Positions 1 to 64,000 of a DNA stretch of 64,000 bases are shown piece by piece. Where the stretch lies: positions 248,001-312,000 of the forward strand of contig NZ_JABBFX010000003.1 of assembly GCF_012927085.1 (NCBI RefSeq), in the 5' to 3' direction. Under the pieces are notes generated by a model. The model saw only the letters and a program-made list of their open reading frames with translations, searched no databases and was not told the DNA's origin. The position numbers were made by a program, and so were the translations under genes. Every line of letters starts with the position of its first letter. Positions within the stretch are counted from its first letter, which is position 1. Source of the DNA: Ramlibacter agri (GTDB taxonomy: Bacteria; Pseudomonadota; Gammaproteobacteria; Burkholderiales; Burkholderiaceae_C).

Positions 1-1
1 C

Positions 2-754
2 GCACCTGCCACGCGCAATGCGCTCACGCCACAGATGCTGTGCCTGCTCGCGGACACGGTGAAGGCCTTCGCGGCGGACGAGGCCTTGCGCGTGGCCATC
101 ATCACGGGCGCCGGCGACCGCGCCTTCTGTGCCGGCGGCGACCTCGCGCGGACCTTGCCGCTCATGAGCGGCGCCCGCGCCTCCGAAGATGCCTGGGACC
201 GGCGCCTGCTGGAGGATCCGGAGGTGCTGGCGGCCTCCGGGCTGCGTGACTTTCCGTTGGACAAGCCCGTGATCGCCGCGATCAACGGCGCCTGCATGGC
301 CGCGGGCTTCGAGCTGATGCTGGGGACCGACCTCCGGCTCTGCGCGGAGCACGCGAGCTTTGCGTTGCCGGAGGTGAAGCGGGGGCTGATCCCGTTTGCC
401 GGCTCGCTGGCGCGGCTGCCGCGGCAGGTGCCTTACTGCGTCGCGATGGAATGGCTGCTGACCGGCGAAGCCTTCCCGGCGGCCGACGCGCTGCGCATGG
501 GGCTGGTGAACCGCGTCCTGCCGGCTGCGGAGCTGATGCCGGCGGCGCGTGCGCTCGCGCGGGGCATTGCCGCCAACGGGCCGGTGGCCGTGCGTGCCAT
601 CAAGCGCACCGTGTCCGGTTCGAGCGGCCGTCCGCTGGAGGAAGCCTTCGCACTGGAGAACACGGCGAAGGCGGAAGTGATGGACAGCGAAGACGCGCGC
701 GAAGGTCCGCGCGCCTTCATGGAGAAGCGGCCGCCGGTATTCCGCGGCCGCTGA
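2..754 (+). CDS. enoyl-CoA hydratase/isomerase family protein (5' partial)
   Basis: Crotonase-fold enzyme, expected to hydrate or isomerise an acyl-CoA. The frame is open from the window edge. The codons before the first Met (position 35) read ATRNALTPQM, the usual crotonase N-terminal RNAL element, so the true start lies outside and perhaps 10-20 residues are missing. Visible motifs are AFCAGGDLA (first oxyanion-hole strand), AINGACMAAGFELML (second, with Ala where Gly is usual) and FALPEVKRGLIP. It converges on the thiolase with 6 bp between stops. The neighbouring feruloyl-CoA synthase makes a role in side-chain degradation of a phenylpropenoid plausible, but the two are not co-transcribed and the substrate is unknown. 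Confidence 0.9.
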   Translation, partial: APATRNALTPQMLCLLADTVKAFAADEALRVAIITGAGDRAFCAGGDLARTLPLMSGARASEDAWDRRLLEDPEVLAASGLRDFPLDKPVIAAINGACMAAGFELMLGTDLRLCAEHASFALPEVKRGLIPFAGSLARLPRQVPYCVAMEWLLTGEAFPAADALRMGLVNRVLPAAELMPAARALARGIAANGPVAVRAIKRTVSGSSGRPLEEAFALENTAKAEVMDSEDAREGPRAFMEKRPPVFRGR

Positions 755-760
755 CGCCCG

Positions 761-1948
761 TCAGAGCACTTCCACCACCACTGCCGCGCCCATGTCTCCG
801 GCCGCGCAGCCGGTGAACAGGCCCACGCCGCCGCCTTGCAGCACCAGCGCCTGCGCCAGCTCCGCGATGGCGCGCAGGCCGGTCGGCGCCTGCGGGTGGC
901 CGTAGATCAGGCTGCAGCCCAGCGGGTTCATGCGCTCCAGCGGAAAGCCCGTCTCGCGGGCCAGCCACAGGTCGTTGACGGCGAAGGGGTTGTGCGTCGT
1001 CACGACCTTCAGGTCGCCGACCTGCTTGCCCGCGGCGGCAAGCGCCTTGTGAGCGGCGAGCGCGGGCGCCTTGGGCATGCGGCCCTTCTCGGCGCGCGCG
1101 AAGCCGGCGGACAGCAGGCGCAGAACCGGCTGGCCATCGGCATAGCGCCGCGCCTTCTCGCGCGAAGTGACGATGGCGCCGGCCGCGCCGTCGGCGGGAT
1201 GCGTCTGCGTGCCGGGGGTGATCGCACCACCGGGCTTGGCGGGTGACAGCCTGGCCAGGCCGGCGGCGCTGTAGTCGCTGATGCCTTCATCGGCTTCGAG
1301 CACGGTGCGCGACTTGCGCGACTCGATGACGATCGGACGGAAGTAGCGCTTCTGCAGCGCGCGGCCGTCCTTCAGCGCGTCCTGGTACTGCGAATAGCGC
1401 AGCAAGGTGAGCTCGTCGCATTGCTCGCGCGTGAAGCCGCCGTCGGTGGCCGTGCATTCCGCCGTGTACAGCATGGACTCCGCCGTCCACGGGTCGGCGG
1501 CAAAGGAATCCAGCACCCAGTGCGTCGTCTGCGGCGCGCCGCCCATGGAGGCGCTGCGCGGGTAGACCAGCAGCGGGCCGTTGCTGGTGCGATCGGCCGT
1601 CACCACCAGCTGCGTGTCGCCGCCACCGAGCTGCGTCGCCGCGGCGGCATTGGCGAGGCAGGCGACTGCAGTGGCGCAGGCCTGCGCGATGGCGGGGCCG
1701 CCGATGCCGGTCATGCCCAGGCGGGCCGCGATCCACGGCGGCGCATAGAAGGTGTTGGGCTGCGGGATGGTGGTGCCGAAGACGATCTGCGCGGTCTCGG
1801 CCGGATCGTAGGAAGCCGCGGCGAGGGCATCGCGCGTGACCTGCGTGGCGAGGTCCAGCGCCGACACGTCGGCCGCAGCGCCTTGCCAGCGGATGAAGGG
1901 CGAGCTCCAGAGGAGCGGCACGGGGATGAAGGCGTCGTCGAAGCGCAT
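761..1948 (-). CDS. thiolase family protein (acetyl-CoA acetyltransferase-like)
   Basis: Thiolase-superfamily protein of 395 aa, expected to cleave a 3-ketoacyl-CoA with CoA. Seen: the acylated cysteine in QACATAVAC, the NPFAVND motif at the usual Asn-Glu-x-Phe place, a GHP motif (GCSLIYGHPQAPTG) with the catalytic His, and a C-terminal GLFTGCAAGDMGAA that fits the second catalytic Cys loop (CxGGGMG in classical thiolases, less canonical here). I chose the ATG at 1948 because the homologous region begins right after it; the frame runs further upstream only as overlap with the ligase gene. It lies 17 bp after the feruloyl-CoA synthase-like gene on the same strand, so the two are probably one operon, as ligase and beta-ketothiolase often are in hydroxycinnamate clusters. 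Confidence 0.88.
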   Translation of the reverse strand: MRFDDAFIPVPLLWSSPFIRWQGAAADVSALDLATQVTRDALAAASYDPAETAQIVFGTTIPQPNTFYAPPWIAARLGMTGIGGPAIAQACATAVACLANAAAATQLGGGDTQLVVTADRTSNGPLLVYPRSASMGGAPQTTHWVLDSFAADPWTAESMLYTAECTATDGGFTREQCDELTLLRYSQYQDALKDGRALQKRYFRPIVIESRKSRTVLEADEGISDYSAAGLARLSPAKPGGAITPGTQTHPADGAAGAIVTSREKARRYADGQPVLRLLSAGFARAEKGRMPKAPALAAHKALAAAGKQVGDLKVVTTHNPFAVNDLWLARETGFPLERMNPLGCSLIYGHPQAPTGLRAIAELAQALVLQGGGVGLFTGCAAGDMGAAVVVEVL

Positions 1949-1965
1949 GAAGGAGGTCCTGAGGT

Positions 1966-3756
1966 TCAGAGCGCGACCACCCGCGGGTCGGGCTGGTTCG
2001 CGTAGAGGGTGGCCACATCGGCCGCGCGCCGGTTCAACACCGCGCGCTGGTTGAGGTAGCCCTTGTCGGTGATCTCGCCGGCGTCCAGGGCCGGCGCGTC
2101 TTCCAGCAGCAGCGCGCGGCCGGGGCATTGCGAGGAGCCGCCGCCGCCGGCGCGCATCTCGCGCAGCGCCTTCAGTACGTGCTCGCGCACGACGCTGCGT
2201 TCGGCCTGGCGGCCTTGCGGCGACAGGAACAGCAGCAGGCCGATCTCGTCGCGGTCGTGCCCGGTGACCACGGCATCCGCCACGTAAGGCGACATCGCCG
2301 TCACCGAGCGCAGGCGCACGTTGCCCACCGACACCCAGGTGCCGGTGGTGAGCTTGAAGTCCTCGGCCACGCGGCCGTCGAAGGCGATGCCTTGTGCGGC
2401 GTCCTGCGGGTCCACCAGCCGGCCGGCGTCGCCGATGCAGTAGAAGCCCTCGTCGTCGAAAGCCTTCGCCGTGAGCTCCGGCGCGTTGCGGTAGGCGCTG
2501 AAGATCTGCGGGCCCTTGACGCGCAGTTCCAGCTTCTCTCCATTGGGCACCATCTTCACCTCGGTGCCCGGCATGGGCAGGCCGATGCAGCCGGCGCGCT
2601 CGATCTTCCAGTGCACGCAGGTGACCGAAGGGGCGGTCTCGGTGGAACCCCAGGCGGACGTGAACCACACCGGCCGCTCGCGCACCGTGCGCGCCACTTT
2701 CTCGAGGCGCTCCCAGGTGCTTTGCGGCAGCGCGGCGCCGGCGTAGAAGATGCCGTCCAGGCATTCGAACACGTCGCGCGCCGCCTGCGGGTCCTGCTCC
2801 AGGTAGGGCACCAGCATGTCGAAGCCGCGCGGCACGTTGAAGTGGAAGTTGGGCTTGACCTCGCGCAGGTTGGCCAGCGTCTTCTCGATGAGGCCAGGCG
2901 CCGGCCGGCCTTCGTCGATGTACAGCGCGCCGCCATGGGCCAGCACCATGTTGAAGTTGTGGTTGGCGCCGAAGGTGTGGCTCCAGGGCAGCCATTCCAG
3001 CAGCACCAGCTTCTCGTGCGTGAGGAAGGGCCAGACCTGCGCGATCTGCTGCTGGTTGGCGCACAGCATGCGATGCGTGTTGACCACCACCTTGGGCAGG
3101 CCGGTGGAGCCGCTGGTGAGCAGGTACTTGGCGTCGGTCTCGGGCCGCACGAGGGCGGCGAGCTGCGCGACCTGCGGTGTCTCGACGGCTTCCTGCAGCG
3201 AAGCGAAATTGCGCCCGTGCTGCACGTTCTGGCTGAAGAAGCGCGGGGCCTGGCCTTGCCATTGCTCCAGTGCCGGGCCGTACACCGCGCCGTCGGACGC
3301 ATACACGAGCCCGGGATCCAGCATGTCCAGGATGCCGTGGATCTTGCTCCAGTCCTTGGTCATGCGGATGTAGGCGCTGGAGACGGTGCAGCTCACGCGG
3401 CCGACATGGGTGGCCGCGAGCGAGAGCAGGGCGTGGTCGACGGCGTTGTCGGACACGATGACCACCGGCTTCTGCGGCGGCAGCTGCAGGTCCACCAGGC
3501 CCTGCGCGATGCGGCCCACCTGCTCGCGCGTCTCGCGGTATGTGAGGCGGCGCCACTGGCCGTCGGCGCCGCGTTCGGCGAGGAACAGGGCGTCGGGCGT
3601 GGCGAGCGCCCAGTGGTCCAGCCAGTCGCCGATGCAGCGGGCGAAGGGCTGCAGCCGCTGCGGGCTGCGCAGGATGAAGGAGCCGTCGGGGCGGTCCTCG
3701 CGCAGCACTTCGGGCGCTGCGAGGGAGCCGTCGCGGGCGAGCAGGGAAGGGGTCAT
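1966..3756 (-). CDS. feruloyl-CoA synthase-like AMP-dependent acid-CoA ligase
   Basis: ANL-superfamily ligase of 596 aa that activates a carboxylic acid to its CoA thioester through an acyl-adenylate. Seen: the P-loop-like A3 motif TSGSTGLPK (residues 214-222), A5 WGSTETAP (369-376), and YCIGDAG (439-445), where the ATP-ribose Asp sits. Overall sequence flavour is that of feruloyl-CoA synthases (LEWLPWSHTFGANHNFN), which act on hydroxycinnamates. The start is taken at 3756; an in-frame Met at 3795 lies inside a palindrome that looks like an operator, so the shorter form is preferred. It follows a TetR gene by 85 bp and precedes a thiolase. Substrate specificity (ferulate, caffeate or another aryl acid) is inferred from family only. 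Confidence 0.85.
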   Translation of the reverse strand: MTPSLLARDGSLAAPEVLREDRPDGSFILRSPQRLQPFARCIGDWLDHWALATPDALFLAERGADGQWRRLTYRETREQVGRIAQGLVDLQLPPQKPVVIVSDNAVDHALLSLAATHVGRVSCTVSSAYIRMTKDWSKIHGILDMLDPGLVYASDGAVYGPALEQWQGQAPRFFSQNVQHGRNFASLQEAVETPQVAQLAALVRPETDAKYLLTSGSTGLPKVVVNTHRMLCANQQQIAQVWPFLTHEKLVLLEWLPWSHTFGANHNFNMVLAHGGALYIDEGRPAPGLIEKTLANLREVKPNFHFNVPRGFDMLVPYLEQDPQAARDVFECLDGIFYAGAALPQSTWERLEKVARTVRERPVWFTSAWGSTETAPSVTCVHWKIERAGCIGLPMPGTEVKMVPNGEKLELRVKGPQIFSAYRNAPELTAKAFDDEGFYCIGDAGRLVDPQDAAQGIAFDGRVAEDFKLTTGTWVSVGNVRLRSVTAMSPYVADAVVTGHDRDEIGLLLFLSPQGRQAERSVVREHVLKALREMRAGGGGSSQCPGRALLLEDAPALDAGEITDKGYLNQRAVLNRRAADVATLYANQPDPRVVAL

Positions 3757-3793
3757 GCGGATGCCGGCAGCCGCCCCGGAGGCGGCTTTCTCC

Positions 3794-3807
3794 ATACAGA
3801 TGTGTAT
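3794..3807. promoter_or_regulatory. ATACA-N4-TGTAT palindrome, probable TetR operator
   Basis: A perfect inverted repeat (ATACA gatg TGTAT) lies in the 85-bp gap between the TetR gene and the acid-CoA ligase, 38 bp before the ligase start. TetR-family regulators bind short palindromes next to their own or adjacent promoters, so it is the obvious candidate site for the regulator encoded just upstream. Binding is inferred. Confidence 0.55.
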
Positions 3808-3841
3808 TGAGAAGTCTAGGGCCGGCCCTGGCCCGCGCGCC

Positions 3842-4438
3842 CTAGGGTTTCCCCGCGCTCGCGCCGGCCAGCAGCGTCTGCGCGACGAACTGGCGGCGCA
3901 GCGACTTGTCGTCGGCGGAGCCCTGGTTGCGGAACAGCGATTCCGACTGCATGTAGCAATACAGCAGGAAGGCGCGCGCCTTCGCATCCGGCGCCGGGAA
4001 GCCGAGGTTGCCGAAGCACTCTTCCAGGTAGGTGAGGCGCTTGGCGTCCACCGCGTCGACGACCTTGCGGGCCATCTCGTCACGCCGCGCCCAGGCGCGG
4101 ATGGCGAGCTCCACCGACGAACCCTTCATGGCCGCCCGCCCGTGGAAGGGCAGTTCCACCAGCTCGCGGATCAGCGCTTCGGCCGTCACGCCCTGCTTGC
4201 GGTAGCGGGCGATGATCTGCTCGGTCTGCTCCTCCTGCCAGGAGAGCAGCACGCGCTTGAGCAGGTCGTCGCGGTCGGTGAAGTGCCAGTAGAAGCTGCC
4301 GCGCGTCACCTCCATCTGCTTGGCCAGCACGTCGACGCGCACGGCGTCGATGCTGTGGGCGATGAGCAGTTCGCGGGCCTCGCGGATCCAGTCCTCGGGG
4401 GTGAGGGAGGGCTTGCTGGAAGCAGATTTGGCGGGCAT
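3842..4438 (-). CDS. TetR/AcrR family transcriptional regulator
   Basis: DNA-binding repressor of 198 aa. The N-terminal TetR helix-turn-helix spans roughly residues 14-60 (TPEDWIREARELLIAHSIDAVRV ending in TRGSFYWHFTDRDDLL, the usual GxFYxHFxxRDDL signature); the rest is an all-helical ligand and dimerisation domain typical of the family. The gene stands first in a same-strand series with the acid-CoA ligase and thiolase, so it probably controls them, with an aryl-CoA or its acid as effector (inference). The downstream gap carries a palindrome at 3794-3807. The gene starts 48 bp after the pseudouridine glycosidase stop on the same strand. Confidence 0.9.
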   Translation of the reverse strand: MPAKSASSKPSLTPEDWIREARELLIAHSIDAVRVDVLAKQMEVTRGSFYWHFTDRDDLLKRVLLSWQEEQTEQIIARYRKQGVTAEALIRELVELPFHGRAAMKGSSVELAIRAWARRDEMARKVVDAVDAKRLTYLEECFGNLGFPAPDAKARAFLLYCYMQSESLFRNQGSADDKSLRRQFVAQTLLAGASAGKP

Positions 4439-4486
4439 GGCAAATCATAGCCCGCGGCCGTCCTTTTCCGGACACTGCTGTATGGC

Positions 4487-5416
4487 CTATGCCGACCGGG
4501 CCAGCGCCATCGCCAGCCTCGCCCCCACCTCCGCGTTGTGCTTCACCAGCGCGATGTTGGTGGCGAGGCTGCGGCCGCCGGTCAAGGCCTTGATGCGCGC
4601 CAGCAGGAAGGGCGTCACGGCCTTGCCCGTGATGCGCTGGGCTTCGGCCTCCTCCAGCGCCTGCTGGATCATGAGGTTGATCATCTGGCGCGGCATCTCC
4701 GCCGCCTGCGGCACCGGCGTCCTCAGGACCACGCCGCCTGCCAGGCCCAGGTCCCACTTCGTGCGGATGAAGCGCGCCTGCGCCGCGGGATCGTCCAGCC
4801 GGTAGTCCGCACGGAATCCGCTGTCGCGCGTGTAGAAGGCCGCGAAGTTGTCCTGCTCGCAGCTCAGGACCGGCACGCCGTGGGTCTCCAGGTATTCCAG
4901 CGTGAGGCCGATGTCCAGGATTGACTTCGCGCCGGCGCAGACCACGGCCACCGAAGTGCGGGCCAGTTCCTGCAGGTCGGCCGAGATGTCGAAACTCTCG
5001 GACGCGCCGCGATGCACGCCGCCGATGCCGCCGGTGACGAACACTTCGATGCCGGCCAGCGCGGCGCAGATCATCGTGCCCGCCACCGTGGTCGCGCCGA
5101 GCTCGCCGCTGGCCAGCACCGCCGGCAGGTCGCGCCGGCTCACCTTGTGCGCCTGGCCGGAGCGTCCCAGCAACTCCAGTTCTTCATCCGAAAGTCCGAT
5201 GCGGATGCGCCCGCCCAGCACCGCGATGGTGGCCGGCTCTGCGCCGATGGCGCGGATGATGGCTTCCACCTCGCGCGCCGTGCGCACGTTCTCCGGGTAG
5301 GGCATGCCGTGCGCGATGATGGTGGACTCCAGCGCCACCACGGGGCGCCCCGCGGCCTGGGCCGCGGCGACGGCGGCGCTGCGCACGATCCAGGAAGAGG
5401 CGAGGTCGGCGTTCAT
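4487..5416 (-). CDS. psuG: pseudouridine-5'-phosphate glycosidase
   Basis: Enzyme of 309 aa that reversibly cleaves the C-C glycosidic bond of pseudouridine 5'-phosphate to uracil and ribose 5-phosphate. Recognised from family blocks: VALESTIIAHGMPYPEN near the N terminus (Glu and Thr of the active site), KVSRRDLPAVLASGELGATT with the catalytic Lys, TGGIGGVHRGA with metal and phosphate contacts, and LATNIALVKHNAEVGARLA at the C terminus. Length is normal for the family. The usual partner, a PfkB-type pseudouridine kinase (PsuK), is not adjacent: downstream is a TetR gene, and the divergent gene 42 bp upstream is a Bug receptor. The nearest PfkB-type gene is a ribokinase near 30.4 kb. Confidence 0.93.
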   Translation of the reverse strand: MNADLASSWIVRSAAVAAAQAAGRPVVALESTIIAHGMPYPENVRTAREVEAIIRAIGAEPATIAVLGGRIRIGLSDEELELLGRSGQAHKVSRRDLPAVLASGELGATTVAGTMICAALAGIEVFVTGGIGGVHRGASESFDISADLQELARTSVAVVCAGAKSILDIGLTLEYLETHGVPVLSCEQDNFAAFYTRDSGFRADYRLDDPAAQARFIRTKWDLGLAGGVVLRTPVPQAAEMPRQMINLMIQQALEEAEAQRITGKAVTPFLLARIKALTGGRSLATNIALVKHNAEVGARLAMALARSA

Positions 5417-5458
5417 GGCCCCAGTGTGCCTGACAGCACAACGACAGATTGGCCGGCC

Positions 5459-6430
5459 ATGATCGCGCGCATGCTCAAGAAGTACTTCGCGGCCGCCGTC
5501 GCTGCGGCCTTTTCCCTCGCTTCCCTCGCCGCCCACGCCGACACCTGGCCTTCCAAGACGATCCGCTTCGTCGTGCCCTTCGGGCCGGGCGGCGCCAACG
5601 ACCTGGTGGCGCGCTACGTCGCCGAAGCCGCTTCCAGGGAGCTCGGCGCGACCATCATCGTCGACAACAAGCCGGGCGCGGGCTCGGTGCTCGGCTCCGA
5701 GATCGTGGCCCGTTCCGCCCCGGACGGCTACACCTTCCTGGCGCCGGCCGGCGGCGTGATCACCAACGCGATGATCAAGAAGGCCATGCCGTACAAGGAG
5801 GACGATCTCGTCCCGGTGATCATGATGGCCGTCAGCCCCTCGGTGATCGTGGTGCCCGCCGACTCGCCCATCAAGGACCTGAAGGGCCTGGTCGAGGCCT
5901 CGAAGAAGAAGGGTCTGAACTTCTCCACCGCCGGCACCGGCAGCACGCCGCACTTCGTGGCGGAGATGCTCAAGCTCAAGGGCGGCGCCAACCTCACCAT
6001 CGTGCCCTACAAGAGCGGCAACGAAGGCGTGGTCGCCGTCATGGGCAAGCAGGTGGACGCCACCTCCGAGGCCAGCCCCGTCGTGCTGCCGCAGATCAAG
6101 GGCGGCAAGCTGCGCCCGCTGGCATCCACCTGGAATCGCCGCGTCGCCGCGCTGCAGGACATCCCGACCGCCGAAGAACTCGGCTTCAAGGACCTCGTCA
6201 TCGGCCACTGGGCCGGCCTGTTCGCGCCCAAGGGCACGCCCGTCGAGATCCTCGACAAGATGAACGCCGCGGTGAACAAGGCGCTGAAGAACAGCGAACT
6301 GCGCGCCAAGCTGATCCCGCAGGGCATCGACCCGCAGGGCGGCAGCCGCGAGGACTTCCGCCGCTACCTGGCCGCGGAAAAAGCGCGCCTTGGCCCGGTG
6401 GCCAAGGCCGCCAACATGCAGGCCGACTGA
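5459..6430 (+). CDS. Bug-family tripartite tricarboxylate transporter substrate-binding protein
   Basis: Periplasmic solute receptor of 323 aa (TctC/Bug family), which binds a small carboxylate or similar ligand in a Venus-flytrap fold. Signs: Sec signal peptide (MLKKYFAAAVAAAF...AAHA, cleavage near residue 27), then WPSKTIRFVVPFGPGG, the hallmark first strand and loop, then DNKPGAGSVLGSEIVARSAPDGYTF. No clear ribosome binding site precedes 5459, and the ATG at 5471 is an equally good start. No TctA/TctB membrane genes are nearby, so this is an orphan receptor, as is common in this bacterial group. It is divergent from psuG across a 42-bp gap; a link to pseudouridine uptake is only a guess. 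Confidence 0.9.
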   Translation: MIARMLKKYFAAAVAAAFSLASLAAHADTWPSKTIRFVVPFGPGGANDLVARYVAEAASRELGATIIVDNKPGAGSVLGSEIVARSAPDGYTFLAPAGGVITNAMIKKAMPYKEDDLVPVIMMAVSPSVIVVPADSPIKDLKGLVEASKKKGLNFSTAGTGSTPHFVAEMLKLKGGANLTIVPYKSGNEGVVAVMGKQVDATSEASPVVLPQIKGGKLRPLASTWNRRVAALQDIPTAEELGFKDLVIGHWAGLFAPKGTPVEILDKMNAAVNKALKNSELRAKLIPQGIDPQGGSREDFRRYLAAEKARLGPVAKAANMQAD

Positions 6431-6484
6431 TCGTGTTCCCACGCCGGCCGCAGCCGGCGTAGAGTGGGGAGGGAGGCTTGCGCC

Positions 6485-6520
6485 ATGCAGGGATTCCAGC
6501 TCACCTTCTCCACCCCCTAG
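6485..6520 (+). pseudogene. 11-codon remnant resembling the start of a DUF190 gene
   Basis: A ribosome binding site (GGGAGGGAGG) is followed by ATG and the short frame MQGFQLTFSTP, then TAG. As I remember the family, DUF190 (PII-like) proteins begin with something like MxGYQLTFFTQQDRR, so this looks like the preserved first residues of such a gene whose remainder (about 90 residues) is gone. The next gene, 12 bp on, also carries an internal deletion. It could instead be a short leader peptide; the match is only about nine residues long. Confidence 0.4.
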
Positions 6521-6532
6521 GGCGAGGCCGCC

Positions 6533-6850
6533 ATGCTGCCGCTGCCCGTCCTGGGCATTTCCCCTCTCGCGCACCTGGTGCTGGACTTCAACGGCACGCT
6601 GGCCTGCGACGGCCGCCTTCTGGAAGGCGTGGCGCCCCGGCTGGAGCGGCTGTCCGGCGACCTTTCCATCCACGTCGTGACGGGCGATACCTTCGGTGGC
6701 GCTCGCGCCGCGCTCTCCATCGCGGTGATCCAGGGCGAAGGGGCGGCCGTGGAGGCGCTGCAGGCGGCGCAGGTCGTGGCGCCGGACATCCTCGCCGCAC
6801 TGGACCTGCTGCTGCATCCGCTGCGGCTGAAGGCGACGCTGCGCACCTGA
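6533..6850 (+). CDS. HAD-like soluble P-type ATPase homolog with internal deletion
   Basis: A 105-aa protein that matches the two ends, but not the middle, of the 'soluble P-type ATPase' HAD family (normally about 150 aa). The N-terminal part has the HAD motif I loop LDFNGTLACDG, with phosphorylatable Asp at residue 18, and HVVTGDTFG. The C-terminal part reads ALSIAVIQGEGAAVEAL...DILAALDLLLHPLRLKATLR, the family's end. The intervening stretch, which should contain the Mg-binding GNGRND motif, is absent: sequence passes straight from GDTFGGARAAL to SIAVIQ. The frame is open and has a weak Shine-Dalgarno-like GGCGAGG. Without motif IV it is unlikely to be catalytically active. Probably a decaying gene. 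Confidence 0.6.
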   Translation: MLPLPVLGISPLAHLVLDFNGTLACDGRLLEGVAPRLERLSGDLSIHVVTGDTFGGARAALSIAVIQGEGAAVEALQAAQVVAPDILAALDLLLHPLRLKATLRT

Positions 6851-6981
6851 GCTGCGGGATGGGCGAACGCGGGAGGCGCACGTTCTGCGCCGAGTAGTCC
6901 GCAGCCTACGTCCGCCCGCGGCGGAGTCCGATGTGGCGGCCGGCGGCGTCCCCAAGAATCGAAAGCTCGACCAAAGGAGCC

Positions 6982-7161
6982 ATGATGCAGAACGACCCCA
7001 ACCGCCGGCAGGACGCGGACGACGACGGCACGGAGCGCGGGGACGCGCCCATCCCGCGCGCCTCCGACGACGAGGTGCTGGACGACACCGCGCGCCTGGC
7101 GCGCGAAGGGCGCAAGCAGCTGGAGTCCGACCCCAAGGAGAGCAAGCCGGCCAAGGACTAG
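6982..7161 (+). CDS. small acidic hydrophilic hypothetical protein
   Basis: A 59-aa protein rich in Asp, Glu, Arg and Lys, without hydrophobic segments or cysteines, so probably cytoplasmic and perhaps disordered. A strong ribosome binding site (AAAGGAG) precedes a double ATG at 6982/6985, which supports translation and sets the start well inside the longer open frame. I do not recognise a family. It ends 24 bp before an AraC-type regulator on the same strand. Confidence 0.6.
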   Translation: MMQNDPNRRQDADDDGTERGDAPIPRASDDEVLDDTARLAREGRKQLESDPKESKPAKD

Positions 7162-7185
7162 GCTTCGCGCTAGAGTGCGGGGCTG

Positions 7186-7680
7186 ATGGACATCCCCGCC
7201 GCGAGCCAATCCCCCGACCTCCTGCGCCGCCTGCTGCGCGCCAAGGACCGCATGGACGCCGCCTCGCACGAGGCGTGGCCCGTGGCGCGGCTGGCGGAAG
7301 TGAGCGGCGTGTCCGCGACCCATTTCGCGCGCTCCTTCAAGCAGGCTTACGGCCTGCCGCCGCACCGCTACCTGCTCACGCGGCGCATCGAGCGCGCCGT
7401 GGCGCTGCTGCGCGAGACCGAGCTGTCCATCACCGAGATCGCCTTCGAGACCGGCTGGGAAAGCCTGGGCACCTTCGGCCGCACCTTCCGCGACATCACC
7501 GGCGAGAACCCGGCCGCCGTGCGGGAGCGCGCGCGGGCCGCCGCGGGCGACCCGGGCCGGGTGCCGGCCTGCATCCTCAGCGCTGCCCACCGGCCGGACC
7601 TGACGATGGCAGTTTCGGAGAAGCGGCGGCAGGAGGCCACCGCTATAAACGAGCCCGAACACAAGGAGCTTGTCCGATGA
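7186..7680 (+). CDS. AraC family transcriptional regulator (DNA-binding domain form)
   Basis: A 164-aa protein made mainly of the two-HTH AraC DNA-binding domain (residues about 14-115): VARLAEVSGVSATHFARSF is the first recognition helix and ITEIAFETGWESLGTFGRTF the second, with the family signature ending at FRDITGENPAAV. There is no N-terminal ligand-binding domain, so it resembles the short SoxS/MarA-like members, with a C-terminal tail of about 45 residues of unknown role. Its stop overlaps the start of the VOC gene (ATGA), implying translational coupling. It probably regulates the run 7.2-8.5 kb (inference). Confidence 0.9.
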   Translation: MDIPAASQSPDLLRRLLRAKDRMDAASHEAWPVARLAEVSGVSATHFARSFKQAYGLPPHRYLLTRRIERAVALLRETELSITEIAFETGWESLGTFGRTFRDITGENPAAVRERARAAAGDPGRVPACILSAAHRPDLTMAVSEKRRQEATAINEPEHKELVR

Positions 7681-8084
7681 CCCAAGGAATCGAAACGGTT
7701 GGCCTGTACGTGCGCGACCAGGAGGAAGCGCTTTCTTTCTACGTCGACAAGGTCGGCTTCCGCGTCCACACCGACGTGCGCAATGGCGACTATCGCTGGC
7801 TGACGGTGCAGCACCCGGAGCAGCCTTCCTTCCAGCTGGGGCTGTTCCGGCCCGGCCCGCCGGTGCACGACGCGGCGACGGCGCAGGCGCTGAACGCGCT
7901 GGTCGCCAAGGGCGCGATGCCGTCGCTGGTGCTGGTGGTCGACGATTGCCGCGCCGCCTGCGAGCGCATGCAAAAGGCGGGCGTGGAGTTCACGCAGGAG
8001 CCGGTGGAGCGCTACGGCACCGTGGATGCCGGCTTCCGCGACCCGTCCGGCAACGGCTGGAAGATCATCCAGGCGCGCCGCTGA
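7677..8084 (+). CDS. VOC superfamily (glyoxalase/bleomycin resistance-like) protein
   Basis: A 135-aa vicinal-oxygen-chelate protein. It has the two beta-alpha-beta-beta-beta halves: the first starts with IETVGLYVRDQEEALSFYVDKVGF, the second with PSLVLVVDDCRAACERMQKAGVEF, ending FRDPSGNGWKIIQ, where Asp/Asn/Gly typify the final strand. Members act as metal-dependent lyases, dioxygenases or drug-binding proteins; no specific reaction can be assigned. The ribosome binding site ACAAGGAG lies inside the AraC gene end; ATGA overlap upstream and TGATG overlap downstream make it part of a coupled three-gene unit. Confidence 0.88.
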   Translation: MTQGIETVGLYVRDQEEALSFYVDKVGFRVHTDVRNGDYRWLTVQHPEQPSFQLGLFRPGPPVHDAATAQALNALVAKGAMPSLVLVVDDCRAACERMQKAGVEFTQEPVERYGTVDAGFRDPSGNGWKIIQARR

Positions 8085-8476
8085 TGGAGACGTCTGCATC
8101 CGACCACATCGACGCCCGGATCGCGGAACTGGGCGACTGGCGCGGCGAGATGCTCGCGCGCATCCGCGCCCTGATCCTCGCCGCCGACCCCGAGGCCATC
8201 GAGGAGTGGAAATGGCGCGGCACGCCCTGCTGGTCGCACGACGGATTGATCTGCACCGGCGAGACCTACAAGAGCGTCGTGAAGATGACGTTTGCCAAGG
8301 GGGCGGCGCTGCCCGATCCGGCGAAGTTGTTCAATTCCAGCCTGGACGGGAACGTCCGGCGCGCCATCGACATCCATGCAGGCGACAAGCTGGACGAAAA
8401 GGCGCTGAAGGCGCTGGTGAAGGCCGCCGTGGCCCTGAACCAGGAAAAACCGGCGAAGAAGCGCGCCAAAGCGTGA
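8084..8476 (+). CDS. DUF1801 domain-containing protein
   Basis: A 130-aa protein of the YdhG-like DUF1801 group: HIDARIAELGDWRGEMLARIRALI, then EEWKWRGTPCWSHDGLICTGETYKSVVKMTFAKGA. Family proteins are small soluble proteins of unknown biochemical role, frequently found beside AraC and VOC genes as here. The C-terminal tail is rich in Lys and Ala (EKPAKKRAKA). The start codon overlaps the VOC stop (TGATG), so it is the third gene of the coupled unit. Function not known. Confidence 0.8.
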   Translation: METSASDHIDARIAELGDWRGEMLARIRALILAADPEAIEEWKWRGTPCWSHDGLICTGETYKSVVKMTFAKGAALPDPAKLFNSSLDGNVRRAIDIHAGDKLDEKALKALVKAAVALNQEKPAKKRAKA

Positions 8477-8588
8477 CGAAGTTGCGGCCTGGCATCAGCC
8501 ACTGGACGGCGGGTAGATCCGTGGAGACAAATGCATCGGGAACCCTTACCATCAGCTCGACCGTCTATCTTCACCGGAGGCTTCCCAA

Positions 8589-8900
8589 GTGCAGCCAGTC
8601 CTCTACGCGGATGGAGAAACACAGGTACGACCCGGCGACCATATCGAATACCGGACCGCCCTGACGCTGTGGCAGCGGAAGGCGGGGCGCGTTTCGTATG
8701 TCCCGGGCGTCTCGCAGCTGAACGCCGAAATGGAGTTCGCCGGGCTCGCCTGGGTCGGCATCGCCAGCATGGACGGCAAGTTCCGCGGCGTGCTGGTCGA
8801 CCCGGCGACGCGCCGCCTCAAAAAATCCGTGCGCTTCGTCGCCCGCACCGACGGCACCAACTACGGCCAGCCGGACGACATGCCCACCACGCAGTGGTGA
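8589..8900 (+). CDS. hypothetical protein, GTG start
   Basis: A 103-aa protein starting at GTG, placed by the good Shine-Dalgarno sequence CCGGAGG nine bases upstream; no ATG gives a comparable start. It has short alternating polar and hydrophobic segments (DGETQVRPGDHIEYRTAL, KAGRVSYVPGVSQL), which suggest an all-beta, SH3-like fold, and no signal peptide or membrane segment. I do not recognise the family. The 112 bases before it show no other gene. It is followed on the opposite strand by a GNAT acetyltransferase. Confidence 0.65.
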   Translation: MQPVLYADGETQVRPGDHIEYRTALTLWQRKAGRVSYVPGVSQLNAEMEFAGLAWVGIASMDGKFRGVLVDPATRRLKKSVRFVARTDGTNYGQPDDMPTTQW

Positions 8901-8925
8901 CCTGATTTCGCAGTGGTGAGACATC

Positions 8926-9417
8926 TCAGGCGCCGGTCGCGGCCGCCTGCAGCGACACCTGCTTGGTCCCGCCGGCCACGGCTTGCCGGCCGACTTCGGC
9001 AAATCCGAAATTCGCGTGAAAGAGCTCCGACACCGGGTTCGGCGGATCGATGTCGAATTCGCAGGTGACGCGCGGCAGCCGTTGCTGGCGCGCGAACGCG
9101 AACGTCGCTTCGTAGAGCGTTCGACCCACGCCGCGGCCGCGGGCCGCCTCCGCCACCACCACGCGGTCGATGTAGAGGAAGCGCTCGTCGTGCCGCGCGA
9201 ACCACTGGTAGTTGACGCTGTCGTAGTCCGCGCCTTCGCGGAAGGCGAGCAGGAAGGCCTGCACCTCGCCTTCCTCCTCCGCCACCAGGTGCAGCGCGGA
9301 CTGCGCGTGCAGGTGCTGCAGCCTCGCGGGTGACAGCGGGCTGAGGAAATGCACGGACGCCTCGTTCAGCGCGAGGATCGCGCCGAAGTCGCCGGGTGAT
9401 GCAGGACGCAGGAGCAT
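8926..9417 (-). CDS. GNAT family N-acetyltransferase
   Basis: A 163-aa acetyl-CoA-dependent acyltransferase. The acetyl-CoA-binding motif A is seen as LYIDRVVVAEAARGRGVGRTLY (Q/RxxGxG/A form RGRGVG, near residues 90-98). The N terminus (LLRPASPGDFGAILALNEA) is a typical GNAT first strand and helix, and the C terminus has NPVSELFHANFGFAEVGRQ, the usual 'F..GF' end. Substrate unknown. It is divergent from a cupin gene across 36 bp, with which it may share a promoter region. Confidence 0.9.
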   Translation of the reverse strand: MLLRPASPGDFGAILALNEASVHFLSPLSPARLQHLHAQSALHLVAEEEGEVQAFLLAFREGADYDSVNYQWFARHDERFLYIDRVVVAEAARGRGVGRTLYEATFAFARQQRLPRVTCEFDIDPPNPVSELFHANFGFAEVGRQAVAGGTKQVSLQAAATGA

Positions 9418-9453
9418 GGCGCTATGCTAGGCCTTCCAGCAGCAGGAGGGCTC

Positions 9454-9873
9454 ATGTCCAGCGACACCATCGAGATCGGCCAGATGCGCATCCGCTACCT
9501 GCGCGACGGCGCCGCGCACCAGCAAATGGGGACCTTCGAACTGACGGTGCCGCCCGGCTCCAACGTGCCGCCGCCGCACAGCCACTCTGGCAACGACGAA
9601 TTCATCTACGTGCTGGAAGGCGTGCTGCGCTACCGCGTGGACGCCGAGGAGCGCGACCTGCAGCCTGGCGACTGGATGTTCACGCCGCGCGGATCGGTGC
9701 ATGCCTTCAGCAACCCGCATGCGGTGGCCGCCCGCGCGCTGGTCACCAACACGCCGGACATCGGCGCGCAGTACTTCCGCGACGTCGCCGCCGTGGTGGC
9801 CGCCGGCGGCCCGCCGGACAAGGCGAAGCTGCTGGCGGTGATGCAGAACTACGGCTTGAAGCCGGCGGCGTAG
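9454..9873 (+). CDS. cupin domain-containing protein
   Basis: A 139-aa single-domain cupin. Motif 1 is PPPHSHSGNDEFIYVLEG (two His and a Glu as metal ligands), motif 2 PGDWMFTPRGSVHAFSN with the fourth His. This fits a mononuclear metal centre of the type used by small dioxygenases, isomerases or sensor proteins. The start at 9454 is chosen because GCAGGAGGG lies just upstream; the open frame extends to 9424. It is convergent with the cytochrome c gene (3 bp between stops). Role unknown. Confidence 0.88.
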   Translation: MSSDTIEIGQMRIRYLRDGAAHQQMGTFELTVPPGSNVPPPHSHSGNDEFIYVLEGVLRYRVDAEERDLQPGDWMFTPRGSVHAFSNPHAVAARALVTNTPDIGAQYFRDVAAVVAAGGPPDKAKLLAVMQNYGLKPAA

Positions 9874-9876
9874 CGC

Positions 9877-10743
9877 CTACTTCGTCCCCGCAAAAGCCTG
9901 CGGCTTCAGCGAGCGCAGGTAGGCGACCAGCGCGCCCATGTCCTCGTCGCTGATGTTCTGGTAGAAGCCGAAGCCCATGGGCGGGCGATAGGGCTTGCCC
10001 TCGCGGTCCATGCCGGTGCGGATGGCCTTGGCGACCTCGGCGTCGCTCCAGCTTTTCAGGCCGGTGGCATGCGAGGTGAGGTTACGCGACACGCTCGCGC
10101 CCCACGGGCCTTTGAAGACCTGGCCGCCCGCGCCCCACTGGCCTTTGACCAGCATGCCCTTGCCGTCACGCGGTGTGTGGCATTCCATGCAGTGGCCGAT
10201 GTTGGCCAGGTACTCGCCGTACTTCACCTTGTTCGCGCGCGGCGGCGCCTTCACGGCGGTCACGGCCGGCCCGTAATTGGGCGGCAGCGGGAAGCCGTAG
10301 CTGGATTTCGGCACGGCGTTCTTCACCGCGGGCTGCGCGCGCAGGTAGGCGACGATGGCCTTCAGGTCGTCGTCCGACAGGTGCCGGTAGAAGGCCACGG
10401 GCATCGGCGGCCCGATCAGGCTGCCGTCGGGCCGGACGCCTTCGCGGATCGCCTTGGCGAGCTGGGCGTCGGTCCACTTGCCGATGCCGGTCTCGGGGTC
10501 GGGCGTGATGTTGGCCGCATGGGCCTGGATGCCGGGCTCGTCCCAGGCCATGCCCCCCGAGAGGCCTTTTTCCGGCAGCGGCTCGCCCTGCGGTCCGCGC
10601 TGGTAGTGGCAGTTGCCGCAGGCGACCACGCTCTGCATCAGGTAGCGCCCGCGTTCGACCGAGCCCGGGGCCTGGGCGAACGCCTGCACGGCGACGAGGG
10701 TGGCGGCCAGGCCGGCGCCCAGCCACTTCTTCTTGATCTTCAT
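9877..10743 (-). CDS. diheme c-type cytochrome
   Basis: Secreted electron-transfer protein of 288 aa with a Sec signal peptide (MKIKKKWLGAGLAATLVAVQAFA) and two haem-binding CxxCH motifs, CGNCH and CMECH, about 140 residues apart, one per cytochrome domain. Each half carries a downstream Met that could be an axial ligand (PPMPVAFYRHLSDDDLKAIVAYLR; RPPMGFGFYQNISDEDMGALVAYLR). It resembles the cytochrome subunits or c4-like partners of periplasmic dehydrogenases. No dehydrogenase gene is adjacent, so its electron donor is unknown. The ribosome binding site GGAGGAAG precedes the ATG. Confidence 0.9.
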   Translation of the reverse strand: MKIKKKWLGAGLAATLVAVQAFAQAPGSVERGRYLMQSVVACGNCHYQRGPQGEPLPEKGLSGGMAWDEPGIQAHAANITPDPETGIGKWTDAQLAKAIREGVRPDGSLIGPPMPVAFYRHLSDDDLKAIVAYLRAQPAVKNAVPKSSYGFPLPPNYGPAVTAVKAPPRANKVKYGEYLANIGHCMECHTPRDGKGMLVKGQWGAGGQVFKGPWGASVSRNLTSHATGLKSWSDAEVAKAIRTGMDREGKPYRPPMGFGFYQNISDEDMGALVAYLRSLKPQAFAGTK

Positions 10744-10818
10744 GCTTCCTCCTCCGGAGCGCCCCGGAATCTAACGGCGGCGCGCGGCGCGCGCAAGGAG
10801 GAAAACGGGGGATTGCAG

Positions 10819-11142
10819 CTAGCGGCTGCGCTCCACCACCACGTCGCTGATCCACATGATCGGCTCGGTGTCCGTGTAGTTCTTGATGTCGCCGATGATG
10901 TCCTTGGCCACCGGAGCCAGCGCCTTCTGCAGGCTGTCCGTCGATTCGCAGAAGATGCTGCAGGCGCCGAAGTAAGGCGTGGGCGCGCCGGGGCCGGCGC
11001 CGGCCAGGCCCTTGTCGATGCTGTAGTACAGGCAGGCGCCGCCCAACTTCTGCGCCACGAACGGCATGTGCTTGTCGCGGTAGTAGGCGTGGTCGAAGCG
11101 GCCGCCTTCGGTGTACGGGTACAGCACGTTCAGCTTGATCAT
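10819..11142 (-). CDS. EthD family small protein
   Basis: A 107-aa protein with the ferredoxin-like alpha/beta fold of the EthD/dimeric alpha-beta-barrel group: starts IKLNVLYPYTEGGRFDHAYYRDKHMPFV (the 'F.YYRDxHxP' signature with a conserved His), ends EPIMWISDVVVE. Members are small cytoplasmic proteins linked to degradation of ethers or polyketide-like compounds; the reaction is usually undefined. A good ribosome binding site (CAGGAGACTCCC) precedes it. It lies 24 bp after an alpha/beta hydrolase on the same strand, probably one transcript. Confidence 0.8.
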   Translation of the reverse strand: MIKLNVLYPYTEGGRFDHAYYRDKHMPFVAQKLGGACLYYSIDKGLAGAGPGAPTPYFGACSIFCESTDSLQKALAPVAKDIIGDIKNYTDTEPIMWISDVVVERSR

Positions 11143-11166
11143 GGGAGTCTCCTGCGGGGTGGGGAA

Positions 11167-12069
11167 TCAGCGGTGCACCAGCTCCAGCACCGCTTTGGCA
11201 AACAGCTCGGGCGCCTCCTGCGGCATGTTGTGGCCGACGCCGGGCACGATGCGGTGCTGGCGGTTCAGGCCGAAGCCGTGCGCGTGGTTGGCGGCCGGCG
11301 CCGGCGAGCGCACGCCGTCGTCTTCACCGTCGAAGGTGATGGTGGGCACGGCGATCACCGGCTGCGCGGCCAGCCGCTTCTCGGTGTCCGCATAGGCCGG
11401 GTCGCCCGGCACCAGGCCGAAGCGATGGCGGTAGGACTGGATCACCACGGCTACGAAGTCGGGGTTGTCGAAGGCCGCGGCGGAGCGCTCGAAGGTCGCG
11501 TCGTCGAACTTCCAGCTCGGCGACCACTGGCGCCACAGCAGCCGGGTGACGGCGCGCCGGTCCCTGGCCAGGCCGTTGCGGCCGCGCTCCGAATGGAAGT
11601 AGTACTGGTACCAGAGCCGGTGCTCGTTCTCCGGCAAGTCGGGCTCCAGCGCCCGCGCGATGTTCTGGATGTTGTAGCTGTTGTACGAGACCAGGCCGGC
11701 GCAGCGCTGCGGCCACAGTGCCGCCACCACGCAGGCGGCGCGGCCGCCCCAGTCGTAGCCGGCCAGCACGGCGCGCGGCAGCTTCAGGGCGTCCATCAGC
11801 GCCAGCAGGTCGGCGCCCAGCGCGGCCTGCTCGCCCGAGCGCGGCGTGTCCGCGGACACGAAGCGCGTCGGCCCGTAGCCGCGCAGGTAGGGCACGATCA
11901 CGCGGCAGCCGGCGGCGGCCAGTCGCGGCGCCACCTCCGCATAGGCGTGGATGTCGTAGGGAAAGCCGTGCATCAGGAAGACCGGCGGGCCGTCGGACGG
12001 TCCGGCCTCGTGGTAGACGACGTCCAGGACGCCGGCGATGACGCGGTGCAGGGGGCGCAGGGTCTCCAT
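11167..12069 (-). CDS. alpha/beta hydrolase (epoxide hydrolase/haloacid dehalogenase type)
   Basis: A 300-aa alpha/beta-hydrolase. The oxyanion element is LMHGFPYD; the nucleophile elbow AGYDWGG has Asp rather than Ser, the mark of epoxide hydrolases and haloalkane or fluoroacetate dehalogenases. A candidate acid is in TFDGEDDGV and the base His in GVGHNMPQEAP. The lid region holds several Tyr and Trp (RLWYQYYFHSERG), which fits halide or epoxide binding. Start chosen at 12069 because family homology begins there, although the frame stays open upstream. It precedes the EthD-like gene on the same strand and follows the sensor kinase stop by 10 bp. Confidence 0.87.
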   Translation of the reverse strand: METLRPLHRVIAGVLDVVYHEAGPSDGPPVFLMHGFPYDIHAYAEVAPRLAAAGCRVIVPYLRGYGPTRFVSADTPRSGEQAALGADLLALMDALKLPRAVLAGYDWGGRAACVVAALWPQRCAGLVSYNSYNIQNIARALEPDLPENEHRLWYQYYFHSERGRNGLARDRRAVTRLLWRQWSPSWKFDDATFERSAAAFDNPDFVAVVIQSYRHRFGLVPGDPAYADTEKRLAAQPVIAVPTITFDGEDDGVRSPAPAANHAHGFGLNRQHRIVPGVGHNMPQEAPELFAKAVLELVHR

Positions 12070-12079
12070 GCCCGCTAGG

Positions 12080-13417
12080 TTAGCGGGAAGGCAGGCAGAC
12101 CTCCACCCTGCCTCCGCCGAGCGGTGCCCGGCGCAATTCGAGTTCCCCGTGATAGCTGCCGACCAGCTCGTTGACCACGGCCAGCCCCACGCCGTGCCCG
12201 GGCACCCGCTCATCGCCGCGCACGTGCAATTGCAGCACCGAGGTGGTGTCGCTGAAGCCGGGGCCGTCGTCGTCCACAGTGATGCGCAGCTGCCCGGCCT
12301 CGCGGGTCGCCCGCACTTCCACTCGCGACCTGGCCCACTTGGCGGCGTTGTCCATCAGGTTGCCCATCATCTCGAACAGGTCGCCCTGGTCGATGCGCCA
12401 CTGCAGCTCCGGGGCGCAGGCGATGGTGAAGTCCAGGCCCTTCTCGGCGTAGACCTTGCCCAGCGCCTCGCGCACGCGCTCCAGCACCGGCGCGATGGCA
12501 ATGGCCGGCGCGAAGCGGGCGGCGCCACCGGCCGCGGCCCGGCCCAGCTGGTGCTGCACGATGTCGTCCATGCGCCGCACCTGCTGCTCCACCACCGCCG
12601 GCAGTTCGGCCGGCTCGCCCAGCGCGTTGCGCAGCACCGCCAGCGGCGTCTTCAGGCTGTGGGCGAGGAAGCTCAGCGCCTCCTTGTAGCGGGTCTGGCG
12701 CACGCGCTCCTGCTGGATGAGCGCGTTGAGGTTCTCGGTCAGGCCCGAGATCTCGTCCGGGTAGCGGCCCTCGACGCGTTCCTGGTCGCCGGCCTCGATG
12801 CGCCGGATCTCCTGCGCGACGGCGCGCAGCGGCGACAGGCCCCAGCGCAGCAGCAGCAATTGCGCCAGCAGCAGCAGCAGCGCCGCGCCGCCCAGCCACG
12901 ACCACAGCGTGCGGGCGAACACCGCCACCTCGCGCTTCAGGCCGCGCTGGTCCTCCAGCACCACCAGCACCAGCGGCGCGGCGCGGTTGCGCACGCTCCA
13001 GCGCACGTTGTAGGTGACGGCAAGGTACTTCCTGCCGTTCGGCGCCTCCATGGTGTCGTACACCCACTCGCCCGGCTGGCCCTTGCGCATCACCAGCGGC
13101 GGCTCCACGCCGACCGTGGAGGCCGAGCGCCAGGTCTCGTTCTGGTCGACGTTGTAGATGCCCGCGTAGAGGCCGGAGCCGGGCACCGAGAGCTTGGGCT
13201 CCGCCAGTTCGGCGGGCAATTGCAGCCGGCCGGCATCGTCCAGCTCGGCGCCGGCGAGCAGCAGGTAGACGGTGGCTTGCAGCCGGTCGTAGTGCGCGGT
13301 GCGCACGCTGTCGGTGTGAGCGCGCTGCACGGCGATGCCTGCGCCGGCCATGAACAGCAGCAGCACCAGCGCCGCGCCGAGCAGCAGGCGGGCCCGGATC
13401 GAGTACCCGGGCTTCAT
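12080..13417 (-). CDS. PhoQ-like sensor histidine kinase
   Basis: Inner-membrane two-component kinase of 445 aa. Transmembrane helices at about 12-30 and 173-190 enclose a periplasmic sensor of about 140 residues; a HAMP-like linker follows, then the H box FLAHSLKTPL (phospho-His 253), N box NLMDNAAKWA, G1 DDDGPGF and G2 GHGVGLAVV. The H box 'AHSLKTPL' is characteristic of the PhoQ/QseC-like group. Its start overlaps the stop of the response regulator (ATGA), so the pair is co-translated. The stimulus is unknown; Mg2+ or antimicrobial-peptide sensing is the classical PhoQ role and is not shown here. Confidence 0.92.
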   Translation of the reverse strand: MKPGYSIRARLLLGAALVLLLFMAGAGIAVQRAHTDSVRTAHYDRLQATVYLLLAGAELDDAGRLQLPAELAEPKLSVPGSGLYAGIYNVDQNETWRSASTVGVEPPLVMRKGQPGEWVYDTMEAPNGRKYLAVTYNVRWSVRNRAAPLVLVVLEDQRGLKREVAVFARTLWSWLGGAALLLLLAQLLLLRWGLSPLRAVAQEIRRIEAGDQERVEGRYPDEISGLTENLNALIQQERVRQTRYKEALSFLAHSLKTPLAVLRNALGEPAELPAVVEQQVRRMDDIVQHQLGRAAAGGAARFAPAIAIAPVLERVREALGKVYAEKGLDFTIACAPELQWRIDQGDLFEMMGNLMDNAAKWARSRVEVRATREAGQLRITVDDDGPGFSDTTSVLQLHVRGDERVPGHGVGLAVVNELVGSYHGELELRRAPLGGGRVEVCLPSR

Positions 13418-14085
13418 CCCAGCGTAAAGCGGTAGCCCCGGCCGCGCACCGTCTCGATGGGCGCGAGTTCGCCTTCGGGGTCCAGCTTGCGGCGCAGCCG
13501 CCCGATCAGCACTTCCAGCACGTTGCTGTCGCGGTCCTCGCCATGCGGGTACAGGTAGTCCGACAGCTCCTGCTTGGTGACGATGCGCGCGCGTTCGCGC
13601 ACCAGGTATTCCAGCAGGCGGTATTCGAAGGCGGTCAGCTCCAGCGGTTCGCCACCGAGCTTGACGGCCTGCGAACCGAATTCGATGGCGAGCGGGCCCA
13701 GCACCAGGGTGTCCGTCACCGCCTTGAGCGAGCGGCGCAGCAGCGCCTTGACGCGCGCTGCGAGCTCGGGGTATTCGAAGGGCTTGACCAGGTAGTCGTC
13801 GGCGCCGGCTTCCAGGCCGGTCACCTTGTCCTGCCAGCTGCTGCGGGCCGTGAGGATCAGGATCGGCATCGCGCTGCCGTCCTTGCGCAGCCGCTGCACG
13901 ATGGTGAGGCCGTTCACCTTGGGCAGGCCCAGGTCGACGATGGCCAGGTCGAAGGGATATTCCTGCGCGAGAAAAAGGCCGACGTCGCCTTCGCCGGCCT
14001 CGTCCACCCGGTAGCCTTCGGCTTCCAGCTGGCGCTTGAGGCCCTGGCGCAGGGCGACGTCGTCCTCGATGAGCAGCAGGCGCAT
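13414..14085 (-). CDS. PhoP/OmpR-type response regulator
   Basis: A 223-aa response regulator with an N-terminal receiver (residues 1-115: acidic pair EDD at 7-9, phospho-acceptor Asp51 in IVDLGLPKVNG, Thr/Lys switch residues in LTAR and KPF) and a C-terminal OmpR winged helix (LTAFEYRLLEYLVRERARIVTKQEL, ending RGRGYRF). It is the first half of an operon with the PhoQ-like kinase and follows a PepSY-domain gene by 7 bp. Direct repeats GTTCA-N6-GTTCA upstream of two nearby envelope genes (14980-14995 and 15843-15858) have the 11-bp period typical of PhoP-type boxes and are candidate targets. Confidence 0.95.
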   Translation of the reverse strand: MRLLLIEDDVALRQGLKRQLEAEGYRVDEAGEGDVGLFLAQEYPFDLAIVDLGLPKVNGLTIVQRLRKDGSAMPILILTARSSWQDKVTGLEAGADDYLVKPFEYPELAARVKALLRRSLKAVTDTLVLGPLAIEFGSQAVKLGGEPLELTAFEYRLLEYLVRERARIVTKQELSDYLYPHGEDRDSNVLEVLIGRLRRKLDPEGELAPIETVRGRGYRFTLG

Positions 14086-14092
14086 GGGCGGG

Positions 14093-14335
14093 CTACATCG
14101 GGCGGCCCGTGGCCGCGTCGATCACGATGACCCGCACTTCTCCATTGGGCGTGACGACCTTCACCCGCCACGCCGGCCGGCCGCCTGCATCCATGCGTTC
14201 CACCGCCAGCACCCGGCCGCCCGTCTGCTGCTGGGCGATGGCCGCCGCGTCGTCCCGGCTCACCGCGGCCCAGACGGGCAGGGCGGCGGCCAGCAGCGCG
14301 GTGCACAGCAGCTTGGCGAACTTCGGCTTGATCAC
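14093..14335 (-). CDS. PepSY domain-containing periplasmic protein
   Basis: An 80-aa secreted protein: signal peptide (MIKPKFAKLLCTALLAAALPVWA) followed by a single PepSY domain (SRDDAAAIAQQQTGGRVLAVE, then WRVKVVTPNGEVRVIVIDAATG). PepSY proteins inhibit peptidases or bind metals or peptides in the envelope, and often sit next to two-component systems in this bacterial group. It is directly upstream of the response regulator on the same strand (7 bp), so it probably belongs to the signalling operon, perhaps as an accessory sensor. That role is inferred. Confidence 0.85.
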   Translation of the reverse strand: MIKPKFAKLLCTALLAAALPVWAAVSRDDAAAIAQQQTGGRVLAVERMDAGGRPAWRVKVVTPNGEVRVIVIDAATGRPM

Positions 14336-14357
14336 GGGCGGCAGTCCTCAGGAAAGG

Positions 14358-14933
14358 TCAGCGGCGATAGTACTCGCCCGCGGGCCGGGGAGGCGGCGGG
14401 ACGGCGGCGCCCTGGGCCATCGGCGTGATGGACACCTGCACCGGCACGAAGGGGCCCGGGTCGCGGGGCATCACGGTGCTGTACTCGTGGCCGTGGTATT
14501 CGTAGCTCACGACGAAGCCGGTCTGGCGCTGTTGCATGTCCACCACCTGGCGGCAGCTGCGCACTTCGCGCTGCGAGTCCACGTACTGGGGCGGCTGCGG
14601 CGGGCCGTTGGCGATGTTGTTGCCCACCACGGCGCCGGTGACGGCGCCGACGGCGGTGGCGGCTTCCTTGCCGTGGCCCTTGCCGACCTGGTTGCCCAGG
14701 AGGCCGCCGACCACGCCACCGAGGACGATGCCGCCGATGTTGTTCTGCTGCTGCTGGGGCGCGGCCACGGCTTGCGGCTCGTTCACCCACTGGCTGCGGC
14801 ACTCCTCGCGCGGCACCTGCACCGTTTCGTATTGCGGCTGCACCGAGCGCACGCGCGCGTTGTCGACGAAGGTGTCGGCCTGGGCGGCGACGAAAGCTGT
14901 GGCGAGGAGGGCAAAGAGGGCGGCACGTTTCAT
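14358..14933 (-). CDS. glycine-zipper 2TM (SlyB-like) envelope protein
   Basis: A 191-aa exported protein. The signal peptide is MKRAALFALLATAFVAAQA; the start at 14933 is chosen for this peptide, since the open frame runs further upstream. The core is a glycine zipper (NIGGIVLGGVVGGLLGNQVG, then AATAVGAVTGAVVGNN), the 17-kDa surface antigen/SlyB type of outer-membrane segment. Two cysteines flank it; no lipobox is evident. Upstream at 14980-14995 is a GTTCA-N6-GTTCA direct repeat, 47 bp before the start, suggesting control by the PhoP-like regulator; SlyB itself is a PhoP target in enterobacteria. Confidence 0.87.
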   Translation of the reverse strand: MKRAALFALLATAFVAAQADTFVDNARVRSVQPQYETVQVPREECRSQWVNEPQAVAAPQQQQNNIGGIVLGGVVGGLLGNQVGKGHGKEAATAVGAVTGAVVGNNIANGPPQPPQYVDSQREVRSCRQVVDMQQRQTGFVVSYEYHGHEYSTVMPRDPGPFVPVQVSITPMAQGAAVPPPPRPAGEYYRR

Positions 14934-14979
14934 TTCGAGTCCTTTGAGTGAAGGTGGTGGGAGCTTACCCAGCAGGAGG

Positions 14980-14995
14980 TGAACGCAAGCTGAAC
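14980..14995 (-). promoter_or_regulatory. direct repeat GTTCA-N6-GTTCA, candidate PhoP-type box
   Basis: On the minus strand GTTCA-gcttgc-GTTCA, 11-bp period, with a third near copy (CTTCA) at 15001-15005. It lies 47 bp before the glycine-zipper gene. Eleven bases after the second GTTCA is a plausible -10 (GTAAGCT). The identical geometry recurs at 15843-15858. Confidence 0.55.
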
Positions 14996-15013
14996 GAATG
15001 TGAAGTTTCACAA

Positions 15014-15034
15014 CCGGGTGCGTTGCGCACCCGG
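15014..15034 (-). terminator. hairpin downstream of the 15.0-15.8 kb secreted-protein gene
   Basis: A perfect 9-bp GC-rich stem (CCGGGTGCG / CGCACCCGG) with a 3-base loop begins 14 bases after the stop codon at 15048. On the minus strand it is followed by TTGTG, a weak T tract, so it is a probable intrinsic terminator, or a stabilising 3' hairpin. It also separates that gene from the promoter region of the glycine-zipper gene. Confidence 0.6.
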
Positions 15035-15047
15035 CACTCCATCACGC

Positions 15048-15794
15048 TTAGCGGTTCCAATCCTCACCGCCGCGGCCGTACCCGTACCCGAACTCACCGC
15101 CGCGGATCTCTACCCGCGCGGTGGCCCGCTCGCGGCCCGATTGCAGCGTGGCGACGGCGCGGTCGAAGGCGTCCATGTCGTCGCGGCGGCGGATGGTGTA
15201 GCTGCCTTCATACACGCCGGGACGCGTCTCCTGCAGGTCCACGCCGCGGATCACGCCGGGGATGTCCAGCCAGGCGTCGCCGCCGGGCGCGCCGACCAGG
15301 CGGAAGCGCAGTTCGCGGCCCGGCTCCAGGCGGCCGTGCGGCGCCATCACGAAGCGCTCGATGTTCGGCGCCATCGTGGCCGGCGGGCCGCCCATGGCCA
15401 GGGCCTGGAAGGACGGCGGAAAGTCGATGCTGCTGGTGACGACGCGTTCGCGGTAGCCGGCGCGGGCCATCATCTGGCTCGTGGGGTCGATGCGGTCGCC
15501 GCGGCGCACGGTGTAGGCGCCGGTGTAGTTGCCGGGGCTGCGTTCACGCAGCGCCACGCGCACGCCGTCGGCCAGCGTCACGCTGCTCCAGCGCGCGCCC
15601 GGCGTGGCGTACATCTGCAGGCGCAGCGTGGCGCCCGGGCGCAGGCCGGCGTTGGAGTTCAGCGCCATCGAGCGGATGGCGGGCTGGGCCACGTACGCGC
15701 GCTCCTGCGCGCTGGCCGGCTGGGCGACGAATGCACCGGCGACCGGGATCAGCAGCGCGGCGGCGGTGGCGTAGTTGCGAAGAGTGGACTTCAT
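15048..15794 (-). CDS. secreted protein with two Ig-like/beta-sandwich repeats
   Basis: A 248-aa exported protein: signal peptide MKSTLRNYATAAALLIPVAGAFVAQPASA (start at 15794 supported by GGAGAAAGCA before the ATG). The mature part contains two similar segments, each with a 'LRPG..LR..' / 'LEPGRELRFRLVGAPGG' strand, a 'V.L.E..PG.Y.G.YT.RR.D' block (VALRERSPGNYTGAYTVRRGD and VDLQETRPGVYEGSYTIRRRD) and a short linker, so it is an internal duplication of a beta-sandwich domain. The C terminus is Gly/Tyr-rich. I do not know a function. A GTTCA-N6-GTTCA box lies 49 bp before the start and a hairpin follows the stop. Confidence 0.75.
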   Translation of the reverse strand: MKSTLRNYATAAALLIPVAGAFVAQPASAQERAYVAQPAIRSMALNSNAGLRPGATLRLQMYATPGARWSSVTLADGVRVALRERSPGNYTGAYTVRRGDRIDPTSQMMARAGYRERVVTSSIDFPPSFQALAMGGPPATMAPNIERFVMAPHGRLEPGRELRFRLVGAPGGDAWLDIPGVIRGVDLQETRPGVYEGSYTIRRRDDMDAFDRAVATLQSGRERATARVEIRGGEFGYGYGRGGEDWNR

Positions 15795-15842
15795 TGCTTT
15801 CTCCATCGAGTTGGCGATGGGACCACTTTAAAAAGCCGTCCG

Positions 15843-15858
15843 TGAACGGTCGCTGAAC
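15843..15858 (-). promoter_or_regulatory. direct repeat GTTCA-N6-GTTCA, candidate PhoP-type box
   Basis: Minus strand GTTCA-gcgacc-GTTCA, 49 bp upstream of the secreted-protein start, followed after 11 bases by TTAAAGT, a plausible -10. Spacing and orientation match the box at 14980-14995. The stretch 15860-15989 beyond it holds no other gene that I can support; an 8-bp sequence (GGTCCCAT) near 15919 is the inverse of ATGGGACC near 15817. Confidence 0.5.
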
Positions 15859-15989
15859 GCACAAGCACAGCGGCGCGACGAATACGCAAAGCCCTTAAGG
15901 AACTTTCGCGTACCCCAAGGTCCCATTGCTGAGGCAGGAATGGCTCGCTACAGTGGCCTTCCTGTTTGCTTTTGCCGTACCTGCAGTCC

Positions 15990-16337
15990 ATGTTTCCGTC
16001 GCATTCGCCCCAGCAGGCGGCCATCGCCGCGCAGCTCACCGCCGAAATCGGCGCTTACGAGCGAGAGCTCGAGGGGCTGATCGAAAGGCGCTGGGATCCC
16101 GAGCTGTATCGCAGCGTGTCCGATCGCTTCGACCGCATGCAGATGTACGCCGAATCCCTACCGGGCCTGTCCACGTCGTGGACCGAGCTGTTGATCAGCC
16201 GCGTCGAACTGATGCACGCGCTGTGGACGGCGTCCTCGCCGAGCCGCATGGGCGGCAAGGTGCGGGCCTGCTACGCGCAGCACCGGGAGTTGCTGGCGGA
16301 AGTGCGCCGCAAGGGCCGGATCTTCGTCCCCGCCTGA
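15990..16337 (+). CDS. small alpha-helical hypothetical protein (paralog of the 23.9-kb gene)
   Basis: A 115-aa soluble protein predicted to be almost entirely helical, with no signal peptide. Residues about 20-85 (YERELEGLIERRWDPELY, LPGLSTSWTELLISRVELM) align with the protein encoded at 23910-24278: YE..L..L, D.ELY.SVS, LPGL, L..S...L.H.LW are shared, roughly a third of positions by eye. So the window holds two copies of an unnamed family. The ATG at 15990 is used; a TTG at 15966 is possible, and neither has a clear ribosome binding site. Function unknown. Confidence 0.65.
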   Translation: MFPSHSPQQAAIAAQLTAEIGAYERELEGLIERRWDPELYRSVSDRFDRMQMYAESLPGLSTSWTELLISRVELMHALWTASSPSRMGGKVRACYAQHRELLAEVRRKGRIFVPA

Positions 16338-16462
16338 TTCCCGACACCGGGGCGCGGCCGCGTACGTGGCGCCGCGATGCGCTCCTACGCGCGCAGGCGC
16401 TCATGGCGCAGCTTGGCTTGCAGCGCCAACGCGCAAATTGGCACGCCAGTTACAGGCTTGCC

Positions 16463-18370
16463 ATGAAACTCCTGCCACGAATTTCCCTCGCTGCGGCCCT
16501 TGTCCTCGCGCTTGCGCTGTCTGCCTGTGGCGGCGGGGGTGGGGGAGGAAGCACGGCGGCGGTGAGCACGACCGACAGCAGCGCCACGACGGGAGCCGGC
16601 GCAACGACTGGCGCTGGCGCGACGGTCACCGTCGGCAGCGGCGGAAGTTCAGCCCCGGCTGCCGGTGGCACCCCTGATGACAGCAATTCCGCGCCCAGCG
16701 ACAGCGGCACGAACACCGGCACCAGCACCGCCACCACTTCCACCAGCGGCAGCGGCACCAGCACCTTGCCCGTTTCGCTGACCCTGCCCGCCCTGAACCT
16801 CCCGCCGCCGACCGGCCCGAAAGTGCTGGTGCTGTACGACGCGCCCGCCGGCTCCGAGTACCAGAAGCTGGGATTCTCGTACGCGATCATGCTGCGCAAC
16901 CTGCTGGGCCACTTCGACGCCGCCGTCGACGTGCTGCCGGTGCAGGAGTACCAGGCCGGCCAGGTCGATGCGCACGCCGCCACCTTCTACCTGGGCTCGG
17001 ACTACAACGCCGCCTTGCCCGCGACCTTCCTGCACGATGCGGCGGCGACCGCGAAGACGCTGGTCTGGTTCAAGTACAACCTGTGGGAACTGGCCAACGA
17101 TGCGAGCCTGGGCTTCGGCGCCAGCCACGGCATCGCCTTCGACCGGCTGCGCGGCATGAATGCCGTGCCCAGCGCCGCGAACCCGCAGCCTGGCTTCTTC
17201 GACCAGGTCGTCTACAAGAAGCTGTCCTTCGTCAAGTACTACAACTACGACGCGGCGGCGAACCGGCTGAACGCGGATCCCGACATCGGCGTCGTCACCA
17301 TCGCCGATCCGGCCAAGGCGAAGGAACTGGTCCCGATCTACGACACGGCGACCGGCGAAGAGGCGCCCTACATCGTGCGCGCCGGCACCTTCTGGTACGT
17401 GGCCGACGTGCCCTTCAGCTTCATCGGCCCGCGCGACCGCTACCTTGTGATCGCCGACCTGCTGCACGACATGCTGGGCATCAACCACGCGGAGTCGCAC
17501 CGGGCGATGGTTCGCCTGGAGGACGTGGATGCGAAGGTGTCGGTGCAGACCATGAAGAAGCTCACCGACCTGATGGAAGGCAAGGGCATCCCCTTCTCGA
17601 TGGCGCTGATCCCGCACTACAAGGACCCGCTGGGCTACGCCAACGGCGGCGTGCCGCAGGACATCCCGCTGGCGCAGGCCACCGACCTGAAGACGGCGGC
17701 CAACTACGCCACGGCCCACGGCGGCCAGGTGGTGATGCACGGCTACACCCACCAGTACGGCGCGCAGCAGAATCCCTGGACCGGGGTCAGCGGCGACGAC
17801 TACGAGTTCTGGGACATCGTGAACAACAAGCCGGTGGCGGAGGACTCGCAGCTGTGGGCCTATGGCCGCCTGCAGGCCGGCCTGGCCGAACTGGCAGCCG
17901 CCAACCTGCGGCCGATCGCCTGGGAGACGCCGCACTACCAGGCCTCGGCCAACACTTCGAAGGTGGTGCCGCTGGCCTTCGACACGACCTACCAGCGCGT
18001 CGTCTACTACACGGCGGACCAGCCGGACTTCTCGCCGCATGCGGGCAAGGACTTCACGGCCGGCCAGCTGTTCCCCTACGTGATCCAGCGTGACTGGTAC
18101 AACCAGCGCGTGCTGCCGGAGAACCTGGGCAACATCGAGTACGACATCCGCAAGGTCGACCCGATGTCCTTCTACAACTACACCTGGCAGGACATCGCGC
18201 TGAACGCGCAGTACGCCTGGGTGGTGCGGGACGGCTTCGCGTCCTTCTTCTTCCATCCCTTCTGGGCGGAGAAGGACATGGATACGCCGGGGTACGAAGA
18301 CTTCAAGTCGCTGCTGGATGCGATCGGCGCGCAGGGCTACACGTGGGTGGCGCCCGGCTCGCTGAAATGA
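16463..18370 (+). CDS. DUF2334/polysaccharide deacetylase-like lipoprotein
   Basis: A 635-aa exported lipoprotein: signal sequence with lipobox LSAC (Cys 22), then a long Gly/Ser/Thr-rich linker (residues about 23-115) and a globular part. In it VLVLYDAPAG opens a Rossmann-like domain, and the later section has deacetylase-type motifs MVRLEDVDA (Asp pair) and VVMHGYTHQYG (His-x3-His-like), then PIAWETPHYQAS and FASFFFHPFW. These are features of DUF2334 proteins related to NodB polysaccharide deacetylases, so a role in exopolysaccharide or envelope glycan modification is plausible. The ATG at 16463 is chosen for the signal peptide. It converges directly with the next gene (adjacent stops). Confidence 0.82.
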   Translation: MKLLPRISLAAALVLALALSACGGGGGGGSTAAVSTTDSSATTGAGATTGAGATVTVGSGGSSAPAAGGTPDDSNSAPSDSGTNTGTSTATTSTSGSGTSTLPVSLTLPALNLPPPTGPKVLVLYDAPAGSEYQKLGFSYAIMLRNLLGHFDAAVDVLPVQEYQAGQVDAHAATFYLGSDYNAALPATFLHDAAATAKTLVWFKYNLWELANDASLGFGASHGIAFDRLRGMNAVPSAANPQPGFFDQVVYKKLSFVKYYNYDAAANRLNADPDIGVVTIADPAKAKELVPIYDTATGEEAPYIVRAGTFWYVADVPFSFIGPRDRYLVIADLLHDMLGINHAESHRAMVRLEDVDAKVSVQTMKKLTDLMEGKGIPFSMALIPHYKDPLGYANGGVPQDIPLAQATDLKTAANYATAHGGQVVMHGYTHQYGAQQNPWTGVSGDDYEFWDIVNNKPVAEDSQLWAYGRLQAGLAELAAANLRPIAWETPHYQASANTSKVVPLAFDTTYQRVVYYTADQPDFSPHAGKDFTAGQLFPYVIQRDWYNQRVLPENLGNIEYDIRKVDPMSFYNYTWQDIALNAQYAWVVRDGFASFFFHPFWAEKDMDTPGYEDFKSLLDAIGAQGYTWVAPGSLK

Positions 18371-19948
18371 TCACGCGTCCTCGGCGACCGCATCGCCCCA
18401 CGGCGACATGATCTCCGTGCAGCCCATGTTCCTTCCGTTGTCGCGCAGCACGCCTGCAGGACAGGCGAAGGCAAGGGGGAAGACGGTGCGGCGCGCGGTG
18501 GTGGTCGGCATGGCTGCCGCCAGCGCCTGCACGATCTCCGGCGCCAGCGAGCGGTCCGCCGTCACCGCGCCGCTGCCGCTGACGTCGATGCGCGGCTGGT
18601 GGAAGGCTTCTTCCAGCGTCATGTCGTGGTCGATCAGGAAGGCGCTGAGCTGCATCACGGCGCCCAGGATCTTGCGGCCACCCGAAGCGCCCAGCGCGAA
18701 CTGGCGGCCATCGCCCGTGACGCCCGCCACCGGGCAGTAGTTGGCCAGCACGCGCTTGTCGGGCGCCAGGGAGTTCGGCTTGCCCGGCTCCGGGTCGAAC
18801 CACATGATGCCGTTGTTCAACAGCAGGCCGGTCGACGGCGAAACCACGCGCGAACCGAAGATCGACAGCAGCGTCTGCGTCACCGCGCACAGGTTGCCCT
18901 CGCGGTCGACGACGCAGAAGTGCGTGGTGCAGGTCGGCGCCTGCGGCGACTCGTGGTCGCCCATGTTCTCCAGCCGCGTGCGGAAGGCGGCGTCGAGCGC
19001 GCGCGCCATCGCAACGTAGGCTTCGGCGTCCGGACCCTTGCCGCTTGGCGTGTAGCCCTGCTCCAGCGCCTTCAAGGCCTGCGCGAAGGTCGGGCCACCC
19101 GTGAGCCCTGGCGCCGCGAACACCTGGCCGCCGCGGAAAGGCACGGTGAGCGGCTCCGCCCACTCGGCGCGATAGGCCGCCAGGTCTTCCTCCGACAGGC
19201 AGCCGCCCTTGGCCTGGATGTCGCGCGCCAGCGCTTGTGCCACCGGGCCTTCGTAGAAGGCGCGCGGGCCACCCTCGGCCACCTGCTTCAAGGTCGCGGC
19301 CAGCTGGCGCTGGTCCAGCCGCTGCGCGGAAGTGCTGGTCCAGGCGCCGAGCTTGGCGAACACGCCGTCGTCCAGGAACATCGCGGCGGCGTCCGGGTCC
19401 AGCGACAGTTGCCTGGCGGTGGAAGCGGTGACCAGGCCCGAGTACCAGTCCACCAGCAGGCCTTCCTGCGCCAGTTGCACGGCGGGCGCAAGCAGCTCCT
19501 GCCAGCGTTTGCGGCCATAGCGTTCGTGCGCCAGCGCCATGCCCGCCACGGCGCCCGGCACGGCGACGGCAGTCGCGCCCTGCACGTTGCGGTCGCCCAC
19601 CACGGCTTTCCAGGGAAAGAGGTCGGAGCTGCGGCCGTCGCCGGACAGCGGATAGTCCTCCGGCTTCAGCGCGCGCGGCGAGCGCATGCCGAAGTTGACG
19701 ACCTGCGCCATCTTTTCCTTGGCGCGCCAAAGAACCATGGCGCCGCCGGCCATGCAGCCGCTCATCCAGGGTTCGACGACGCCGAGCGCGAACGAGGTGG
19801 CGACCGCCGCATCGACGGCATCGCCGCCGGCCGCGAGCACCTGTGCGCCGACCTGCGCCGCGCGCTTGTGCTGCGACGCGACCACGCCGCCTTCGGTGGC
19901 GCGCACCGCCTTGCGTACCACCTGCGCATCGGAGAAGTTGTCGATCAT
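18371..19948 (-). CDS. gamma-glutamyltransferase family protein
   Basis: N-terminal-nucleophile hydrolase of 525 aa in the GGT family. Seen: GGVVASQHKRAAQVGAQVLAAGGDAVDAAVA (family N-terminal block), the autoprocessing and catalytic Thr in CTTHFCVVDREGNLCAVTQTL (Thr just before HFCV), and LLLNNGIMWFDPEPGKPNSLAP with the substrate-binding loop. No signal peptide is visible, so it may be cytoplasmic. Family enzymes cleave gamma-glutamyl or other N-acyl amide bonds (some are cephalosporin or amino-acid-amide acylases). Its start overlaps the stop of a PuuE-like deacetylase (ATGA); it is the last gene of a four-gene coupled operon with a Bug receptor and an oxidoreductase. Confidence 0.88.
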   Translation of the reverse strand: MIDNFSDAQVVRKAVRATEGGVVASQHKRAAQVGAQVLAAGGDAVDAAVATSFALGVVEPWMSGCMAGGAMVLWRAKEKMAQVVNFGMRSPRALKPEDYPLSGDGRSSDLFPWKAVVGDRNVQGATAVAVPGAVAGMALAHERYGRKRWQELLAPAVQLAQEGLLVDWYSGLVTASTARQLSLDPDAAAMFLDDGVFAKLGAWTSTSAQRLDQRQLAATLKQVAEGGPRAFYEGPVAQALARDIQAKGGCLSEEDLAAYRAEWAEPLTVPFRGGQVFAAPGLTGGPTFAQALKALEQGYTPSGKGPDAEAYVAMARALDAAFRTRLENMGDHESPQAPTCTTHFCVVDREGNLCAVTQTLLSIFGSRVVSPSTGLLLNNGIMWFDPEPGKPNSLAPDKRVLANYCPVAGVTGDGRQFALGASGGRKILGAVMQLSAFLIDHDMTLEEAFHQPRIDVSGSGAVTADRSLAPEIVQALAAAMPTTTARRTVFPLAFACPAGVLRDNGRNMGCTEIMSPWGDAVAEDA

Positions 19949-20835
19949 CCGTGGGCTTTCGCGTGCCGCACGACGTCGGCATGGGTGGCGAACCAGACGT
20001 TGCCCAGCGACTTCGCGTGCTGGATGATCTCGTCCAGGATCCAGACCCGCGAGCGGTAGCCGCTGATGTGCGGATGCATGGTCAGCTGGAAGATGCCGCC
20101 TTCGGCATGCGCCGCTTCCAGCTCGCGCCGGAAGATGTCGAACACCGCTTCCGGCGGCGTGTAGGGCCGCAGGCCGGCGAAGCGGTTCATGTTGAAGTAG
20201 ACGGCGTCGTCGCGGATCCACTCCACCGGCATTTCCACCACGCCGGTGGGCTGGCCATCGAGCAGCAGCTCGTAGCAGTCGACGTCGGCCATCAGCGACG
20301 AGTCGTACAGCAGGCCCATGTCGCGCGCGATGGCCAGGGTCGCCGGGCTGAAGTCCCAGGACGGCGTGCGGATGCCCACCGGCCGCTTGCCGGCAACCTG
20401 CTCCAGCGTGTCGGCGGCGCGCAGCATCAGGTCGCGTTCGGCCGGTTCGGGCAGCACCGAGTTGCGCTCGTGGATCCAGCCGTGCAGCGCGAGCTCGTGG
20501 CCTTCGGCGGCGACGCGGCGCTGTTCATCGGGGTAGAGCAGCGCGGTGACGGCGGGCACGTAGAAGCTCGCCTTCACATCGTGACGGCCCAGGATGTCCA
20601 GGATGCGCGGCACGCCTTGCCGGTTGCCGTACTGGCCCTGCGACAACTTGCCGATAGACTCGCCGCCTTCGCGCAGCTCGTTGGTCTCGTGGTCCGAATC
20701 GAAGGACAGCGCCACGGCGCAGCGCGCGCCACCGGGCCAGCTCCTGGGCTTCAACGAGCGCCCGCCGCGCACGTGGTTGACGATGCCTCGCCAGTGTTCG
20801 TCGGGCCACTGCCAGGGTTGGAGGGGTTCGCTCAT
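19945..20835 (-). CDS. polysaccharide deacetylase family protein (PuuE/allantoinase-like)
   Basis: A 296-aa NodB-fold hydrolase without a signal peptide. Motifs: ALSFDSDHE (Asp-Asp metal and catalytic pair), ELALHGWIHE (His-x3-His), IRTPSWDFS (Arg loop) and LTMHPHISG (His near the C terminus). Cytoplasmic members of this subgroup include PuuE-type allantoinases and other amidohydrolases acting on small N-acyl or cyclic amides rather than on polysaccharides. It is coupled on both sides by ATGA overlaps to the Bug receptor upstream and the GGT-like gene downstream, so it probably acts on the same imported amide-type nutrient (inference). Confidence 0.87.
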   Translation of the reverse strand: MSEPLQPWQWPDEHWRGIVNHVRGGRSLKPRSWPGGARCAVALSFDSDHETNELREGGESIGKLSQGQYGNRQGVPRILDILGRHDVKASFYVPAVTALLYPDEQRRVAAEGHELALHGWIHERNSVLPEPAERDLMLRAADTLEQVAGKRPVGIRTPSWDFSPATLAIARDMGLLYDSSLMADVDCYELLLDGQPTGVVEMPVEWIRDDAVYFNMNRFAGLRPYTPPEAVFDIFRRELEAAHAEGGIFQLTMHPHISGYRSRVWILDEIIQHAKSLGNVWFATHADVVRHAKAHG

Positions 20836-21803
20836 TTCTTCGCTCCTGCATGCAGCCGCTGCGCGATGTCCTGCGCCGCCTTCTGTTCGTCGGCGACGAA
20901 CTTCGCGAATTGCGCGGGCGGCATCGCCACGCCTTCCAGGCCTTGCTGGTCGAAGGCTGCCTTCACGTCCGGTTCGGCGATCGCCGCGGCCACCGCCGCA
21001 TGGATCTTCGCGACCACCTCCGGCGGCGCGCCGGCCGGCAGCCACAAGCCGAACCAGTTCACCTTGTCGAAGCCCTTGAGCCCCTGTTCGTCCATCGTCG
21101 GCGTGTCGGGCATGCCCTTCCAGCGCTTGCTGCCGGTCAGCGCCAGCGCCCGCAGGCGGCCGTTCTGCACGTGCTGCAGCGCGATGTTGGTGCCGACGAA
21201 GAACATGTCGATGCGCCCCGCGATCAGGTCGGTGATCGCCTCCTGGATGCCCTTGTAGGGGACCGAGAGGATGTCGGTGCCCGTCATGCTCTTCATCACT
21301 TCGGCCGGGATGTGGCTCGCGGTGCCGTTGCCGGCGTTGGCGTAAGTGAGCTTGCCGGGGCTCTTCTTCGCCAGCGCGATCAGGTCCTGCAGGTTCTTCG
21401 CCGGCACTTCGGGGTTCACCACCAGCGCCTGGCCGAAGTTCTGCGCCGCCAGCGTCACGTGCGTGAAGTCCTTGATCGGGTCGTAGGGCACCGTGCCGTC
21501 GCTGAAGGGCGGGATGTTCACGTGCGAGGCCGTCGTGAACAGCCAGGTGTAGCCATCGGCCGGCTGCTTCGCCACGTAGGCCGTGCCCACCAGGCCGCCG
21601 GCGCCGGCGCGGTTGTCGATGACGATGGGCTGGCCCAGCACCTGCGACATCTTCGGCAGGATGGCGCGCAGGATCAGGTCCGGCGGGCCGCCGGCGGGCG
21701 AGGGCACCACCACCTTGATCGGCTTGTTCGGGAAGGCCTGGGCCTGCGCCAGGCCGGCCGCCAGGGCCAGCACGGCCGCGAGTGCGAGGGAACGTCTTTT
21801 CAT
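20832..21803 (-). CDS. Bug-family tripartite tricarboxylate transporter substrate-binding protein
   Basis: A 323-aa periplasmic receptor: signal peptide MKRRSLALAAVLALAAGLAQA, then FPNKPIKVVVPSPAGGPPDLI and DNRAGAGGLVGTAYVAKQPADGYTW, the Bug family signatures. The ligand is unknown. It overlaps the oxidoreductase stop upstream and the deacetylase start downstream (ATGA in both cases), which ties it to this catabolic operon and makes it the likely scavenging or sensing component. No TctA/TctB membrane subunits are encoded in the window. Confidence 0.9.
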   Translation of the reverse strand: MKRRSLALAAVLALAAGLAQAQAFPNKPIKVVVPSPAGGPPDLILRAILPKMSQVLGQPIVIDNRAGAGGLVGTAYVAKQPADGYTWLFTTASHVNIPPFSDGTVPYDPIKDFTHVTLAAQNFGQALVVNPEVPAKNLQDLIALAKKSPGKLTYANAGNGTASHIPAEVMKSMTGTDILSVPYKGIQEAITDLIAGRIDMFFVGTNIALQHVQNGRLRALALTGSKRWKGMPDTPTMDEQGLKGFDKVNWFGLWLPAGAPPEVVAKIHAAVAAAIAEPDVKAAFDQQGLEGVAMPPAQFAKFVADEQKAAQDIAQRLHAGAKK

Positions 21804-22813
21804 CGCGCGACTCCTTGCGTCTTCTGGGTGCGGGCCGAATCGAGGATGGCTTGCAGCACTGCCACGTTGTGCACGGCGTCGCCGCCCGGCTGCACGATGG
21901 GCTGGCGCGCCGCGGCCTGCTGCGCGAAGTGCTCCAGCTCGGCGCGCTCGGTGCTGGTCTTGGGGAAGGTGATCACCTGCGGCCGCTGCTTCACCGTGAT
22001 GTGCTCGCGGTCCAGCCGGCACAGGCGCAGCTCCCAGGTCGTGAGATGTTCGACCTCGCCCACTTCGACCCAGGCATTGCTGCCGAACACCTGCAGCCGC
22101 CAGGTCTCCGCGGTGGCGATCACGGTGCCCAGGTAACCGGTGGCGCCGCTGGCGAATTTCAGCAGCATGCTGGTGGTGTCGTCGACGCCGAAGTCCTGCG
22201 CGAGCCGGAAGCTCTGCGCGGTGACCTGCTCGATCGGGCCGGCGAGATAGAGCATTGCGTCGATCACGTGCACGCCGCGGCCGGTCATGCCGCCGGCCGG
22301 CACTTCGTCGCGGTCGTGGCGCCAGTGGCCCTTGGGAAAGCGGTAGGCGCTGGGCCCGCAGAAGTTGCCTTCCAGGTGCAGCACGCGGCCCAGCGTGCCG
22401 TCCTCGACCAGGCGGCGGATCTCGCGCAGCGCCGGCTGCCAGCGCCAGTTGTAGCCCACGCCCAAGGTCACGCCGTGTTCGGCGCAAGCCCGCGCCGCGC
22501 GCTCTGCGCTTTCGGCGTCCAGGCCCAGCGGCTTCTCGCTGAAGACGTGCTTGCCGGCGCGCGCCGCGGCGACGATCTGCTCGGTGTGCAGGGAGTGCGG
22601 CGTGGCCAGCACCACGGCGTCGATCTCCGGGTCGGCCAGCGCGGCCTCGAAGCTGGGGAGCATGCGCAGGCCGTGCGCCTGCGCGAAGTCGCGCGCCTTG
22701 TCGGGCGTGCGGGTCGCGAAGGCGGTGAAGCGCAGGTGGGGGCTGTCGGGCGGGACGCTGCGGACCAGGTTCTGGCCCCAGGTCCCCAGCCCGATGATGG
22801 CGGCGCGGATCAT
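21800..22813 (-). CDS. Gfo/Idh/MocA family oxidoreductase
   Basis: A 337-aa NAD(P)-dependent dehydrogenase. The N-terminal Rossmann motif is AAIIGLGTWGQNLVR (GxGxxG); the family EKP motif is seen in GKHVFSEKPLGLDAE (catalytic Lys); GGMTGRGVHVIDAMLYL is the C-domain His-Asp element. Such enzymes oxidise or reduce sugars, inositols and related polyols. Start at 22813 is supported by AAGAGGAGATCC before ATG. First gene of an operon of four with consecutive ATGA overlaps (oxidoreductase - Bug - deacetylase - GGT-like), divergent from another Bug gene. Confidence 0.9.
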   Translation of the reverse strand: MIRAAIIGLGTWGQNLVRSVPPDSPHLRFTAFATRTPDKARDFAQAHGLRMLPSFEAALADPEIDAVVLATPHSLHTEQIVAAARAGKHVFSEKPLGLDAESAERAARACAEHGVTLGVGYNWRWQPALREIRRLVEDGTLGRVLHLEGNFCGPSAYRFPKGHWRHDRDEVPAGGMTGRGVHVIDAMLYLAGPIEQVTAQSFRLAQDFGVDDTTSMLLKFASGATGYLGTVIATAETWRLQVFGSNAWVEVGEVEHLTTWELRLCRLDREHITVKQRPQVITFPKTSTERAELEHFAQQAAARQPIVQPGGDAVHNVAVLQAILDSARTQKTQGVAR

Positions 22814-22936
22814 GGATCTCCTCTTCTTGGTGCCGGCCATCCTCGCGCCGGGCTCTTCCTGGCGTTAGCGTGCCAACCCGGATTGACGGGCGCGGGGCAG
22901 CCGCTATCGTGGGCCGCTTCCAACCAGGAGAGCCCG

Positions 22937-23905
22937 ATGCGCTTGCTGCAGAGACTGTTTGCTGCCCTCGTCCTCGCTTGCACCGCCCTCGCCGCCAGCG
23001 CGGCCGACGGCGATTACCCGACGAAGCCGATCCGCTGGATCGTCGGCTACCCGCCGGGGGGAACCACCGACCTGCTTGCGCGCCTCATGGGCCAGTGGCT
23101 GTCCACGCGCCTCGGCCAGCCGGTGGTCATCGAGAACCGGCCCGGCGGCGGCAACAACATCGGCACCGAGATGGCGGTGCGCGCGCCGGCCGACGGCTAC
23201 ACGATCTTCCTGGTGAACCCGGCCAACGCGATCAACGCCACGCTTTATCCCAAGCTGAACTTCAACTTCCTGGACGACCTGGCGCCGGTGGCCGGCATCG
23301 TGCGCGTGCCGAACGTGATGACGGTGACGAAGAACTTCCCGGCGAAGACGGTGCCGGAGTTCATCGAGTACGCGAAGAAGAACCCGGACAAGGTCAACAT
23401 GGCATCGTCCGGCTCCGGCACCTCGGTGCACCTCTCGGGCGAGCTGTTCAAGTACATGACCGGCATCCAGATGAAGCACGTGCCGTACAAGGGCGCGGGC
23501 CCGGCCACGGTGGACCTGATCAGCGGCCAGGTCGACGTGATCTTCGACAACATGCCTTCGATGATGACCCACATCAAGGCGGGCACCGTGCGCGCGCTGG
23601 GCGTGACCAGCGCGCAGCGCTCGCCGGCGCTGCCCGACGTGCCGGCGATCGGCGAGATCGTGCCCGGTTACGAAGCCAGCGCCTGGTTCGGCGCCGCCGC
23701 GCCCAAGGGCACGCCGCCGGCGGCGATCGCGCGGCTCAATCGCGAGTTCAATGCGGCGCTGGCCGACCCGCAGATGAAGGCCAAGCTGGCCGAACTGGGC
23801 GGCGTGCCGATCCCGGGGACGCCGGAAGAGTTCTGGGCGCTGCACCGCGCCGAAACGGAGAAGTGGGCGAAGATCGTGCAGTTCTCCGGCGCCAAGGCCG
23901 AGTGA
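22937..23905 (+). CDS. Bug-family tripartite tricarboxylate transporter substrate-binding protein
   Basis: A 322-aa periplasmic receptor with signal peptide MRLLQRLFAALVLACTALAASA and the family motifs YPTKPIRWIVGYPPGGTTD and ENRPGGGNNIGTEMAVRAPADGYTI. The ribosome binding site CCAGGAGAG precedes the ATG. It is divergent from the Gfo/Idh/MocA operon across 123 bp, so both may be under one control region, and one locus would then have two Bug receptors. Ligand unknown. Confidence 0.9.
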   Translation: MRLLQRLFAALVLACTALAASAADGDYPTKPIRWIVGYPPGGTTDLLARLMGQWLSTRLGQPVVIENRPGGGNNIGTEMAVRAPADGYTIFLVNPANAINATLYPKLNFNFLDDLAPVAGIVRVPNVMTVTKNFPAKTVPEFIEYAKKNPDKVNMASSGSGTSVHLSGELFKYMTGIQMKHVPYKGAGPATVDLISGQVDVIFDNMPSMMTHIKAGTVRALGVTSAQRSPALPDVPAIGEIVPGYEASAWFGAAAPKGTPPAAIARLNREFNAALADPQMKAKLAELGGVPIPGTPEEFWALHRAETEKWAKIVQFSGAKAE

Positions 23906-23909
23906 ATTG

Positions 23910-24278
23910 CTATTGTGCGCGGTCCGGGCGGCCGGCCGCGCGCAGGCACTTGCGCGAGAGCGAGTGGATGTTGCCCAGGTGTTCCTGCAGCTCGGTGTCG
24001 CACTCGGCGATTCCGGCGCTGCTGCCAGGCTGGGAATTGCGCCACAGGCAGTGCACCAGGTCCGCGTGGCTGACCACCAGCGCCGCGATGGGGATGGCCA
24101 GGCCGGGCAGGATGGCGCAGGACGCCCGGATGTTGTCGACCTCGGCGCTGACGGACTGGTACAACTCCATGTCCAGCCAGCTCCCCACCAGCTGGCGCAA
24201 GTGTTCCTCGTAGAGCTGCAGGCGAGCAACGGCTTGCAAGGCCGTCGCCTGCACGGCCGGCAATTGGCTGGCTGACAT
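23910..24278 (-). CDS. small alpha-helical hypothetical protein (paralog of the 16-kb gene)
   Basis: A 122-aa soluble, helical protein with no signal peptide. It shares a core with the protein at 15990-16337 (YEEHLRQLVGSWLDMELYQSVS, LPGLAIPIAALVVSHADLVHCLW). The start at 24278 is supported by GGAGGGG seven bases upstream. It has three cysteines and a basic C terminus (SRKCLRAAGRPDRAQ). I do not recognise the family. It converges on the Bug gene (4 bp) and is divergent from the YCII gene. Confidence 0.7.
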   Translation of the reverse strand: MSASQLPAVQATALQAVARLQLYEEHLRQLVGSWLDMELYQSVSAEVDNIRASCAILPGLAIPIAALVVSHADLVHCLWRNSQPGSSAGIAECDTELQEHLGNIHSLSRKCLRAAGRPDRAQ

Positions 24279-24384
24279 GGACCCCTCCGTCAGCAGTACT
24301 CTGGAAGTCCAGTGTATGGCCCACGTTCGCGAATGGCAAACAATGTCGATGTCGAAATGGGAACCGGCCGGACGACATTGTCCA

Positions 24385-24405
24385 GGCGCCACACGGTGTG
24401 GCGCC
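24385..24405. promoter_or_regulatory. perfect 21-bp palindrome before the YCII/ECF sigma operon
   Basis: GGCGCCACAC-G-GTGTGGCGCC, ten perfect base pairs around one base, ends 16 bases before the YCII start and just before its Shine-Dalgarno AGGAG. It could be an operator or, as RNA, a hairpin that limits ribosome access or protects the 5' end. No T tract follows, so it is not an intrinsic terminator. The rest of the 143-bp divergent gap shows no gene. Confidence 0.55.
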
Positions 24406-24421
24406 ATCCCAGGAGTCAAAC

Positions 24422-24778
24422 ATGGAATATCTTCTGCTGCTGCACGCCGACCCCGAAGGCATGAAGGCCCTGCCCAAGGACACCCAGGCCGCCGCGCTGG
24501 CCGCCTATCGGGCCTATACCAACGCCGCGCGTGAAGCCGGCGTGCTGCTGTCCTCCAACCGCCTGCGGCCGGGCGCCATGTCGACGTCCGTGCGCATGCG
24601 TGACGGCAAGACCGACGTCCAGAACGGCCCTTTCATCGAGACGCGCGAAGAGTTGGGCGGCTACTACCTGATCGACGTGCCCGACCTGGACACGGCGCTG
24701 TCGTGGGCCGCGCGCTGCCCGGCTTCGGCGTACGGGACGGTCGAAGTGCGTCCGATCTGGCCGATGAACGAGTACTGA
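24422..24778 (+). CDS. YCII-related (DGPF) domain protein
   Basis: A 118-aa protein of the YCII/DGPF family: MEYLLLLHADPEGM at the start, VQNGPFIETREELGGYYLIDV in the middle (the DGPF-type motif, here NGPF), and WAARCPASAYGTVEVRPIW at the end. Dimeric ferredoxin-like fold; biochemical role unknown. Such genes commonly sit beside ECF42-type sigma factors, as here: the sigma gene starts 2 bp after this stop. A perfect palindrome lies just upstream. Confidence 0.88.
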   Translation: MEYLLLLHADPEGMKALPKDTQAAALAAYRAYTNAAREAGVLLSSNRLRPGAMSTSVRMRDGKTDVQNGPFIETREELGGYYLIDVPDLDTALSWAARCPASAYGTVEVRPIWPMNEY

Positions 24779-24780
24779 GC

Positions 24781-26010
24781 GTGACGCTTGCCACCGACGC
24801 CGCGGAGGCTGCGGCGCGCCGCAGCTACGGCAAGCTGGTGGCCTTCCTGGCCGCCCGCACGCGCGACGTCGCGGGCGCGGAGGACGCGCTGGCGGAAGCC
24901 TTCGCCAGCGCGCTCACCGACTGGCCGCGCACCGGCGTGCCGGCCAATCCCGAAGCCTGGCTGCTGACGGTGGCGCGCCGGCGCCAGGTGGATGCGGTGC
25001 GCGGGCGCTTCCGTGCCGAATCGGCTTCGGAGCACCTGCAACTGCTGGACGAACTGGCGGAGCCGCCGGAGGACGGCGGCATCCCGGACGATCGCCTGCG
25101 CCTGCTGCTGGTGTGCGCGCACCCGGCGCTGCCGGCCAACGTGCGGGCGCCGCTGATGCTGCAGGCGGTGCTGGGCTTCGACGCGGCCGCGATCGGTTCG
25201 GCCTTCCTGGTGGCGCCGGCCGCGATGGGCCAGCGGCTGGTGCGCGCCAAGGCCAAGATCCGCGAGGCGCGCATCGCCTTCGAAGTGCCGCCGCGCTCGC
25301 ACTGGCCCGAGCGGCTCGACTCGGTGCTGGCCGCCGTCTACGCGGCGTACGCAGAAGGCTGGAGCGACGCCGAGGGCACCGACCCGCGGCGTCGCAACCT
25401 GGCGGAAGAAGCGCTGTGGCTGGTGCGCTTGCTCGCCAGCCTGCTGCCCGAAGAAGCCGAGGTGCTGGGCCTGCTGGCGCTGATGCTGCACGCGCACGCG
25501 CGCCGGCACGCGCGCCGCGGTCCTGCGGGCGCCTACGTGCCGCTGGCGCAGCAGGACGTGGCGCGCTGGGACCTGCCGATGATCGAGGAGGCGGAGGCCC
25601 TGCTGCTGCGCGCGAGCGAGCTGCAGTCGCCGGGGCGCTACCAGCTCGAAGCGGCGCTGCAGTCGGCGCATGCGCTGCGGCGGCATGGGCTCGCCCCGGA
25701 CTGGGACGCCATCGTCGAACTCTATGCGGCGCTGGAGCGGATGACGGGCTCGCCGCTGGCAGCGCTCAATCGCGCGGTGGCGCTGTCGCATGCGCAGGAT
25801 GCGGTAGCGGGCTTGCAGGCGCTGGAGGCGATTACCGAGGTGCAGCGTCTTGCTGATTACCAGCCGTATTGGGCGGCACGGGCGGATTTGTTGGCTCGTG
25901 CCGGGCGCGGGCAGGAGGCCAGCAAGGCGTATGAGCGCGCGATCGGCCTGGAGCCGGATCCGGCGGTGCGGGCTTTCCTGCAAACCAGGCTGGCCGCGGT
26001 GAATTCGTAA
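24781..26010 (+). CDS. ECF42-type RNA polymerase sigma factor
   Basis: A 409-aa extracytoplasmic-function sigma factor with a long C-terminal extension. Residues about 12-80 resemble sigma region 2 (LVAFLAARTRDVAGAEDALAEAFASAL...PEAWLLTVARRRQVDAVR); region 4 lies near 110-160 (FDAAAIGSAFLVAPAAMGQRLVRAKAKIR); residues about 170-409 are a helical TPR-like extension (ALNRAVALSHAQDAVAGLQAL). This architecture and the adjacent YCII gene match the ECF42 group, whose extension is needed for activity; no anti-sigma factor is expected or seen. GTG at 24781 is taken as the start, two bases after the YCII stop. Confidence 0.87.
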   Translation: MTLATDAAEAAARRSYGKLVAFLAARTRDVAGAEDALAEAFASALTDWPRTGVPANPEAWLLTVARRRQVDAVRGRFRAESASEHLQLLDELAEPPEDGGIPDDRLRLLLVCAHPALPANVRAPLMLQAVLGFDAAAIGSAFLVAPAAMGQRLVRAKAKIREARIAFEVPPRSHWPERLDSVLAAVYAAYAEGWSDAEGTDPRRRNLAEEALWLVRLLASLLPEEAEVLGLLALMLHAHARRHARRGPAGAYVPLAQQDVARWDLPMIEEAEALLLRASELQSPGRYQLEAALQSAHALRRHGLAPDWDAIVELYAALERMTGSPLAALNRAVALSHAQDAVAGLQALEAITEVQRLADYQPYWAARADLLARAGRGQEASKAYERAIGLEPDPAVRAFLQTRLAAVNS

Positions 26011-26019
26011 GCGGGAAAC

Positions 26020-26376
26020 TTAGTGGAGATCGTCCGGGGTGAGCTCGATCGGCTGCCCGTGCGGCGTGCGCTCCGCCGCATGCTCCCAGCCATGCTGGTA
26101 GCGTGCCAGTTCCTCCTGCGACGTCACCGACTTCGCCGCCACGATGTCTTCCAGTGCGCCCAGCCAGTGCACGTAATAGGTGTCGCCAAGGTCCGCATCG
26201 CCGGCCGCCTGCGCCCGCGCGATCCGCTTCGCCAGCGCTTCCGCCCATTCCGGCCAAGTGAACAGCCCGCGTTCGTGCAGCGACAGCGCCATCGCGAAGG
26301 CTTGGGCCTGCCAGGGCGCGGCGAACACCGGCCCGTCCGCGTCCTGCGGCAGGTGCGGCAGCGGCGGGAGCTTCAT
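26020..26376 (-). CDS. nitrile hydratase accessory protein
   Basis: A 118-aa protein related to the N-terminal part of nitrile hydratase beta subunits (FAAPWQAQAFAMALSLHERGLFTWPEWAEALAKRI, then DTYYVHWLGALEDIV). Such small activators deliver cobalt or aid the alpha-subunit swap during maturation. Start at 26376 chosen where homology begins and because it overlaps the beta-subunit stop (ATGA). Last gene of the alpha-beta-accessory operon. No nickel/cobalt transporter or amidase gene is adjacent. Confidence 0.85.
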   Translation of the reverse strand: MKLPPLPHLPQDADGPVFAAPWQAQAFAMALSLHERGLFTWPEWAEALAKRIARAQAAGDADLGDTYYVHWLGALEDIVAAKSVTSQEELARYQHGWEHAAERTPHGQPIELTPDDLH

Positions 26377-27032
26377 GCGGCCTCCAGGTAGGACTGCCAG
26401 GCATCGACCGAGACGCGCAGGCCCGGCGCCGCATCCGCGCCCCACAGTTCCTCGCCCTCGAACACCACCGTGTACAAGGCCTCGGGCCGTTCACCCAGGC
26501 CTTGCGCGTGGGCGTCGGGGAAGACATGGCAGCCGTGCAGACGCTCGACGACGCCGCACTTGCCGTGCACGTAGCCGGGGAGCCGCGTGTGATGCGGGAC
26601 GGCTTCGGCGCGGGTGCGCACCCGTTGGCCGATGGCGAACAGCGGCTTCTCGGGGCACGCACGCAAGGTCGGCGAGCCGCGGGCGAGCGCTGCGCCGACC
26701 TCGCCCGCGTGCAGCACACGCTTGACGCTCGCCGGCGCATGCAGCATGCGGCCCGCCTCGATCTCGGCGGGGGTGAGCTGGCCGCGCTCCTCCATCAGCT
26801 TTTCCAGGGCCGCGATCCAGATCGCGTAGTAGCTGCGCTGCGCGTAGTCCGGCAAGGTCTCGCGGGCGGCGCGGCTCATGTCCAGGTTCCAGCTGCCGGT
26901 GGCGCCCATGGCCAGCGTGAGCGCCAGCGCCTGCGGCTCCCAGCTGGCGTGCCACAGCTCGCCTTCGGCTTCGGGCCGCACGGGCCCGTGTCCGGGCTGG
27001 CCGCCCAGATCGGCGTGCGATCGGTAAGTCAT
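26373..27032 (-). CDS. nthB: nitrile hydratase subunit beta
   Basis: A 219-aa beta subunit of nitrile hydratase, which converts nitriles to amides. Seen: [16 protein letters not shown] at the N terminus (typical DLGG start), [30 protein letters not shown], and the C-terminal SH3-like barrel [36 protein letters not shown]. Arg residues in the barrel contact the alpha-subunit metal loop in known structures. Coupled by 4-bp overlaps with the alpha gene upstream and the accessory gene downstream. Confidence 0.93.
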
Positions 27033-27634
27033 GGCTGCAGCGGCAGGCCGGTGCCGATCATGCTGTCGCGCGTCACCAGCGCGGCCAGCTGTATTTCATC
27101 CAGGCGTTCGCTGCCAGGCGGCCGCTGCGGCAGGACGAGGTAGCGCACTTCGGCGGTCGAATCCCAGACGCGGACCTGCTTGTCAACCGGCAAGGTCACG
27201 CCGAAATCGGCGAGCACGCCACGCGGGTCGCGCACCGCGCGCGAGCGATAGGGCGCGCTCTTGTACCAGGTGGGCGGCAGGCCCAGCACCGGCCACGGAT
27301 AGCAGCTGCACAGGGTGCACACCACCATGTTGTGCACTTCGTCGGTGTTCTCCACGACCACCATGTGTTCGCCTTGCCGGCCTTCGTAGCCCAGCGATGC
27401 GATGGCGGCGCTGGCGTCGCGCAGCAGCCAGTCGTGGAACTGCGGGTCGGACCAGGCGCGCGCCACCACGCGTGCGCCGTTGCGCGGGCCGATGCGTGTC
27501 TGGTAAGTGTCGATCAGGAGATCCAGTGCGCCCGGGTCGATGTAGCCCTTCTGCGCCAGGATCGTCTGCAGCGCCCGCACCCGCAAGTCCATCGGGTCCA
27601 GGTCGCTGTGGTCCTCATGCTCGTGGTCGTGCAT
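27029..27634 (-). CDS. nthA: nitrile hydratase subunit alpha, cobalt-type
   Basis: A 201-aa catalytic subunit carrying the metal-claw motif [11 protein letters not shown], where three Cys and backbone amides bind the metal. Thr after the first Cys (CTLC) indicates the cobalt type; iron enzymes have CSLC. The His/Asp-rich N terminus ([11 protein letters not shown]) might help metal loading. Gene order alpha-beta-accessory is more usual for iron enzymes, while many classical cobalt operons run beta-alpha, so the motif and the order are a slight mismatch. It begins 6 bp after a short IclR-type HTH gene on the same strand. Confidence 0.93.
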
Positions 27635-27640
27635 GCCCCA

Positions 27641-27928
27641 TTATTCACCTCCGGCCGCGAGCGGGCTCCCGAGTTCGGCCACGCGCGCGCCGAGGCGATA
27701 GCCCGCATGGCCGCGCCCGTCGTCCGCCTGTTCCAGGTAGCCCAGGCAGGTGAGCGTGAACGTGAGGCGCGAGACGGTGGACTTGGGCAGCTGCGTGCGG
27801 CGTGCCAGCTCCAGGTTGCCGAGCACGCGCTCGCCGGTGCGGAAGGCCGCCAGCAGGGCAAGCCCGCGCGCCAGCGCCGTCACGAACTGGCGCTGCTCCT
27901 GGCCGGGAAGGTAGGTTGGGTTTTGCAT
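27641..27928 (-). CDS. IclR-type helix-turn-helix protein lacking the effector domain
   Basis: A 95-aa protein consisting of little more than the IclR winged helix-turn-helix: VTALARGLALLAAFRTGERVLGNLELARRTQLPKSTVSRLTFTLTCLGYLE, then YRLGARV. Normal IclR proteins are about 250 aa with a C-terminal ligand-binding domain; here the frame ends at LGSPLAAGGE. The stop lies 6 bp before nthA and no remnant of a C-terminal domain exists in another frame, so the short form may be real rather than freshly broken. It probably regulates the nitrile hydratase operon that it heads. A TTTGCA/TGCAAA inverted repeat overlaps its start. Confidence 0.75.
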   Translation of the reverse strand: MQNPTYLPGQEQRQFVTALARGLALLAAFRTGERVLGNLELARRTQLPKSTVSRLTFTLTCLGYLEQADDGRGHAGYRLGARVAELGSPLAAGGE

Positions 27929-27951
27929 ATGGGTGCCGTTTGTAGTGCAAA
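27922..27951. promoter_or_regulatory. inverted repeat TTTGCA-N18-TGCAAA at the IclR-HTH start
   Basis: Six-base arms (TTTGCA and TGCAAA) flank 18 bases in the gap between the IclR-type HTH gene and the divergent chemoreceptor gene, overlapping the HTH start codon. It could be an autoregulatory site. The arms are short, so chance is possible. Confidence 0.35.
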
Positions 27952-28045
27952 GTATTCGGTTTGACACCCGGGCAACTGCTGACCAGAATCGGCCGCGAGG
28001 AAGACGTCGCGTTCCGTGAAGCGGAACCAAGGAGGAGAACATCCC

Positions 28046-29587
28046 ATGGCCGCCACGCTGCCAGCCTTGCCTTTTCCCGAATCGAACTCGCCGCGGATTG
28101 CGCCTCGCGCCTCCCTGCGATTGCGGCTTGCTTTTGCGCTGGGTGGCCTCGGCGCGTTGCTTTTTGCCATCGTCCTGGCGGCCTGGCTGCTGCCTGCGGA
28201 GGCCGCCCTGCCCACCATCGGGGTGCTGGCCCTCGTTGCGCTGGCCTGGTGTGCCGCGATCGCGGCCTGGCTGTGGCTGCGGTTCGCGCGTCCGCTGGAC
28301 CATGCGCTGGCCGCCGCGCGCCGCCTCGGCGCCGGCGACCTGACCGGCGAGGTCGCCGTGCAGGGCGCGGGCGAGTTCCGCCCGCTGCTGGCGGCGCTGC
28401 GCGAGGTGCACGAGCGCCTGTTCGGCGTGGTGAGCCAGGTGCGCACCGGCACCACCAGCGTCGCCTCCACTTCCTCGCAGATCAACCGCGACAACGATGC
28501 GCTGGCGCAACGCACGGACGCCCAATCGACCTTCCTGCAGGCGACCGCGGCTTCGATCGAGCAGCTGGCGGCCGCCGTGCACCACAACGCCGAAAGCGCG
28601 CAGCAGGCCGATGCGCTGGTGGCTTCCGCCAGCGTGCGCGCGGCCGAAGGCGGCGCCGTGATGCAGGAAGTGGTCCGGACCATGGGCTCCATCCGAGACG
28701 GCTCGCGCAGCATCGTCGACATCATCGCGGTCATCGACGGCATCGCCTTCCAGACCAACATCCTGGCGCTGAACGCCGCGGTGGAAGCGGCCCGCGCCGG
28801 CGAGCAGGGCCGCGGCTTCGCGGTGGTGGCGAGCGAAGTGCGCAGCCTGGCGCAGCGCAGCGCCGCGGCCGCCAGGGAGGTAAAGGCGTTGATCGACGCT
28901 TCGGTGGCCCAGGTCGACGCCGGCGGCGTGCTGGTCGACAAGGCAGGCAAGGCCATGGACGAAATCGTCGCCTCGGTGCAGCAGGTGGCGGGGCGCATCG
29001 GCCAGATCAGCGCCGGCAGCCGCGAGCAGAGCGAAGGCCTCGCCAGCGTCAACGAGTCGGTGGCGAAGATCGACCATGCCACGCAGGCCAACGCCACGCT
29101 GGTGAAGCTGGCCGCGCGCACCGCGGTGACTTTGAACGAGCAGGGCGTGGCGCTCTTGAAATCGGTGGCCGTCTTCGACCTGGGCGCGCGTGAGCACGGC
29201 AACGCACAGGAAGCGATGGACCTGGTTCGCGGCGGCCACGAGCACCTGCGCAGCCAGGGCCAGCAGGCGCTGGTGGACGACGTGAACCTGCTGGGCCAGG
29301 GCCGCTTCGTCGACCGCGACCTCTACCTGATGCTGATCCGCGTCGACGACCAGAACTTCGTCGCGCACGGCAACAACCCGCGCGTGCTGGGCCTGGGCCG
29401 CCAGAGCAAGGACGTGGACGGCAAGGCCTTCGTGCAGGACATGGTGCGCCTCGCCTGCAGCAAGGCCGAAGGCGGCTGGGTCGACTACAAGTGGGCGCAC
29501 CCGGTGACGAACGAGATCCTCACCAAGTCCTCGTTCGTGCAGCGCGCAGGCGACGTGGTCATCGCCTGCGGCATCTACAAGGACTAG
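28046..29587 (+). CDS. methyl-accepting chemotaxis protein with C-terminal Cache domain
   Basis: A 513-aa chemoreceptor. Two transmembrane helices (about residues 28-49 and 56-79) are separated by only a few residues, so there is no periplasmic sensor. A HAMP region follows, then the signalling hairpin with [44 protein letters not shown] near 231-275. The last about 110 residues are a single Cache (sCache_2-type) module: [27 protein letters not shown], then [25 protein letters not shown] and VIACGIYKD. Cache modules are normally N-terminal and extracytoplasmic; here topology puts it in the cytoplasm. Start at 28046 has AAGGAGGAG upstream. Confidence 0.9.
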
Positions 29588-29814
29588 CGCGAAGCGACGG
29601 TGTGGCGCTCGTTGTGCGCCACGCGCTCTTCCTTGTTGGCGTGGTGGCGGCCGATCAGGCAGCCGGCGGTGGCGCCCAGCAGGCCGTGGTGGTGGACGAA
29701 GTGGCCGGCGACGCCGCCGACGGCGGCGCCCTTGATGCAGCCCTTGGCGTAAGCGCCGGGCGCCGCGAAGGCGAGCGAGGCCAGCAGGACGGTGGCAAGC
29801 AGAGGGGTCTTCAT
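29584..29814 (-). CDS. small exported glycine-rich hypothetical protein
   Basis: A 76-aa protein: signal peptide [23 protein letters not shown], then a short Gly/His-rich mature part of about 53 residues with two Cys ([31 protein letters not shown]), which looks like one glycine-zipper hairpin. Start at 29814 chosen for the signal peptide, with GAGGAAC upstream; the frame extends further. It overlaps the chemoreceptor stop by 4 bp on the opposite strand. Function unknown. Confidence 0.65.
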
Positions 29815-29942
29815 GTTGTGTTCCTCGAAGTGAATGCCTCGATTCTGGGAAACGACGCGCGCCGCCCGCGTCGGAGCACGGCCGCAGGTGGCGTCGGAAC
29901 AGGCCCGCAGCGCTACACTGCGGCGCAACCGGAAGTACCCCG

Positions 29943-30410
29943 ATGACCCAGCTCGCCACCCCCTCCCTCCAGTTCTTCGCCGACCTCTCCGTGCAGGTCG
30001 ATCGCCCGCAGGAAGTGGGCCGCGTCTTCAACGCGCAGCGGCGCGTCATTCCGATCCTCGGTGGCGAGGTGCAGGGTGAGGGCTGGCGCGGCCGCGTGCT
30101 GCCGGGCGGCGCGGACTTCCAGCTGATCGCAAGCGACACCGTGGCGCAGCTCGATGCGCGCTACGTGATCGAGACCGATGGCGGCGACCGCATCTTCGTG
30201 CAGAACCGCGCCCTGCGTTCGGCGCCGGCCCAGATCACCGCCAAGCTGATCCGCGGCGAGCCGGTGGACCCGTCGCAGGTCTACTTCCGTTGCGTGCCGA
30301 CCTTCGAGACTTCGTCGCAGGCGCTGGGCTGGATCAACGAGCGCATCTTCGTCGGCACCGGCGCGCGGTACCCGGACCGGGTGCAGATCCGCGTGTTCAC
30401 GCTGCTGTGA
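29943..30410 (+). CDS. DUF3237 domain-containing protein
   Basis: A 155-aa protein of the DUF3237 family, small beta-barrel proteins of unknown function. Landmarks: QFFADLSVQVDRPQEVG (start), RRVIPILGGEVQGEGWRGRVLPGGADFQL, DARYVIETDGGDRIFVQNRALR, and VYFRCVPTFETSS...WINERIFVGTG. Its stop overlaps the ribokinase start (TGATG), suggesting co-translation. In other bacteria, members occur among aromatic and sugar degradation genes; here the partner is a sugar kinase. Confidence 0.85.
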   Translation: MTQLATPSLQFFADLSVQVDRPQEVGRVFNAQRRVIPILGGEVQGEGWRGRVLPGGADFQLIASDTVAQLDARYVIETDGGDRIFVQNRALRSAPAQITAKLIRGEPVDPSQVYFRCVPTFETSSQALGWINERIFVGTGARYPDRVQIRVFTLL

Positions 30411-31309
30411 TGAGCGTCGCCGTCTTCGGCAGCCTCAACATGGACCTGGTGGTCCGCGTGCCGCGCATGCCCGAAGCGGGCGAGACGCTCACCGGCCGCA
30501 GCTTCCTCACCAACCCCGGCGGCAAGGGCGCCAACCAGGCGGTGGCCTGCGCGCGGCAAGGCGCGCGCGTCGCGATGGTGGGACGGGTGGGTGACGATGC
30601 CTTCGGCGCGGAGTTGCGTTCAGCGTTGGCGGTGCAGGGCGTCGATGCCTCCGGTGTGCTGGAGACGCCCGGCGTGAGCACCGGCGTCGCTGCGATCCTG
30701 GTGGACGACGGCGCGCAGAACTGCATCTCGGTCGTGCCTGGCGCGAATGGACAGGTGGCCGAAGCCGATGCCGACGCGATGCGGCTGGCAGGGACGAAGT
30801 TGCTGTTGCTGCAGTTGGAAGTGCCGATGGCCGCCGTGCTGCGCGCCGCGCAGGTGGCGCGCGCGGCGGGCTGCCAGGTGCTGCTCAATCCCGCGCCGGC
30901 GCAGGCCTTGCCGGAAGCGCTGTGGCCGCTGGTCGACATCCTGGTGCTGAACGAGATCGAGGCGAAGCTGCTGGGCGGCTTGGCGGATGTCCATGCAGGC
31001 AATGCCGCGGAGGCTGCGGCGCAGTTGTCCGCGCGCGGCCCACGAGATGTGATCGTCACGCTGGGCGCCGAGGGCGCGGTGTGGTTCGCAGATGGCAAGT
31101 CACGTCACTTCCCGGCGCCTCAGGTCCGGGCCGTCGACACGACCGCGGCCGGCGACACCTTCATCGGTGCGCTGGCGGCCTTGCTGGTGGAAGGCGCGAC
31201 GATGGACCGCGCCGTGGAGCATGCGATCCGCGCGGCGGCCATCGCCGTCACGCGCGTCGGTGCGCAAGCTTCCATGCCGACGCGCGCCGAAGTCCTTACT
31301 CGGTCTTGA
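30410..31309 (+). CDS. rbsK: ribokinase (PfkB family)
   Basis: A 299-aa carbohydrate kinase that phosphorylates ribose (or a related sugar) at O5 with ATP. PfkB signatures are both present: NPGGKGANQAVACARQGARVAMVG near the N terminus (sugar binding) and VDTTAAGDTFIGALAALL near the C terminus, with the catalytic Asp in AAGDTF. NGSLNMDLV-type start (VAVFGSLNMDLVV) is typical of ribokinase. Coupled to the DUF3237 gene by TGATG. No ABC ribose transporter is adjacent. It converges on a Bug gene with a 14-bp overlap. As the only PfkB kinase in the window it might also act on other substrates. Confidence 0.88.
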   Translation: MSVAVFGSLNMDLVVRVPRMPEAGETLTGRSFLTNPGGKGANQAVACARQGARVAMVGRVGDDAFGAELRSALAVQGVDASGVLETPGVSTGVAAILVDDGAQNCISVVPGANGQVAEADADAMRLAGTKLLLLQLEVPMAAVLRAAQVARAAGCQVLLNPAPAQALPEALWPLVDILVLNEIEAKLLGGLADVHAGNAAEAAAQLSARGPRDVIVTLGAEGAVWFADGKSRHFPAPQVRAVDTTAAGDTFIGALAALLVEGATMDRAVEHAIRAAAIAVTRVGAQASMPTRAEVLTRS

Positions 31310-32261
31310 TCCCCTGGCTCTGGATCACGTCGCCCCACCGCGCCATCTCCGCCTTCACGAACTCGCGCAGCTGCTGCGGCGTGCCCGATTCCGGCGTCAG
31401 GCCCAAGGCGGCGAAGCGGTCCCGCACACCGGGTTCGGCAAGCGCTTGCCGCAGCAGCCCGTTCAGGCGTTCCACGCCCGCGGCCGGCACGTTGCGCGCC
31501 GCCATCACGCAGGCCCAGCCGCTGATGACGAAGTCGTTGCCCAGCGTGCGCAGCAAGGGGACGTTGGGCATGGAGGCCAGGGGCGCGGCGGACGTCACCG
31601 CGAGCGCGCGCAGCCGGCCGCTCTGGATCATCGGTTGCGCCACCGGCAGGTTGAACACGCCCAGCGCCACGGTGCCCGACACCACGTCGGGGATCAGCAC
31701 CGCATCGCCCTTGTAGGCCACCGGCACGAAGCGCGTCTTCAGCCGCCGATTGAGCAGCTCGGTGGTCAGGTGCGACAGCGTGCCGATGCCGCTGTTGCCG
31801 GCATTGACCTCGCCGCGGCGCGCGCGCTCCATCAAGTCGTCGAGCGACTTGATCGGCGAATCGGCCGCCACCGCGAACACTTCCGGCTGCGAAGAGATCA
31901 TGCTCACCGGCTGCAGGTCGGTCGCGATGTCGTAGCCCAGGTCCTTGTTCAGCCACGGCGCGATCGTCATGCTGGTGCTCCCGAGCAGCAGCATGTGGTC
32001 GTCGTTGCTCTTGGCCACGTAGCGCGTGCCCGGGATGCCTCCGGCGCCGGGGCGGTTCTCCACCACCACGGTCTGGCCGATGCGCGGGCCGACCAGTTCG
32101 GCCAGGATGCGCAGCGAAGCATTGCCGGCGCCGCCCGCCGCGAAGGGCACGACGGCGGTGATGGGCCGCGCGGGCCAATTCCCCTGGGCGCGCGCGGGTT
32201 GCGCCGCGAGCGCCGCGCCCGCCACCGCTCCCAGCAGCAGCTGGCGTCTTTGTTGGTCCAT
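31296..32261 (-). CDS. Bug-family tripartite tricarboxylate transporter substrate-binding protein
   Basis: A 321-aa periplasmic receptor. The N terminus MDQQRRQLLLGAVAGAALA resembles a Tat-type signal (twin Arg). Family motifs: WPARPITAVVPFAAGGAGN and ENRPGAGGIPGTRYVAKSNDDH, a slightly divergent second motif in which the usual DGYT is replaced by DDHM. It is the distal gene of the sugar-acid operon, 8 bp after another Bug gene, and presumably binds a sugar acid or lactone (inference). Confidence 0.88.
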   Translation of the reverse strand: MDQQRRQLLLGAVAGAALAAQPARAQGNWPARPITAVVPFAAGGAGNASLRILAELVGPRIGQTVVVENRPGAGGIPGTRYVAKSNDDHMLLLGSTSMTIAPWLNKDLGYDIATDLQPVSMISSQPEVFAVAADSPIKSLDDLMERARRGEVNAGNSGIGTLSHLTTELLNRRLKTRFVPVAYKGDAVLIPDVVSGTVALGVFNLPVAQPMIQSGRLRALAVTSAAPLASMPNVPLLRTLGNDFVISGWACVMAARNVPAAGVERLNGLLRQALAEPGVRDRFAALGLTPESGTPQQLREFVKAEMARWGDVIQSQGIKTE

Positions 32262-32269
32262 CGTCGTCC

Positions 32270-33253
32270 TCACTCCGCGTGGATGCCGGCCTGCTTGACC
32301 AGCTTCTTGTAGAACTCGTACTCGTCGTCCATCACCTTCGCGAACTCGGGCGCGCTGGAGCCGACCCGCACCACGCCCAGGTCGCGCAGGCGCTGCTCCG
32401 CCGCCGGCGTGCGCAGGTAGGCCTGGATCTCGTCGGACAGCCGCTTCACGATGGCCGGCGGCGTGCCGGCCGGCGCCACCACGCCGTGCCAGGGCTTGAT
32501 CTCGAAGCCGGGCACCGTGTCCGCGATCGGCGGCACGTCGGGTGCGAAGAAGGCGCGCTCCTTGGTGGAGATGCCCAGCGCCCGCAGTTTGCCGGCTTGC
32601 ACCTGCGGCCACGAGGTGGCCGCGGCATCCATCGAGGCCAGCACCTGGCCGCCCATCAGGTCGGTCTCCATCGGCGCGGAGCCCTTGTAGGGCACGTGGA
32701 TCGCGCGGGTGCCCGTCATCTGCAGGAACAGCTCCATGCCCACGTGCAGCGAGGAGCCGGCGCCGGAGGAACCGTAAGGGGTCTTGCCGCCGCTGGACTT
32801 CAGGTAGGAGATGAACTCCGGCACGGTGCGCGCCGGCACCTTCTCCGCGTTCACCACCAGGATCAGCGGCGTCACGCCCACCAGCGAGATGGGCGCGAAG
32901 GCCTTCACCGGTTCGAAGGGATAGCCCTGCGGCCGCACCGCCGGATTGATCGCGTTGGCGGCGACGTTGCCCAGGCCGATGGTGTAGCCGTCGGGCGCTG
33001 CTTTCGCCACGACGTCCATGCCGATGCTGCTGCCGGCGCCGGCGCGGTTATCCACCACCACGGCCTGCCCCAGCTTGCCGGTGAGGTGGTCGGCGATCAG
33101 CCGCGCCATCGCGTCGGCGGCGCCGCCGGGCGGCACCGGTACGATGAACTTGATCGGCTTGCCGGGCCAGTTCGCCGTCTGTGCGCCAGCCATGCAGGCG
33201 CAGGCGGCGAGCGCGGCCGCGACCAGCACGGCGCGGCGGGACTTCTGCATCAT
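32270..33253 (-). CDS. Bug-family tripartite tricarboxylate transporter substrate-binding protein
   Basis: A 327-aa periplasmic receptor with signal peptide MMQKSRRAVLVAAALAACACMAGAQ and the motifs WPGKPIKFIVPVPPGGAAD and DNRAGAGSSIGMDVVAKAAPDGYTI. It lies 27 bp after the DgoK-type kinase and 8 bp before a second Bug gene on the same strand. Two receptors in one operon may serve uptake of two related substrates, or one may act in sensing. Ligands unknown. Confidence 0.9.
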   Translation of the reverse strand: MMQKSRRAVLVAAALAACACMAGAQTANWPGKPIKFIVPVPPGGAADAMARLIADHLTGKLGQAVVVDNRAGAGSSIGMDVVAKAAPDGYTIGLGNVAANAINPAVRPQGYPFEPVKAFAPISLVGVTPLILVVNAEKVPARTVPEFISYLKSSGGKTPYGSSGAGSSLHVGMELFLQMTGTRAIHVPYKGSAPMETDLMGGQVLASMDAAATSWPQVQAGKLRALGISTKERAFFAPDVPPIADTVPGFEIKPWHGVVAPAGTPPAIVKRLSDEIQAYLRTPAAEQRLRDLGVVRVGSSAPEFAKVMDDEYEFYKKLVKQAGIHAE

Positions 33254-33280
33254 CCTTGTCTCCTTGCTTGTCGTCGTTGT

Positions 33281-34183
33281 TCAGCGCAGCAGGCGGGCGC
33301 GTTGCGCCACCAGCCATTGCCCTTGCGTCGTTGCGTCTTCGGGCGCGAGCCTGCAGGCGATGCCGGCCACTTGCAGCGCGCTTTCGTAGCGCGCGGCCAG
33401 TGCTTCGTCGCCGAGGACGGTGACGGTCTGCGGCCTGCCGCGCTTGGTCGCACCGGCGATCTCGATGCCGACCAGGATGCCCGAGAGATAGTCCGGCAGG
33501 CCGCGCGGCGCGATCGTGCCCATGAGGCCCGCGGTGCGCGCGGCAAAGATCACGTGGCTCGCCGACGCGTGTTCCGCCAGCCCGAGCCGCACGCCGGCGC
33601 GAAAAGCCTGCGGGTCGGCGTGGCCGAACTCCATCAGCCGCCCGAGGATGCCGTGCTGCGTGAGCAGCCCGTACAGCTCGCCGGTCATGAAGGTCTGGAA
33701 GCTTTCGATGCGGCCGCCTTCGCCGACCCAGGCCCACTTGGCGTGGGTGCCGGGCAGCACGCAGCAACTGCCGGTCGGCAGGCCCGCGCCCCACAGCTGC
33801 GTCTCTTCGCCGCGCATCACGTCGGCGACGCCGTCGTCGCCCTCGCAGCGCAGGCCCGGAACGATCGTCAGTACGTGGCCGCCGGGAAGATCGATGCGGG
33901 TCAGCGCCGCCGCGGCCTGGTCCAGGCTGGCGGGGCAGGGCAGGTAGGGCGCCTCGCGCCAGCCCTGGCGGCTGCCGATCATGCCGCTGGCGATCAACGG
34001 GCAGTTGTGCTGCTGCAGCCAGTCGCCCACGAGCGCGAGCAGCGCTTCGGCGAAGCGGCCGTCGCGCACGGCCATCACGCCGCCGGGCGTGCTGCGCGCT
34101 TCCAGCACGCGGCCGCTCGCATCGAGCAGCTTGGCGCGCAGGTTCGAGGTGCCCCAGTCGAGGGCGATGAGGGACGCTGTCAT
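33281..34183 (-). CDS. dgoK: 2-dehydro-3-deoxygalactonokinase
   Basis: A 300-aa sugar-acid kinase of the ASKHA fold, expected to phosphorylate 2-keto-3-deoxy-galactonate at C6 with ATP. Typical of DgoK: LIALDWGTSNLRAKLLD (phosphate-1 loop), PLIASGMIGSRQGWREAPYLPCPA, IVPGLRCEGDDGVADVMRGEETQLWG, VLPGTHAKWAWV, and TVLGDEALAARYESAL. Its start overlaps the stop of the enolase-superfamily gene (ATGA). With the adjacent dehydratase and aldolase it makes a DeLey-Doudoroff-type route from an aldonate; the exact stereoisomer is not shown by sequence. Confidence 0.9.
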   Translation of the reverse strand: MTASLIALDWGTSNLRAKLLDASGRVLEARSTPGGVMAVRDGRFAEALLALVGDWLQQHNCPLIASGMIGSRQGWREAPYLPCPASLDQAAAALTRIDLPGGHVLTIVPGLRCEGDDGVADVMRGEETQLWGAGLPTGSCCVLPGTHAKWAWVGEGGRIESFQTFMTGELYGLLTQHGILGRLMEFGHADPQAFRAGVRLGLAEHASASHVIFAARTAGLMGTIAPRGLPDYLSGILVGIEIAGATKRGRPQTVTVLGDEALAARYESALQVAGIACRLAPEDATTQGQWLVAQRARLLR

Positions 34184-35367
34184 CGGGTCTCCGCCTTGGG
34201 GCGCAGGTACTGCCACACTTCCTGCGCCGGCTCGCAGCCGATGCCGGGGCCTTCGGGCAACTCGAAGTGGCCGTCGGCGCAGCGCATGGTGGTGTTGACG
34301 TACTGCAGGTTGCGGTCGAACACGGAGTGCTGGTATTCGTGCATCGGCACGTTGGGCAGCGCCGCCGCCGCATGCAGGCTGGCCGCCTGGTAGATGCCGA
34401 TGCCGATGCTGGCGTGCGGGATCACGTTCACGTGGAAGGCATTCGCCATCCGGGCGATCTGCATGAACTGGCTGATGCCGGTGTGGCCCATCTCGGGCTG
34501 CAGGATAGCCATCGCACGCCGCTCCAGCCGCGGGCGCACTTCGTAAACGGTGCGCCATTCCTCGCCCAGGGCCAGCGGCACGCGCACGCTCGCGCCTACC
34601 TGCGCCATGCCTTCGGTGTCTTCCGGCGCGCAGGGCGCTTCGACGAAATAAGGGCGATAGGCCGCCAGCCGGTCGACCAGCTGGATTGCCTCCTGCGCCG
34701 TGAACTTCCAGTGCAGGTCCACCATCAGGTCGACGGCGTCGCCCAGGCCTTCGCGCAAGGTGCGCATCTCTTCGACGATGCCGTCGAAGGACACGACCGC
34801 GGCGTACTTGAAGGCGCGGAAGCCCTTCTCGCGGAAGGAGCGCGCCAGCGCCAACCGCGCCTGCAGGTCGGCGCCGGGCAGGCCGGAGACATAGGCGGGA
34901 ATGCGCGCCATGCGCTGGCCACCCAGCAGCTTCACCACCGGCTGGTCCGCCAGCTTGCCGAACAGGTCCCAGATGGCGATGTCGAGGCCGGCGATCGCAT
35001 CGCCCCAGTAGCCGCCGGACATGCCGCGCACGCGCATCAGGTCGTACAGGTCCTCCTGGATCACCACCGCGTCGCGCGGGTCGCGGCCGCGCAGCAGCGG
35101 GCCCAGCACGTCGTCGACGATGGCCGTGACGGCGTCCGGCGCGATGATGCCGTAGGTCTCGCCCCAGCCCACCGTGCCGTCGTCGGCCGTCACCTTCACC
35201 AGCACCGACATGTCGGTGGACGGGTAGATGCTGCGGTTGCCGCGGCGCACGATGTAGCCGCGCTCGTTGACGCTCTCGCCGGGGCCGAGCGGGCCGAGGT
35301 AAGGCACCGCCCGCGGCAGCGAGACGATGAAGGTCTCGACCTGGGCGATGCAGGGAAAGCTGCGCAT
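34180..35367 (-). CDS. enolase-superfamily sugar-acid dehydratase (mandelate racemase/MLE type)
   Basis: A 395-aa enolase-superfamily enzyme that should abstract the proton alpha to a carboxylate. Capping domain at the N terminus; barrel ligands visible as Asp in LMVDLHWKF, Glu in YFVEAPCAPED and Glu in ALGEEW; a catalytic His in NVIPHASIGIGIYQ. The second-strand Lys is in FRAFKYAAV, without the common KxK spacing. Its neighbours (aldolase 5 bp upstream, DgoK downstream with ATGA overlap) indicate an aldonate dehydratase giving a 2-keto-3-deoxy acid. Galactonate is the favourite because of DgoK, but other aldonates are possible. Confidence 0.85.
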   Translation of the reverse strand: MRSFPCIAQVETFIVSLPRAVPYLGPLGPGESVNERGYIVRRGNRSIYPSTDMSVLVKVTADDGTVGWGETYGIIAPDAVTAIVDDVLGPLLRGRDPRDAVVIQEDLYDLMRVRGMSGGYWGDAIAGLDIAIWDLFGKLADQPVVKLLGGQRMARIPAYVSGLPGADLQARLALARSFREKGFRAFKYAAVVSFDGIVEEMRTLREGLGDAVDLMVDLHWKFTAQEAIQLVDRLAAYRPYFVEAPCAPEDTEGMAQVGASVRVPLALGEEWRTVYEVRPRLERRAMAILQPEMGHTGISQFMQIARMANAFHVNVIPHASIGIGIYQAASLHAAAALPNVPMHEYQHSVFDRNLQYVNTTMRCADGHFELPEGPGIGCEPAQEVWQYLRPKAETR

Positions 35368-35372
35368 GCGGC

Positions 35373-36308
35373 TCAGCCCAGGCGCGGCAGCCGGCTGGCC
35401 GGCAACAGCAGGTCCGCGACGTCGGCGAGGAAGCTGTCGACCTCGGCGCGGTCGAAGCCGTCGAGGCTGGGACCGGCAGCGCGCTGGCCGTTGTGGGCGA
35501 TCAGGCCGCGGCTTTGCAGCACGTACTTGGTCAGCGCCCAGCGGAACACGGCCTGCACGTTCAGGATGGGGAGCATGCGGGTGAAGATGCGGCGCACCGC
35601 GTCGGCGTCGCCGTGGCGGTGCGCGCTCCACAGCGCCACGTGCACTTCGGCCAGTTCGATCGCGGGCATGGTGCCGGCCGCGCCGCGCCGGATCTCGTCG
35701 GTGATGTAGCGCCCGCCGGCGCCGCCGAACACGCCCTGCAGCGAAGGCAGCCTGGCTTCACGCAATGCGGTGAGGCGCTGGCCACTGGGCAGCGCTTCTT
35801 CCTTCACATAGCGGATCGCCGGCACGGCACGCAGCACCTGCAGCAGCACCGCGGGGTCCAAGCCCGCGCCGGCCGGCGGCGGGACGTTCTGCAACATGAT
35901 GGGCGTGCTGCCCGCGGCTTCGGCCATGCCGCGGAAATAGGCGACCTGGCCTTCCACGTCCTTGCGGTCGACGGGCGCGGCCACCATCAGCGCGCTGGCG
36001 CCGGCGCGCGCGGCGTCCGCGGCGAGTTCGGCGCTGACCACCAGGTCCGGGTGCGACACGCCCGCGATGACGGGGCAGCGGCCGGCCACTTCTTCCAGCA
36101 CCACCCCCAGCAAGGCCTGCCTTTCCTCGCGCGTGAGCTGCCCCACTTCGCTGGCGACCCCGGGGTAGGTGATGCCGTCGACGCCGGCCGCCAGCAGGTA
36201 GCGCGCGAGGTTGCGCAGGCTGGCCACGTCGGGGCTGCCGTCGGGCTTGAACGGCGTGGGAAGGACCGGGAAGACGCCGGTCAGCGGAGCGGAAGAGGAT
36301 GCGGGCAT
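35373..36308 (-). CDS. DapA-family aldolase/dehydratase
   Basis: A 311-aa class I aldolase-superfamily protein (dihydrodipicolinate synthase/N-acetylneuraminate lyase fold). Schiff-base Lys is in AIRYVKEEALP; the N terminus GVFPVLPTPFKPDGSPD is typical. The usual Tyr of the YNVP motif is replaced by Gln (IMLQNVPPP) and the GTTGE loop is altered to YPGVASEVG, so it is not a true DapA and probably handles a 2-keto-3-deoxy sugar acid. First gene of the operon, divergent from the IclR-SMP30 fusion; two 17-bp inverted repeats lie in between. Confidence 0.85.
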   Translation of the reverse strand: MPASSSAPLTGVFPVLPTPFKPDGSPDVASLRNLARYLLAAGVDGITYPGVASEVGQLTREERQALLGVVLEEVAGRCPVIAGVSHPDLVVSAELAADAARAGASALMVAAPVDRKDVEGQVAYFRGMAEAAGSTPIMLQNVPPPAGAGLDPAVLLQVLRAVPAIRYVKEEALPSGQRLTALREARLPSLQGVFGGAGGRYITDEIRRGAAGTMPAIELAEVHVALWSAHRHGDADAVRRIFTRMLPILNVQAVFRWALTKYVLQSRGLIAHNGQRAAGPSLDGFDRAEVDSFLADVADLLLPASRLPRLG

Positions 36309-36319
36309 TCTGTCTTGAA

Positions 36320-36336
36320 GTTCCGATGAATGGAAC
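36320..36336. promoter_or_regulatory. inverted repeat GTTCC-N7-GGAAC, candidate IclR operator
   Basis: A 17-bp inverted repeat (GTTCC gatgaat GGAAC) begins 12 bases before the aldolase start, in the divergent gap shared with the IclR-SMP30 gene. IclR-family sites are typically short palindromes of this kind. A second 17-bp repeat with the same arm and spacer lengths is at 36356-36372. Confidence 0.5.
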
Positions 36337-36355
36337 AGAGCGATTGTTTGGAGCT

Positions 36356-36372
36356 GATGATTTCCAGTCATC
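36356..36372. promoter_or_regulatory. inverted repeat GATGA-N7-TCATC in the same divergent gap
   Basis: GATGA tttccag TCATC, 17 bp, centred 36 bp (between three and four helical turns) from the GTTCC/GGAAC repeat. The 135-bp divergent gap carries both; the rest shows no gene. Sequence differs from the first site, so a second regulator or a chance repeat is possible. Confidence 0.4.
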
Positions 36373-36443
36373 GGTACAAACCCGGGGTCGGCCGCGGCCT
36401 TGCCGGCGGGTAGCATCGGCGCCGGCATGAAGTACTGGCTCCC

Positions 36444-38135
36444 ATGAATCCCTCCGAATCCCAGGCGCCCGGGCTGGGCGTGCTGGAAAAGGCGATGGCG
36501 CTGCTGACCCTGCTGTCGGAGCGGCGCGCGCCGATGACTTTCACCGAGCTGCTGAAGGTCGGCTCGCTGCCCAAGGCGACGCTGCACCGCATCCTCAACA
36601 CGCTGGTGCGCGAGGGCCTGCTGCGGCACGACCCGCACACGCGCACCTACCGCCTGGGCTTCCGCTTGCTGGAGCTCGCCTACGACGTCTGGAGCGACTT
36701 CGACCTGCGGCTCGCCGCGCAGGACGAACTTGTGCGCCTGGCCGACCAGCTGCAGGAAACCGTGCGCCTGAGCGTGTTGAACGGCAATCGCCTGATGGTG
36801 GTGGCCTGCGAGACCCGCGCGCAGGGTGGCCAGGAGCGCACCGCCGTCGGCATGAACCTGCCGCTGCACGCCAGTGCCGCGGGCAAGGCGGTGCTCGCCG
36901 CTTCGGAACCCGGCACGCGCGCGGGCCTGCTGGGGCCGGCGCCGTGGCCGCGGCTGACCGAGCGGACGCTGGTCGATGCACCGGCTTTGCAAAGCGAGCT
37001 GGAGATCACCAGCGTGCGCGGTTACGCGCTGGAAGACGGCGAGCAGCAGGCGGGCGCCGTGGCCATCGCCGTGCCGGTGTACGACTTCGAGGGCGCCGTC
37101 ATCGGCGCGCTGGACCTGGCCGGCCCGGCCGACCGGCTGCAGCTGGAACGCGCGCATGCGCTGTCCTCACGGCTCATTTCAGCGGCCCGCGCCATCTCGC
37201 ACAGCGCCGCCGGCAAGGGCATGTCGATCAGCACCGGACAGAAGCTGGCGTCGGCGGTGCCGGCGGAACTGACGCGCCTGGACACCGCTTCCAGCCTGCT
37301 GGGCGAAGGCCCGGTCTGGTCGGCGCGCGACAACGCGCTGTACTGGGTCGACATCCTCGCGCCGGCCATCCACTCGCTGCGCCCGCTGGAGGGCACGAGC
37401 ACGATGACGCGCGTCGGCTCGATGGTGAGCCTGGCCGTGCCGAAGATGAGTGGCGGCCTGCTGCTGGCGACGCCGGCGGGCCTGCTGTCCTACGACGACG
37501 CCAGCAAACGCATGACGCGCTTCGCGCACCCCGAGGCGGAGCGCCCGGGCAACCGCTACAACGATGGCAAGTGCGACCGCATGGGCCGCTTGTGGATCGC
37601 CTCGATGGACCTGGGCACGGCGCCGAATCGCGGCAACCTGTTCCGCGTCGATCCGGATGGCCAATGGAAGTGCATGGACTCGGGCTTCACGGTGCCCAAT
37701 GGCATGGGCTGGAGCCCGGACGACACGCGGATGTATTTCGCCGACACCTTCCGGCGGACGATCTTCGTCTACGACTTCGACCTGCGCGCGGGGAAGATTT
37801 CCAACCGGCGGCCGCTGATCGAAGTCGACCCGTCGCGCGGCAAGCCCGATGGCCTGACGGTGGACGAAGAAGGCTGCCTGTGGGTGGCGATGTGGGACGC
37901 GTGGCACATCGCCCGCTTCTCGCCGGACGGCACCGAGCTGGAGCGCCTGCCGCTGCCGGTGCCGCGCCCCACCAGCTGCTGCTTCGGCGGCGAGAATCTC
38001 GACACGCTGTACATCACGACGGCGTCGGTGCGCTTGAGCGAGGCGGAGCTGGCGGCGGCTCCGCTGTCAGGATCGCTGTTTGCCTATCGGCCGGGGAAGG
38101 TGCGAGGTTTGCCGGAGACCACGTTCGCCGGTTAG
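36444..38135 (+). CDS. IclR regulator fused to an SMP-30/gluconolactonase domain
   Basis: A 563-aa two-part protein in one uninterrupted frame. Residues 1-255 are a complete IclR regulator: winged HTH (LGVLEKAMALLTLLSE, LPKATLHRILNTLVREGLL) and effector domain (MNLPLHASAAGKAVLAA; YALEDGEQQAGAVAIAVPV). After a short linker, residues about 278-563 are a complete SMP-30/regucalcin-type six-bladed propeller with all expected metal ligands: Glu in LGEGPVW, Asn in RYNDGKCD, Asn in VPNGMGWS and Asp in KPDGLTVD. SMP-30 enzymes open sugar lactones. It is divergent from the aldolase-dehydratase-kinase operon, so a regulator and the presumed first enzyme of the pathway are one polypeptide. Confidence 0.9.
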   Translation: MNPSESQAPGLGVLEKAMALLTLLSERRAPMTFTELLKVGSLPKATLHRILNTLVREGLLRHDPHTRTYRLGFRLLELAYDVWSDFDLRLAAQDELVRLADQLQETVRLSVLNGNRLMVVACETRAQGGQERTAVGMNLPLHASAAGKAVLAASEPGTRAGLLGPAPWPRLTERTLVDAPALQSELEITSVRGYALEDGEQQAGAVAIAVPVYDFEGAVIGALDLAGPADRLQLERAHALSSRLISAARAISHSAAGKGMSISTGQKLASAVPAELTRLDTASSLLGEGPVWSARDNALYWVDILAPAIHSLRPLEGTSTMTRVGSMVSLAVPKMSGGLLLATPAGLLSYDDASKRMTRFAHPEAERPGNRYNDGKCDRMGRLWIASMDLGTAPNRGNLFRVDPDGQWKCMDSGFTVPNGMGWSPDDTRMYFADTFRRTIFVYDFDLRAGKISNRRPLIEVDPSRGKPDGLTVDEEGCLWVAMWDAWHIARFSPDGTELERLPLPVPRPTSCCFGGENLDTLYITTASVRLSEAELAAAPLSGSLFAYRPGKVRGLPETTFAG

Positions 38136-39667
38136 TGCGGCACGTCGCCGCCCGCACCCGCCGCGGCCGGACCGCGCCGCACCGTCCGCAGGAACATCAG
38201 CGCCGGGATCGCCATCACCGTCACGGCCATCATGATCCAGAAGTCGTTGATGTAGGCGATCAGCGAAGCCTGGCGCGTCACTTCCATGTTCAGCGCAGCC
38301 AGGCCGGCTTGCGTCGCCGGGCTCATCGCCGCCGGCAGGTCGCCCAGGCCCAGGTTGCCGGGCGCGACCAGCGTCGCCAGCTGCGCATGGCTTTGCGCCA
38401 CGCCGCGCGTCAGCAGCGCCTGCACGATGGAGATGCCGACGCTGCCGCCGATGTTGCGGATCAGGCTGAAGAAAGGCGTGCCGTCATTGCGCAGCCGCGA
38501 GGGCAGGGTGGCGAAGGCGGCGGCCGACAGCGGCACGAAAGTGAAGCCGATGCCCAGGCCCTGGATGAAGCCGGACCAGATGATCAGGCTCGAATCCATC
38601 TGCAGGGTGACGTGCGTCATCTGCCACAGCGCAATGGCCGTCAGCGAGAAGCCGGTCGCCATGATCAGCCGCAGGTCCACCTTGGTCACCAGCCGGCCGA
38701 CCACGATCATCGCCAGCATGGTGCCGATGCCGCGCGGCGCGGTGACCATGCCGGTGTAGACCACCGGGTAGGACAGCAAGGTCTGCAGGAAGGTGGGCAG
38801 CAGCGCCATCGTGCCGTAAAGCACGATGCCGACGACGAAGCCGAACAGGCAGCCGGTGACGAAGTTGCGGTCCTTCAGCAGCTCGCGGTTGACGAAGGAG
38901 GTGCCGCGCACCGTGGCCGTGTGCACCGCGAAGAAGGCGAAGGCGATCAGCGCACCCGCCGCTTCCAGCTGGATCTCCAGCGAGTCGAACCAGTCCAGCA
39001 GCTCGCCGCGGTCCAGGAACATCTGCAGCAGGCCGATGGCGACGCTGAGGGCGATGAAGCCGAACATGTCCAATGGCTGCGCCTTGGGCTTGTTCTCCGG
39101 CAGGTAGCGCCAGATGCCGTAGAGCGCGAACACGCCCACCGGCAGGTTGATGAAGAACACCCAGCGCCAGTCGAAGTTCTCGGTGAGCCAGCCGCCCAGC
39201 ATCGGGCCCAGGATGGGGCCCACCATGATGCCGGCGCCCCAGATCGCCATGGCCTGGCCCACCTTCTGCGGCGGGTTGATGTCCAGCAGCACGGCCTGCG
39301 ACAAGGGCACCAGTGCGGCGCCGAAGATGCCTTGCAGCAGGCGCGCGAACACGATGCCGGGGAGCGAGGTCGCCAGGCCGCACAGCGCCGAGGCGATGGT
39401 GAAGCCGATGACCGAAATGATGAACACCTTGCGCCGGCCCCATTGGGCGCACAGCCAGCCGGTGAGCGGCAGCGCGATGGCCGCGGCCACGATGTAGGAG
39501 GTGAGCACCCAGGTGATCTGGTCCTGGGAGGCCTGCAGGCTGCCCTGCATGTGGGGCAAGGCCACGTTGGCAATGGTCGTGTCCAGCGCCTGCATGATCG
39601 TGGCCAGCATGATGCTGATGGTGATCATCCCCTTGTGCGGAAAATGATCCTTGTCGGGACTGCTCAT
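38132..39667 (-). CDS. DHA2 family (EmrB/QacA) MFS multidrug transporter
   Basis: A 511-aa proton-driven exporter with 14 predicted transmembrane helices. Motif A-like LCAQWGRRKVFIIS, motif C GAGIMVGPILGPMLGG and the N-terminal motif LDTTIANVALPHM (motif D1, with a membrane Asp) are the DHA2/EmrB signatures. EmrB normally works with an EmrA adaptor and an outer-membrane channel; none is adjacent. It is coupled to the MarR gene by an ATGA overlap and shares 4 bp with the convergent IclR-SMP30 gene. Likely exports hydrophobic acids or antibiotics under MarR control. Confidence 0.92.
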   Translation of the reverse strand: MSSPDKDHFPHKGMITISIMLATIMQALDTTIANVALPHMQGSLQASQDQITWVLTSYIVAAAIALPLTGWLCAQWGRRKVFIISVIGFTIASALCGLATSLPGIVFARLLQGIFGAALVPLSQAVLLDINPPQKVGQAMAIWGAGIMVGPILGPMLGGWLTENFDWRWVFFINLPVGVFALYGIWRYLPENKPKAQPLDMFGFIALSVAIGLLQMFLDRGELLDWFDSLEIQLEAAGALIAFAFFAVHTATVRGTSFVNRELLKDRNFVTGCLFGFVVGIVLYGTMALLPTFLQTLLSYPVVYTGMVTAPRGIGTMLAMIVVGRLVTKVDLRLIMATGFSLTAIALWQMTHVTLQMDSSLIIWSGFIQGLGIGFTFVPLSAAAFATLPSRLRNDGTPFFSLIRNIGGSVGISIVQALLTRGVAQSHAQLATLVAPGNLGLGDLPAAMSPATQAGLAALNMEVTRQASLIAYINDFWIMMAVTVMAIPALMFLRTVRRGPAAAGAGGDVPH

Positions 39668-40128
39668 TCCTGTTCCTTGTCCTCGCCGCGGGCGTGCAGC
39701 GCCTCGCGCGCCTTCGTCAGCAGCGCGAGCAGCTGGGCGCGTTCGGCGGCGCTCAGGCCGGCCAGCGCGGCGGCGGTGATGTCGTCACCGATGGCCATGG
39801 CGCGTTCGAGCGCCTTGCGGGCGCTGGGGGCCATGTGGAGTTCGTTCACCCGGCGGTCGGTGGCGCTGGCGCGGCGCTCGATCCAGCCAGCGGTGGCCAT
39901 GCGGTCGCACAGCGTGGCCACGGCCATGGGCGTCAGGCCCAGGCGCAGGGCCAGCTCCGCCTGCGACAGCGCGCGCTCGCCTTCGTGCGTGGCCAGCACG
40001 CCCAGCAGGCGCACCTGGGCCTGCGACAGCCCCAGCTTCTCGCGCGCGGCGCGGTCGAACTGCTGCGAATACTGGCGCGCCACGTCGTTCACGAGGAAGC
40101 CGAAGCGTTGCCGGAAAGCCGGTTTCAT
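39664..40128 (-). CDS. MarR family transcriptional regulator
   Basis: A 154-aa winged-helix repressor: helices VNDVARQYSQQFDRAAREKLGLSQAQVRLLGVLATHEGER, recognition region LSQAELALRLGLTPMAVATLCDRMATAGWIERRASATDRRV (the D-R-R wing), then a C-terminal dimerisation helix. Start at 40128, preceded by AAGGAG; the frame continues a few codons upstream. It overlaps the downstream EmrB-type gene by ATGA, the classic arrangement in which a phenolic ligand relieves repression of an efflux pump. It is divergent from the CDF exporter over 66 bp. Confidence 0.92.
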   Translation of the reverse strand: MKPAFRQRFGFLVNDVARQYSQQFDRAAREKLGLSQAQVRLLGVLATHEGERALSQAELALRLGLTPMAVATLCDRMATAGWIERRASATDRRVNELHMAPSARKALERAMAIGDDITAAALAGLSAAERAQLLALLTKAREALHARGEDKEQE

Positions 40129-40138
40129 AATCTCCTTG

Positions 40139-40160
40139 ATTATATACATGTTTACTATTT
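40139..40160. promoter_or_regulatory. AT-rich patch between divergent MarR and CDF genes
   Basis: An AT-rich island (containing ATTATATACATG, i.e. TATAAT on the minus strand at 40139-40144) in otherwise GC-rich DNA. A palindromic ACATGT core lies inside it. It is a plausible promoter/operator for the MarR gene, but the TATAAT is only about 10 bases from the start codon, so the exact -10 is uncertain. Confidence 0.35.
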
Positions 40161-40194
40161 CGGGCGCCGGCCGGCGGCGTACCATGGCGGCTGC

Positions 40195-41178
40195 ATGGCG
40201 CACGACGAGCATTCCCACCACGACCACTCGCATGGTCACGACGATCACGGCCATCACGACCACGATCACGGCCATCACCACGGCCACCACCACCACGCGC
40301 CGGCCAGCTTCGGCCGCGCCTTCGCCATCGGCATCGTCCTCAACGCCGGCTTCGTCGTCGCCGAGGCGGTGTTCGGCATCGCGGCGGATTCGGTGGCGCT
40401 GCTGGCCGACGCCGCCCACAACCTCGGCGATGTCCTGAGCCTGCTGGTCGCCTGGGGCGCGATGCTGCTGGCCCAGCGCATGCCGAGCCAGCGCTTCACC
40501 TACGGCTTGCGCGGCACCTCCATCCTTGCCGCTCTCGTCAACGCCCTGGCGCTGCTGCTGGTGACCGGCGCCCTGGCCTGGGAGGCCGTGCGGCGCCTGG
40601 CCGACGCGCCGCCGGTGGCCGGCGGGACGGTCATCGTCATCGCGCTGATCGGCGTCGTGATCAACGGCGTCACCGCCTGGCTGTTCATGCGCGGCGCCAA
40701 GCACGACCTCAATTTGCGCGGCGCCTACCTGCACATGGCTGCCGACGCGGCGGTCTCCCTGGCGGTGGCGATTGCGGGCGGCCTGGTGCTGGCGACCGGC
40801 TGGAACTGGCTCGACCCGGCGGCCACGCTGGTCGTGTCCGCCGTGATCGTCTGGGGCACCTGGGACCTGCTGAAGCAGTCCTTGCGGCTCGCGCTGCAGG
40901 CGGTGCCGGCCACGGTGGACGAGGGCGCGGTGCGCGCCACGCTGGCCGCGCTGCCCGGCGTGACCGAGGTGCACGACCTGCACATCTGGGCGATGAGCAC
41001 GACCGAGAACGCGCTGACCGTGCACCTGGTCATGCCTGCGGGGCATCCGGGCGATGCCTTCCTGCAGGGCCTGTGCCGCGAGCTGAAGGAGCACCACCAG
41101 ATCCACCACACGACGGTGCAGATCGAGGTGGCGGACACGCAGCAGGCCTGCGCGCTGGCGCCGGACCACGTGGTGTAG
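40195..41178 (+). CDS. cation diffusion facilitator (CDF) metal exporter
   Basis: A 327-aa inner-membrane metal/proton antiporter. The first about 36 residues are a His-rich stretch with more than a dozen His, probably a metal-binding tail. Six transmembrane helices follow; HLHMAADAAVSL (helix V) and ADSVALLADAAHNLGDVLSLL (helix II) hold the HxxxD-type metal site of zinc and cobalt CDFs. The C-terminal domain (VHDLHIWAMSTTENALTVHLVMP) is the ferredoxin-like cytoplasmic domain. Close to CzcD/ZitB/DmeF-type exporters; zinc or cobalt is likely. ATG at 40195 is chosen because it opens the His-rich region. Confidence 0.92.
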   Translation: MAHDEHSHHDHSHGHDDHGHHDHDHGHHHGHHHHAPASFGRAFAIGIVLNAGFVVAEAVFGIAADSVALLADAAHNLGDVLSLLVAWGAMLLAQRMPSQRFTYGLRGTSILAALVNALALLLVTGALAWEAVRRLADAPPVAGGTVIVIALIGVVINGVTAWLFMRGAKHDLNLRGAYLHMAADAAVSLAVAIAGGLVLATGWNWLDPAATLVVSAVIVWGTWDLLKQSLRLALQAVPATVDEGAVRATLAALPGVTEVHDLHIWAMSTTENALTVHLVMPAGHPGDAFLQGLCRELKEHHQIHHTTVQIEVADTQQACALAPDHVV

Positions 41179-41180
41179 CC

Positions 41181-41549
41181 ATGGCGCTGGACTGGCTCGA
41201 TTTCGATTTCAGCGGCGACGAGGAAGGCCACGGCAGCTTCGACGCCATGGCCGCCGCCCTGACAGCGCAACTACCGGCGCTGCAGGCGGAAGTGCTGCGG
41301 GTGCTGGCCTGGGCGGAGCATGTGTTCGGCGCGCCCGCTCCCCTGGAGGAAGGCGGTGCGTGGGACTACGAGTTGCAGGGCGTGCAGGAGGTCGCGACGC
41401 CGCTGGACGTGAGCGTGGACTTGTCGGCCCATAAGATCGCGCTGCAGCCCGGGACCTCGGCGTCGCCACGCTTCACGTTGAGCCTCACCGTCACGGGCAG
41501 TGAGGACTTCTGCGACGCCTTCCGCGCCGAATTCGGCGTGGACTCCTGA
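41181..41549 (+). CDS. hypothetical protein
   Basis: A 122-aa acidic soluble protein starting two bases after the CDF stop, so probably on the same transcript. It has an Asp-rich N terminus (DWLDFDFSGDEEGHGSFDAM), a helix, and a C-terminal beta region (FTLSLTVTGSEDFCDAFRAEF). No signal peptide or membrane segment. I do not recognise a family. A hairpin at 41571-41596 follows the stop. Confidence 0.6.
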   Translation: MALDWLDFDFSGDEEGHGSFDAMAAALTAQLPALQAEVLRVLAWAEHVFGAPAPLEEGGAWDYELQGVQEVATPLDVSVDLSAHKIALQPGTSASPRFTLSLTVTGSEDFCDAFRAEFGVDS

Positions 41550-41570
41550 TTCGCTGCGAGCGTCGGTAGG

Positions 41571-41596
41571 CTGGGTTGCGCGTCAGCGCACCCCAG
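41571..41596. terminator. hairpin between convergent genes
   Basis: An 11-base stem with one mismatch (CTGGGTTGCGC / GCGCACCCCAG) and a 4-base loop, 22 bases after the stop at 41549 and overlapping the stop of the convergent DUF1444-like gene. No T tract; it may work as a bidirectional, Rho-independent-like 3' end or a REP-type hairpin. Confidence 0.45.
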
Positions 41597-42644
41597 CTCC
41601 CCCGTGCGACGCCAGGTCCCGCGCCGCCTCCGCCAGAGTCAGCGTCGCCCCCCGCAAGCGCTCGAAGTGCGACTCCGACAACCCGCCCCGGTAGTCGAAC
41701 CGCGGCGGCACGCAGGGCAGCGGCTCCAGCAACTCACCCGCGATCGCCCGGAACTGCGCCCAGGGCACCAGCAGCGTGTCCTGCACCTCGCCGCCGGGCG
41801 GCTGGATCGCCACGACGTCCGCCAATGGCAGCCAGGCGTGCACCTCGTGCGCCAGCGTCGACAGGCCCAGCATGCGCGGCGCAGCCTCGGTGCGCAGCAG
41901 GCCGTGGTCGGCGACGAAAACGTCCTGGCCACCGCGCTCCAGCGCGTCGCGCAAGGCCTGCGACTGCTCGTCGTAGTCGTCGGCGAGCTTCTTGCGCTGC
42001 AGGTTGTGCAGCGTGGCCGCGACCGGCTCGTGCGAGGGCAGCCACGCGCGCCACTGCCCACCTTCGAGCCGGAACGGTGTGGCCGACAGGCGCCGCGGCG
42101 CCTGCAGCAACTCCGCCGCCATGGCCAGCATGCTTTCGATGGCGGCTTCGTCACGCGAGGAAGCCAGCAACAGGTACTCGCCGTCCGGCACCATGGCCAC
42201 GGGTTCGCCGTCGCCGACGACCTGCTGCGCCAGCTCCGGCGCCGCCAGCCGGGCCGCGTCGCCGAAGCGCGAGACGAACAGCCCGGGCGCGGCTTGCGCG
42301 AAATGCGGCGCGTGCAGGTGGCGCAAGCGGGCCTCCGCGACCGCCAGTCCTTCGTCCAGCGTGACGCCCCAGGCTTCCAGGTGCGCGGGCGACGCCACGG
42401 CGAAAGACGAGCCGTCGTCGAAGGCGAGCGCCAGGCCCAGGTCAGCGGCCAGCCGCCGGAAGGGGAACATTTCCTCCAGGCGCGGGCTGGGGGTGTCCAG
42501 GCCCAGGTGACCGATGCGCATCACGTCCAGCCCGGCCAGCGGCAGCAGCACCGGCAGCAGGTGCTTCCTGGCCTCGGTGAAATCGCGCGGCACGGCGCCT
42601 GGCGGCGTGCGCGGGCGATCGAACAATGCGGCGAGATCGAACAT
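41583..42644 (-). CDS. DUF1444-like hypothetical protein
   Basis: A 353-aa soluble protein. The section LGLALAFDDGSSFAVASPAHLEAWGVTLDEGLAVAEARL, and later VAMVPDGEYLLLASS, recall DUF1444 (YtpQ-like) proteins, whose function is not known; this family call is from memory and moderate. No signal peptide or membrane helix. The start is uncertain among 42644, 42653 and 42656; none has a clear ribosome binding site. Confidence 0.65.
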   Translation of the reverse strand: MFDLAALFDRPRTPPGAVPRDFTEARKHLLPVLLPLAGLDVMRIGHLGLDTPSPRLEEMFPFRRLAADLGLALAFDDGSSFAVASPAHLEAWGVTLDEGLAVAEARLRHLHAPHFAQAAPGLFVSRFGDAARLAAPELAQQVVGDGEPVAMVPDGEYLLLASSRDEAAIESMLAMAAELLQAPRRLSATPFRLEGGQWRAWLPSHEPVAATLHNLQRKKLADDYDEQSQALRDALERGGQDVFVADHGLLRTEAAPRMLGLSTLAHEVHAWLPLADVVAIQPPGGEVQDTLLVPWAQFRAIAGELLEPLPCVPPRFDYRGGLSESHFERLRGATLTLAEAARDLASHGGAGVR

Positions 42645-42673
42645 GGACGGCATCATGCCAGTCCGCCGGGCGC

Positions 42674-42796
42674 TCAGGCCAGCACGCCTTGCCCCAGCAA
42701 TTTGTCCAGCCGCAGCGGCAGTTCGCGCACGCGCACGCCGGTGGGGCCGCCGCCGGGGCCGCCGATGCCGATGCCGATGATGCGTCCGCGGGCCAC
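42674..42796 (-). CDS. possible 40-aa Gly-rich small protein
   Basis: A GTG-initiated frame with a non-random look: RIIGIGIGGPGGGPTGVRVRELPLRLDKLLGQ. It lies between the secreted 13-kDa protein and the DUF1444-like gene on the same strand, in an otherwise unexplained stretch of about 180 bp. No recognised family and no clear ribosome binding site; it may be noise or the end of a lost gene. Confidence 0.25.
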   Translation of the reverse strand: MARGRIIGIGIGGPGGGPTGVRVRELPLRLDKLLGQGVLA

Positions 42797-42823
42797 CGTG
42801 CTGTCGCTCCGGCCTCGGCCACG

Positions 42824-43198
42824 TCAGCCTGCCGGCCAGGTGAAGGTGGCGCTGGCCGGACGCTGGCCGATCGCGAGCGTCTTCTGTTGGGTCTTGCCTT
42901 GGGCGGTGGCCGCGACGGTGTAGCTGCCCTTGCCGGGCAGGTCCAGCAGCATCAGCGGGCCGTCGCACTTGCCTTCCAGCACCACCGCGCCGTGGCTGTC
43001 GGTAATGCGCACGCCGACGTCGGCGAGGTAGGCGCCGGTGCTGACGGCAAAGGTCAGCAGCGCGTCGTGCTGCACCGCCTCGGCCTTGAACTTGTCCTGT
43101 TCACCCACGCCCACGCCGCCGCAGCGGAAGCTGCCGCCTTGCGCCAGCGCGAGTGTGCCGGCGCCTGCGAGCGCCAGCGCGAGAACGATGCGTTTCAT
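42824..43198 (-). CDS. small exported protein with beta-sandwich (carboxypeptidase-regulatory-like) fold
   Basis: A 124-aa secreted protein: signal peptide MKRIVLALALAGAGTLALA, then an immunoglobulin-like region (LLTFAVSTGAYLADVGVRITDSHGAVVLEGKCDGPLMLLDLPGKGSYTVAA), which resembles carboxypeptidase-regulatory domains. Two Cys (positions about 26 and 80) may form a disulfide. A strong ribosome binding site (CAGGAGGT) precedes the ATG. No function can be assigned; it lies after the enolase-superfamily genes on the same strand with a gap of 68 bp. Confidence 0.7.
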   Translation of the reverse strand: MKRIVLALALAGAGTLALAQGGSFRCGGVGVGEQDKFKAEAVQHDALLTFAVSTGAYLADVGVRITDSHGAVVLEGKCDGPLMLLDLPGKGSYTVAATAQGKTQQKTLAIGQRPASATFTWPAG

Positions 43199-43266
43199 GA
43201 GGGATACCTCCTGTCGCGCCATCCTCGCGCCGCCAGCGCGGCCCGGCTTGTCGGCGGATGCCGTGG

Positions 43267-44367
43267 CTACTTGTACTCCGCGATCGTCGAGTTCTCGATC
43301 ACGTCCCAGTCGACCTCGAAGCCCAGCCCGGGCGCGGTCGGCGCGTGGACGAAGCCTTCGCGGTCGATCTCGATCGTGGTCTTCATGCCGAAGTCCAGCG
43401 TCTCCTTCGGGTGCGGCACCTCGAAGTACTCGCAGTTGCGCGCCGCCAGGATGTGGTGCAGATGCGCCGCCTGCACCAGCGTCGAGCCATAGGAATGCGG
43501 CTCCAGCCGGCGGTTGTGCAGTTCGGCCGCTGCGGCCACCTTGCGCAGGCCGGTGATGCCGCCCACCACGTCCGCCACCGCGCGGTAACCGTCGCCCGCG
43601 AACTGGTTGAAGTAGTTGGCGAACTGCCACGGCCCGCGGCTGGTGGATTCGCCCATCAGCACCATGATGTCCAGCGAGCGGCACAGCTCCTGCAGGCCGG
43701 CGACGTCGTCGTCGCGGATCGGGTCCTCGTACCAGTAGAAGCCCAGCTTCTCGATGGCCCGGCCCACCCGCAGCGCCTGGTCGTAGTCGTAGGCGCTGGT
43801 CGGGTCCAGCATCAGCCGGTACTCCGGGCCCACCGCTTCGCGCACGGCCTTGCAGATCTCGATGTCCAGGTCGGGGATGGCCGGCGGATGCAGCTTGCAG
43901 GCGTTGTAGCCGCGCTTCTTGATCGCCAGCGCCACCTCGACGTTCTTCTCCACCGAGTCGTAGCTGGTGGTCGTGGCATAGGTCGGCACCTTCTCGCGGT
44001 AGGCGCCCAGCAGCTTGTACACCGGCAGCCCGGTCTGCTTGCCCACCAGGTCCCACAGCGCGATGTCGATGTGGCTGGCGGCCTTGGGCATGATGAGGTA
44101 GCGCGCGTGCGCCATCATCTCGTGCCAGATCCGTTCGCGGTCGTTGGAGTCGGCGCCGATCAGCAGCGGGCGGAAGAAGTGGTTGGCCTGGTCGGCGATC
44201 TCCACCGGCGAGGCCGGCAGCCACGAGGTGGCGATGCCGGTGTGGCCGTCCTCGGTGCCGATCTCGAACACCGTCATCGTCATCTTGACCGAGGGCAGGT
44301 CGTCGCGCCAGTTGAACTCCCAGCCCTTGGGCTGGCACACGCGCAGTTTGAAGCTGGTGATCTTCAT
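43267..44367 (-). CDS. enolase-superfamily protein (mandelate racemase/MLE type), copy 3
   Basis: A 366-aa enolase-superfamily enzyme. Metal ligands are visible as Asp in LMLDPTSAYD, Glu in YWYEDPIRDDD and Glu in LMGESTSRG; a KxH element (NACKLHPP) lies on barrel strand 2, and a His in EPHSYGST on a late strand. These suggest acid-sugar dehydration or racemisation via a Lys/His general base. Last of three tandem same-strand paralogs; 4 bp after copy 2. It differs from copies 1 and 2 in the N terminus and around the barrel loops, so it probably has a different substrate. Actual substrate unknown. Confidence 0.85.
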   Translation of the reverse strand: MKITSFKLRVCQPKGWEFNWRDDLPSVKMTMTVFEIGTEDGHTGIATSWLPASPVEIADQANHFFRPLLIGADSNDRERIWHEMMAHARYLIMPKAASHIDIALWDLVGKQTGLPVYKLLGAYREKVPTYATTTSYDSVEKNVEVALAIKKRGYNACKLHPPAIPDLDIEICKAVREAVGPEYRLMLDPTSAYDYDQALRVGRAIEKLGFYWYEDPIRDDDVAGLQELCRSLDIMVLMGESTSRGPWQFANYFNQFAGDGYRAVADVVGGITGLRKVAAAAELHNRRLEPHSYGSTLVQAAHLHHILAARNCEYFEVPHPKETLDFGMKTTIEIDREGFVHAPTAPGLGFEVDWDVIENSTIAEYK

Positions 44368-44371
44368 CGGC

Positions 44372-45484
44372 TCAGATCTCGCAGACCTTGTACTTTTCCA
44401 CCAGGTCCCAGTCGATGCGGGCGCCGATGCCAGGCCCCTTGGGCACGTGGGCGAAGCCTTCGCGGTCGATGTGGATCTTCTCCACGCCGCACAGCGTGAA
44501 CAGCGGCTCGGGCACCAGCTGCTCGAAGTACTCGGTGTTGGAGATGGAGGCGATCACGTGCAGGTTGGCGGCGTCGATGATCGTGTTGGCGTTGGTGTGC
44601 ACCTCCAGGTTCATGCCGAAGGCTTCGGCCAGGTTGGCCATCTTCTTCACGGGGCCGATGCCGCCCTTGAACGAAACGTCGGCGCGCACGATGTCGACGG
44701 CGCGGGTGGTGATGTACTCCGGCGCCGAGTAGATCGAGCCGCCCACCACCTCGGTGCCGGCAATCGGGATGCTCAGCTTGTCCGCCAGCATGCGGTAGCC
44801 GTGCAGGTCGAAGTCGCGCAGCGGCTCCTCGTACCAGTGGTACTTGAGTTCCTCCAGCACCTTGCCTACTTCCAGCGCCTGTGCGTGGTTGTAGTTGCCG
44901 GCCACGTCGATCATCAGCGGGAAGCGGTCGCCCACGGCCTTGCGCACGGCGATGCACAGGTCGATGTCGCGGCGGGCGTCGCCCCACACGTGCAGCTTGT
45001 AGCCCTGGTAGCCCAGTTCCTTGTACTTCAGCGCTTCCTCGACGAACAGCTCGGTCGTGGCGTGCTCCATGGAGCTGGCGTACACCGACACCTTGTCGCG
45101 CACGCCGCCCAGCAGCTGGTACAGCGGCGCGTTCAGGCTCTTGGCATAGCAGTCCCACAGCGCGACGTCGACGGTGCCGATGGCGAACTGCGTGGTGTAC
45201 AGCAGCCGGTCGCGCCGCCACATGTCCTGCCAGATCGCTTCACGGTAGGCCGGGTCCTTGCCGATCAGCAGCGGCCGCAGGCGGTCGGCGATGGAGTGCG
45301 CCAGGCTCAGGCCGCCATAGGCCGTCACCACCTCGCCGCTGACGCCTTCGTCGGTGTTGATCTGCACCGCCAGGAAATCGGTCACGTAGGCGCCGATCGA
45401 CTGTCCGCCATACAGCGTCGGCGTCTGGAAGCCCTTGGGCATGGGCGGGCGGAACGAAACGAGGCGGACGTCCTTGATCTTCAT
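44372..45484 (-). CDS. enolase-superfamily protein (mandelate racemase/MLE type), copy 2
   Basis: A 370-aa enolase-superfamily enzyme, clearly related to copy 1 (45508-46617): shared blocks include GYKLHVWGDARRDID, YHWYEEPLRDFDLHGYKMLAD-like (here GYRMLAD), and SFKGGIGPVKKMANLAEAFGMNLEVHTNANTI. Ligands: Asp in LMIDVAGNYN, Glu in WYEEPL, Glu in IAGTEVVGG; KLH on strand 2. Probably an acid-sugar dehydratase or racemase. It lies 23 bp after copy 1 and 4 bp before copy 3. Confidence 0.85.
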   Translation of the reverse strand: MKIKDVRLVSFRPPMPKGFQTPTLYGGQSIGAYVTDFLAVQINTDEGVSGEVVTAYGGLSLAHSIADRLRPLLIGKDPAYREAIWQDMWRRDRLLYTTQFAIGTVDVALWDCYAKSLNAPLYQLLGGVRDKVSVYASSMEHATTELFVEEALKYKELGYQGYKLHVWGDARRDIDLCIAVRKAVGDRFPLMIDVAGNYNHAQALEVGKVLEELKYHWYEEPLRDFDLHGYRMLADKLSIPIAGTEVVGGSIYSAPEYITTRAVDIVRADVSFKGGIGPVKKMANLAEAFGMNLEVHTNANTIIDAANLHVIASISNTEYFEQLVPEPLFTLCGVEKIHIDREGFAHVPKGPGIGARIDWDLVEKYKVCEI

Positions 45485-45507
45485 TGCTAGGTCTTTCCTT
45501 CAGGGGT

Positions 45508-46617
45508 TCAGAGAACGGCGATCTTGTGGCGGTTGACGAATTCCCAGTCGATCTCGATGCCGTGGCCGGGTCCGGTGGGCGCATGGGCGAAGCCCTGCTT
45601 GTCGATGTGGACGCAGTTCTTCGTGCCGAACTGCACCACGTGCTCGGGCACCAGCTGCTCGAAGAAATCGGTGTTCTTCAAGGTCAGCGCCACCTGCAGG
45701 TTGGCGGCGTCCAGCAGCGGGTTGGGATTGGTGTGGATTTCCAGGTTCAGGCCGAAGGCCTCGGCCAGCGCTGCGGTCTTCTTCACCTGCATGACGCCGC
45801 CCTTGAACGAGATGTCCGAACGCACGATGTCGACGGCGCGCTGGGTGATGTACTCGGGCGTCGTGTAGATGGAGCCTTCGTTCACCTCGACACCGCAGAT
45901 CGGGATGTCCAGCGCGTCGGCCAGCATCTTGTAGCCGTGGATGTCGTAGTCGCGCAGCGGCTCTTCGTACCAGTAGAAGTCCAGCTCCTCCAGCGCGCGG
46001 CCCACGCGCAGCGCCTCGCGCTGGTTGTAGCCGGACACCACGTCGATCATCAGGTTGTAGTCGTCGCCCACGGCCTTGCGCACGGCGGTGCAGCATTCGA
46101 TGTCGAACCTGGGCTCGCCCAGCACGTGCAGCTTGTAGCCCTGGAAGCCGCGCTCCTGGTACTTCAAGGCCTCGTCGACGAACTCGCCCACCGTGGCCTT
46201 GGTGTGCGAACTGGCGTAAGTGGGCAGCTTGTCCTGGTAGGCGCCGAGGATCTTGTAGATCGGCTTGTTCAGGATCTTGCCGTACAGGTCCCACAGTGCC
46301 GTGTCCACGGTGCCGATGGCGAACAGCGGCGTGAACCACAGGCGGTTCAAGGTCCACATGTCCTGCCAGATCGATTCCAGGTATTCCGGGTCGCGGCCGA
46401 TCAGCATGGGCTTGATGGTGGACGCGATGTAGTGCGCCAGGCCCTGGCCGCCGCCGAGGCTGAGCGCCTCGCCGGTGAAGCCCTCGTCGGTGAACACCTG
46501 CACCGCGACCACTTCGGTCATCAGCGCGCGGATCGACTGGCCCTTGATCATCGCCTCCTTGTCGGCCGGCGCATCGGGCCGGCGGAAGGCGGTGAGCTTG
46601 ACGTCGGTGATCTTCAT
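45508..46617 (-). CDS. enolase-superfamily protein (mandelate racemase/MLE type), copy 1
   Basis: A 369-aa enolase-superfamily enzyme. Visible catalytic groups: KLH (QGYKLHVLGE) on strand 2; Asp in LMIDVVSGYN, Glu in YWYEEPLRDYD and Glu in CGVEVNEGS as metal ligands; His in LEIHTNPNP. First of the three tandem paralogs. It starts 15 bp after a LivK-type binding protein gene, so uptake and conversion of the same acid are likely to be co-expressed. A gene triplet like this suggests stepwise handling of related stereoisomers or recent duplication and divergence. Confidence 0.86.
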   Translation of the reverse strand: MKITDVKLTAFRRPDAPADKEAMIKGQSIRALMTEVVAVQVFTDEGFTGEALSLGGGQGLAHYIASTIKPMLIGRDPEYLESIWQDMWTLNRLWFTPLFAIGTVDTALWDLYGKILNKPIYKILGAYQDKLPTYASSHTKATVGEFVDEALKYQERGFQGYKLHVLGEPRFDIECCTAVRKAVGDDYNLMIDVVSGYNQREALRVGRALEELDFYWYEEPLRDYDIHGYKMLADALDIPICGVEVNEGSIYTTPEYITQRAVDIVRSDISFKGGVMQVKKTAALAEAFGLNLEIHTNPNPLLDAANLQVALTLKNTDFFEQLVPEHVVQFGTKNCVHIDKQGFAHAPTGPGHGIEIDWEFVNRHKIAVL

Positions 46618-46632
46618 CGTTCGTGCTCCCGG

Positions 46633-47847
46633 TCAGGCCACCGCGGGCGCGCGGCGGCGGAAGATGCCCTTGAACTCCTTGGAGAAGGGCTCGTCCTCGG
46701 AGGCGACGACGGCCATGGCCATCGCGTCGGTCTCGTAGCCGAAGTGGCGCGCGGGCGTGAAAGTCAGGCGCCCGAACAGGCCGCCGAGGTCGGCGCCGCT
46801 GTCCCAGTACTTGCGGATCGCGTCGGGTTCGAGCGACTTGGTCGCCTCCGCGCCCTTCTTCAGCGCATGCAGGAAGTCGTAGAAGGGCGAGGTGACGGCC
46901 GTGCCGATGATCGTCGGCGAGATGTCCTTGGCGGCCAGCTTGCGCGCGAACTCGATCACGCGCCCCGGCGGCTTCTCGGTGTCGGTGTAGGTCAGCGCCC
47001 GGTAGGTCGCCGCGTAGATGTCCTTGTACATGGCGCCATCGGGCACGGTGCCAGAGAGCAGCAGCCCGGCGCCGCCGACGATGGGCGGCGTCCAGTTCAG
47101 GCGCTTCAGGCCGATGCGCAGCTGCGTCATGTCGTTGAGGTTGGACAGGTGCGTGTCCAGCGCCAGCGCGCCGTCCGCGCGCAGCTTGCGCAGGAAGGGC
47201 GTCATGTCCTGGGTCTTCAGGTTGAACACCTGGTCGGACACGACCTCGATGCGCCTGGCCTTCAGCTCCTGCTGGATCGACTCGCGGATCGAGGCGCCGG
47301 CGGCCGAATCCTCGGTCAGGATGCCCGCCTTCTTGATGCCCATCGCCTGCAGGTATTCCGCGTGGCGCTTCACCTGCGCCAGGCCCGGCGAGCTGAAACC
47401 GTAGTGGTAGGGGAAGCGCGTGCCGTCGCCCACCTCGTCCGCGCTGGAATAGGTGGCCTGCAGCATCTTGCGCGGCCCGCCGATCTGGAAGGCGGCCAGC
47501 GACTGCGAGCTGCCGATCGGGCCGACGAGGATCTGCACGCCGGCGTCGGCCAGCTTGCGCATGACGATGGGCTCGTTGGCGGGGTTGGCCTGGTCGTCCA
47601 CCTCCACCTTCACCAGCTTGCGGCCCAGGATGCCGCCGGCGGCGTTGATCTCCTCGAAGCCGATTTCCGCGGCCTGGAAGTAGCCCTCGAAGGTGCTGGC
47701 CAGCGGGCCGTTGAGCGGCTTGATCCAGCCGAGGCGCAGTTCGTTGTCGGCCGCGCGGCCGGGCAGCGACCACATGCCGGCGCCCAGTGCGGCGGCGCTC
47801 GCGAGCAGCATGCTGCGGCGGCTGGGGTCGTGCGAGTTCTTCGTCAT
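46633..47847 (-). CDS. ABC-type branched-chain amino acid-like substrate-binding protein
   Basis: A 404-aa periplasmic-binding-fold type I protein (LivK-like). A twin-arginine-type signal (PSRRSMLLASAAALGAGMWSLPGRA) precedes LRLGWIKPLNGPLASTFEGYFQAAEIGFEEINAAGGILG, the family signature. Members bind amino acids, amides, urea or aromatic acids for Liv-type ABC importers. No permease or ATPase genes are in the window, so it is an orphan receptor. It stands between an SDR (26 bp upstream) and the enolase triplet (15 bp downstream) on the same strand. Confidence 0.9.
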   Translation of the reverse strand: MTKNSHDPSRRSMLLASAAALGAGMWSLPGRAADNELRLGWIKPLNGPLASTFEGYFQAAEIGFEEINAAGGILGRKLVKVEVDDQANPANEPIVMRKLADAGVQILVGPIGSSQSLAAFQIGGPRKMLQATYSSADEVGDGTRFPYHYGFSSPGLAQVKRHAEYLQAMGIKKAGILTEDSAAGASIRESIQQELKARRIEVVSDQVFNLKTQDMTPFLRKLRADGALALDTHLSNLNDMTQLRIGLKRLNWTPPIVGGAGLLLSGTVPDGAMYKDIYAATYRALTYTDTEKPPGRVIEFARKLAAKDISPTIIGTAVTSPFYDFLHALKKGAEATKSLEPDAIRKYWDSGADLGGLFGRLTFTPARHFGYETDAMAMAVVASEDEPFSKEFKGIFRRRAPAVA

Positions 47848-47873
47848 GCTTGTCTCCTCGGAAAGCTTCAGGT

Positions 47874-48689
47874 TCAGGCGGTCGCGGCCTGCGGGCCATG
47901 CAGCAGGCGGCTCAAGCCCGCGCCGGCCGTCACGGCCTGGTCGATGGCGATTTCGGAACCGGTGATGAGGCGTGCCTCGGGCAGGCACAGCGCGGCCAGC
48001 GATTGCGCGACTTCGTCCGGGTCCAGCCTGCGCGCCTGTGCGGCGGCCACGCGCTCCGGCGGCGCGGCGCCTTCGGAGCGCTGCAGCAGCACGGTGGATA
48101 GGTGCTCGGTCATCTCCGAGCGCACGCCACCCAGGATGATCGCGTTGGCCCGCACGTTGTCCGGCCAGCCTTCGGCGGCCAGCACGCGCGTCAGGTGCGT
48201 GAGGCCGGCCTTGGCGCTGCAGTAGGCCGCCATCTGCGTGATGCCGATGACCGCGTTGAGCGAAGAGATGTTGAGGATCACGCCATCGCGCTGCCGGCGC
48301 ATGTGCGGCAGCGCGAGGCGGCACAGGCCGAAGGCCGCGGTCAGGTTGACGTTCAGCACGTCGTCCCAATCCTGCAGCGCGACGTCCTGCACGGAAGCGA
48401 TCTGGCCCAGCATGCCGGCGTTGTTCACCAGGATGTCGAGGCGGCCGGTTCTTGCGATGCAGGCGTCCACGAGGCGCTGGCGGTCCGCTTCGGCGGTGAC
48501 GTCCGCTTCGACGAACGTGACGTCGCGATCCTGCGCGCGCAGTTCATCGGCAAAGGCCTGTCCTTGTTCACTGCGGCGGGCGCAGCCGACCACCGTTGCG
48601 CCCAGCGCGCTGAACACCCGCATGACGCCGGCGCCGAGGCCGGAGGTCACGCCCGTGACCAGGATGGTTCGGTTCTTGAGGGAGATCAT
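47874..48689 (-). CDS. SDR family oxidoreductase
   Basis: A 271-aa short-chain dehydrogenase/reductase: [11 protein letters not shown] (TGxxxGxG cofactor loop), NNAG, ISSLNAV with catalytic Ser, and YCSAKAG (YxxxK). A basic patch after strand 2 (GCARRSEQG) hints at NADP preference. It heads the operon with the LivK-type receptor and enolase triplet, so it may oxidise the imported hydroxy acid or sugar acid. The promoter gap upstream (48690-48843) carries two copies of the inverted repeat TCGTC-N6-GACGA. Confidence 0.9.
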
Positions 48690-48736
48690 GGTTTTGCCTG
48701 CGGTGCACTGTAGGCTGCACGGTGTGCGGCGCGGGA

Positions 48737-48752
48737 TCGTCGGAAGCGACGA
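48737..48752. promoter_or_regulatory. TCGTC-N6-GACGA inverted repeat, copy 1
   Basis: TCGTCGGAAGCGACGA, a 16-bp inverted repeat 48 bp upstream of the SDR start and about 92 bp before the APH-kinase gene. The same sequence, with small changes, recurs at 48788, 52146, 52211 and 60311, near genes around the MalT-like regulator. Candidate operator of a shared regulon. Confidence 0.6.
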
Positions 48753-48787
48753 ATCTCCGCGGCCTCGCCTCGGTGTTTTCCCCCGCT

Positions 48788-48803
48788 TCGTCGGAAGTGA
48801 CGA
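48788..48803. promoter_or_regulatory. TCGTC-N6-GACGA inverted repeat, copy 2
   Basis: TCGTCGGAAGTGACGA, 51 bp (about five helical turns) from copy 1 and 40 bp upstream of the APH-kinase start at 48844. Both lie in a 154-bp divergent gap with no other gene, so each divergent promoter could own one site. Confidence 0.6.
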
Positions 48804-48843
48804 TTACCGGGCGCGGCGCGCATCCCTAGAGTTGCCGCTGACC

Positions 48844-49863
48844 ATGGAACGAAAAGACTTTCCCTTCGCGCCAGCCCGCCTGGACGCCTTCCTGCGCCAG
48901 GCGCTGCCGGACCTGCGCGGCGAGCTGGAGCTGGAGCGCATCGGCGGCGGCCAGTCCAACCCGACCTTCTTCGTGAGCTACGCCAACCGCCGGCTGGTGC
49001 TGCGCACGAAGCCCGCGGGCGCGGTGCTGCCTTCGGCGCATGCCATCGACCGCGAGTACCGCGTCATGCAGGCGCTCGCGGCCAGCGACCTGCCGGTGCC
49101 GCGCATGGTGCTGTATCACGCCGGCCTCGACGTCATCGGCACGCCCTTCTACCTGATGGAGCGGGTGGAAGGCCGGGTGTTCGCCGACGCTTCGCTGCCG
49201 GGCCTGGCACCGGCGGAGCGGCGCGCCCTCTATTTCGAGATGGCCGCGACCATGGCGAAACTGCACGCCGTGGACGTCGCGGCGCTGGGCCTGGCCGACT
49301 ACGGCAAGCCGGGCAACTACTTCGAACGCCAGCTGGCCCGCTGGAACCAGCAATGGGGCCTGTCGCGCACGCGGCCCAACCCGGAACTCGACACGCTGCT
49401 CGCGTGGCTGGGCGCGCACCTGCCGCGCGACGAGCAATGCGGGCTGGTGCACGGTGACTTCCGGCTCGGCAACCTCATGTTCCATCCCACCGAGCCGCGC
49501 GTCGTCGCCGTGCTGGACTGGGAACTTTCCACGCTGGGCCATCCGCTGGCCGACGTCGCCTACAACGCCTGCGCCTGGCGCACGCTGCCCGGGGAGTACG
49601 GCGGCCTGCGCGGGCTGGACCTGGCGGCGCTGGGCATCCCGGCGGAGGACGAGTACCTGGCGAGTTACTACCGCGCGGCCGGTGGCGAGCAGCGGGCGGC
49701 GCCCTTCCACTACGGCTTCGCCCTGATGCGCTGGTCGGTGATCTTCGAAGGCATCGCGGCCCGTGCGGCCGACGGCACGGCCGCCGCCGCCGATGCCGCG
49801 GCGGTGGGCGCGCTTGCCGGCGCGATGGCACGGCGCGGCCTGGAAGCCGTGCACGCAAACTGA
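48844..49863 (+). CDS. APH-family phosphotransferase (LvaA/ACAD10-11 kinase-like)
   Basis: A 339-aa aminoglycoside-phosphotransferase-fold kinase: [11 protein letters not shown] (nucleotide loop), [14 protein letters not shown] (catalytic loop with Asp) and [21 protein letters not shown] (metal-binding Asp). It is followed 10 bp later by an acyl-CoA dehydrogenase with the RxxDGPDEVH ending. In human ACAD10/11 these two parts are one protein, and in the Pseudomonas levulinate route LvaA/LvaC do the same: the kinase phosphorylates a 4-hydroxyacyl-CoA and the dehydrogenase-like partner removes the phosphate. So this is likely a hydroxyacyl-CoA kinase, not an antibiotic resistance gene. LvaB-like helper not seen. 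Confidence 0.85.
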
Positions 49864-49873
49864 AGGAGGACCC

Positions 49874-51115
49874 ATGGAATTCGGCTTTTCCCCGGACGAC
49901 CTGCAACTGCAGGAACGCATGCGCGAGTTCATGCAGCGCTTCGTGCTGCCCGCCAACCGCGACTGGCTGCGGCTGGCCGAGCGCGGCGCCTATCCCTCGG
50001 CGATCGTCGAGCCCCTGAAGGCGCAGGCGCGCGAAGCGGGCTTGTGGAACCTGTTCCTGCCGGGGCTGCGCGACGACGAACCGGGCACGCGCCTTGGCAA
50101 CCTGCAATACGCGCCGCTGGCGGAGATCATGGGCCGCATCCCCTGGGCGGCGGAAGTCTTCAACTGCAATGCGCCGGACACCGGCAACATGGAGCTGCTG
50201 CACCTGTTCGCGACAGGGGCGCAGCGCGAGCGCTGGCTGCTGCCGCTGCTGCGCGGCGAGATGCGCTCGTGCTTCGCGATGACGGAGCCGGATGCCGCCT
50301 CGTCCGATGCCACCAACATCGCGACCACGATCCGGCGGGTCGGCGATGAGTACGTCATCAACGGCCGCAAGTGGTTCACCACCGGCGCGAAGCACCCGCT
50401 GTGCCGCTTCGCCATCGTGATGGGCGTGAGCGACGAGGGCGCCGAAGCGGCCCGGCACGAGCGCCATTCGATGGTGATCGTGCCGCTGGACACGCCGGGC
50501 CTCACCCTCGTGCGCGACCTTCCGATCATGAACCACCATTCACCGGAAGGGCACTGCGAACTGCTGTTCCGCGACGTGCGCGTGCCGGTGGCGAACGTGC
50601 TGGGCGAGGAGGGCCGCGGCTTTGCGCTGGCGCAGGCGCGGCTGGGGCCGGGGCGCGTGCACCACTGCATGCGCACCATCGGCCAGTGCGAGCTGGCGAT
50701 CGAGCTGATGTGCGAGCGCGCGCTGGAGCGGCGCGCCTTCGGCAAGGCGCTGGCCGAGCAGGCCAACGTGCAGGACTGGATCGCCGAGTCGCGCGTCGAG
50801 GTCGACCAGGCGCGTTTGCTGGTGCTGCGCGCGGCCTGGCTGATGGACGCGCAGGGCAACAAGGCCGCGCAAGTGGATGTGTCCGCCATCAAGCTGGTGA
50901 GTGCGCGCCTGCAGGTGCGGGTGCTCGACCGGGCGATGCAGGTCTTCGGCGCGATGGGCCTGACCGCGGACACGCCGCTGGCCTTCCTGTGGACCTGGGG
51001 CCGGGCCTTCCGCTTCGTGGACGGCCCCGACGAAGTGCACCTGCGCACCGTGGCGCGGGCGGAGCTGGCGAAGGCGAAGGCGAATCGAGGGGCGACGCTG
51101 GCGTACTACGCTTGA
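49874..51115 (+). CDS. acyl-CoA dehydrogenase family protein (ACAD10/11, LvaC-like)
   Basis: A 413-aa flavoprotein. Features: MTEPDAASSDATNI (FAD/substrate loop), NGRKWFTTGA, MNHHSPEGHCELLFRDVRVP, and the C-terminal VDGPDEVHLRTVARAEL, a variant of the usual substrate-binding end found in the ACAD10/11 group. GAAGGAGG precedes the ATG and the gap to the kinase gene is 10 bp. It probably completes the removal of phosphate from a 4-phosphoacyl-CoA and yields an enoyl- or 3-hydroxyacyl-CoA, which would feed the beta-oxidation genes at 55-61 kb. Pairing is from known systems; the substrate is inferred. Confidence 0.87.
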   Translation: MEFGFSPDDLQLQERMREFMQRFVLPANRDWLRLAERGAYPSAIVEPLKAQAREAGLWNLFLPGLRDDEPGTRLGNLQYAPLAEIMGRIPWAAEVFNCNAPDTGNMELLHLFATGAQRERWLLPLLRGEMRSCFAMTEPDAASSDATNIATTIRRVGDEYVINGRKWFTTGAKHPLCRFAIVMGVSDEGAEAARHERHSMVIVPLDTPGLTLVRDLPIMNHHSPEGHCELLFRDVRVPVANVLGEEGRGFALAQARLGPGRVHHCMRTIGQCELAIELMCERALERRAFGKALAEQANVQDWIAESRVEVDQARLLVLRAAWLMDAQGNKAAQVDVSAIKLVSARLQVRVLDRAMQVFGAMGLTADTPLAFLWTWGRAFRFVDGPDEVHLRTVARAELAKAKANRGATLAYYA

Positions 51116-51116
51116 A

Positions 51117-51247
51117 AGGACTTCCGGACGCAAAGGGCGCAAAAGGACGCAAAAGGACGCAAAAGGACGCAAAAGAAACCCATTTCAATTGGGCTGTTCT
51201 TTTGCGTCCTTTGCGTGACCTTTGCGCCCTTTGCGTCCGGAAGTCCT
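51117..51247. repeat. 131-bp imperfect inverted repeat built from GGACGCAAAA units
   Basis: The left arm holds near-tandem copies of GGACGCAAAA (starting ACTTCCGGACGCAAAGGGCG); the right arm is the reverse complement (TTTTGCGTCCTTTGCG..., ending CCGGAAGTCC). The apex CCCATTTCAATTGGG forms a further small hairpin. It starts two bases after the acyl-CoA dehydrogenase stop, between convergent genes, so a very strong bidirectional terminator or a REP-like element is the likely role. From memory such CGCAAAGG motifs recur in Comamonadaceae genomes. Confidence 0.75.
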
Positions 51248-51282
51248 GCAGTCCAGAAGTCCGGAAGTCCGGAAGTCCTGCA
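51237..51282. repeat. short direct repeats GTCCGGAAGTCC
   Basis: The 14-mer CCGGAAGTCCTGCA occurs at 51237-51250 and again at 51269-51282, with further GTCCGGAAGT units between, at the right foot of the inverted repeat. The remaining bases to the hydratase stop at 51307 hold no gene. Confidence 0.65.
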
Positions 51283-51306
51283 ACTCGTGGGCCAGCGCCT
51301 CCGCCG

Positions 51307-52110
51307 TCAGGTCAACCGCAGTTCCACTTCGCCGAGCGGCCCGAAATCTGCCCGCAACACCTCGCCTGCACTCGCTGCATAGGCCACCGTGCACGGCCCC
51401 ATGCTCACGATGTCGCCGGCGCGCAAGGTCTGGCCTTCGCGACCCAGGTCTGCCACCAGCAGGCTCAGCGCCTGCAACGGGTCGACGCCGCCCGGCGCGC
51501 CGGTGCCGGCGCGGACTTCCTGGCCGCCCGAGGTCAGCCGCACCTTCAGCGCCGGCAGGTCCAGGTCCTGCCAGTCCGTCACCGGCTCGCCGTGCACCCA
51601 GGCGCCGCCGTACAGCAGGTCGGCCAGCATCAGCGGCAGCGGCCGCTGTTCGGGCGCGGTCAGGCGCGAGTCGATCACGTCGATGGCGGGCAGCACCGCG
51701 CCGATCGCGTGCAGCAGCACGTCGCGGCCCGGCAGGTAAGGGTGGCCGCCGATTTCCTCGCGCAGGCGCACGGCCAGCGCCAGTTCGACCCGGCACACCA
51801 GGTGGTCGGAGCGCGGCAGGCTGGCCGGGCTGCGGTGCGCGCTGGCCGAGAACAGGGGCCCGCGCATCGGGCCGCCCAGGCCCAGGGCGGCCAGGCTGGC
51901 CATGTCGCGGGCGCGGATGCGCGTGCCGATGACGCGTCCCCCCAGGCCCGACAACACCGACTGCGCGTGCAGCGCCTGCAGCGCGTAGCCGTCGTGCGGC
52001 GTCAGCGCGGCGCCCGCGTCCATCGGCAGGTCGAGCGGGCTCTGCCTGTGGCGCGCGCCGAGCATGTCGCGCACCAGGGCGAGGTCGCCGGATCCGGAAG
52101 AGGTCGTCAT
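51307..52110 (-). CDS. 2-keto-4-pentenoate hydratase-like protein (FAH superfamily)
   Basis: A 267-aa protein of the fumarylacetoacetate hydrolase fold, MhpD/DmpE branch: GYALQALHAQSVLSGLGGRVIGTRI, CRVELALAVRLREEIGG (metal-binding Glu pair in ELALAVRL), LPAIDVIDSRL, and GPLGEVELRLT at the end. Family members hydrate 2-hydroxypentadienoate or decarboxylate oxo-acids in meta-cleavage routes. No dioxygenase or aldolase of such a pathway is nearby, so the substrate is uncertain. Divergent from the MalT-like regulator; two TCGTC-N6-GACGA sites lie in the gap. Confidence 0.85.
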   Translation of the reverse strand: MTTSSGSGDLALVRDMLGARHRQSPLDLPMDAGAALTPHDGYALQALHAQSVLSGLGGRVIGTRIRARDMASLAALGLGGPMRGPLFSASAHRSPASLPRSDHLVCRVELALAVRLREEIGGHPYLPGRDVLLHAIGAVLPAIDVIDSRLTAPEQRPLPLMLADLLYGGAWVHGEPVTDWQDLDLPALKVRLTSGGQEVRAGTGAPGGVDPLQALSLLVADLGREGQTLRAGDIVSMGPCTVAYAASAGEVLRADFGPLGEVELRLT

Positions 52111-52145
52111 GTGAACATTCTGGAAAGCAGCCTTGCGCCTGCCAA

Positions 52146-52161
52146 TCGTCGGAAGGGACGA
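52146..52161. promoter_or_regulatory. TCGTC-N6-GACGA inverted repeat, copy 3
   Basis: TCGTCGGAAGGGACGA, 36 bp upstream of the hydratase-like gene start, in the 155-bp divergent gap shared with the MalT-like regulator gene. Same arms as copies 1 and 2. Confidence 0.6.
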
Positions 52162-52210
52162 TTCGCAGCACCCCGCCGCTATACTGGACCGGCAACGCCG
52201 CGCAGGCGAT

Positions 52211-52226
52211 TCGTCCCATCCGACGA
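52211..52226. promoter_or_regulatory. TCGTC-N6-GACGA inverted repeat, copy 4 (reverse orientation)
   Basis: Read on the minus strand: TCGTCGGATGGGACGA. It is 65 bp from copy 3 and 39 bp upstream of the regulator start at 52266, consistent with autoregulation. Copies 3 and 4 together bracket the divergent promoters. Confidence 0.6.
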
Positions 52227-52265
52227 TGGGCGCGTCCCGCGCGGCGCGGCACAGTAGTACCCCCC

Positions 52266-54992
52266 ATGACGATGACCGCGAGCACCGGGCGCGCCGCCGC
52301 CGCGCAGCGCCAGAACCTTCACGCCAAGCTCGTGCCGCCCGCCGCCGTACCCTCGGGCGTGCCACGTTCGGCGATCATCGAAGCGGTGTGCGGTCCCCGC
52401 GCGCGCCGCTTCGTGCTGGTGCGCGCCCCCGCCGGCTTCGGCAAGACCACCACCATGCGCGAGTGCGCGGACCATTTCGCGGCGCTCGGCGTGCCCACGG
52501 TGTGGGTCACGCTGGACCGCAGCGACAACGACGCCTCGCGCTTCCTGGGCGTGCTGGAAGCAGCGCTCGCCACCCTTCCGGGCCTGGAAGGCGAGGCGGG
52601 CGACGCGGAGGCCGGCCCAGCCGGCCTGGGCTCGGCGGCGCTGCAGCTGATGCGCCGCATTGCTTCGCACCCGGAGCCCTTCGCGCTGTTCCTCGACGAC
52701 TTCGAGGTCATCCACGAGCCGGGCGTGCAGTCGCTGGTGCGCGAGCTGATGGAAAGCCTGCCTCGCTGGACCCACCTGGTGATCGGCTCGCGCAACCTGC
52801 CCGAGCTGCGGCTGGGCCGCCTGCGCGCGCAGGGCCAGCTGCTGGAAGTGGAGGCCGACCAGCTGCGCTTTACGCTGGACGAGACGCGCGAATTCTTCGC
52901 CGGCCTCAGCACCCAGGCCGCCTTGAGCGCTGAAGACGTCGAACAGCTGCACGCCAAGACCGAGGGCTGGGCCGCAGCGCTGTGGCTGGCCTTCCTGGCG
53001 CTGGAACGCAGCCCGTCGCCGGCCAGCTTCATCGCGCGCTTTTCCGGCACCGACCGCGCCGTGGCCGACTACCTGGCCGAGGAAGTGCTGGCGCGCCAGG
53101 TGCCGGCCGTGCGCGACTTCCTGCTGCGCACCAGCGTGCTCAAGCAGCTGGAGCCGGGCATCTGCGACTTCGTGCTGGAGCGCAAGGACAGCGAAGTCCT
53201 GCTCACCGAGCTCGAAACCACCAATGCCATGCTGGTGCGCGTGGGCGAGGGCGAGCCCAGCTACCGCTACCACGCCATGTTCGGCGGCTTCCTGCGCCAG
53301 CAGCTGGCGCGCGAGCAGCCGGACGCCGGGCCGCGCCTGCACCGGCGCGCCGCCGACTGGTACCTGTCGCACGGCCGGCCCGTGCCCGCCATCGACCACG
53401 CGCTGGAAGGCGGCGACGTCGCGCTGGCCACCGAACTGATAGAAGCCAATGCGGCGAGCCTGCTGGCGCAAGGGCGGCTGCGCATCCTCTCGCGCTGGCT
53501 CGAAGCGCTGCCACCCGCCGTGCTGCAGGAGCGGCCCGAGCTGATGGCGGTGCGCATCTGGGCGGTGTGCTTCACCCGCGGCTCGCGCGAAGCCTCCGAG
53601 CTGCTGGCGCGCAGCGGCCTGGCGGAACGCGCCGACCCGCGCACGCGTTCGCACCTGCTGGCCCTGCAGCCGCTGCTGCTGGCCATGCGCGACCACTTCG
53701 ACGAAGCCTACGCCGCCGGCCGCGAGAACCTGGCGCAGCTGCCCACCGACAACGCGTTCGCCGACATGGTGCTGGCCAATGCGATGACGACGATGGCCGC
53801 GGTGCTGGGCCGGCAGGACGAGGCGCGGCGCCTGCTCGACTCCGCGCGCCGGCGCCAGGGCGCGGGCGGCAGCAGCTTCAACATCATGTACTCGGAGGCG
53901 GCCGAGGGCATCATCGACCTGCAGGAAGGGCGCCTGCGCCAGGCCGCCGCGCGCTTCAAGCTGGCGCTGAACGCCACCGAAGGCCAGACCCACGGCAACG
54001 CCTGGGCCGGTGTGCTGTACGCGTCCACCTGCTACGAGGCGAACGAGCTGGTGCAGACGGCGCACCTGCTGCACGTCTACCTGCCGATCGCGCGCGACGT
54101 GCAGCTGACCGATGAGATGATCTCGGGCTACGTGCTGCTTTCGCGGATCGCCTTCCTGAAGGGCGACGTCGACCACGCCTTCCAGGCGCTGACCGAGCTG
54201 GAATACCTGGGCCACCAGCGGCAGCTGCCGCGCCTGGTGGCCACCGCGCACCTGGAACGCAGCCGCCTGCACCTGCGCCAGGGCCATGCCACCGCGGCGC
54301 GCGAAGAACTGCAGCGCGCCGACGACGCGCCGCTGTGGCAGCAGGCCGCGCAGCTGCGCATGATCGCCAACGACGTCGACTATCTCGCGCTGGCGCGCCT
54401 GCGCTGGGAAGCGGTGGCCGGCGATGCGGCCGAAGCGGCGCGCGGCCTGGCCGACGAAATCGCCACGGCGCAGGCCGGTGGCCGCGAGCGGCGGGCGCTG
54501 AAGCTGAAGTTGCTGCGCGCGATCACGCTGTACCGCGACGAGCGCCGGCCGGCGGCCTTCACGCTGTTCCACGAGGTGCTGCGAACCGCGTCCGCCGAAG
54601 GCTACCTGCGCCTGCTGGTGGACGAGGGCCTGCCTGCAGGCGCGCTCCTGCGCGCCTACCTGGCCGGCGCGCCCGAGCGGCCGCAGGGCGAGGGCGACCC
54701 GATCTTCCAGGAATACCTGCAGCGCCTGCGCGAGGCCTTCGCCGCCGAGAACACGCTGGGCGAAACCGCGGCGGCCGGCGAGGCGCCGCAGCTCGCCGAG
54801 CCGATGACGCGCAAGGAACTGCGCGTGATCCAGCTGCTGGCCGAAGGCTATTCCAACAGCGCCATCGCCGAAAAACTGTTCGTGTCCGACAGCACGGTCC
54901 GCACCCACCTTCGCAAGATCAACACCAAGCTGGGCGTGCACAGCCGCACGCAGGCGGTGGCGATGGCGCGGCGGTGCGGGTTGATCGAGTAG
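52266..54992 (+). CDS. MalT-like LuxR-family ATP-dependent transcriptional activator
   Basis: A 908-aa STAND-type regulator. N-terminal P-loop APAGFGKTT (residues 54-62) and Walker B-like FLDDFEV begin a nucleotide-binding module; TPR-like helical repeats follow in the middle (signal sensing); the C terminus is a LuxR HTH: LTRKELRV-type PMTRKELRVIQLLAEGYSNSAIAEKLFVSDSTVRTHLRKINTKLGV. MalT and AlkS are the known models: ATP and inducer drive oligomerisation on DNA. Two inverted repeats lie in its own promoter gap and others at 48.7 and 60.3 kb, pointing to control of the surrounding hydroxyacid/beta-oxidation genes (inference). Confidence 0.9.
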   Translation: MTMTASTGRAAAAQRQNLHAKLVPPAAVPSGVPRSAIIEAVCGPRARRFVLVRAPAGFGKTTTMRECADHFAALGVPTVWVTLDRSDNDASRFLGVLEAALATLPGLEGEAGDAEAGPAGLGSAALQLMRRIASHPEPFALFLDDFEVIHEPGVQSLVRELMESLPRWTHLVIGSRNLPELRLGRLRAQGQLLEVEADQLRFTLDETREFFAGLSTQAALSAEDVEQLHAKTEGWAAALWLAFLALERSPSPASFIARFSGTDRAVADYLAEEVLARQVPAVRDFLLRTSVLKQLEPGICDFVLERKDSEVLLTELETTNAMLVRVGEGEPSYRYHAMFGGFLRQQLAREQPDAGPRLHRRAADWYLSHGRPVPAIDHALEGGDVALATELIEANAASLLAQGRLRILSRWLEALPPAVLQERPELMAVRIWAVCFTRGSREASELLARSGLAERADPRTRSHLLALQPLLLAMRDHFDEAYAAGRENLAQLPTDNAFADMVLANAMTTMAAVLGRQDEARRLLDSARRRQGAGGSSFNIMYSEAAEGIIDLQEGRLRQAAARFKLALNATEGQTHGNAWAGVLYASTCYEANELVQTAHLLHVYLPIARDVQLTDEMISGYVLLSRIAFLKGDVDHAFQALTELEYLGHQRQLPRLVATAHLERSRLHLRQGHATAAREELQRADDAPLWQQAAQLRMIANDVDYLALARLRWEAVAGDAAEAARGLADEIATAQAGGRERRALKLKLLRAITLYRDERRPAAFTLFHEVLRTASAEGYLRLLVDEGLPAGALLRAYLAGAPERPQGEGDPIFQEYLQRLREAFAAENTLGETAAAGEAPQLAEPMTRKELRVIQLLAEGYSNSAIAEKLFVSDSTVRTHLRKINTKLGVHSRTQAVAMARRCGLIE

Positions 54993-55016
54993 TCGGGGAG
55001 AACAGCCAAACGGTAT

Positions 55017-55799
<783 letters not shown>

Positions 55800-55825
55800 G
55801 CTGCTCCTCCTTGGCCGCGGCGCGC

Positions 55826-57439
55826 TCAGGCGGCGGCGTAAAAACGTTCACCGCGCCGGGCGCGCGCCTGCAGCGTGGCCGGCACCTGCAGGCCCGCTTG
55901 GCGCGCCAGCTCGCACACCTGCGGCAAGCCCAGCCAGTCGGCGTGGTGCAGCGGGCCGCCCAGGTGGCGCGGAAAGCCGAGGCCCAGCTGCAGGCTGATG
56001 TCGATCTCGGCGGCGCTGCGCACGACCCCCTCGTCCAGCAGGACGGCGGCTTCGAGGATGCTTGCGAGCAGTACGCGCTCGACGATCCCGGCCTGGGCCG
56101 CCGCGTCCGTGGACTGGCTTCGGACGACGCCCGTCGGCTGCGTTCGCTCCGCGCCCGCAGGCCGGGTTCGCGCAGCGACCCCGGCATCCGCGCCCCGCAG
56201 CACGGCATCGCCTTCGAACGGCCCCGTCTCCCAACCCGCGCGGCGCATCGCGGCGTCGACCTGCGCGTGCGCCAGGCCTTGTGCCAGCAGGGCTTCGCAA
56301 GCAAGCAGGCACGCCGCGTGCACGCGGCGCACCAGCCCGCCTGCCGCGTCGCTCACGCGCAGCGCGATCTTGCCGGCGGCCGCGGCTTCTGCAGCGGCGC
56401 GCGCGATTGCGCCGGCATCCGCATCCGCGCCGCCCGCAATCTCGACCAGCGTCGCACCGGGCAGCGGCGAAGTGAACACGCAGGCCGGCGAACCGCCGCC
56501 AGACCCCACCCCGCGCGCCAGTTGCCGCGCCAGCCGCTTCACGGCCTGCTGGTTGATGAAGTTGCGCACCAGCGCCGCGGCAGCCTGCGACTTCGCCAGC
56601 GTGGCGAAGGCCTGCGCTTCGGCTTCCTGCGCTTGCGCCGCATCCATGGCCGCGGACTGCGCCAGCAATTCGACGGCCGCCGCGGCCGCCGGCAGGCAGG
56701 CCGGCACGTCGCGCGCGACGATCGCGCGCCGCTCGGCGACCGCGTGGTCGGCCACGGCCAGCGGCAGCCGCTTCGCCGCCCGGCGCTCGTGGGCATCCGC
56801 TGCCGCCGCACGCAGCAGCCGCAGGGCCTGCTCGCGCAGTTCCTCCGGCGCGCTGATGCGATCCACCACGCCGCAGCGCAAGGCCTCGACCGCACCGCGC
56901 GGCGCGCCATCGCTGATCCACTCCAGCGCGTGCGCCAGGCCCGCGACGCGCGGCAGCCGCACGGTGCCGCCGAAGCCCGGGATCAGGCCCAGGCCCACTT
57001 CCGGCAGGCCGATGCGCGCGCCTTCGGCCATCACGCGATGCGTGGCGACCAGCGCGAACTCCAGTCCGCCGCCCAGGGCGAAGCCGTTGATCGCGGCGAC
57101 GCTGGGCACGTCCAGCGCTTCGAAGCGCAGGAACACCTCGTTGCTGCGCCGCAGGTAGTCCAGCAGCTGCGGCCGCGGCTGCGCGAAGGTGGCGGTGAAC
57201 TCGGTGATGTCGGCGCCCACGACGAACACGTCCTTGGCGCTGGTGACGAGGATGCCGCGCAGCCAGGTGACGCTTTCGAGCCGGCGGCGCGCCGTGTCGA
57301 GCTCGGCGACGGTGCGCTGGTCGAACATGTTCACCGCGCCGTCGCGGCGATCGAAGCGCAGTTCGACGAAACCGCCTTCCAGCGGATGCAGGCCCAGGCT
57401 CTCGCCCGCGAACAGGGTGGCGGAGGCGTTCACTTGCAT
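55826..57439 (-). CDS. FadB/FadJ-like protein missing the NAD-binding Rossmann domain
   Basis: A 537-aa relative of the multifunctional fatty-acid oxidation protein (normally about 715 aa). Residues 1-300 are a full hydratase/isomerase: VNMFD, VVGADITEF, GFALGGGLEFAL (Glu 127) and GLPEVGLGLIPGFGG (Glu 147), both catalytic Glu present. The linker KSQAAAALVRNFINQQAVKRLARQLARG is normal; the text then jumps to VFTSPLPGATLVEI, which in FadB comes at the end of the 3HCDH NAD domain. The GxGxxG loop and about 160-180 residues are absent, while the C-terminal dehydrogenase part (VRSAAEIDISLQLGLGFPRHLGG) remains. Start one base after the next gene's stop. Confidence 0.85.
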   Translation of the reverse strand: MQVNASATLFAGESLGLHPLEGGFVELRFDRRDGAVNMFDQRTVAELDTARRRLESVTWLRGILVTSAKDVFVVGADITEFTATFAQPRPQLLDYLRRSNEVFLRFEALDVPSVAAINGFALGGGLEFALVATHRVMAEGARIGLPEVGLGLIPGFGGTVRLPRVAGLAHALEWISDGAPRGAVEALRCGVVDRISAPEELREQALRLLRAAAADAHERRAAKRLPLAVADHAVAERRAIVARDVPACLPAAAAAVELLAQSAAMDAAQAQEAEAQAFATLAKSQAAAALVRNFINQQAVKRLARQLARGVGSGGGSPACVFTSPLPGATLVEIAGGADADAGAIARAAAEAAAAGKIALRVSDAAGGLVRRVHAACLLACEALLAQGLAHAQVDAAMRRAGWETGPFEGDAVLRGADAGVAARTRPAGAERTQPTGVVRSQSTDAAAQAGIVERVLLASILEAAVLLDEGVVRSAAEIDISLQLGLGFPRHLGGPLHHADWLGLPQVCELARQAGLQVPATLQARARRGERFYAAA

Positions 57440-57440
57440 G

Positions 57441-58328
57441 TCAGGCCGCGGTGGCTTGCGGGCCACCGCGGCGCGGAATGGCCGCTTGCGCCTGCTGCCA
57501 GTCGGCATCGGTCCAGCCGGCGAGGTGGGCGAAGTTGCCGCCGCTCGCCTGGTACTGCGCGCCATCGATGGCGATGGTCTGCCCGTTCAGGAATTCGGAG
57601 CCGGGCCCCAGCAGGAACACCGCCAGGTTCGCCAGTTCGTGCATCTGCCCCGCGCGCTTCATCGGGTTGGTGCCCGCGGGGTCGTAGGTGTTGCCGTTCG
57701 GGTCCAGCCGGGCCAGCATCCCTTCAGTGGGAAACAGGCCCGGCGCGATGGCGTTCAGCCGGATGCCGCGCCCGCCCCATTCGACGGCCAGCGACTGCGT
57801 CATCGTGGCGACGCCGGCCTTCGACATCGCGGAAGGCACGGCGAAAGCGCAGCCGTTCCAGACCCAGCTGGTGACGATGGAGACCACAGTGCCCGGGCAC
57901 CCCTGCGCCAGCCAGCGCTTGCCGCACTGCTGCGTCACCTGGAAGGTGCCGCGGAACACGATGTTGGAGATGGCGTCGAAGCCGCGCACCGAGATGTCCT
58001 CGGTGCGGGCGACGAAGTTGCCGGCCGCGTTGTTGACCAGGCTGGTCAGCGGCCCGCCGTCGGCCCAGATCGCATCGAGCAGGGCGGCAATCGCTTCGGG
58101 CTGGCGGATGTCGCAGGCCAGGCCCACGGCCTTGCCGCCATGCGCCTCCATCATCTCGCGCGCCGCCTCTTGCGCCACTTCGCCGCGGCGGCCGCAGACG
58201 TAGACCTCGGCGCCGAGTGACAGGCAGGCTTCCGCCATCACGCGGCCGAGGCCGGTGCCGCCGCCGGTGACCAGCACGCGCTGGCCGCGCAGCAGGCTGG
58301 GCTTGAAGACGAGTCGATCCAGCTGCAT
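57441..58328 (-). CDS. 2,4-dienoyl-CoA reductase-like SDR
   Basis: A 295-aa short-chain reductase of the DECR type. Rossmann loop TGGGTGLGRVM; NNAAGNF; the active-site segment reads FAVPSAMSKAGVATM instead of YxxxK, as in mitochondrial/peroxisomal 2,4-dienoyl-CoA reductases (VPSAxxKAGV); then APGLFPTEGMLARLDPNG also matches that subfamily. A role in removing double bonds from dienoyl-CoA intermediates fits its place in the beta-oxidation operon. Start at 58328 chosen at MQLDRL; a Met 15 bases upstream overlaps the hydratase stop. Confidence 0.85.
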   Translation of the reverse strand: MQLDRLVFKPSLLRGQRVLVTGGGTGLGRVMAEACLSLGAEVYVCGRRGEVAQEAAREMMEAHGGKAVGLACDIRQPEAIAALLDAIWADGGPLTSLVNNAAGNFVARTEDISVRGFDAISNIVFRGTFQVTQQCGKRWLAQGCPGTVVSIVTSWVWNGCAFAVPSAMSKAGVATMTQSLAVEWGGRGIRLNAIAPGLFPTEGMLARLDPNGNTYDPAGTNPMKRAGQMHELANLAVFLLGPGSEFLNGQTIAIDGAQYQASGGNFAHLAGWTDADWQQAQAAIPRRGGPQATAA

Positions 58329-58329
58329 G

Positions 58330-59127
58330 TCAACGCCGGCCAAAATCGGGCCGCCTCTTTTCCAGGAAGGCCGCGATGCCTTCGGCGAAATCCTGCCCCT
58401 GCGTGCAGAGGATCTGGTTGCGGTCTTCCATCGCCATCACGGCTTCCATCGAGGGCCCGTCGATCGCGTGGCGCAGCGCCTCCTTGGTCAGGCGCAGGCC
58501 CAGCGGCGTGGCCAGCAGCATGTCGTCGGCCAGGGCCTGCGCTTGCGTTGCCAGTTCCTCGACGCTGCCAAGGCGGCTGACGAGTCCCAGGACGAGTGCG
58601 CGCTGCGCATCCAGGAAGCGGCCCGTGAGCAGGTATTCGGAGGCGACCGAGGCGCCCACCATGCGGGGCAGGAAGTAGCTCACGCCCATGTCGCAGCCGC
58701 TCAGGCCCAGGCGGATGAAGGCGGCGTTCATGCGTGCGTCCGGCGTTGCCAGGCGCACGTCGCAGGCCAGCGCCAGCGCGAAGCCGCCGCCGGAGGCCGC
58801 GCCCTGCACGATGCCTATCACCGGTTGCGGGCAGCGGCGCATCGCGACCATGATGTCGCGGATGCCGTACTGCACCTGCAGCATGTCCTCGACGCCGCGG
58901 CCACCGACGTCCGCGTCCTTCAGGTCATAGCCGGCGCAGAAGGCGCGGCCGGTGGCGCGCAGCACCACCACGCGCGCCTGCGAGCGGGCATCCAGGCCGC
59001 CGAAGAAATCGCGCAGCTCGCGCGCCAGCTGCGCGTTCAGCGCGTTCAGCCGTTCCGGCCGGTTCAAGGTGAGCCAGGCGGTCTCGCCGCGCAGCTCCAC
59101 CTGCAGGTGCTCGTACTGCGTTGCCAT
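58330..59127 (-). CDS. enoyl-CoA hydratase/isomerase family protein
   Basis: A 265-aa crotonase: WLTLNRPERLNALNAQL, AFCAGYDLKDADV (first oxyanion-hole motif), VQGAASGGGFALALACDVRLA (second), then LGLSGCDMGVSYFLPRMVG, where Asp occupies the position of the usual second catalytic Glu region. Likely substrate an unsaturated acyl-CoA of the same pathway. Its start overlaps the acyl-CoA dehydrogenase stop by one base (TGATG), so they are translationally coupled. Confidence 0.88.
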   Translation of the reverse strand: MATQYEHLQVELRGETAWLTLNRPERLNALNAQLARELRDFFGGLDARSQARVVVLRATGRAFCAGYDLKDADVGGRGVEDMLQVQYGIRDIMVAMRRCPQPVIGIVQGAASGGGFALALACDVRLATPDARMNAAFIRLGLSGCDMGVSYFLPRMVGASVASEYLLTGRFLDAQRALVLGLVSRLGSVEELATQAQALADDMLLATPLGLRLTKEALRHAIDGPSMEAVMAMEDRNQILCTQGQDFAEGIAAFLEKRRPDFGRR

Positions 59128-60275
59128 CACAGCCCCCGGGCGATCACTTCCTTCATGATCTCGCTGGTGCCGCCGTAGATGCGCTGGATGCGCGCATCGG
59201 CGTACATGCGGGCGATCATGTACTCGTTCATGTAGCCGAAGCCGCCGAACAGCTGCAGGCATTCGTCGACCACCTTGGCCTGCTGCTCGCTGGCCCACAG
59301 CTTGATCATCGAAGCCGTGGTGGTGTCCAGCGTGCCGGCCACCAGGCGCTCGACGCAGTGGTCGACGAACACGCGCGCGGCCTTCGTGGTCGAAGCGACT
59401 TCGGCCAGCTTGAAGCGCGTGTTCTGCATGTCGAACAGCGGCTTGCCGAAGGCCTGGCGCTCGCGCGTGTAGGCCAGCGTGGCTTCCAGCGCGCCTTCCA
59501 TGCAGGCCGCGGCGATCACGCCGATGATGGTGCGCTCGTAAGGCAGGTCGGACATCAGCTGGAAGAAGCCCTGGCCTTCCTGGCCGCCCAGCAGGTTCTC
59601 CGCCGGCACCTGCACGTCGTCGAAGAACAGCTCGGACGTGTCCTGGCCCTTCAGGCCCAGCTTGTCCAGCACGCGGCCGACGCGGTAGCCCTTGCAGCCT
59701 TCGGTCTCCACGATCAGGATCGACATGCCGCGGGCGCGCTGCTCAGGGTCGGTCTTGGCCACCACCAGCACCAGTTCGGCCAGGAAGCCGTTGGAGATGA
59801 AGGTCTTGGAGCCGTTGACGACGTAGTGGCCGCCTTGCTTCACGGCGCGGGTGCGCACGCCCTGCAGGTCGGAGCCGGCGCCCGGCTCGGTCATCGCGAT
59901 GGCGCCCACCAGCTCGCCGCTGGCCAGGCGCGGCAGGTACTTGCGCTTCTGCGCCTCGGTGCCGTGGCTCAGGATGTAGTGCGCGACGATCGAATGCACC
60001 GAAGCGTTCATGCCGGTGAGGGCGCGGCGCGACATCTCGTCGTACAGCACCGCGACGTGGCGGAAGTCGCCGTCGCCGCCGCCGTACTCGGCCGGGATGT
60101 CGGCGCACAGCAGGCCCAGCGCGCCGGCCTTGCGCCACAGGGCGTGGCCGACGTGGCCGCGCTTGCGGGCCTCCTCGTCGTGCGGGAGCATCTCGGCCTC
60201 GACGAAGCGGCGCACCGTGGCGCGCCAGGTGTCGAGGTCCTCGTCCATCCAGGAAGGGCGGAAGTCGATTGGCAT
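59127..60275 (-). CDS. acyl-CoA dehydrogenase
   Basis: A 382-aa FAD enzyme that introduces the alpha-beta double bond in acyl-CoA. Seen: AMTEPGAGSDLQGVRTRAV (FAD/substrate motif), NGSKTFISNGFLAELVLVVAKTD, FFDDVQVPAENLLGG, and the C-terminal LFGGFGYMNEYMIARMYADARIQRIYGGTSEIMKEVIAR. The IYGGT (not IYEGT) ending puts the catalytic Glu elsewhere, as in long-chain/isovaleryl types. Operon member between two hydratase genes; an upstream inverted repeat (60311-60326) sits 36 bp before its start, inside the preceding gene. Confidence 0.93.
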   Translation of the reverse strand: MPIDFRPSWMDEDLDTWRATVRRFVEAEMLPHDEEARKRGHVGHALWRKAGALGLLCADIPAEYGGGDGDFRHVAVLYDEMSRRALTGMNASVHSIVAHYILSHGTEAQKRKYLPRLASGELVGAIAMTEPGAGSDLQGVRTRAVKQGGHYVVNGSKTFISNGFLAELVLVVAKTDPEQRARGMSILIVETEGCKGYRVGRVLDKLGLKGQDTSELFFDDVQVPAENLLGGQEGQGFFQLMSDLPYERTIIGVIAAACMEGALEATLAYTRERQAFGKPLFDMQNTRFKLAEVASTTKAARVFVDHCVERLVAGTLDTTTASMIKLWASEQQAKVVDECLQLFGGFGYMNEYMIARMYADARIQRIYGGTSEIMKEVIARGL

Positions 60276-60285
60276 GGTGGGATCT

Positions 60286-61044
60286 TCAGCGGGCGCGCAG
60301 GCGCGCGGTATCGTCGGAAGCGATGAAATCGGCCGCGCAGGCGCGCGAGCGTTCGGCCTCGAGGGCCAGGCCTTCGCGCAAGGACACTTGCAGGCCGTCG
60401 GCTATCAGGCGCTTGTATTGCTGCAACATCTGCGGCTGCACGGCGAGCATGTCGCGCGCGAGTTGCAAGGCTTCGGGCAGCAACTGCTCCGGCGCGACGA
60501 CGCGGTTGACGAGGCCCCAGGCTTCGGCGCGCTGGGCGTCCAGGAAATTACCGGTCAGCGAAAGCTCCTTGGCGCGGTAAGGGCCGACCAGGCGCGGCAG
60601 CAGCTGCGACAAGCCCCAGCCGGGGATCACGCCCACGCGTGCGTGGGTGTCGGCAAAGCGCGCCTCGCTGGAGGCGAGCAGCACGTCGCAGGCCAGCGCC
60701 AGCTCGAAGCCGCCGGTGACGGCGACGCCGTTGATGGCGGCGATCACGGGCTTGCTGCACCGGCGCAGCGCCAGCACCGGGTCGAACTCCGGCGCCGAGG
60801 CGAGAGCCTGGCCCGGGTCGGTGGCCGACGCGAGCTCCTTCAGGTCCAGTCCGGCGCAGAAGGCCTTGCCGGCGCCGGTGAGAACGAGCACGCGCACTTG
60901 CGGATCCGCTTCGCAGCGTTCGAGTGCCACGACCAGCTCGCGCCGCAGCTGCATCGAAAGCGCATTGGCGGCCTGCGGCCGGTTCAGCGTCAGGACGGCG
61001 CAACCGGCGAAGGGCTGCGCCAGCAGGACCAAGGCCGCGCTCAT
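60286..61044 (-). CDS. enoyl-CoA hydratase/isomerase family protein
   Basis: A 252-aa crotonase: AVLTLNRPQAANALSMQL, KAFCAGLDLKELAS, INGVAVTGGFELALACDVLLA, ADTHARVGVIPGWGLSQLLPRLVG (second catalytic region with Val in place of Glu at the usual position), then LTGNFLDAQRAEAWGLVNRVV. Its start overlaps the stop of the indolepyruvate oxidoreductase gene (ATGA), and the acyl-CoA dehydrogenase starts 10 bp after its stop. Substrate unknown. Confidence 0.88.
   Translation of the reverse strand: MSAALVLLAQPFAGCAVLTLNRPQAANALSMQLRRELVVALERCEADPQVRVLVLTGAGKAFCAGLDLKELASATDPGQALASAPEFDPVLALRRCSKPVIAAINGVAVTGGFELALACDVLLASSEARFADTHARVGVIPGWGLSQLLPRLVGPYRAKELSLTGNFLDAQRAEAWGLVNRVVAPEQLLPEALQLARDMLAVQPQMLQQYKRLIADGLQVSLREGLALEAERSRACAADFIASDDTARLRAR
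60311..60326. promoter_or_regulatory. TCGTC-N6-GATGA, imperfect copy 5 of the shared inverted repeat
   Basis: TCGTCGGAAGCGATGA differs from copy 1 by one base. It lies within the last codons (SDD) of the hydratase gene, 36 bp before the acyl-CoA dehydrogenase start. Possibly an internal operon promoter site; being in coding sequence, coincidence cannot be excluded. Confidence 0.35.
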
Positions 61045-64000
61045 GCCGAGGCGGGCGTGGTTGCCACCGGGTCGAAGGCGCTGCCGGCAAGTTCCGGGGC
61101 CAGCGGCACGCGCAGGCCCAGTTGCCGCTGCAGGTGGTCCATGCGCGCCAGGTAGGCCGTGACGTTCGCGAGCTTCACGTCCTCGTAGCCGCGCACCATG
61201 TCCGGCGCTTCGGCCAGTTCCAGCGCCAGCGGCAAGGTGCCCGCATCCAGCCGCGGCAGCAGCGCATCGACCAGGGCCAGGTAATGCGGCACCAGCGCGC
61301 GCTCGACGCGGCGCACGCGCGTCATGCCGAGGAAGTCGAGGGATGTACCACGCACCGCCTTCATGGCGCGCAGCACCTGCAGCGCCGGGCGGAACCAGGC
61401 GCCCAGCTTCAGTTTCTTCTTCACGCCCAGGCTGCGCAGGAAGGTGGGATGGAAATGCCAGGCGATGCGCGCGCCCGGGCCGAAGCTGGCTTGCAGCGCC
61501 TGCTGCGCGGCCGGCTCCAGGTGCAGCCGCGCGACCTCGTATTCGTCCTTGATGGCCATCAGCTTGTAGAGGTTGCGCGCGACGGCGAGCGCCAGCGCGT
61601 CCGGGCCGGCTTGCCGCACCCGCGCGATCACCTCCGCGTAACGCCGCGCATAGGCCGCATCCTGGTAGGCGATGAGCTCCGGCACGCGGATGCGCAAGGC
61701 CTCGAGCAGGGCGCCGCTGGCGCCGACACTGTCGATGATCTCCTGCGCCTCGGGCGCCAGGGTGAGCACTGGCGCGGCCACCTTGTCTTCCCGCAGCGCC
61801 GCTTCCACCCGCGCCTGGTCCGCCACGTACAGGCGGCCCCAGCGGAAGGCGGCCAGGTTCATGTCGCGCTGCACGCCGTTCAGCCGGATCGCCGCTTCGA
61901 TCGCCTCGGCGCGGATCGGCAAGGCGCCCAGCTGCCAGGCCACGCCCACCAGCAGCAGGTTGCTGGCCATGTGGTCGCCCAGGAGCCGTTCGGCCACGTG
62001 CTGCGCGTCGAGGAAGACGTTGCGCTCGGCGCGGCTGGCCGCGGCTATGCGTTCGGCCAGCGCGTCCAATGCTGGATAGCGCGAAGCCGCCACGTCGGAC
62101 ACCATCTGGCCGGTAGGCACCTGCGTGGTGGACACCACTGCGATGGTGCGTTCGGGCGCAGCGAGCGAGAGGTTGTCGGCGTTCACGCCGACCAGCGCGT
62201 CGAAGGCCAGGTACAGGTCCGCGCTGCCCTTGGACAGCGTCGGCGCCGCGTCCTCGCCTTGCGGCAGGATCTTCAGGTGCGAGATGACCGCGCCGCCCTT
62301 CTGGCTGGAACCGGTGTGGTCGTAGGTCTGCACCTTGCGGCCATCGAGGAAGGCGGCGGTGCCGAGGATCTGGTTGACCGTCACGACGCCGGTGCCGCCT
62401 ATGCCCATGAGGCAGGCGGAGAAGTGCTCGCCGATGACGGAGGAAACCGGTGCGGGCAGCAGGACGTCGCTGGGGAAGGGCACGGCCTGGCGCTTGGGCG
62501 GCCGCGCGTCGCTGCCCGCGGCTTCGACGGTCAGGAAGGACGGGCAGTCGCCGTCCAGGCAGGAGAAGTCCTGGTTGCAGGACGACTGGTGGATCTGCGT
62601 CTTGCGGCCGAACTCGGTGGCCACCGGCTGCACGCTGAGGCAGTTGGACTTGCGGCCGCAGTCGCCGCAGCCTTCGCAGACGCGCTCGTTGATGAAGACC
62701 GTCTTCGGCTTGTATTCGAGCTTGCCGCGCCGGCGCAGCCGCCGCTTCTCGGCGGCGCATTGCTGGTCGTTGATGAGGACCGTGACGCCCGGCGTGGCGG
62801 CAAGCGCTTCTTCCGCCTCCACCAGCCGGTCGCGATGCCAGACCTCGGCGCTGGCCGCCTTGCCGCCCGCGTACTTCTGCGGCTCGTCGGTGGTGACGAT
62901 GACGCGCTTGACGCCTTCGGCGCGCAGCATCTCCACCATCGCCGGCACGCTCATCGCACCGGTCACGTCCTGGCCGCCGGTCATGGCGACCGCCTTGTTG
63001 TACAGGACCTTGTAGGTGATGTTGGTGCCGGCGGCGATGGCGAAGCGGATCGCCAGGCTGCCCGAGTGGTGGAAGGTGCCGTCGCCCAGGTTCTGGAAGA
63101 AGTGCTTCGTGCCGGTGAAGGGCGCCAGGCCCACCCACTGTGCGCCTTCGCCACCCATCTGCGTGTAGCCGGTGACGTTGCCGAAGACGTTCCCCATCCA
63201 CAGCGCCATCACGTGGCAGCCGATGCCGGCGCCCACCACCGAGCCTTCGGGCACGCGCAGGGAGCGGTTGTGCGGGCAGCCGGAGCAGAAGTAGGGCGTG
63301 CGCCCGGCGATCGCCTGCACGGGGATGATGCCGCGCGCCGCCTGCGCGCACGGCGCGGTCAAGGCCAGCTTCGCCCCCAGGCGCGCGCGCAGTACGCGGG
63401 CGATCACGTCGGCCGAGAGTTCGCCATGCGCGGGGAACAGGTCGCGTCCGAGCTCGTCGTGCTTGCCGACCACCGCCGGACGGTGTTCGCCGGCATACAG
63501 CAAGTCCTTCAGCGCCAGTTCGAGGAAGGCGCGCTTGTCCTCGACGACGATGATCTCGTCCAGCCCGCGCGCGAACTCCTGCACGATACCGGGCTCCACC
63601 GGGTAGAGCATGCCCAGGGTCAGGATGCGGATGCCGGCCGCTTCCAGCGCGGCGTCGTCCAGGCCCAGGTCGTGCAACGCCTGGCGCAGGTCGTAGTAGG
63701 TCTTGCCGCCGGTGAGGAGGCCGATGCGCGCCTGCGGCGGGTTCACCGTGATGCGATTCAGGCCGTTCAGGCGCGCGTATTCGCGCGCCACTTCCAGCTG
63801 CGCGCCGACGATCTGGCGTTCGGCCTGCAGCATGGGCGGCCCCGCCTCGTTGACGCGCAAGGCCGGCGCGAAGGGCTTGCCCTCCCATTCCACCTGCGGC
63901 AGCACCGGCTGCACGCGCTCGGGGCCGACCAGCGCCGAGGCGCAGCTGTCGGCGACGTCGGTCACCAGCTTGAAGCCGACCCACAGGCCGCTGGCGCGCG
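61041..64000 (-). CDS. fused indolepyruvate ferredoxin oxidoreductase (5' partial)
   Basis: About 985 residues of a large 2-oxoacid oxidoreductase are visible; the N terminus lies beyond the window (such fused proteins are about 1150-1200 aa). Order: RASGLWVGFKLVTDVADS from the pyrimidine domain; a swivelling domain; PYFCSGCPHNRS and GIGCHVMALWMG with GDGTFHHSGSL (thiamine-diphosphate binding); a ferredoxin-like cluster CEGCGDCGRKSNC; a gamma domain GIGGTGVVTVNQILG; and a C-terminal DUF6537-type region. It oxidises aryl-pyruvates or branched 2-oxoacids to acyl-CoA with a ferredoxin-type acceptor. It overlaps the downstream hydratase (ATGA), so its product probably enters this acyl-CoA pathway. 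Confidence 0.92.
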   Translation of the reverse strand, partial: RASGLWVGFKLVTDVADSCASALVGPERVQPVLPQVEWEGKPFAPALRVNEAGPPMLQAERQIVGAQLEVAREYARLNGLNRITVNPPQARIGLLTGGKTYYDLRQALHDLGLDDAALEAAGIRILTLGMLYPVEPGIVQEFARGLDEIIVVEDKRAFLELALKDLLYAGEHRPAVVGKHDELGRDLFPAHGELSADVIARVLRARLGAKLALTAPCAQAARGIIPVQAIAGRTPYFCSGCPHNRSLRVPEGSVVGAGIGCHVMALWMGNVFGNVTGYTQMGGEGAQWVGLAPFTGTKHFFQNLGDGTFHHSGSLAIRFAIAAGTNITYKVLYNKAVAMTGGQDVTGAMSVPAMVEMLRAEGVKRVIVTTDEPQKYAGGKAASAEVWHRDRLVEAEEALAATPGVTVLINDQQCAAEKRRLRRRGKLEYKPKTVFINERVCEGCGDCGRKSNCLSVQPVATEFGRKTQIHQSSCNQDFSCLDGDCPSFLTVEAAGSDARPPKRQAVPFPSDVLLPAPVSSVIGEHFSACLMGIGGTGVVTVNQILGTAAFLDGRKVQTYDHTGSSQKGGAVISHLKILPQGEDAAPTLSKGSADLYLAFDALVGVNADNLSLAAPERTIAVVSTTQVPTGQMVSDVAASRYPALDALAERIAAASRAERNVFLDAQHVAERLLGDHMASNLLLVGVAWQLGALPIRAEAIEAAIRLNGVQRDMNLAAFRWGRLYVADQARVEAALREDKVAAPVLTLAPEAQEIIDSVGASGALLEALRIRVPELIAYQDAAYARRYAEVIARVRQAGPDALALAVARNLYKLMAIKDEYEVARLHLEPAAQQALQASFGPGARIAWHFHPTFLRSLGVKKKLKLGAWFRPALQVLRAMKAVRGTSLDFLGMTRVRRVERALVPHYLALVDALLPRLDAGTLPLALELAEAPDMVRGYEDVKLANVTAYLARMDHLQRQLGLRVPLAPELAGSAFDPVATTPASA

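Follow-up and report, generated by a model that had tools for sequence, protein, structure and literature searches.

The MalT protein of Escherichia coli has the domain order NTPase, TPR and GerE and is switched on by an inducer together with ATP. To our knowledge, the operator is known for few MalT-like STAND regulators. The MalT box of E. coli and Klebsiella is GGGGA(T/G)GAGG, as quoted in PMC7567727, and MalT boxes are direct repeats according to the title of Vidal-Ingigliardi 1991. For Actinoplanes sp. SE50/110, excerpts of PMC7567727 give the MalT operator as TCATCC-5nt-GGATGA, overlapping the −35 with its 3' end 34.4 ± 1.0 bases upstream of the transcription start; 17 start sites are found in one large genomic island, and the site is kept in related islands.

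Here we analysed a 64-kb stretch of DNA (the window) in which an initial annotation had read a 16-bp inverted repeat as the mark of a MalT-like regulon. We propose, with a probability of about 0.88, that this motif is the putative operator of a MalT-like STAND/LuxR activator (52266-54992) of acyl-CoA catabolic islands that would also regulate its own gene. Comparative evidence speaks strongly for a single regulon made up of motif, regulator and acyl-CoA genes. What was computed here are the sites and how they cluster, the regulator clade with which they go, a fixed distance to the −10 and a matching recognition helix. The genes concerned are the following.

52266..54992, plus strand: MalT-like STAND/LuxR regulator, 908 aa, with P-loop NTPase, MalT-type TPR region and GerE HTH
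47874..48689, minus strand: short-chain dehydrogenase (SDR), first behind operator 1 (adh_short, 7.3e-54)
46633..47847, minus strand: LivK-like periplasmic binding protein (Peripla_BP_6, 9.5e-39)
43267..46617, minus strand: three enolase-superfamily (MR_MLE) genes at 43267-44367, 44372-45484 and 45508-46617 (MR_MLE_C, 4.8e-49, 8e-50, 8.7e-52)
48844..49863, plus strand: APH-type kinase (PF01636, 9.2e-55, scored on the ORF from 48826)
49874..51115, plus strand: acyl-CoA dehydrogenase (ACAD; Acyl-CoA_dh_1, 4e-37, scored on the ORF from 49763)
51307..52110, minus strand: FAA-hydrolase-fold protein (PF01557, 3.4e-6) resembling 2-keto-4-pentenoate hydratase / oxalocrotonate decarboxylase (NCBIfam, 8.5e-19, under cut-off)
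59127..60275, minus strand: acyl-CoA dehydrogenase, first behind operator 5 (Acyl-CoA_dh_1, 5.7e-42)
55017..59127, minus strand: remaining beta-oxidation genes, namely SDR (55017-55799), ECH/3HCDH-like (55826-57439), 2,4-dienoyl-CoA-reductase-like SDR (57441-58328) and ECH (58330-59127)
60286..63965, minus strand: block with enoyl-CoA hydratase (ECH, 60286-61044) and IOR-like 2-oxoacid:ferredoxin oxidoreductase (from 61041)

The regulator carries an N-terminal P-loop NTPase (AAA_16, 4e-7, just below the gathering score; APAGFGKTT is encoded in the gene), a MalT-type TPR sensor region (TPR_MalT PF17874, 3.2e-24, residues 464-798) and a C-terminal GerE/LuxR HTH (PF00196, 8.8e-18, residues 846-901) whose recognition helix is STVRTHLRKI. 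The MalT structure PDB 8bob matches residues 20-426 at 1.5e-51. The score on the MalT equivalog (maltose regulon activator, NCBIfam NF003420) is 351.5 bits, below the cut-off of 537.

Scanning the window confirmed the motif, which occurs far more often than chance would allow. With the strand as matched, exact copies lie at 48737 (+), 48788 (+) and 52146 (+), and copies with one mismatch at 52211 (−, TCGTCGGATGGGACGA) and 60311 (+, TCGTCGGAAGCGATGA). All five had been placed correctly by the initial annotation, which had however taken the copy before the ACAD gene as the only one with a change, while the 52211 copy too is one base off. The spacing upstream of genes is likewise real, with five copies 35-47 bp before a start codon rather than four at 36-48 bp. 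Nine matches with up to three mismatches were found against 2.2 expected, a number reached by 0 of 100 shuffles; the other four, at 46694, 62884, 1158 and 14500, have two or three mismatches each, and those at 46694 and 62884 are intragenic. The 60311 copy has no free gap and sits within the 3' end of the upstream enoyl-CoA hydratase gene (60286-61044, minus strand), and the 48.7-kb gap was taken as coding by the simple gene caller of our script. The operators are listed below with the strand of the genes they face, and with the predicted −10 and its offset.

48737..48752, minus strand, facing the SDR-LivK-enolase genes: operator 1, exact; −10 TACAGT of the SDR promoter at 48707..48712, minus strand, offset 24
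48788..48803, plus strand, facing APH-ACAD: operator 2, exact; −10 TAGAGT of the APH promoter at 48827..48832, plus strand, offset 23
52146..52161, minus strand, facing the hydratase/decarboxylase-like gene: operator 3, exact; −10 CAGAAT at 52117..52122, minus strand, offset 23
52211..52226, plus strand, facing the regulator's own gene: operator 4, arms perfectly palindromic with one central mismatch; −10 CACAGT at 52250..52255, plus strand, offset 23
60311..60326, minus strand, facing the acyl-CoA dehydrogenase: operator 5, one arm mismatch; −10 GAAGAT at 60282..60287, minus strand, offset 23
C3:314607, flanked by a thiolase and a LivK gene (L031), beyond the window: outer operator with one mismatch
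C3:314644, between the same two genes, just beyond the window: outer operator, the fourth exact copy
C3:329446, before a second LivK gene (L151): outer operator matching the relaxed pattern, two mismatches to the initial motif

The genome scan that had been suggested as a check returned only four exact copies in 7.2 Mb, all of them at C3:296737-314659, that is, in 18 kb around the MalT-like gene. Allowing two mismatches gives 56 matches compared to 32 for the reversed control, and all 6 copies of the relaxed pattern TCGTC-NNAANN-GACGA are confined to a stretch of 33 kb around the gene of the regulator. The gene run at 60286..63965 extends past the window to an ECH-like and then a thiolase-like gene, the latter assigned from its place in a widespread family of the locus pieces and from the first-gene tally, and its start adjoins the operators at C3:314607 and C3:314644. 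The bare arms TCGTC-N6-GACGA without the central AA show no clear enrichment (97 matches vs 78 in the control) and were rejected as a genome-wide marker; the central A/T pair is needed. Fifteen of these 97 background cores were examined, and all are within predicted genes, with TANNNT at 22-24 in none.

Other genera and families of the order have the relaxed operator near the regulator too, and a homologue of the regulator is encoded in Cupriavidus metallidurans CH34 (NC_007974.2:2182607-2185273). Across the 17 genomes with a homologue at least 45 % identical, it matches 105 times compared to 5 for the reversed control, and 80 of the 105 lie within 60 kb of a regulator on the same contig. For comparison, 22 genomes of the same genus that lack a homologue at E <= 1e-60 (G061 included) have 16 matches vs 16, and five genomes with only a 30-44 % homologue have 6 vs 6, none within 60 kb of the regulator. 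The pattern was derived from same-genus loci; out of sample, in eight genomes of other genera or families, 27 of 36 matches are near the regulator with no control match. On a Paracoccaceae plasmid, distant and also out of sample, the regulator is 38.8 % identical and three operators are present, all in gaps, with GntR- and TetR-type genes (YdcR-like, KstR-like TetR) near the sites as well. Some genomes have few sites near the regulator despite a close homologue (G329 0/4, G034 1/2, G197 1/2, G299 2/4). For G008 (2/7 near) and G076 (1/9), most matches are clustered on another contig (C12 and C166), possibly reflecting assembly breaks.

We selected 13 of the locus pieces with sites and counted all perfect 5-6-5 palindromes in their gaps. 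TCGTC was found 34 times and in 13 of 13 pieces, the next best word 4 times. Sites were kept in the counts for L083, L084 and L126, where the gene caller performs poorly. Little weight can be put on the absence of an operator from L040-L050 and L129-L141, which span only 4.0-5.8 kb; the longer loci without an operator in a gap are L062, L063, L064, L087, L119-L121, L123, L128 and L142-L150. The target genes vary between genomes, as the 60 genes that we assigned as first behind a site show: thiolase 9, ACAD 9, CoA-transferase III 6, binding protein 5, SDR 5, AMP-ligase 4, ECH 4, AtuA 2 and APH 2.

The position of the operator relative to the promoter was analysed on 72 sites from 26 locus pieces. 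This set leaves out L082, L115 and L119-L123 (no perfect core), L086 (G064, no regulator), L088 and L089 (parts of loci already included), L151 (a later addition), the 62884 copy in L031, sites near locus ends and the one-mismatch site at 60311. TANNNT begins 22-24 bases past the operator at 29 of 432 positions compared to 12 of 8208 outside this range (binomial P about 4e-38 when related loci are counted as independent); the strict form is absent at these offsets from 44 of the 72 sites. In the genome under study, all 8 sites have an xANNNT that begins at offset 23 or 24. The operator thus overlaps the −35 like a class II activator site, and transcription is predicted to start about 34-36 bases past the motif. 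The operator centre is at about −42, near the class II position of −41.5, with a sigma-70-type −10 at a fixed distance. A Shine-Dalgarno-like word is found in 0 of 10 predicted leaders of up to 8 nt vs 33 of 51 longer ones, with start codons chosen by the script, which is suggestive of leaderless mRNA at the promoters with the shortest predicted leaders.

The presence of the operator follows the recognition helix of the regulator. All 22 operator-bearing regulators that were read (the window, 20 loci and L127) have RTH(L/V)R, while homologues without it mostly have K(S/W)H. The helix rows come from 41 of 45 loci, with no C-terminal match in L064, L065, L122 and L127, the last being read separately. 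The 21 loci without a perfect core include the single cases L082 (RTHLR) and L115 (RSHLR), each with a one-mismatch site nearby. In the tree, the 21 operator bearers supplied fall in one clade of 23 rows with a support of 100/100, in which L082 and L115 make up the rest. In a group with the helix TVKSHLR, a lone TGGTC-type candidate site occurs in each of two similar gaps (L119:2983 and L128:23692), while L142, similar in size, has no such site; with one site per gap, a sister operator is rated as a lead only.

The alternative that survives best, though with a small probability, is that the palindrome serves as operator for another regulator, such as a TetR-type repressor, which travels with the islands and has the MalT-like gene merely as one target. 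Short-armed palindromes are typical of TetR operators, the Paracoccaceae locus holds the KstR-like TetR and YdcR-like genes, and a LysR-type gene (L151:10260-11171) lies about 2.3 kb from the 329446 site. The families that accompany sites in 27 locus pieces are led by the MalT-like regulator (20), thiolase (12) and ACAD (11), none being as wide as the regulator; as the regulator itself had served to retrieve the loci, this tally is informative only in showing no second common regulator. Among the 30 most widespread families of these pieces, those from outside the window being judged by their first residues only, we recognised no further family of regulators, and we found none in the window's own operons or the scanned L031 genes. 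That the site follows the helix and clade of the MalT-like protein, and keeps a strict −10 distance at the −35 position as suits an activator, also speaks against another regulator.

Slightly less probable again is that the MalT-like protein binds the motif as a repressor, or activates at some sites and represses at others. Several gaps hold two sites, so that one dimer could occlude the neighbouring promoter, and the paired sites 52146/52211 and 48737/48788 face opposite genes. The place at the −35 and the fixed −10 distance argue otherwise, and Actinoplanes MalT activates from the same position (excerpts of PMC7567727). Finally, chance or local composition, with GC-rich DNA often giving TCGTC...GACGA and similar gaps having been selected by the initial annotation, retains next to no probability: bare arms are indeed common (97 vs 78), but the full motif behaves otherwise in the window, own-genome and cross-genome counts, which together with the −10 spacing and the intragenic background cores reject chance placement.

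We therefore return to the MalT-like activator. An inducer, perhaps an acyl-CoA or an acid, would together with ATP switch the STAND protein on, by analogy with E. coli MalT. Two GerE domains of an oligomer would then bind both TCGTC(S) arms of TCGTC-N6-GACGA, in a promoter where the operator would replace or overlap the −35 and a degenerate −10 (best form TAGACT) would begin 22-24 bp later. The active regulator would recruit sigma-70 RNA polymerase to, and so activate, at least eight promoters within 33 kb: SDR-LivK-enolases, APH-ACAD, the hydratase-like gene, its own gene, ACAD-ECH-SDR, thiolase-ECH-IOR and two LivK/ABC-transporter operons. By acting on its own gene, the regulator would create a positive feedback that steepens the response.

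We give even odds to a broader hypothesis, that an undescribed STAND/LuxR clade with the helix (S/T)T(V/I)RTH(L/V)R reads a −35-overlapping TCGTC-SNWWNS-GACGA and switches on islands for acyl-CoA catabolism in Burkholderiales and, through transfer, also in Rhodobacterales, with some promoters leaderless or nearly so and a sister-clade code. At some promoters, including 4 of the 5 in the window, the −10 would lie so near the start codon that the mRNA has little or no leader. The TVKSHLR clade may read an arm with one base changed, TGGTC; if true, clade and sister would form a readable code between helix and operator.

No published report of this motif was found among the matches listed for the open-licence literature; searching by letters, the 16-mer was absent among the matches listed, which carry a 10-mer only. 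Operator, promoter geometry and specificity helix are obtained together for a whole clade, and regulons are therefore predictable in any genome encoding its regulator. The operator promoters are a ready means to find the inducer, and the substrate of the island becomes a question for a reporter screen. Homologues of the regulator are numerous (2240 proteins at E <= 1e-80 among 7996 scored), and we know of few operators for regulators of this kind.

Compared to E. coli and Klebsiella MalT, the domain order is alike and PDB 8bob covers residues 20-426, whereas the window regulator scores under the NCBIfam MalT cut-off. The sites differ as well, the directly repeated GGGGA(T/G)GAGG boxes being replaced here by inverted repeats. 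PimR-type SARP-LAL regulators are grouped by name with the large ATP-binding LuxR regulators, and PimR is a pathway-specific activator; according to excerpts of PMC5930380, it differs in binding heptameric direct repeats, in having no LuxR HTH and in a site upstream of the −35. The features shared with Actinoplanes MalT, as described in excerpts of PMC7567727, are these: a MalT-like LuxR activator, many promoters of one island, a palindrome overlapping the −35 and conserved in related islands, and a fixed promoter distance, here about 34-36 bases to the start as predicted from the −10. To suggest an entirely new class of operator for a LuxR/STAND protein was thus too strong, and this reading is rejected. 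What differs, on the same excerpts, is the palindrome itself, with TCATCC arms, a 5-nt spacer and 17 bp there compared to TCGTC(S), a 6-nt spacer and 16 bp here, and its setting, an actinobacterial, maltose-regulated island similar to amino-acid metabolism there and acyl-CoA catabolism here.

We scanned the window and the whole genome of Ramlibacter agri (7.2 Mb, 13 contigs) for the 16-base palindrome with TCGTC arms and a 6-nt centre that the initial annotation had linked to the MalT-like regulator (52266-54992, forward strand). The motif is present as noted, except that the 52211 copy, like the one at 60311, is one mismatch off and the 60311 copy lies within a gene; further putative operators lie beyond the window.

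Putative operators in the window (scan of window) and beyond it on contig C3
48737: exact copy
48788: exact copy
52146: exact copy
52211, reverse strand: one mismatch
60311: one mismatch, inside the 3' end of the enoyl-CoA hydratase gene
C3:314607: one mismatch, adjoins the 314644 copy in the same gap
C3:314644: exact copy, between the divergent thiolase and LivK genes
C3:329446 (L151:7947): relaxed form, ahead of a second LivK-like gene

A start codon follows 35-47 bp beyond all five window copies; the 60311 copy does stand ahead of the acyl-CoA dehydrogenase (ACAD) gene, 35 bp before its start, though within the preceding hydratase gene. With up to three mismatches the window holds 9 matches versus 2.2 expected, the highest of 100 shuffles reaching 6. 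The three outer operators (L031:5608-5660, equal to C3:314607-314659, and L151:7947) precede the thiolase gene and two LivK/ABC-transporter operons, which also hold enolase-superfamily genes.

The search of the genome returned four exact copies, three in the window, which spans C3:248001-312000, and the fourth at C3:314644, and all 6 matches to the relaxed form TCGTCNNAANNGACGA fall within C3:296737-329461. The bare arms are not clearly enriched genome-wide (97 places versus 78 for the reversed control), and the central A/T pair therefore belongs to the signal. All 15 of the 97 bare-arm places that we looked at are inside predicted genes, and none of the 15 has TANNNT at the right distance.

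With the own genome counted, we found regulator homologues in 13 of 59 same-genus genomes and 12 of 399 genomes of the order (both E <= 1e-60) and, at E <= 1e-70, in 17 of 398 genomes from the phylum. Where a homologue reaches at least 45 % identity (17 genomes), the relaxed pattern matches 105 times versus 5 for the reversed control, and 80 of these matches are no more than 60 kb away from a regulator on the same contig. The pattern was derived after inspection of same-genus loci; the fair test consists of eight genomes from other genera and families (G108, G409, G192, G098, G299, G197, G329, G373), where 27 of 36 matches are near the regulator and the control gives 0; G329 fails, with 0 of 4 matches near. 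The five genomes whose best homologue is just 30-44 % identical (G012, G072, G217, G177, G196) give 6 matches versus 6, none near, and 22 genomes of the same genus that lack a homologue at E <= 1e-60 give 16 versus 16. An exact copy is found in 5 of 60 same-genus genomes, four of which have a homologue (G000, G015, G034, G083); G064, the remaining one, lacks a homologue at E <= 1e-60 and has its copy within a predicted gene. One island (L078, G016:C39:5509-85145) carries 11 operators across about 80 kb round the regulator, a far larger span than the 33 kb of the window's own island. In G020, one of three regulator copies (L083, G020:C11:52480-55099) is split at residues 661/662 into two overlapping frames.

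The recognition helix reads RTH(L/V)R in all 22 operator-bearing regulators that were readable (window, 20 loci and L127). Among 21 loci without a perfect core, L082 has RTHLR and L115 RSHLR, each with one-mismatch sites; K or D replaces the first R in the remaining 19, with KSH or KWH in 15. A further 22 loci, several representing the same regulators twice, show no operator in a gap and no RTH, the core being inside a gene in two. In a tree of 39 regulators, 21 operator bearers fall in one 23-row clade (support 100/100) whose other members are L082 and L115, and the nearest rows outside form a KSHLR/KTHLR/KAHLR group (88/71). At loci of sister-clade TVKSHLR regulators a gap contains the palindrome TGGTCCGWWCGGACCA, which differs by one base in each arm (L119:2983, L128:23692); both loci have a single site, and L142 has none.

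Across 13 locus pieces that bear operators, counting every perfect 5-6-5 palindrome in their gaps returned the TCGTC arm 34 times, in all 13 pieces, versus 4 for the runner-up word; repeating this on 13 further loci, 11 with other homologues together with L082 and L115, gave no leading word (best 4). For 72 perfect-core sites from 26 locus pieces, read in both directions (144), TANNNT starts 22-24 bases past the site at 29 of 432 positions, versus 12 of 8208 at other offsets within 0-59 (binomial P ~4e-38, related loci taken as independent). It is there in at least one direction at 28 sites and absent at 44. The central A/T pair is found in 66 of the 72, 61 of those in gaps by the script gene caller. 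At all 8 own-genome sites xANNNT starts at offset 23 or 24 (chance about 0.02 per offset). This fixed -10 offset puts the operator centre near -42, overlapping the -35 position.

Predicted leaders are 11 nt for SDR, 5 for APH, 0 for hydratase, 4 for the regulator and 0 for ACAD (start codons with a predicted transcription start 0-11 nt before ATG: 48689, 48844, 52110, 52266, 60275), so several window mRNAs may be leaderless. Across loci, a Shine-Dalgarno-like word precedes 0 of 10 short-leader genes versus 33 of 51 longer-leader genes, and leaderless mRNAs in an activator regulon are possible.

When the 390 proteins from 27 locus pieces were clustered, the regulator family appeared in 20 pieces, thiolase in 12 and ACAD in 11, the regulator's top rank proving nothing because the pieces were fetched by it. 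Five of the seven pieces without a clustered regulator are flanking stretches (L031, L074, L076, L080, L084); in L112 and L126 the script gene caller missed it and tblastn detected it. The informative point is that none of the 30 widest families was recognised as a second regulator; about 2.3 kb from the 329446 site there is a LysR-type gene, and GntR/TetR-type genes are present on the Paracoccaceae plasmid. The first genes behind 60 sites encode mostly acyl-CoA enzymes, CoA transferases, CoA ligases, SDRs and transporter binding proteins. In the beta-oxidation operon, window 61041-63965 plus L031:42-3584 encode an IOR-like 2-oxoacid:ferredoxin oxidoreductase (1110 bits with the PRK13030 model), hinting at conversion of a 2-oxoacid to acyl-CoA.

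Named relatives with a homologue
Cupriavidus metallidurans CH34: homologue 53 %, three perfect-core sites
C. necator N-1 pBB1: homologue 47 %, four perfect-core sites
Paracoccaceae plasmid CP031586.1: homologue 38.8 %, three sites in three gaps

The CP031586.1 sites precede genes annotated as acyltransferase (fadA), TRAP-transporter receptor and acyl-CoA ligase. In Cupriavidus sp. EM10, whose homologue is 37 % identical, there is no site in 33 kb.

The comparison across genomes strongly supports the proposal that motif, MalT-like regulator and acyl-CoA genes would form one regulon. The regulator combines an NTPase like PDB 8bob, a TPR_MalT sensor and a GerE HTH. The computation establishes the site, its spacing and clustering, its occurrence together with the regulator, and the helix, whereas we infer binding, oligomer state, inducer and sign of regulation: the protein would occupy the palindrome in the -35 position, activate the target promoters and also turn on its own gene.

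In the literature searched we found no published account of this arm sequence, spacing, metabolic role or taxonomic spread, which as far as that literature goes are undescribed; the site does not come up in passages of PMC5760070 (IniR), PMC8265627 (Vibrio malK) or PMC2864759 (C. metallidurans genome). The E. coli MalT boxes are GGGGA(T/G)GAGG, as quoted in PMC7567727. According to passages of the same paper, Actinoplanes MalT sites are grouped in one large island, and a distance of 34.4 +/- 1.0 bases separates their 3' end from the transcription start. The Actinoplanes MalT operator has the same architecture as the window operators, differing in its TCATCC arms and 5-nt spacer; the kind of operator is therefore already known, and the "new operator class" first suggested is better described as a variant of MalT-type operators.
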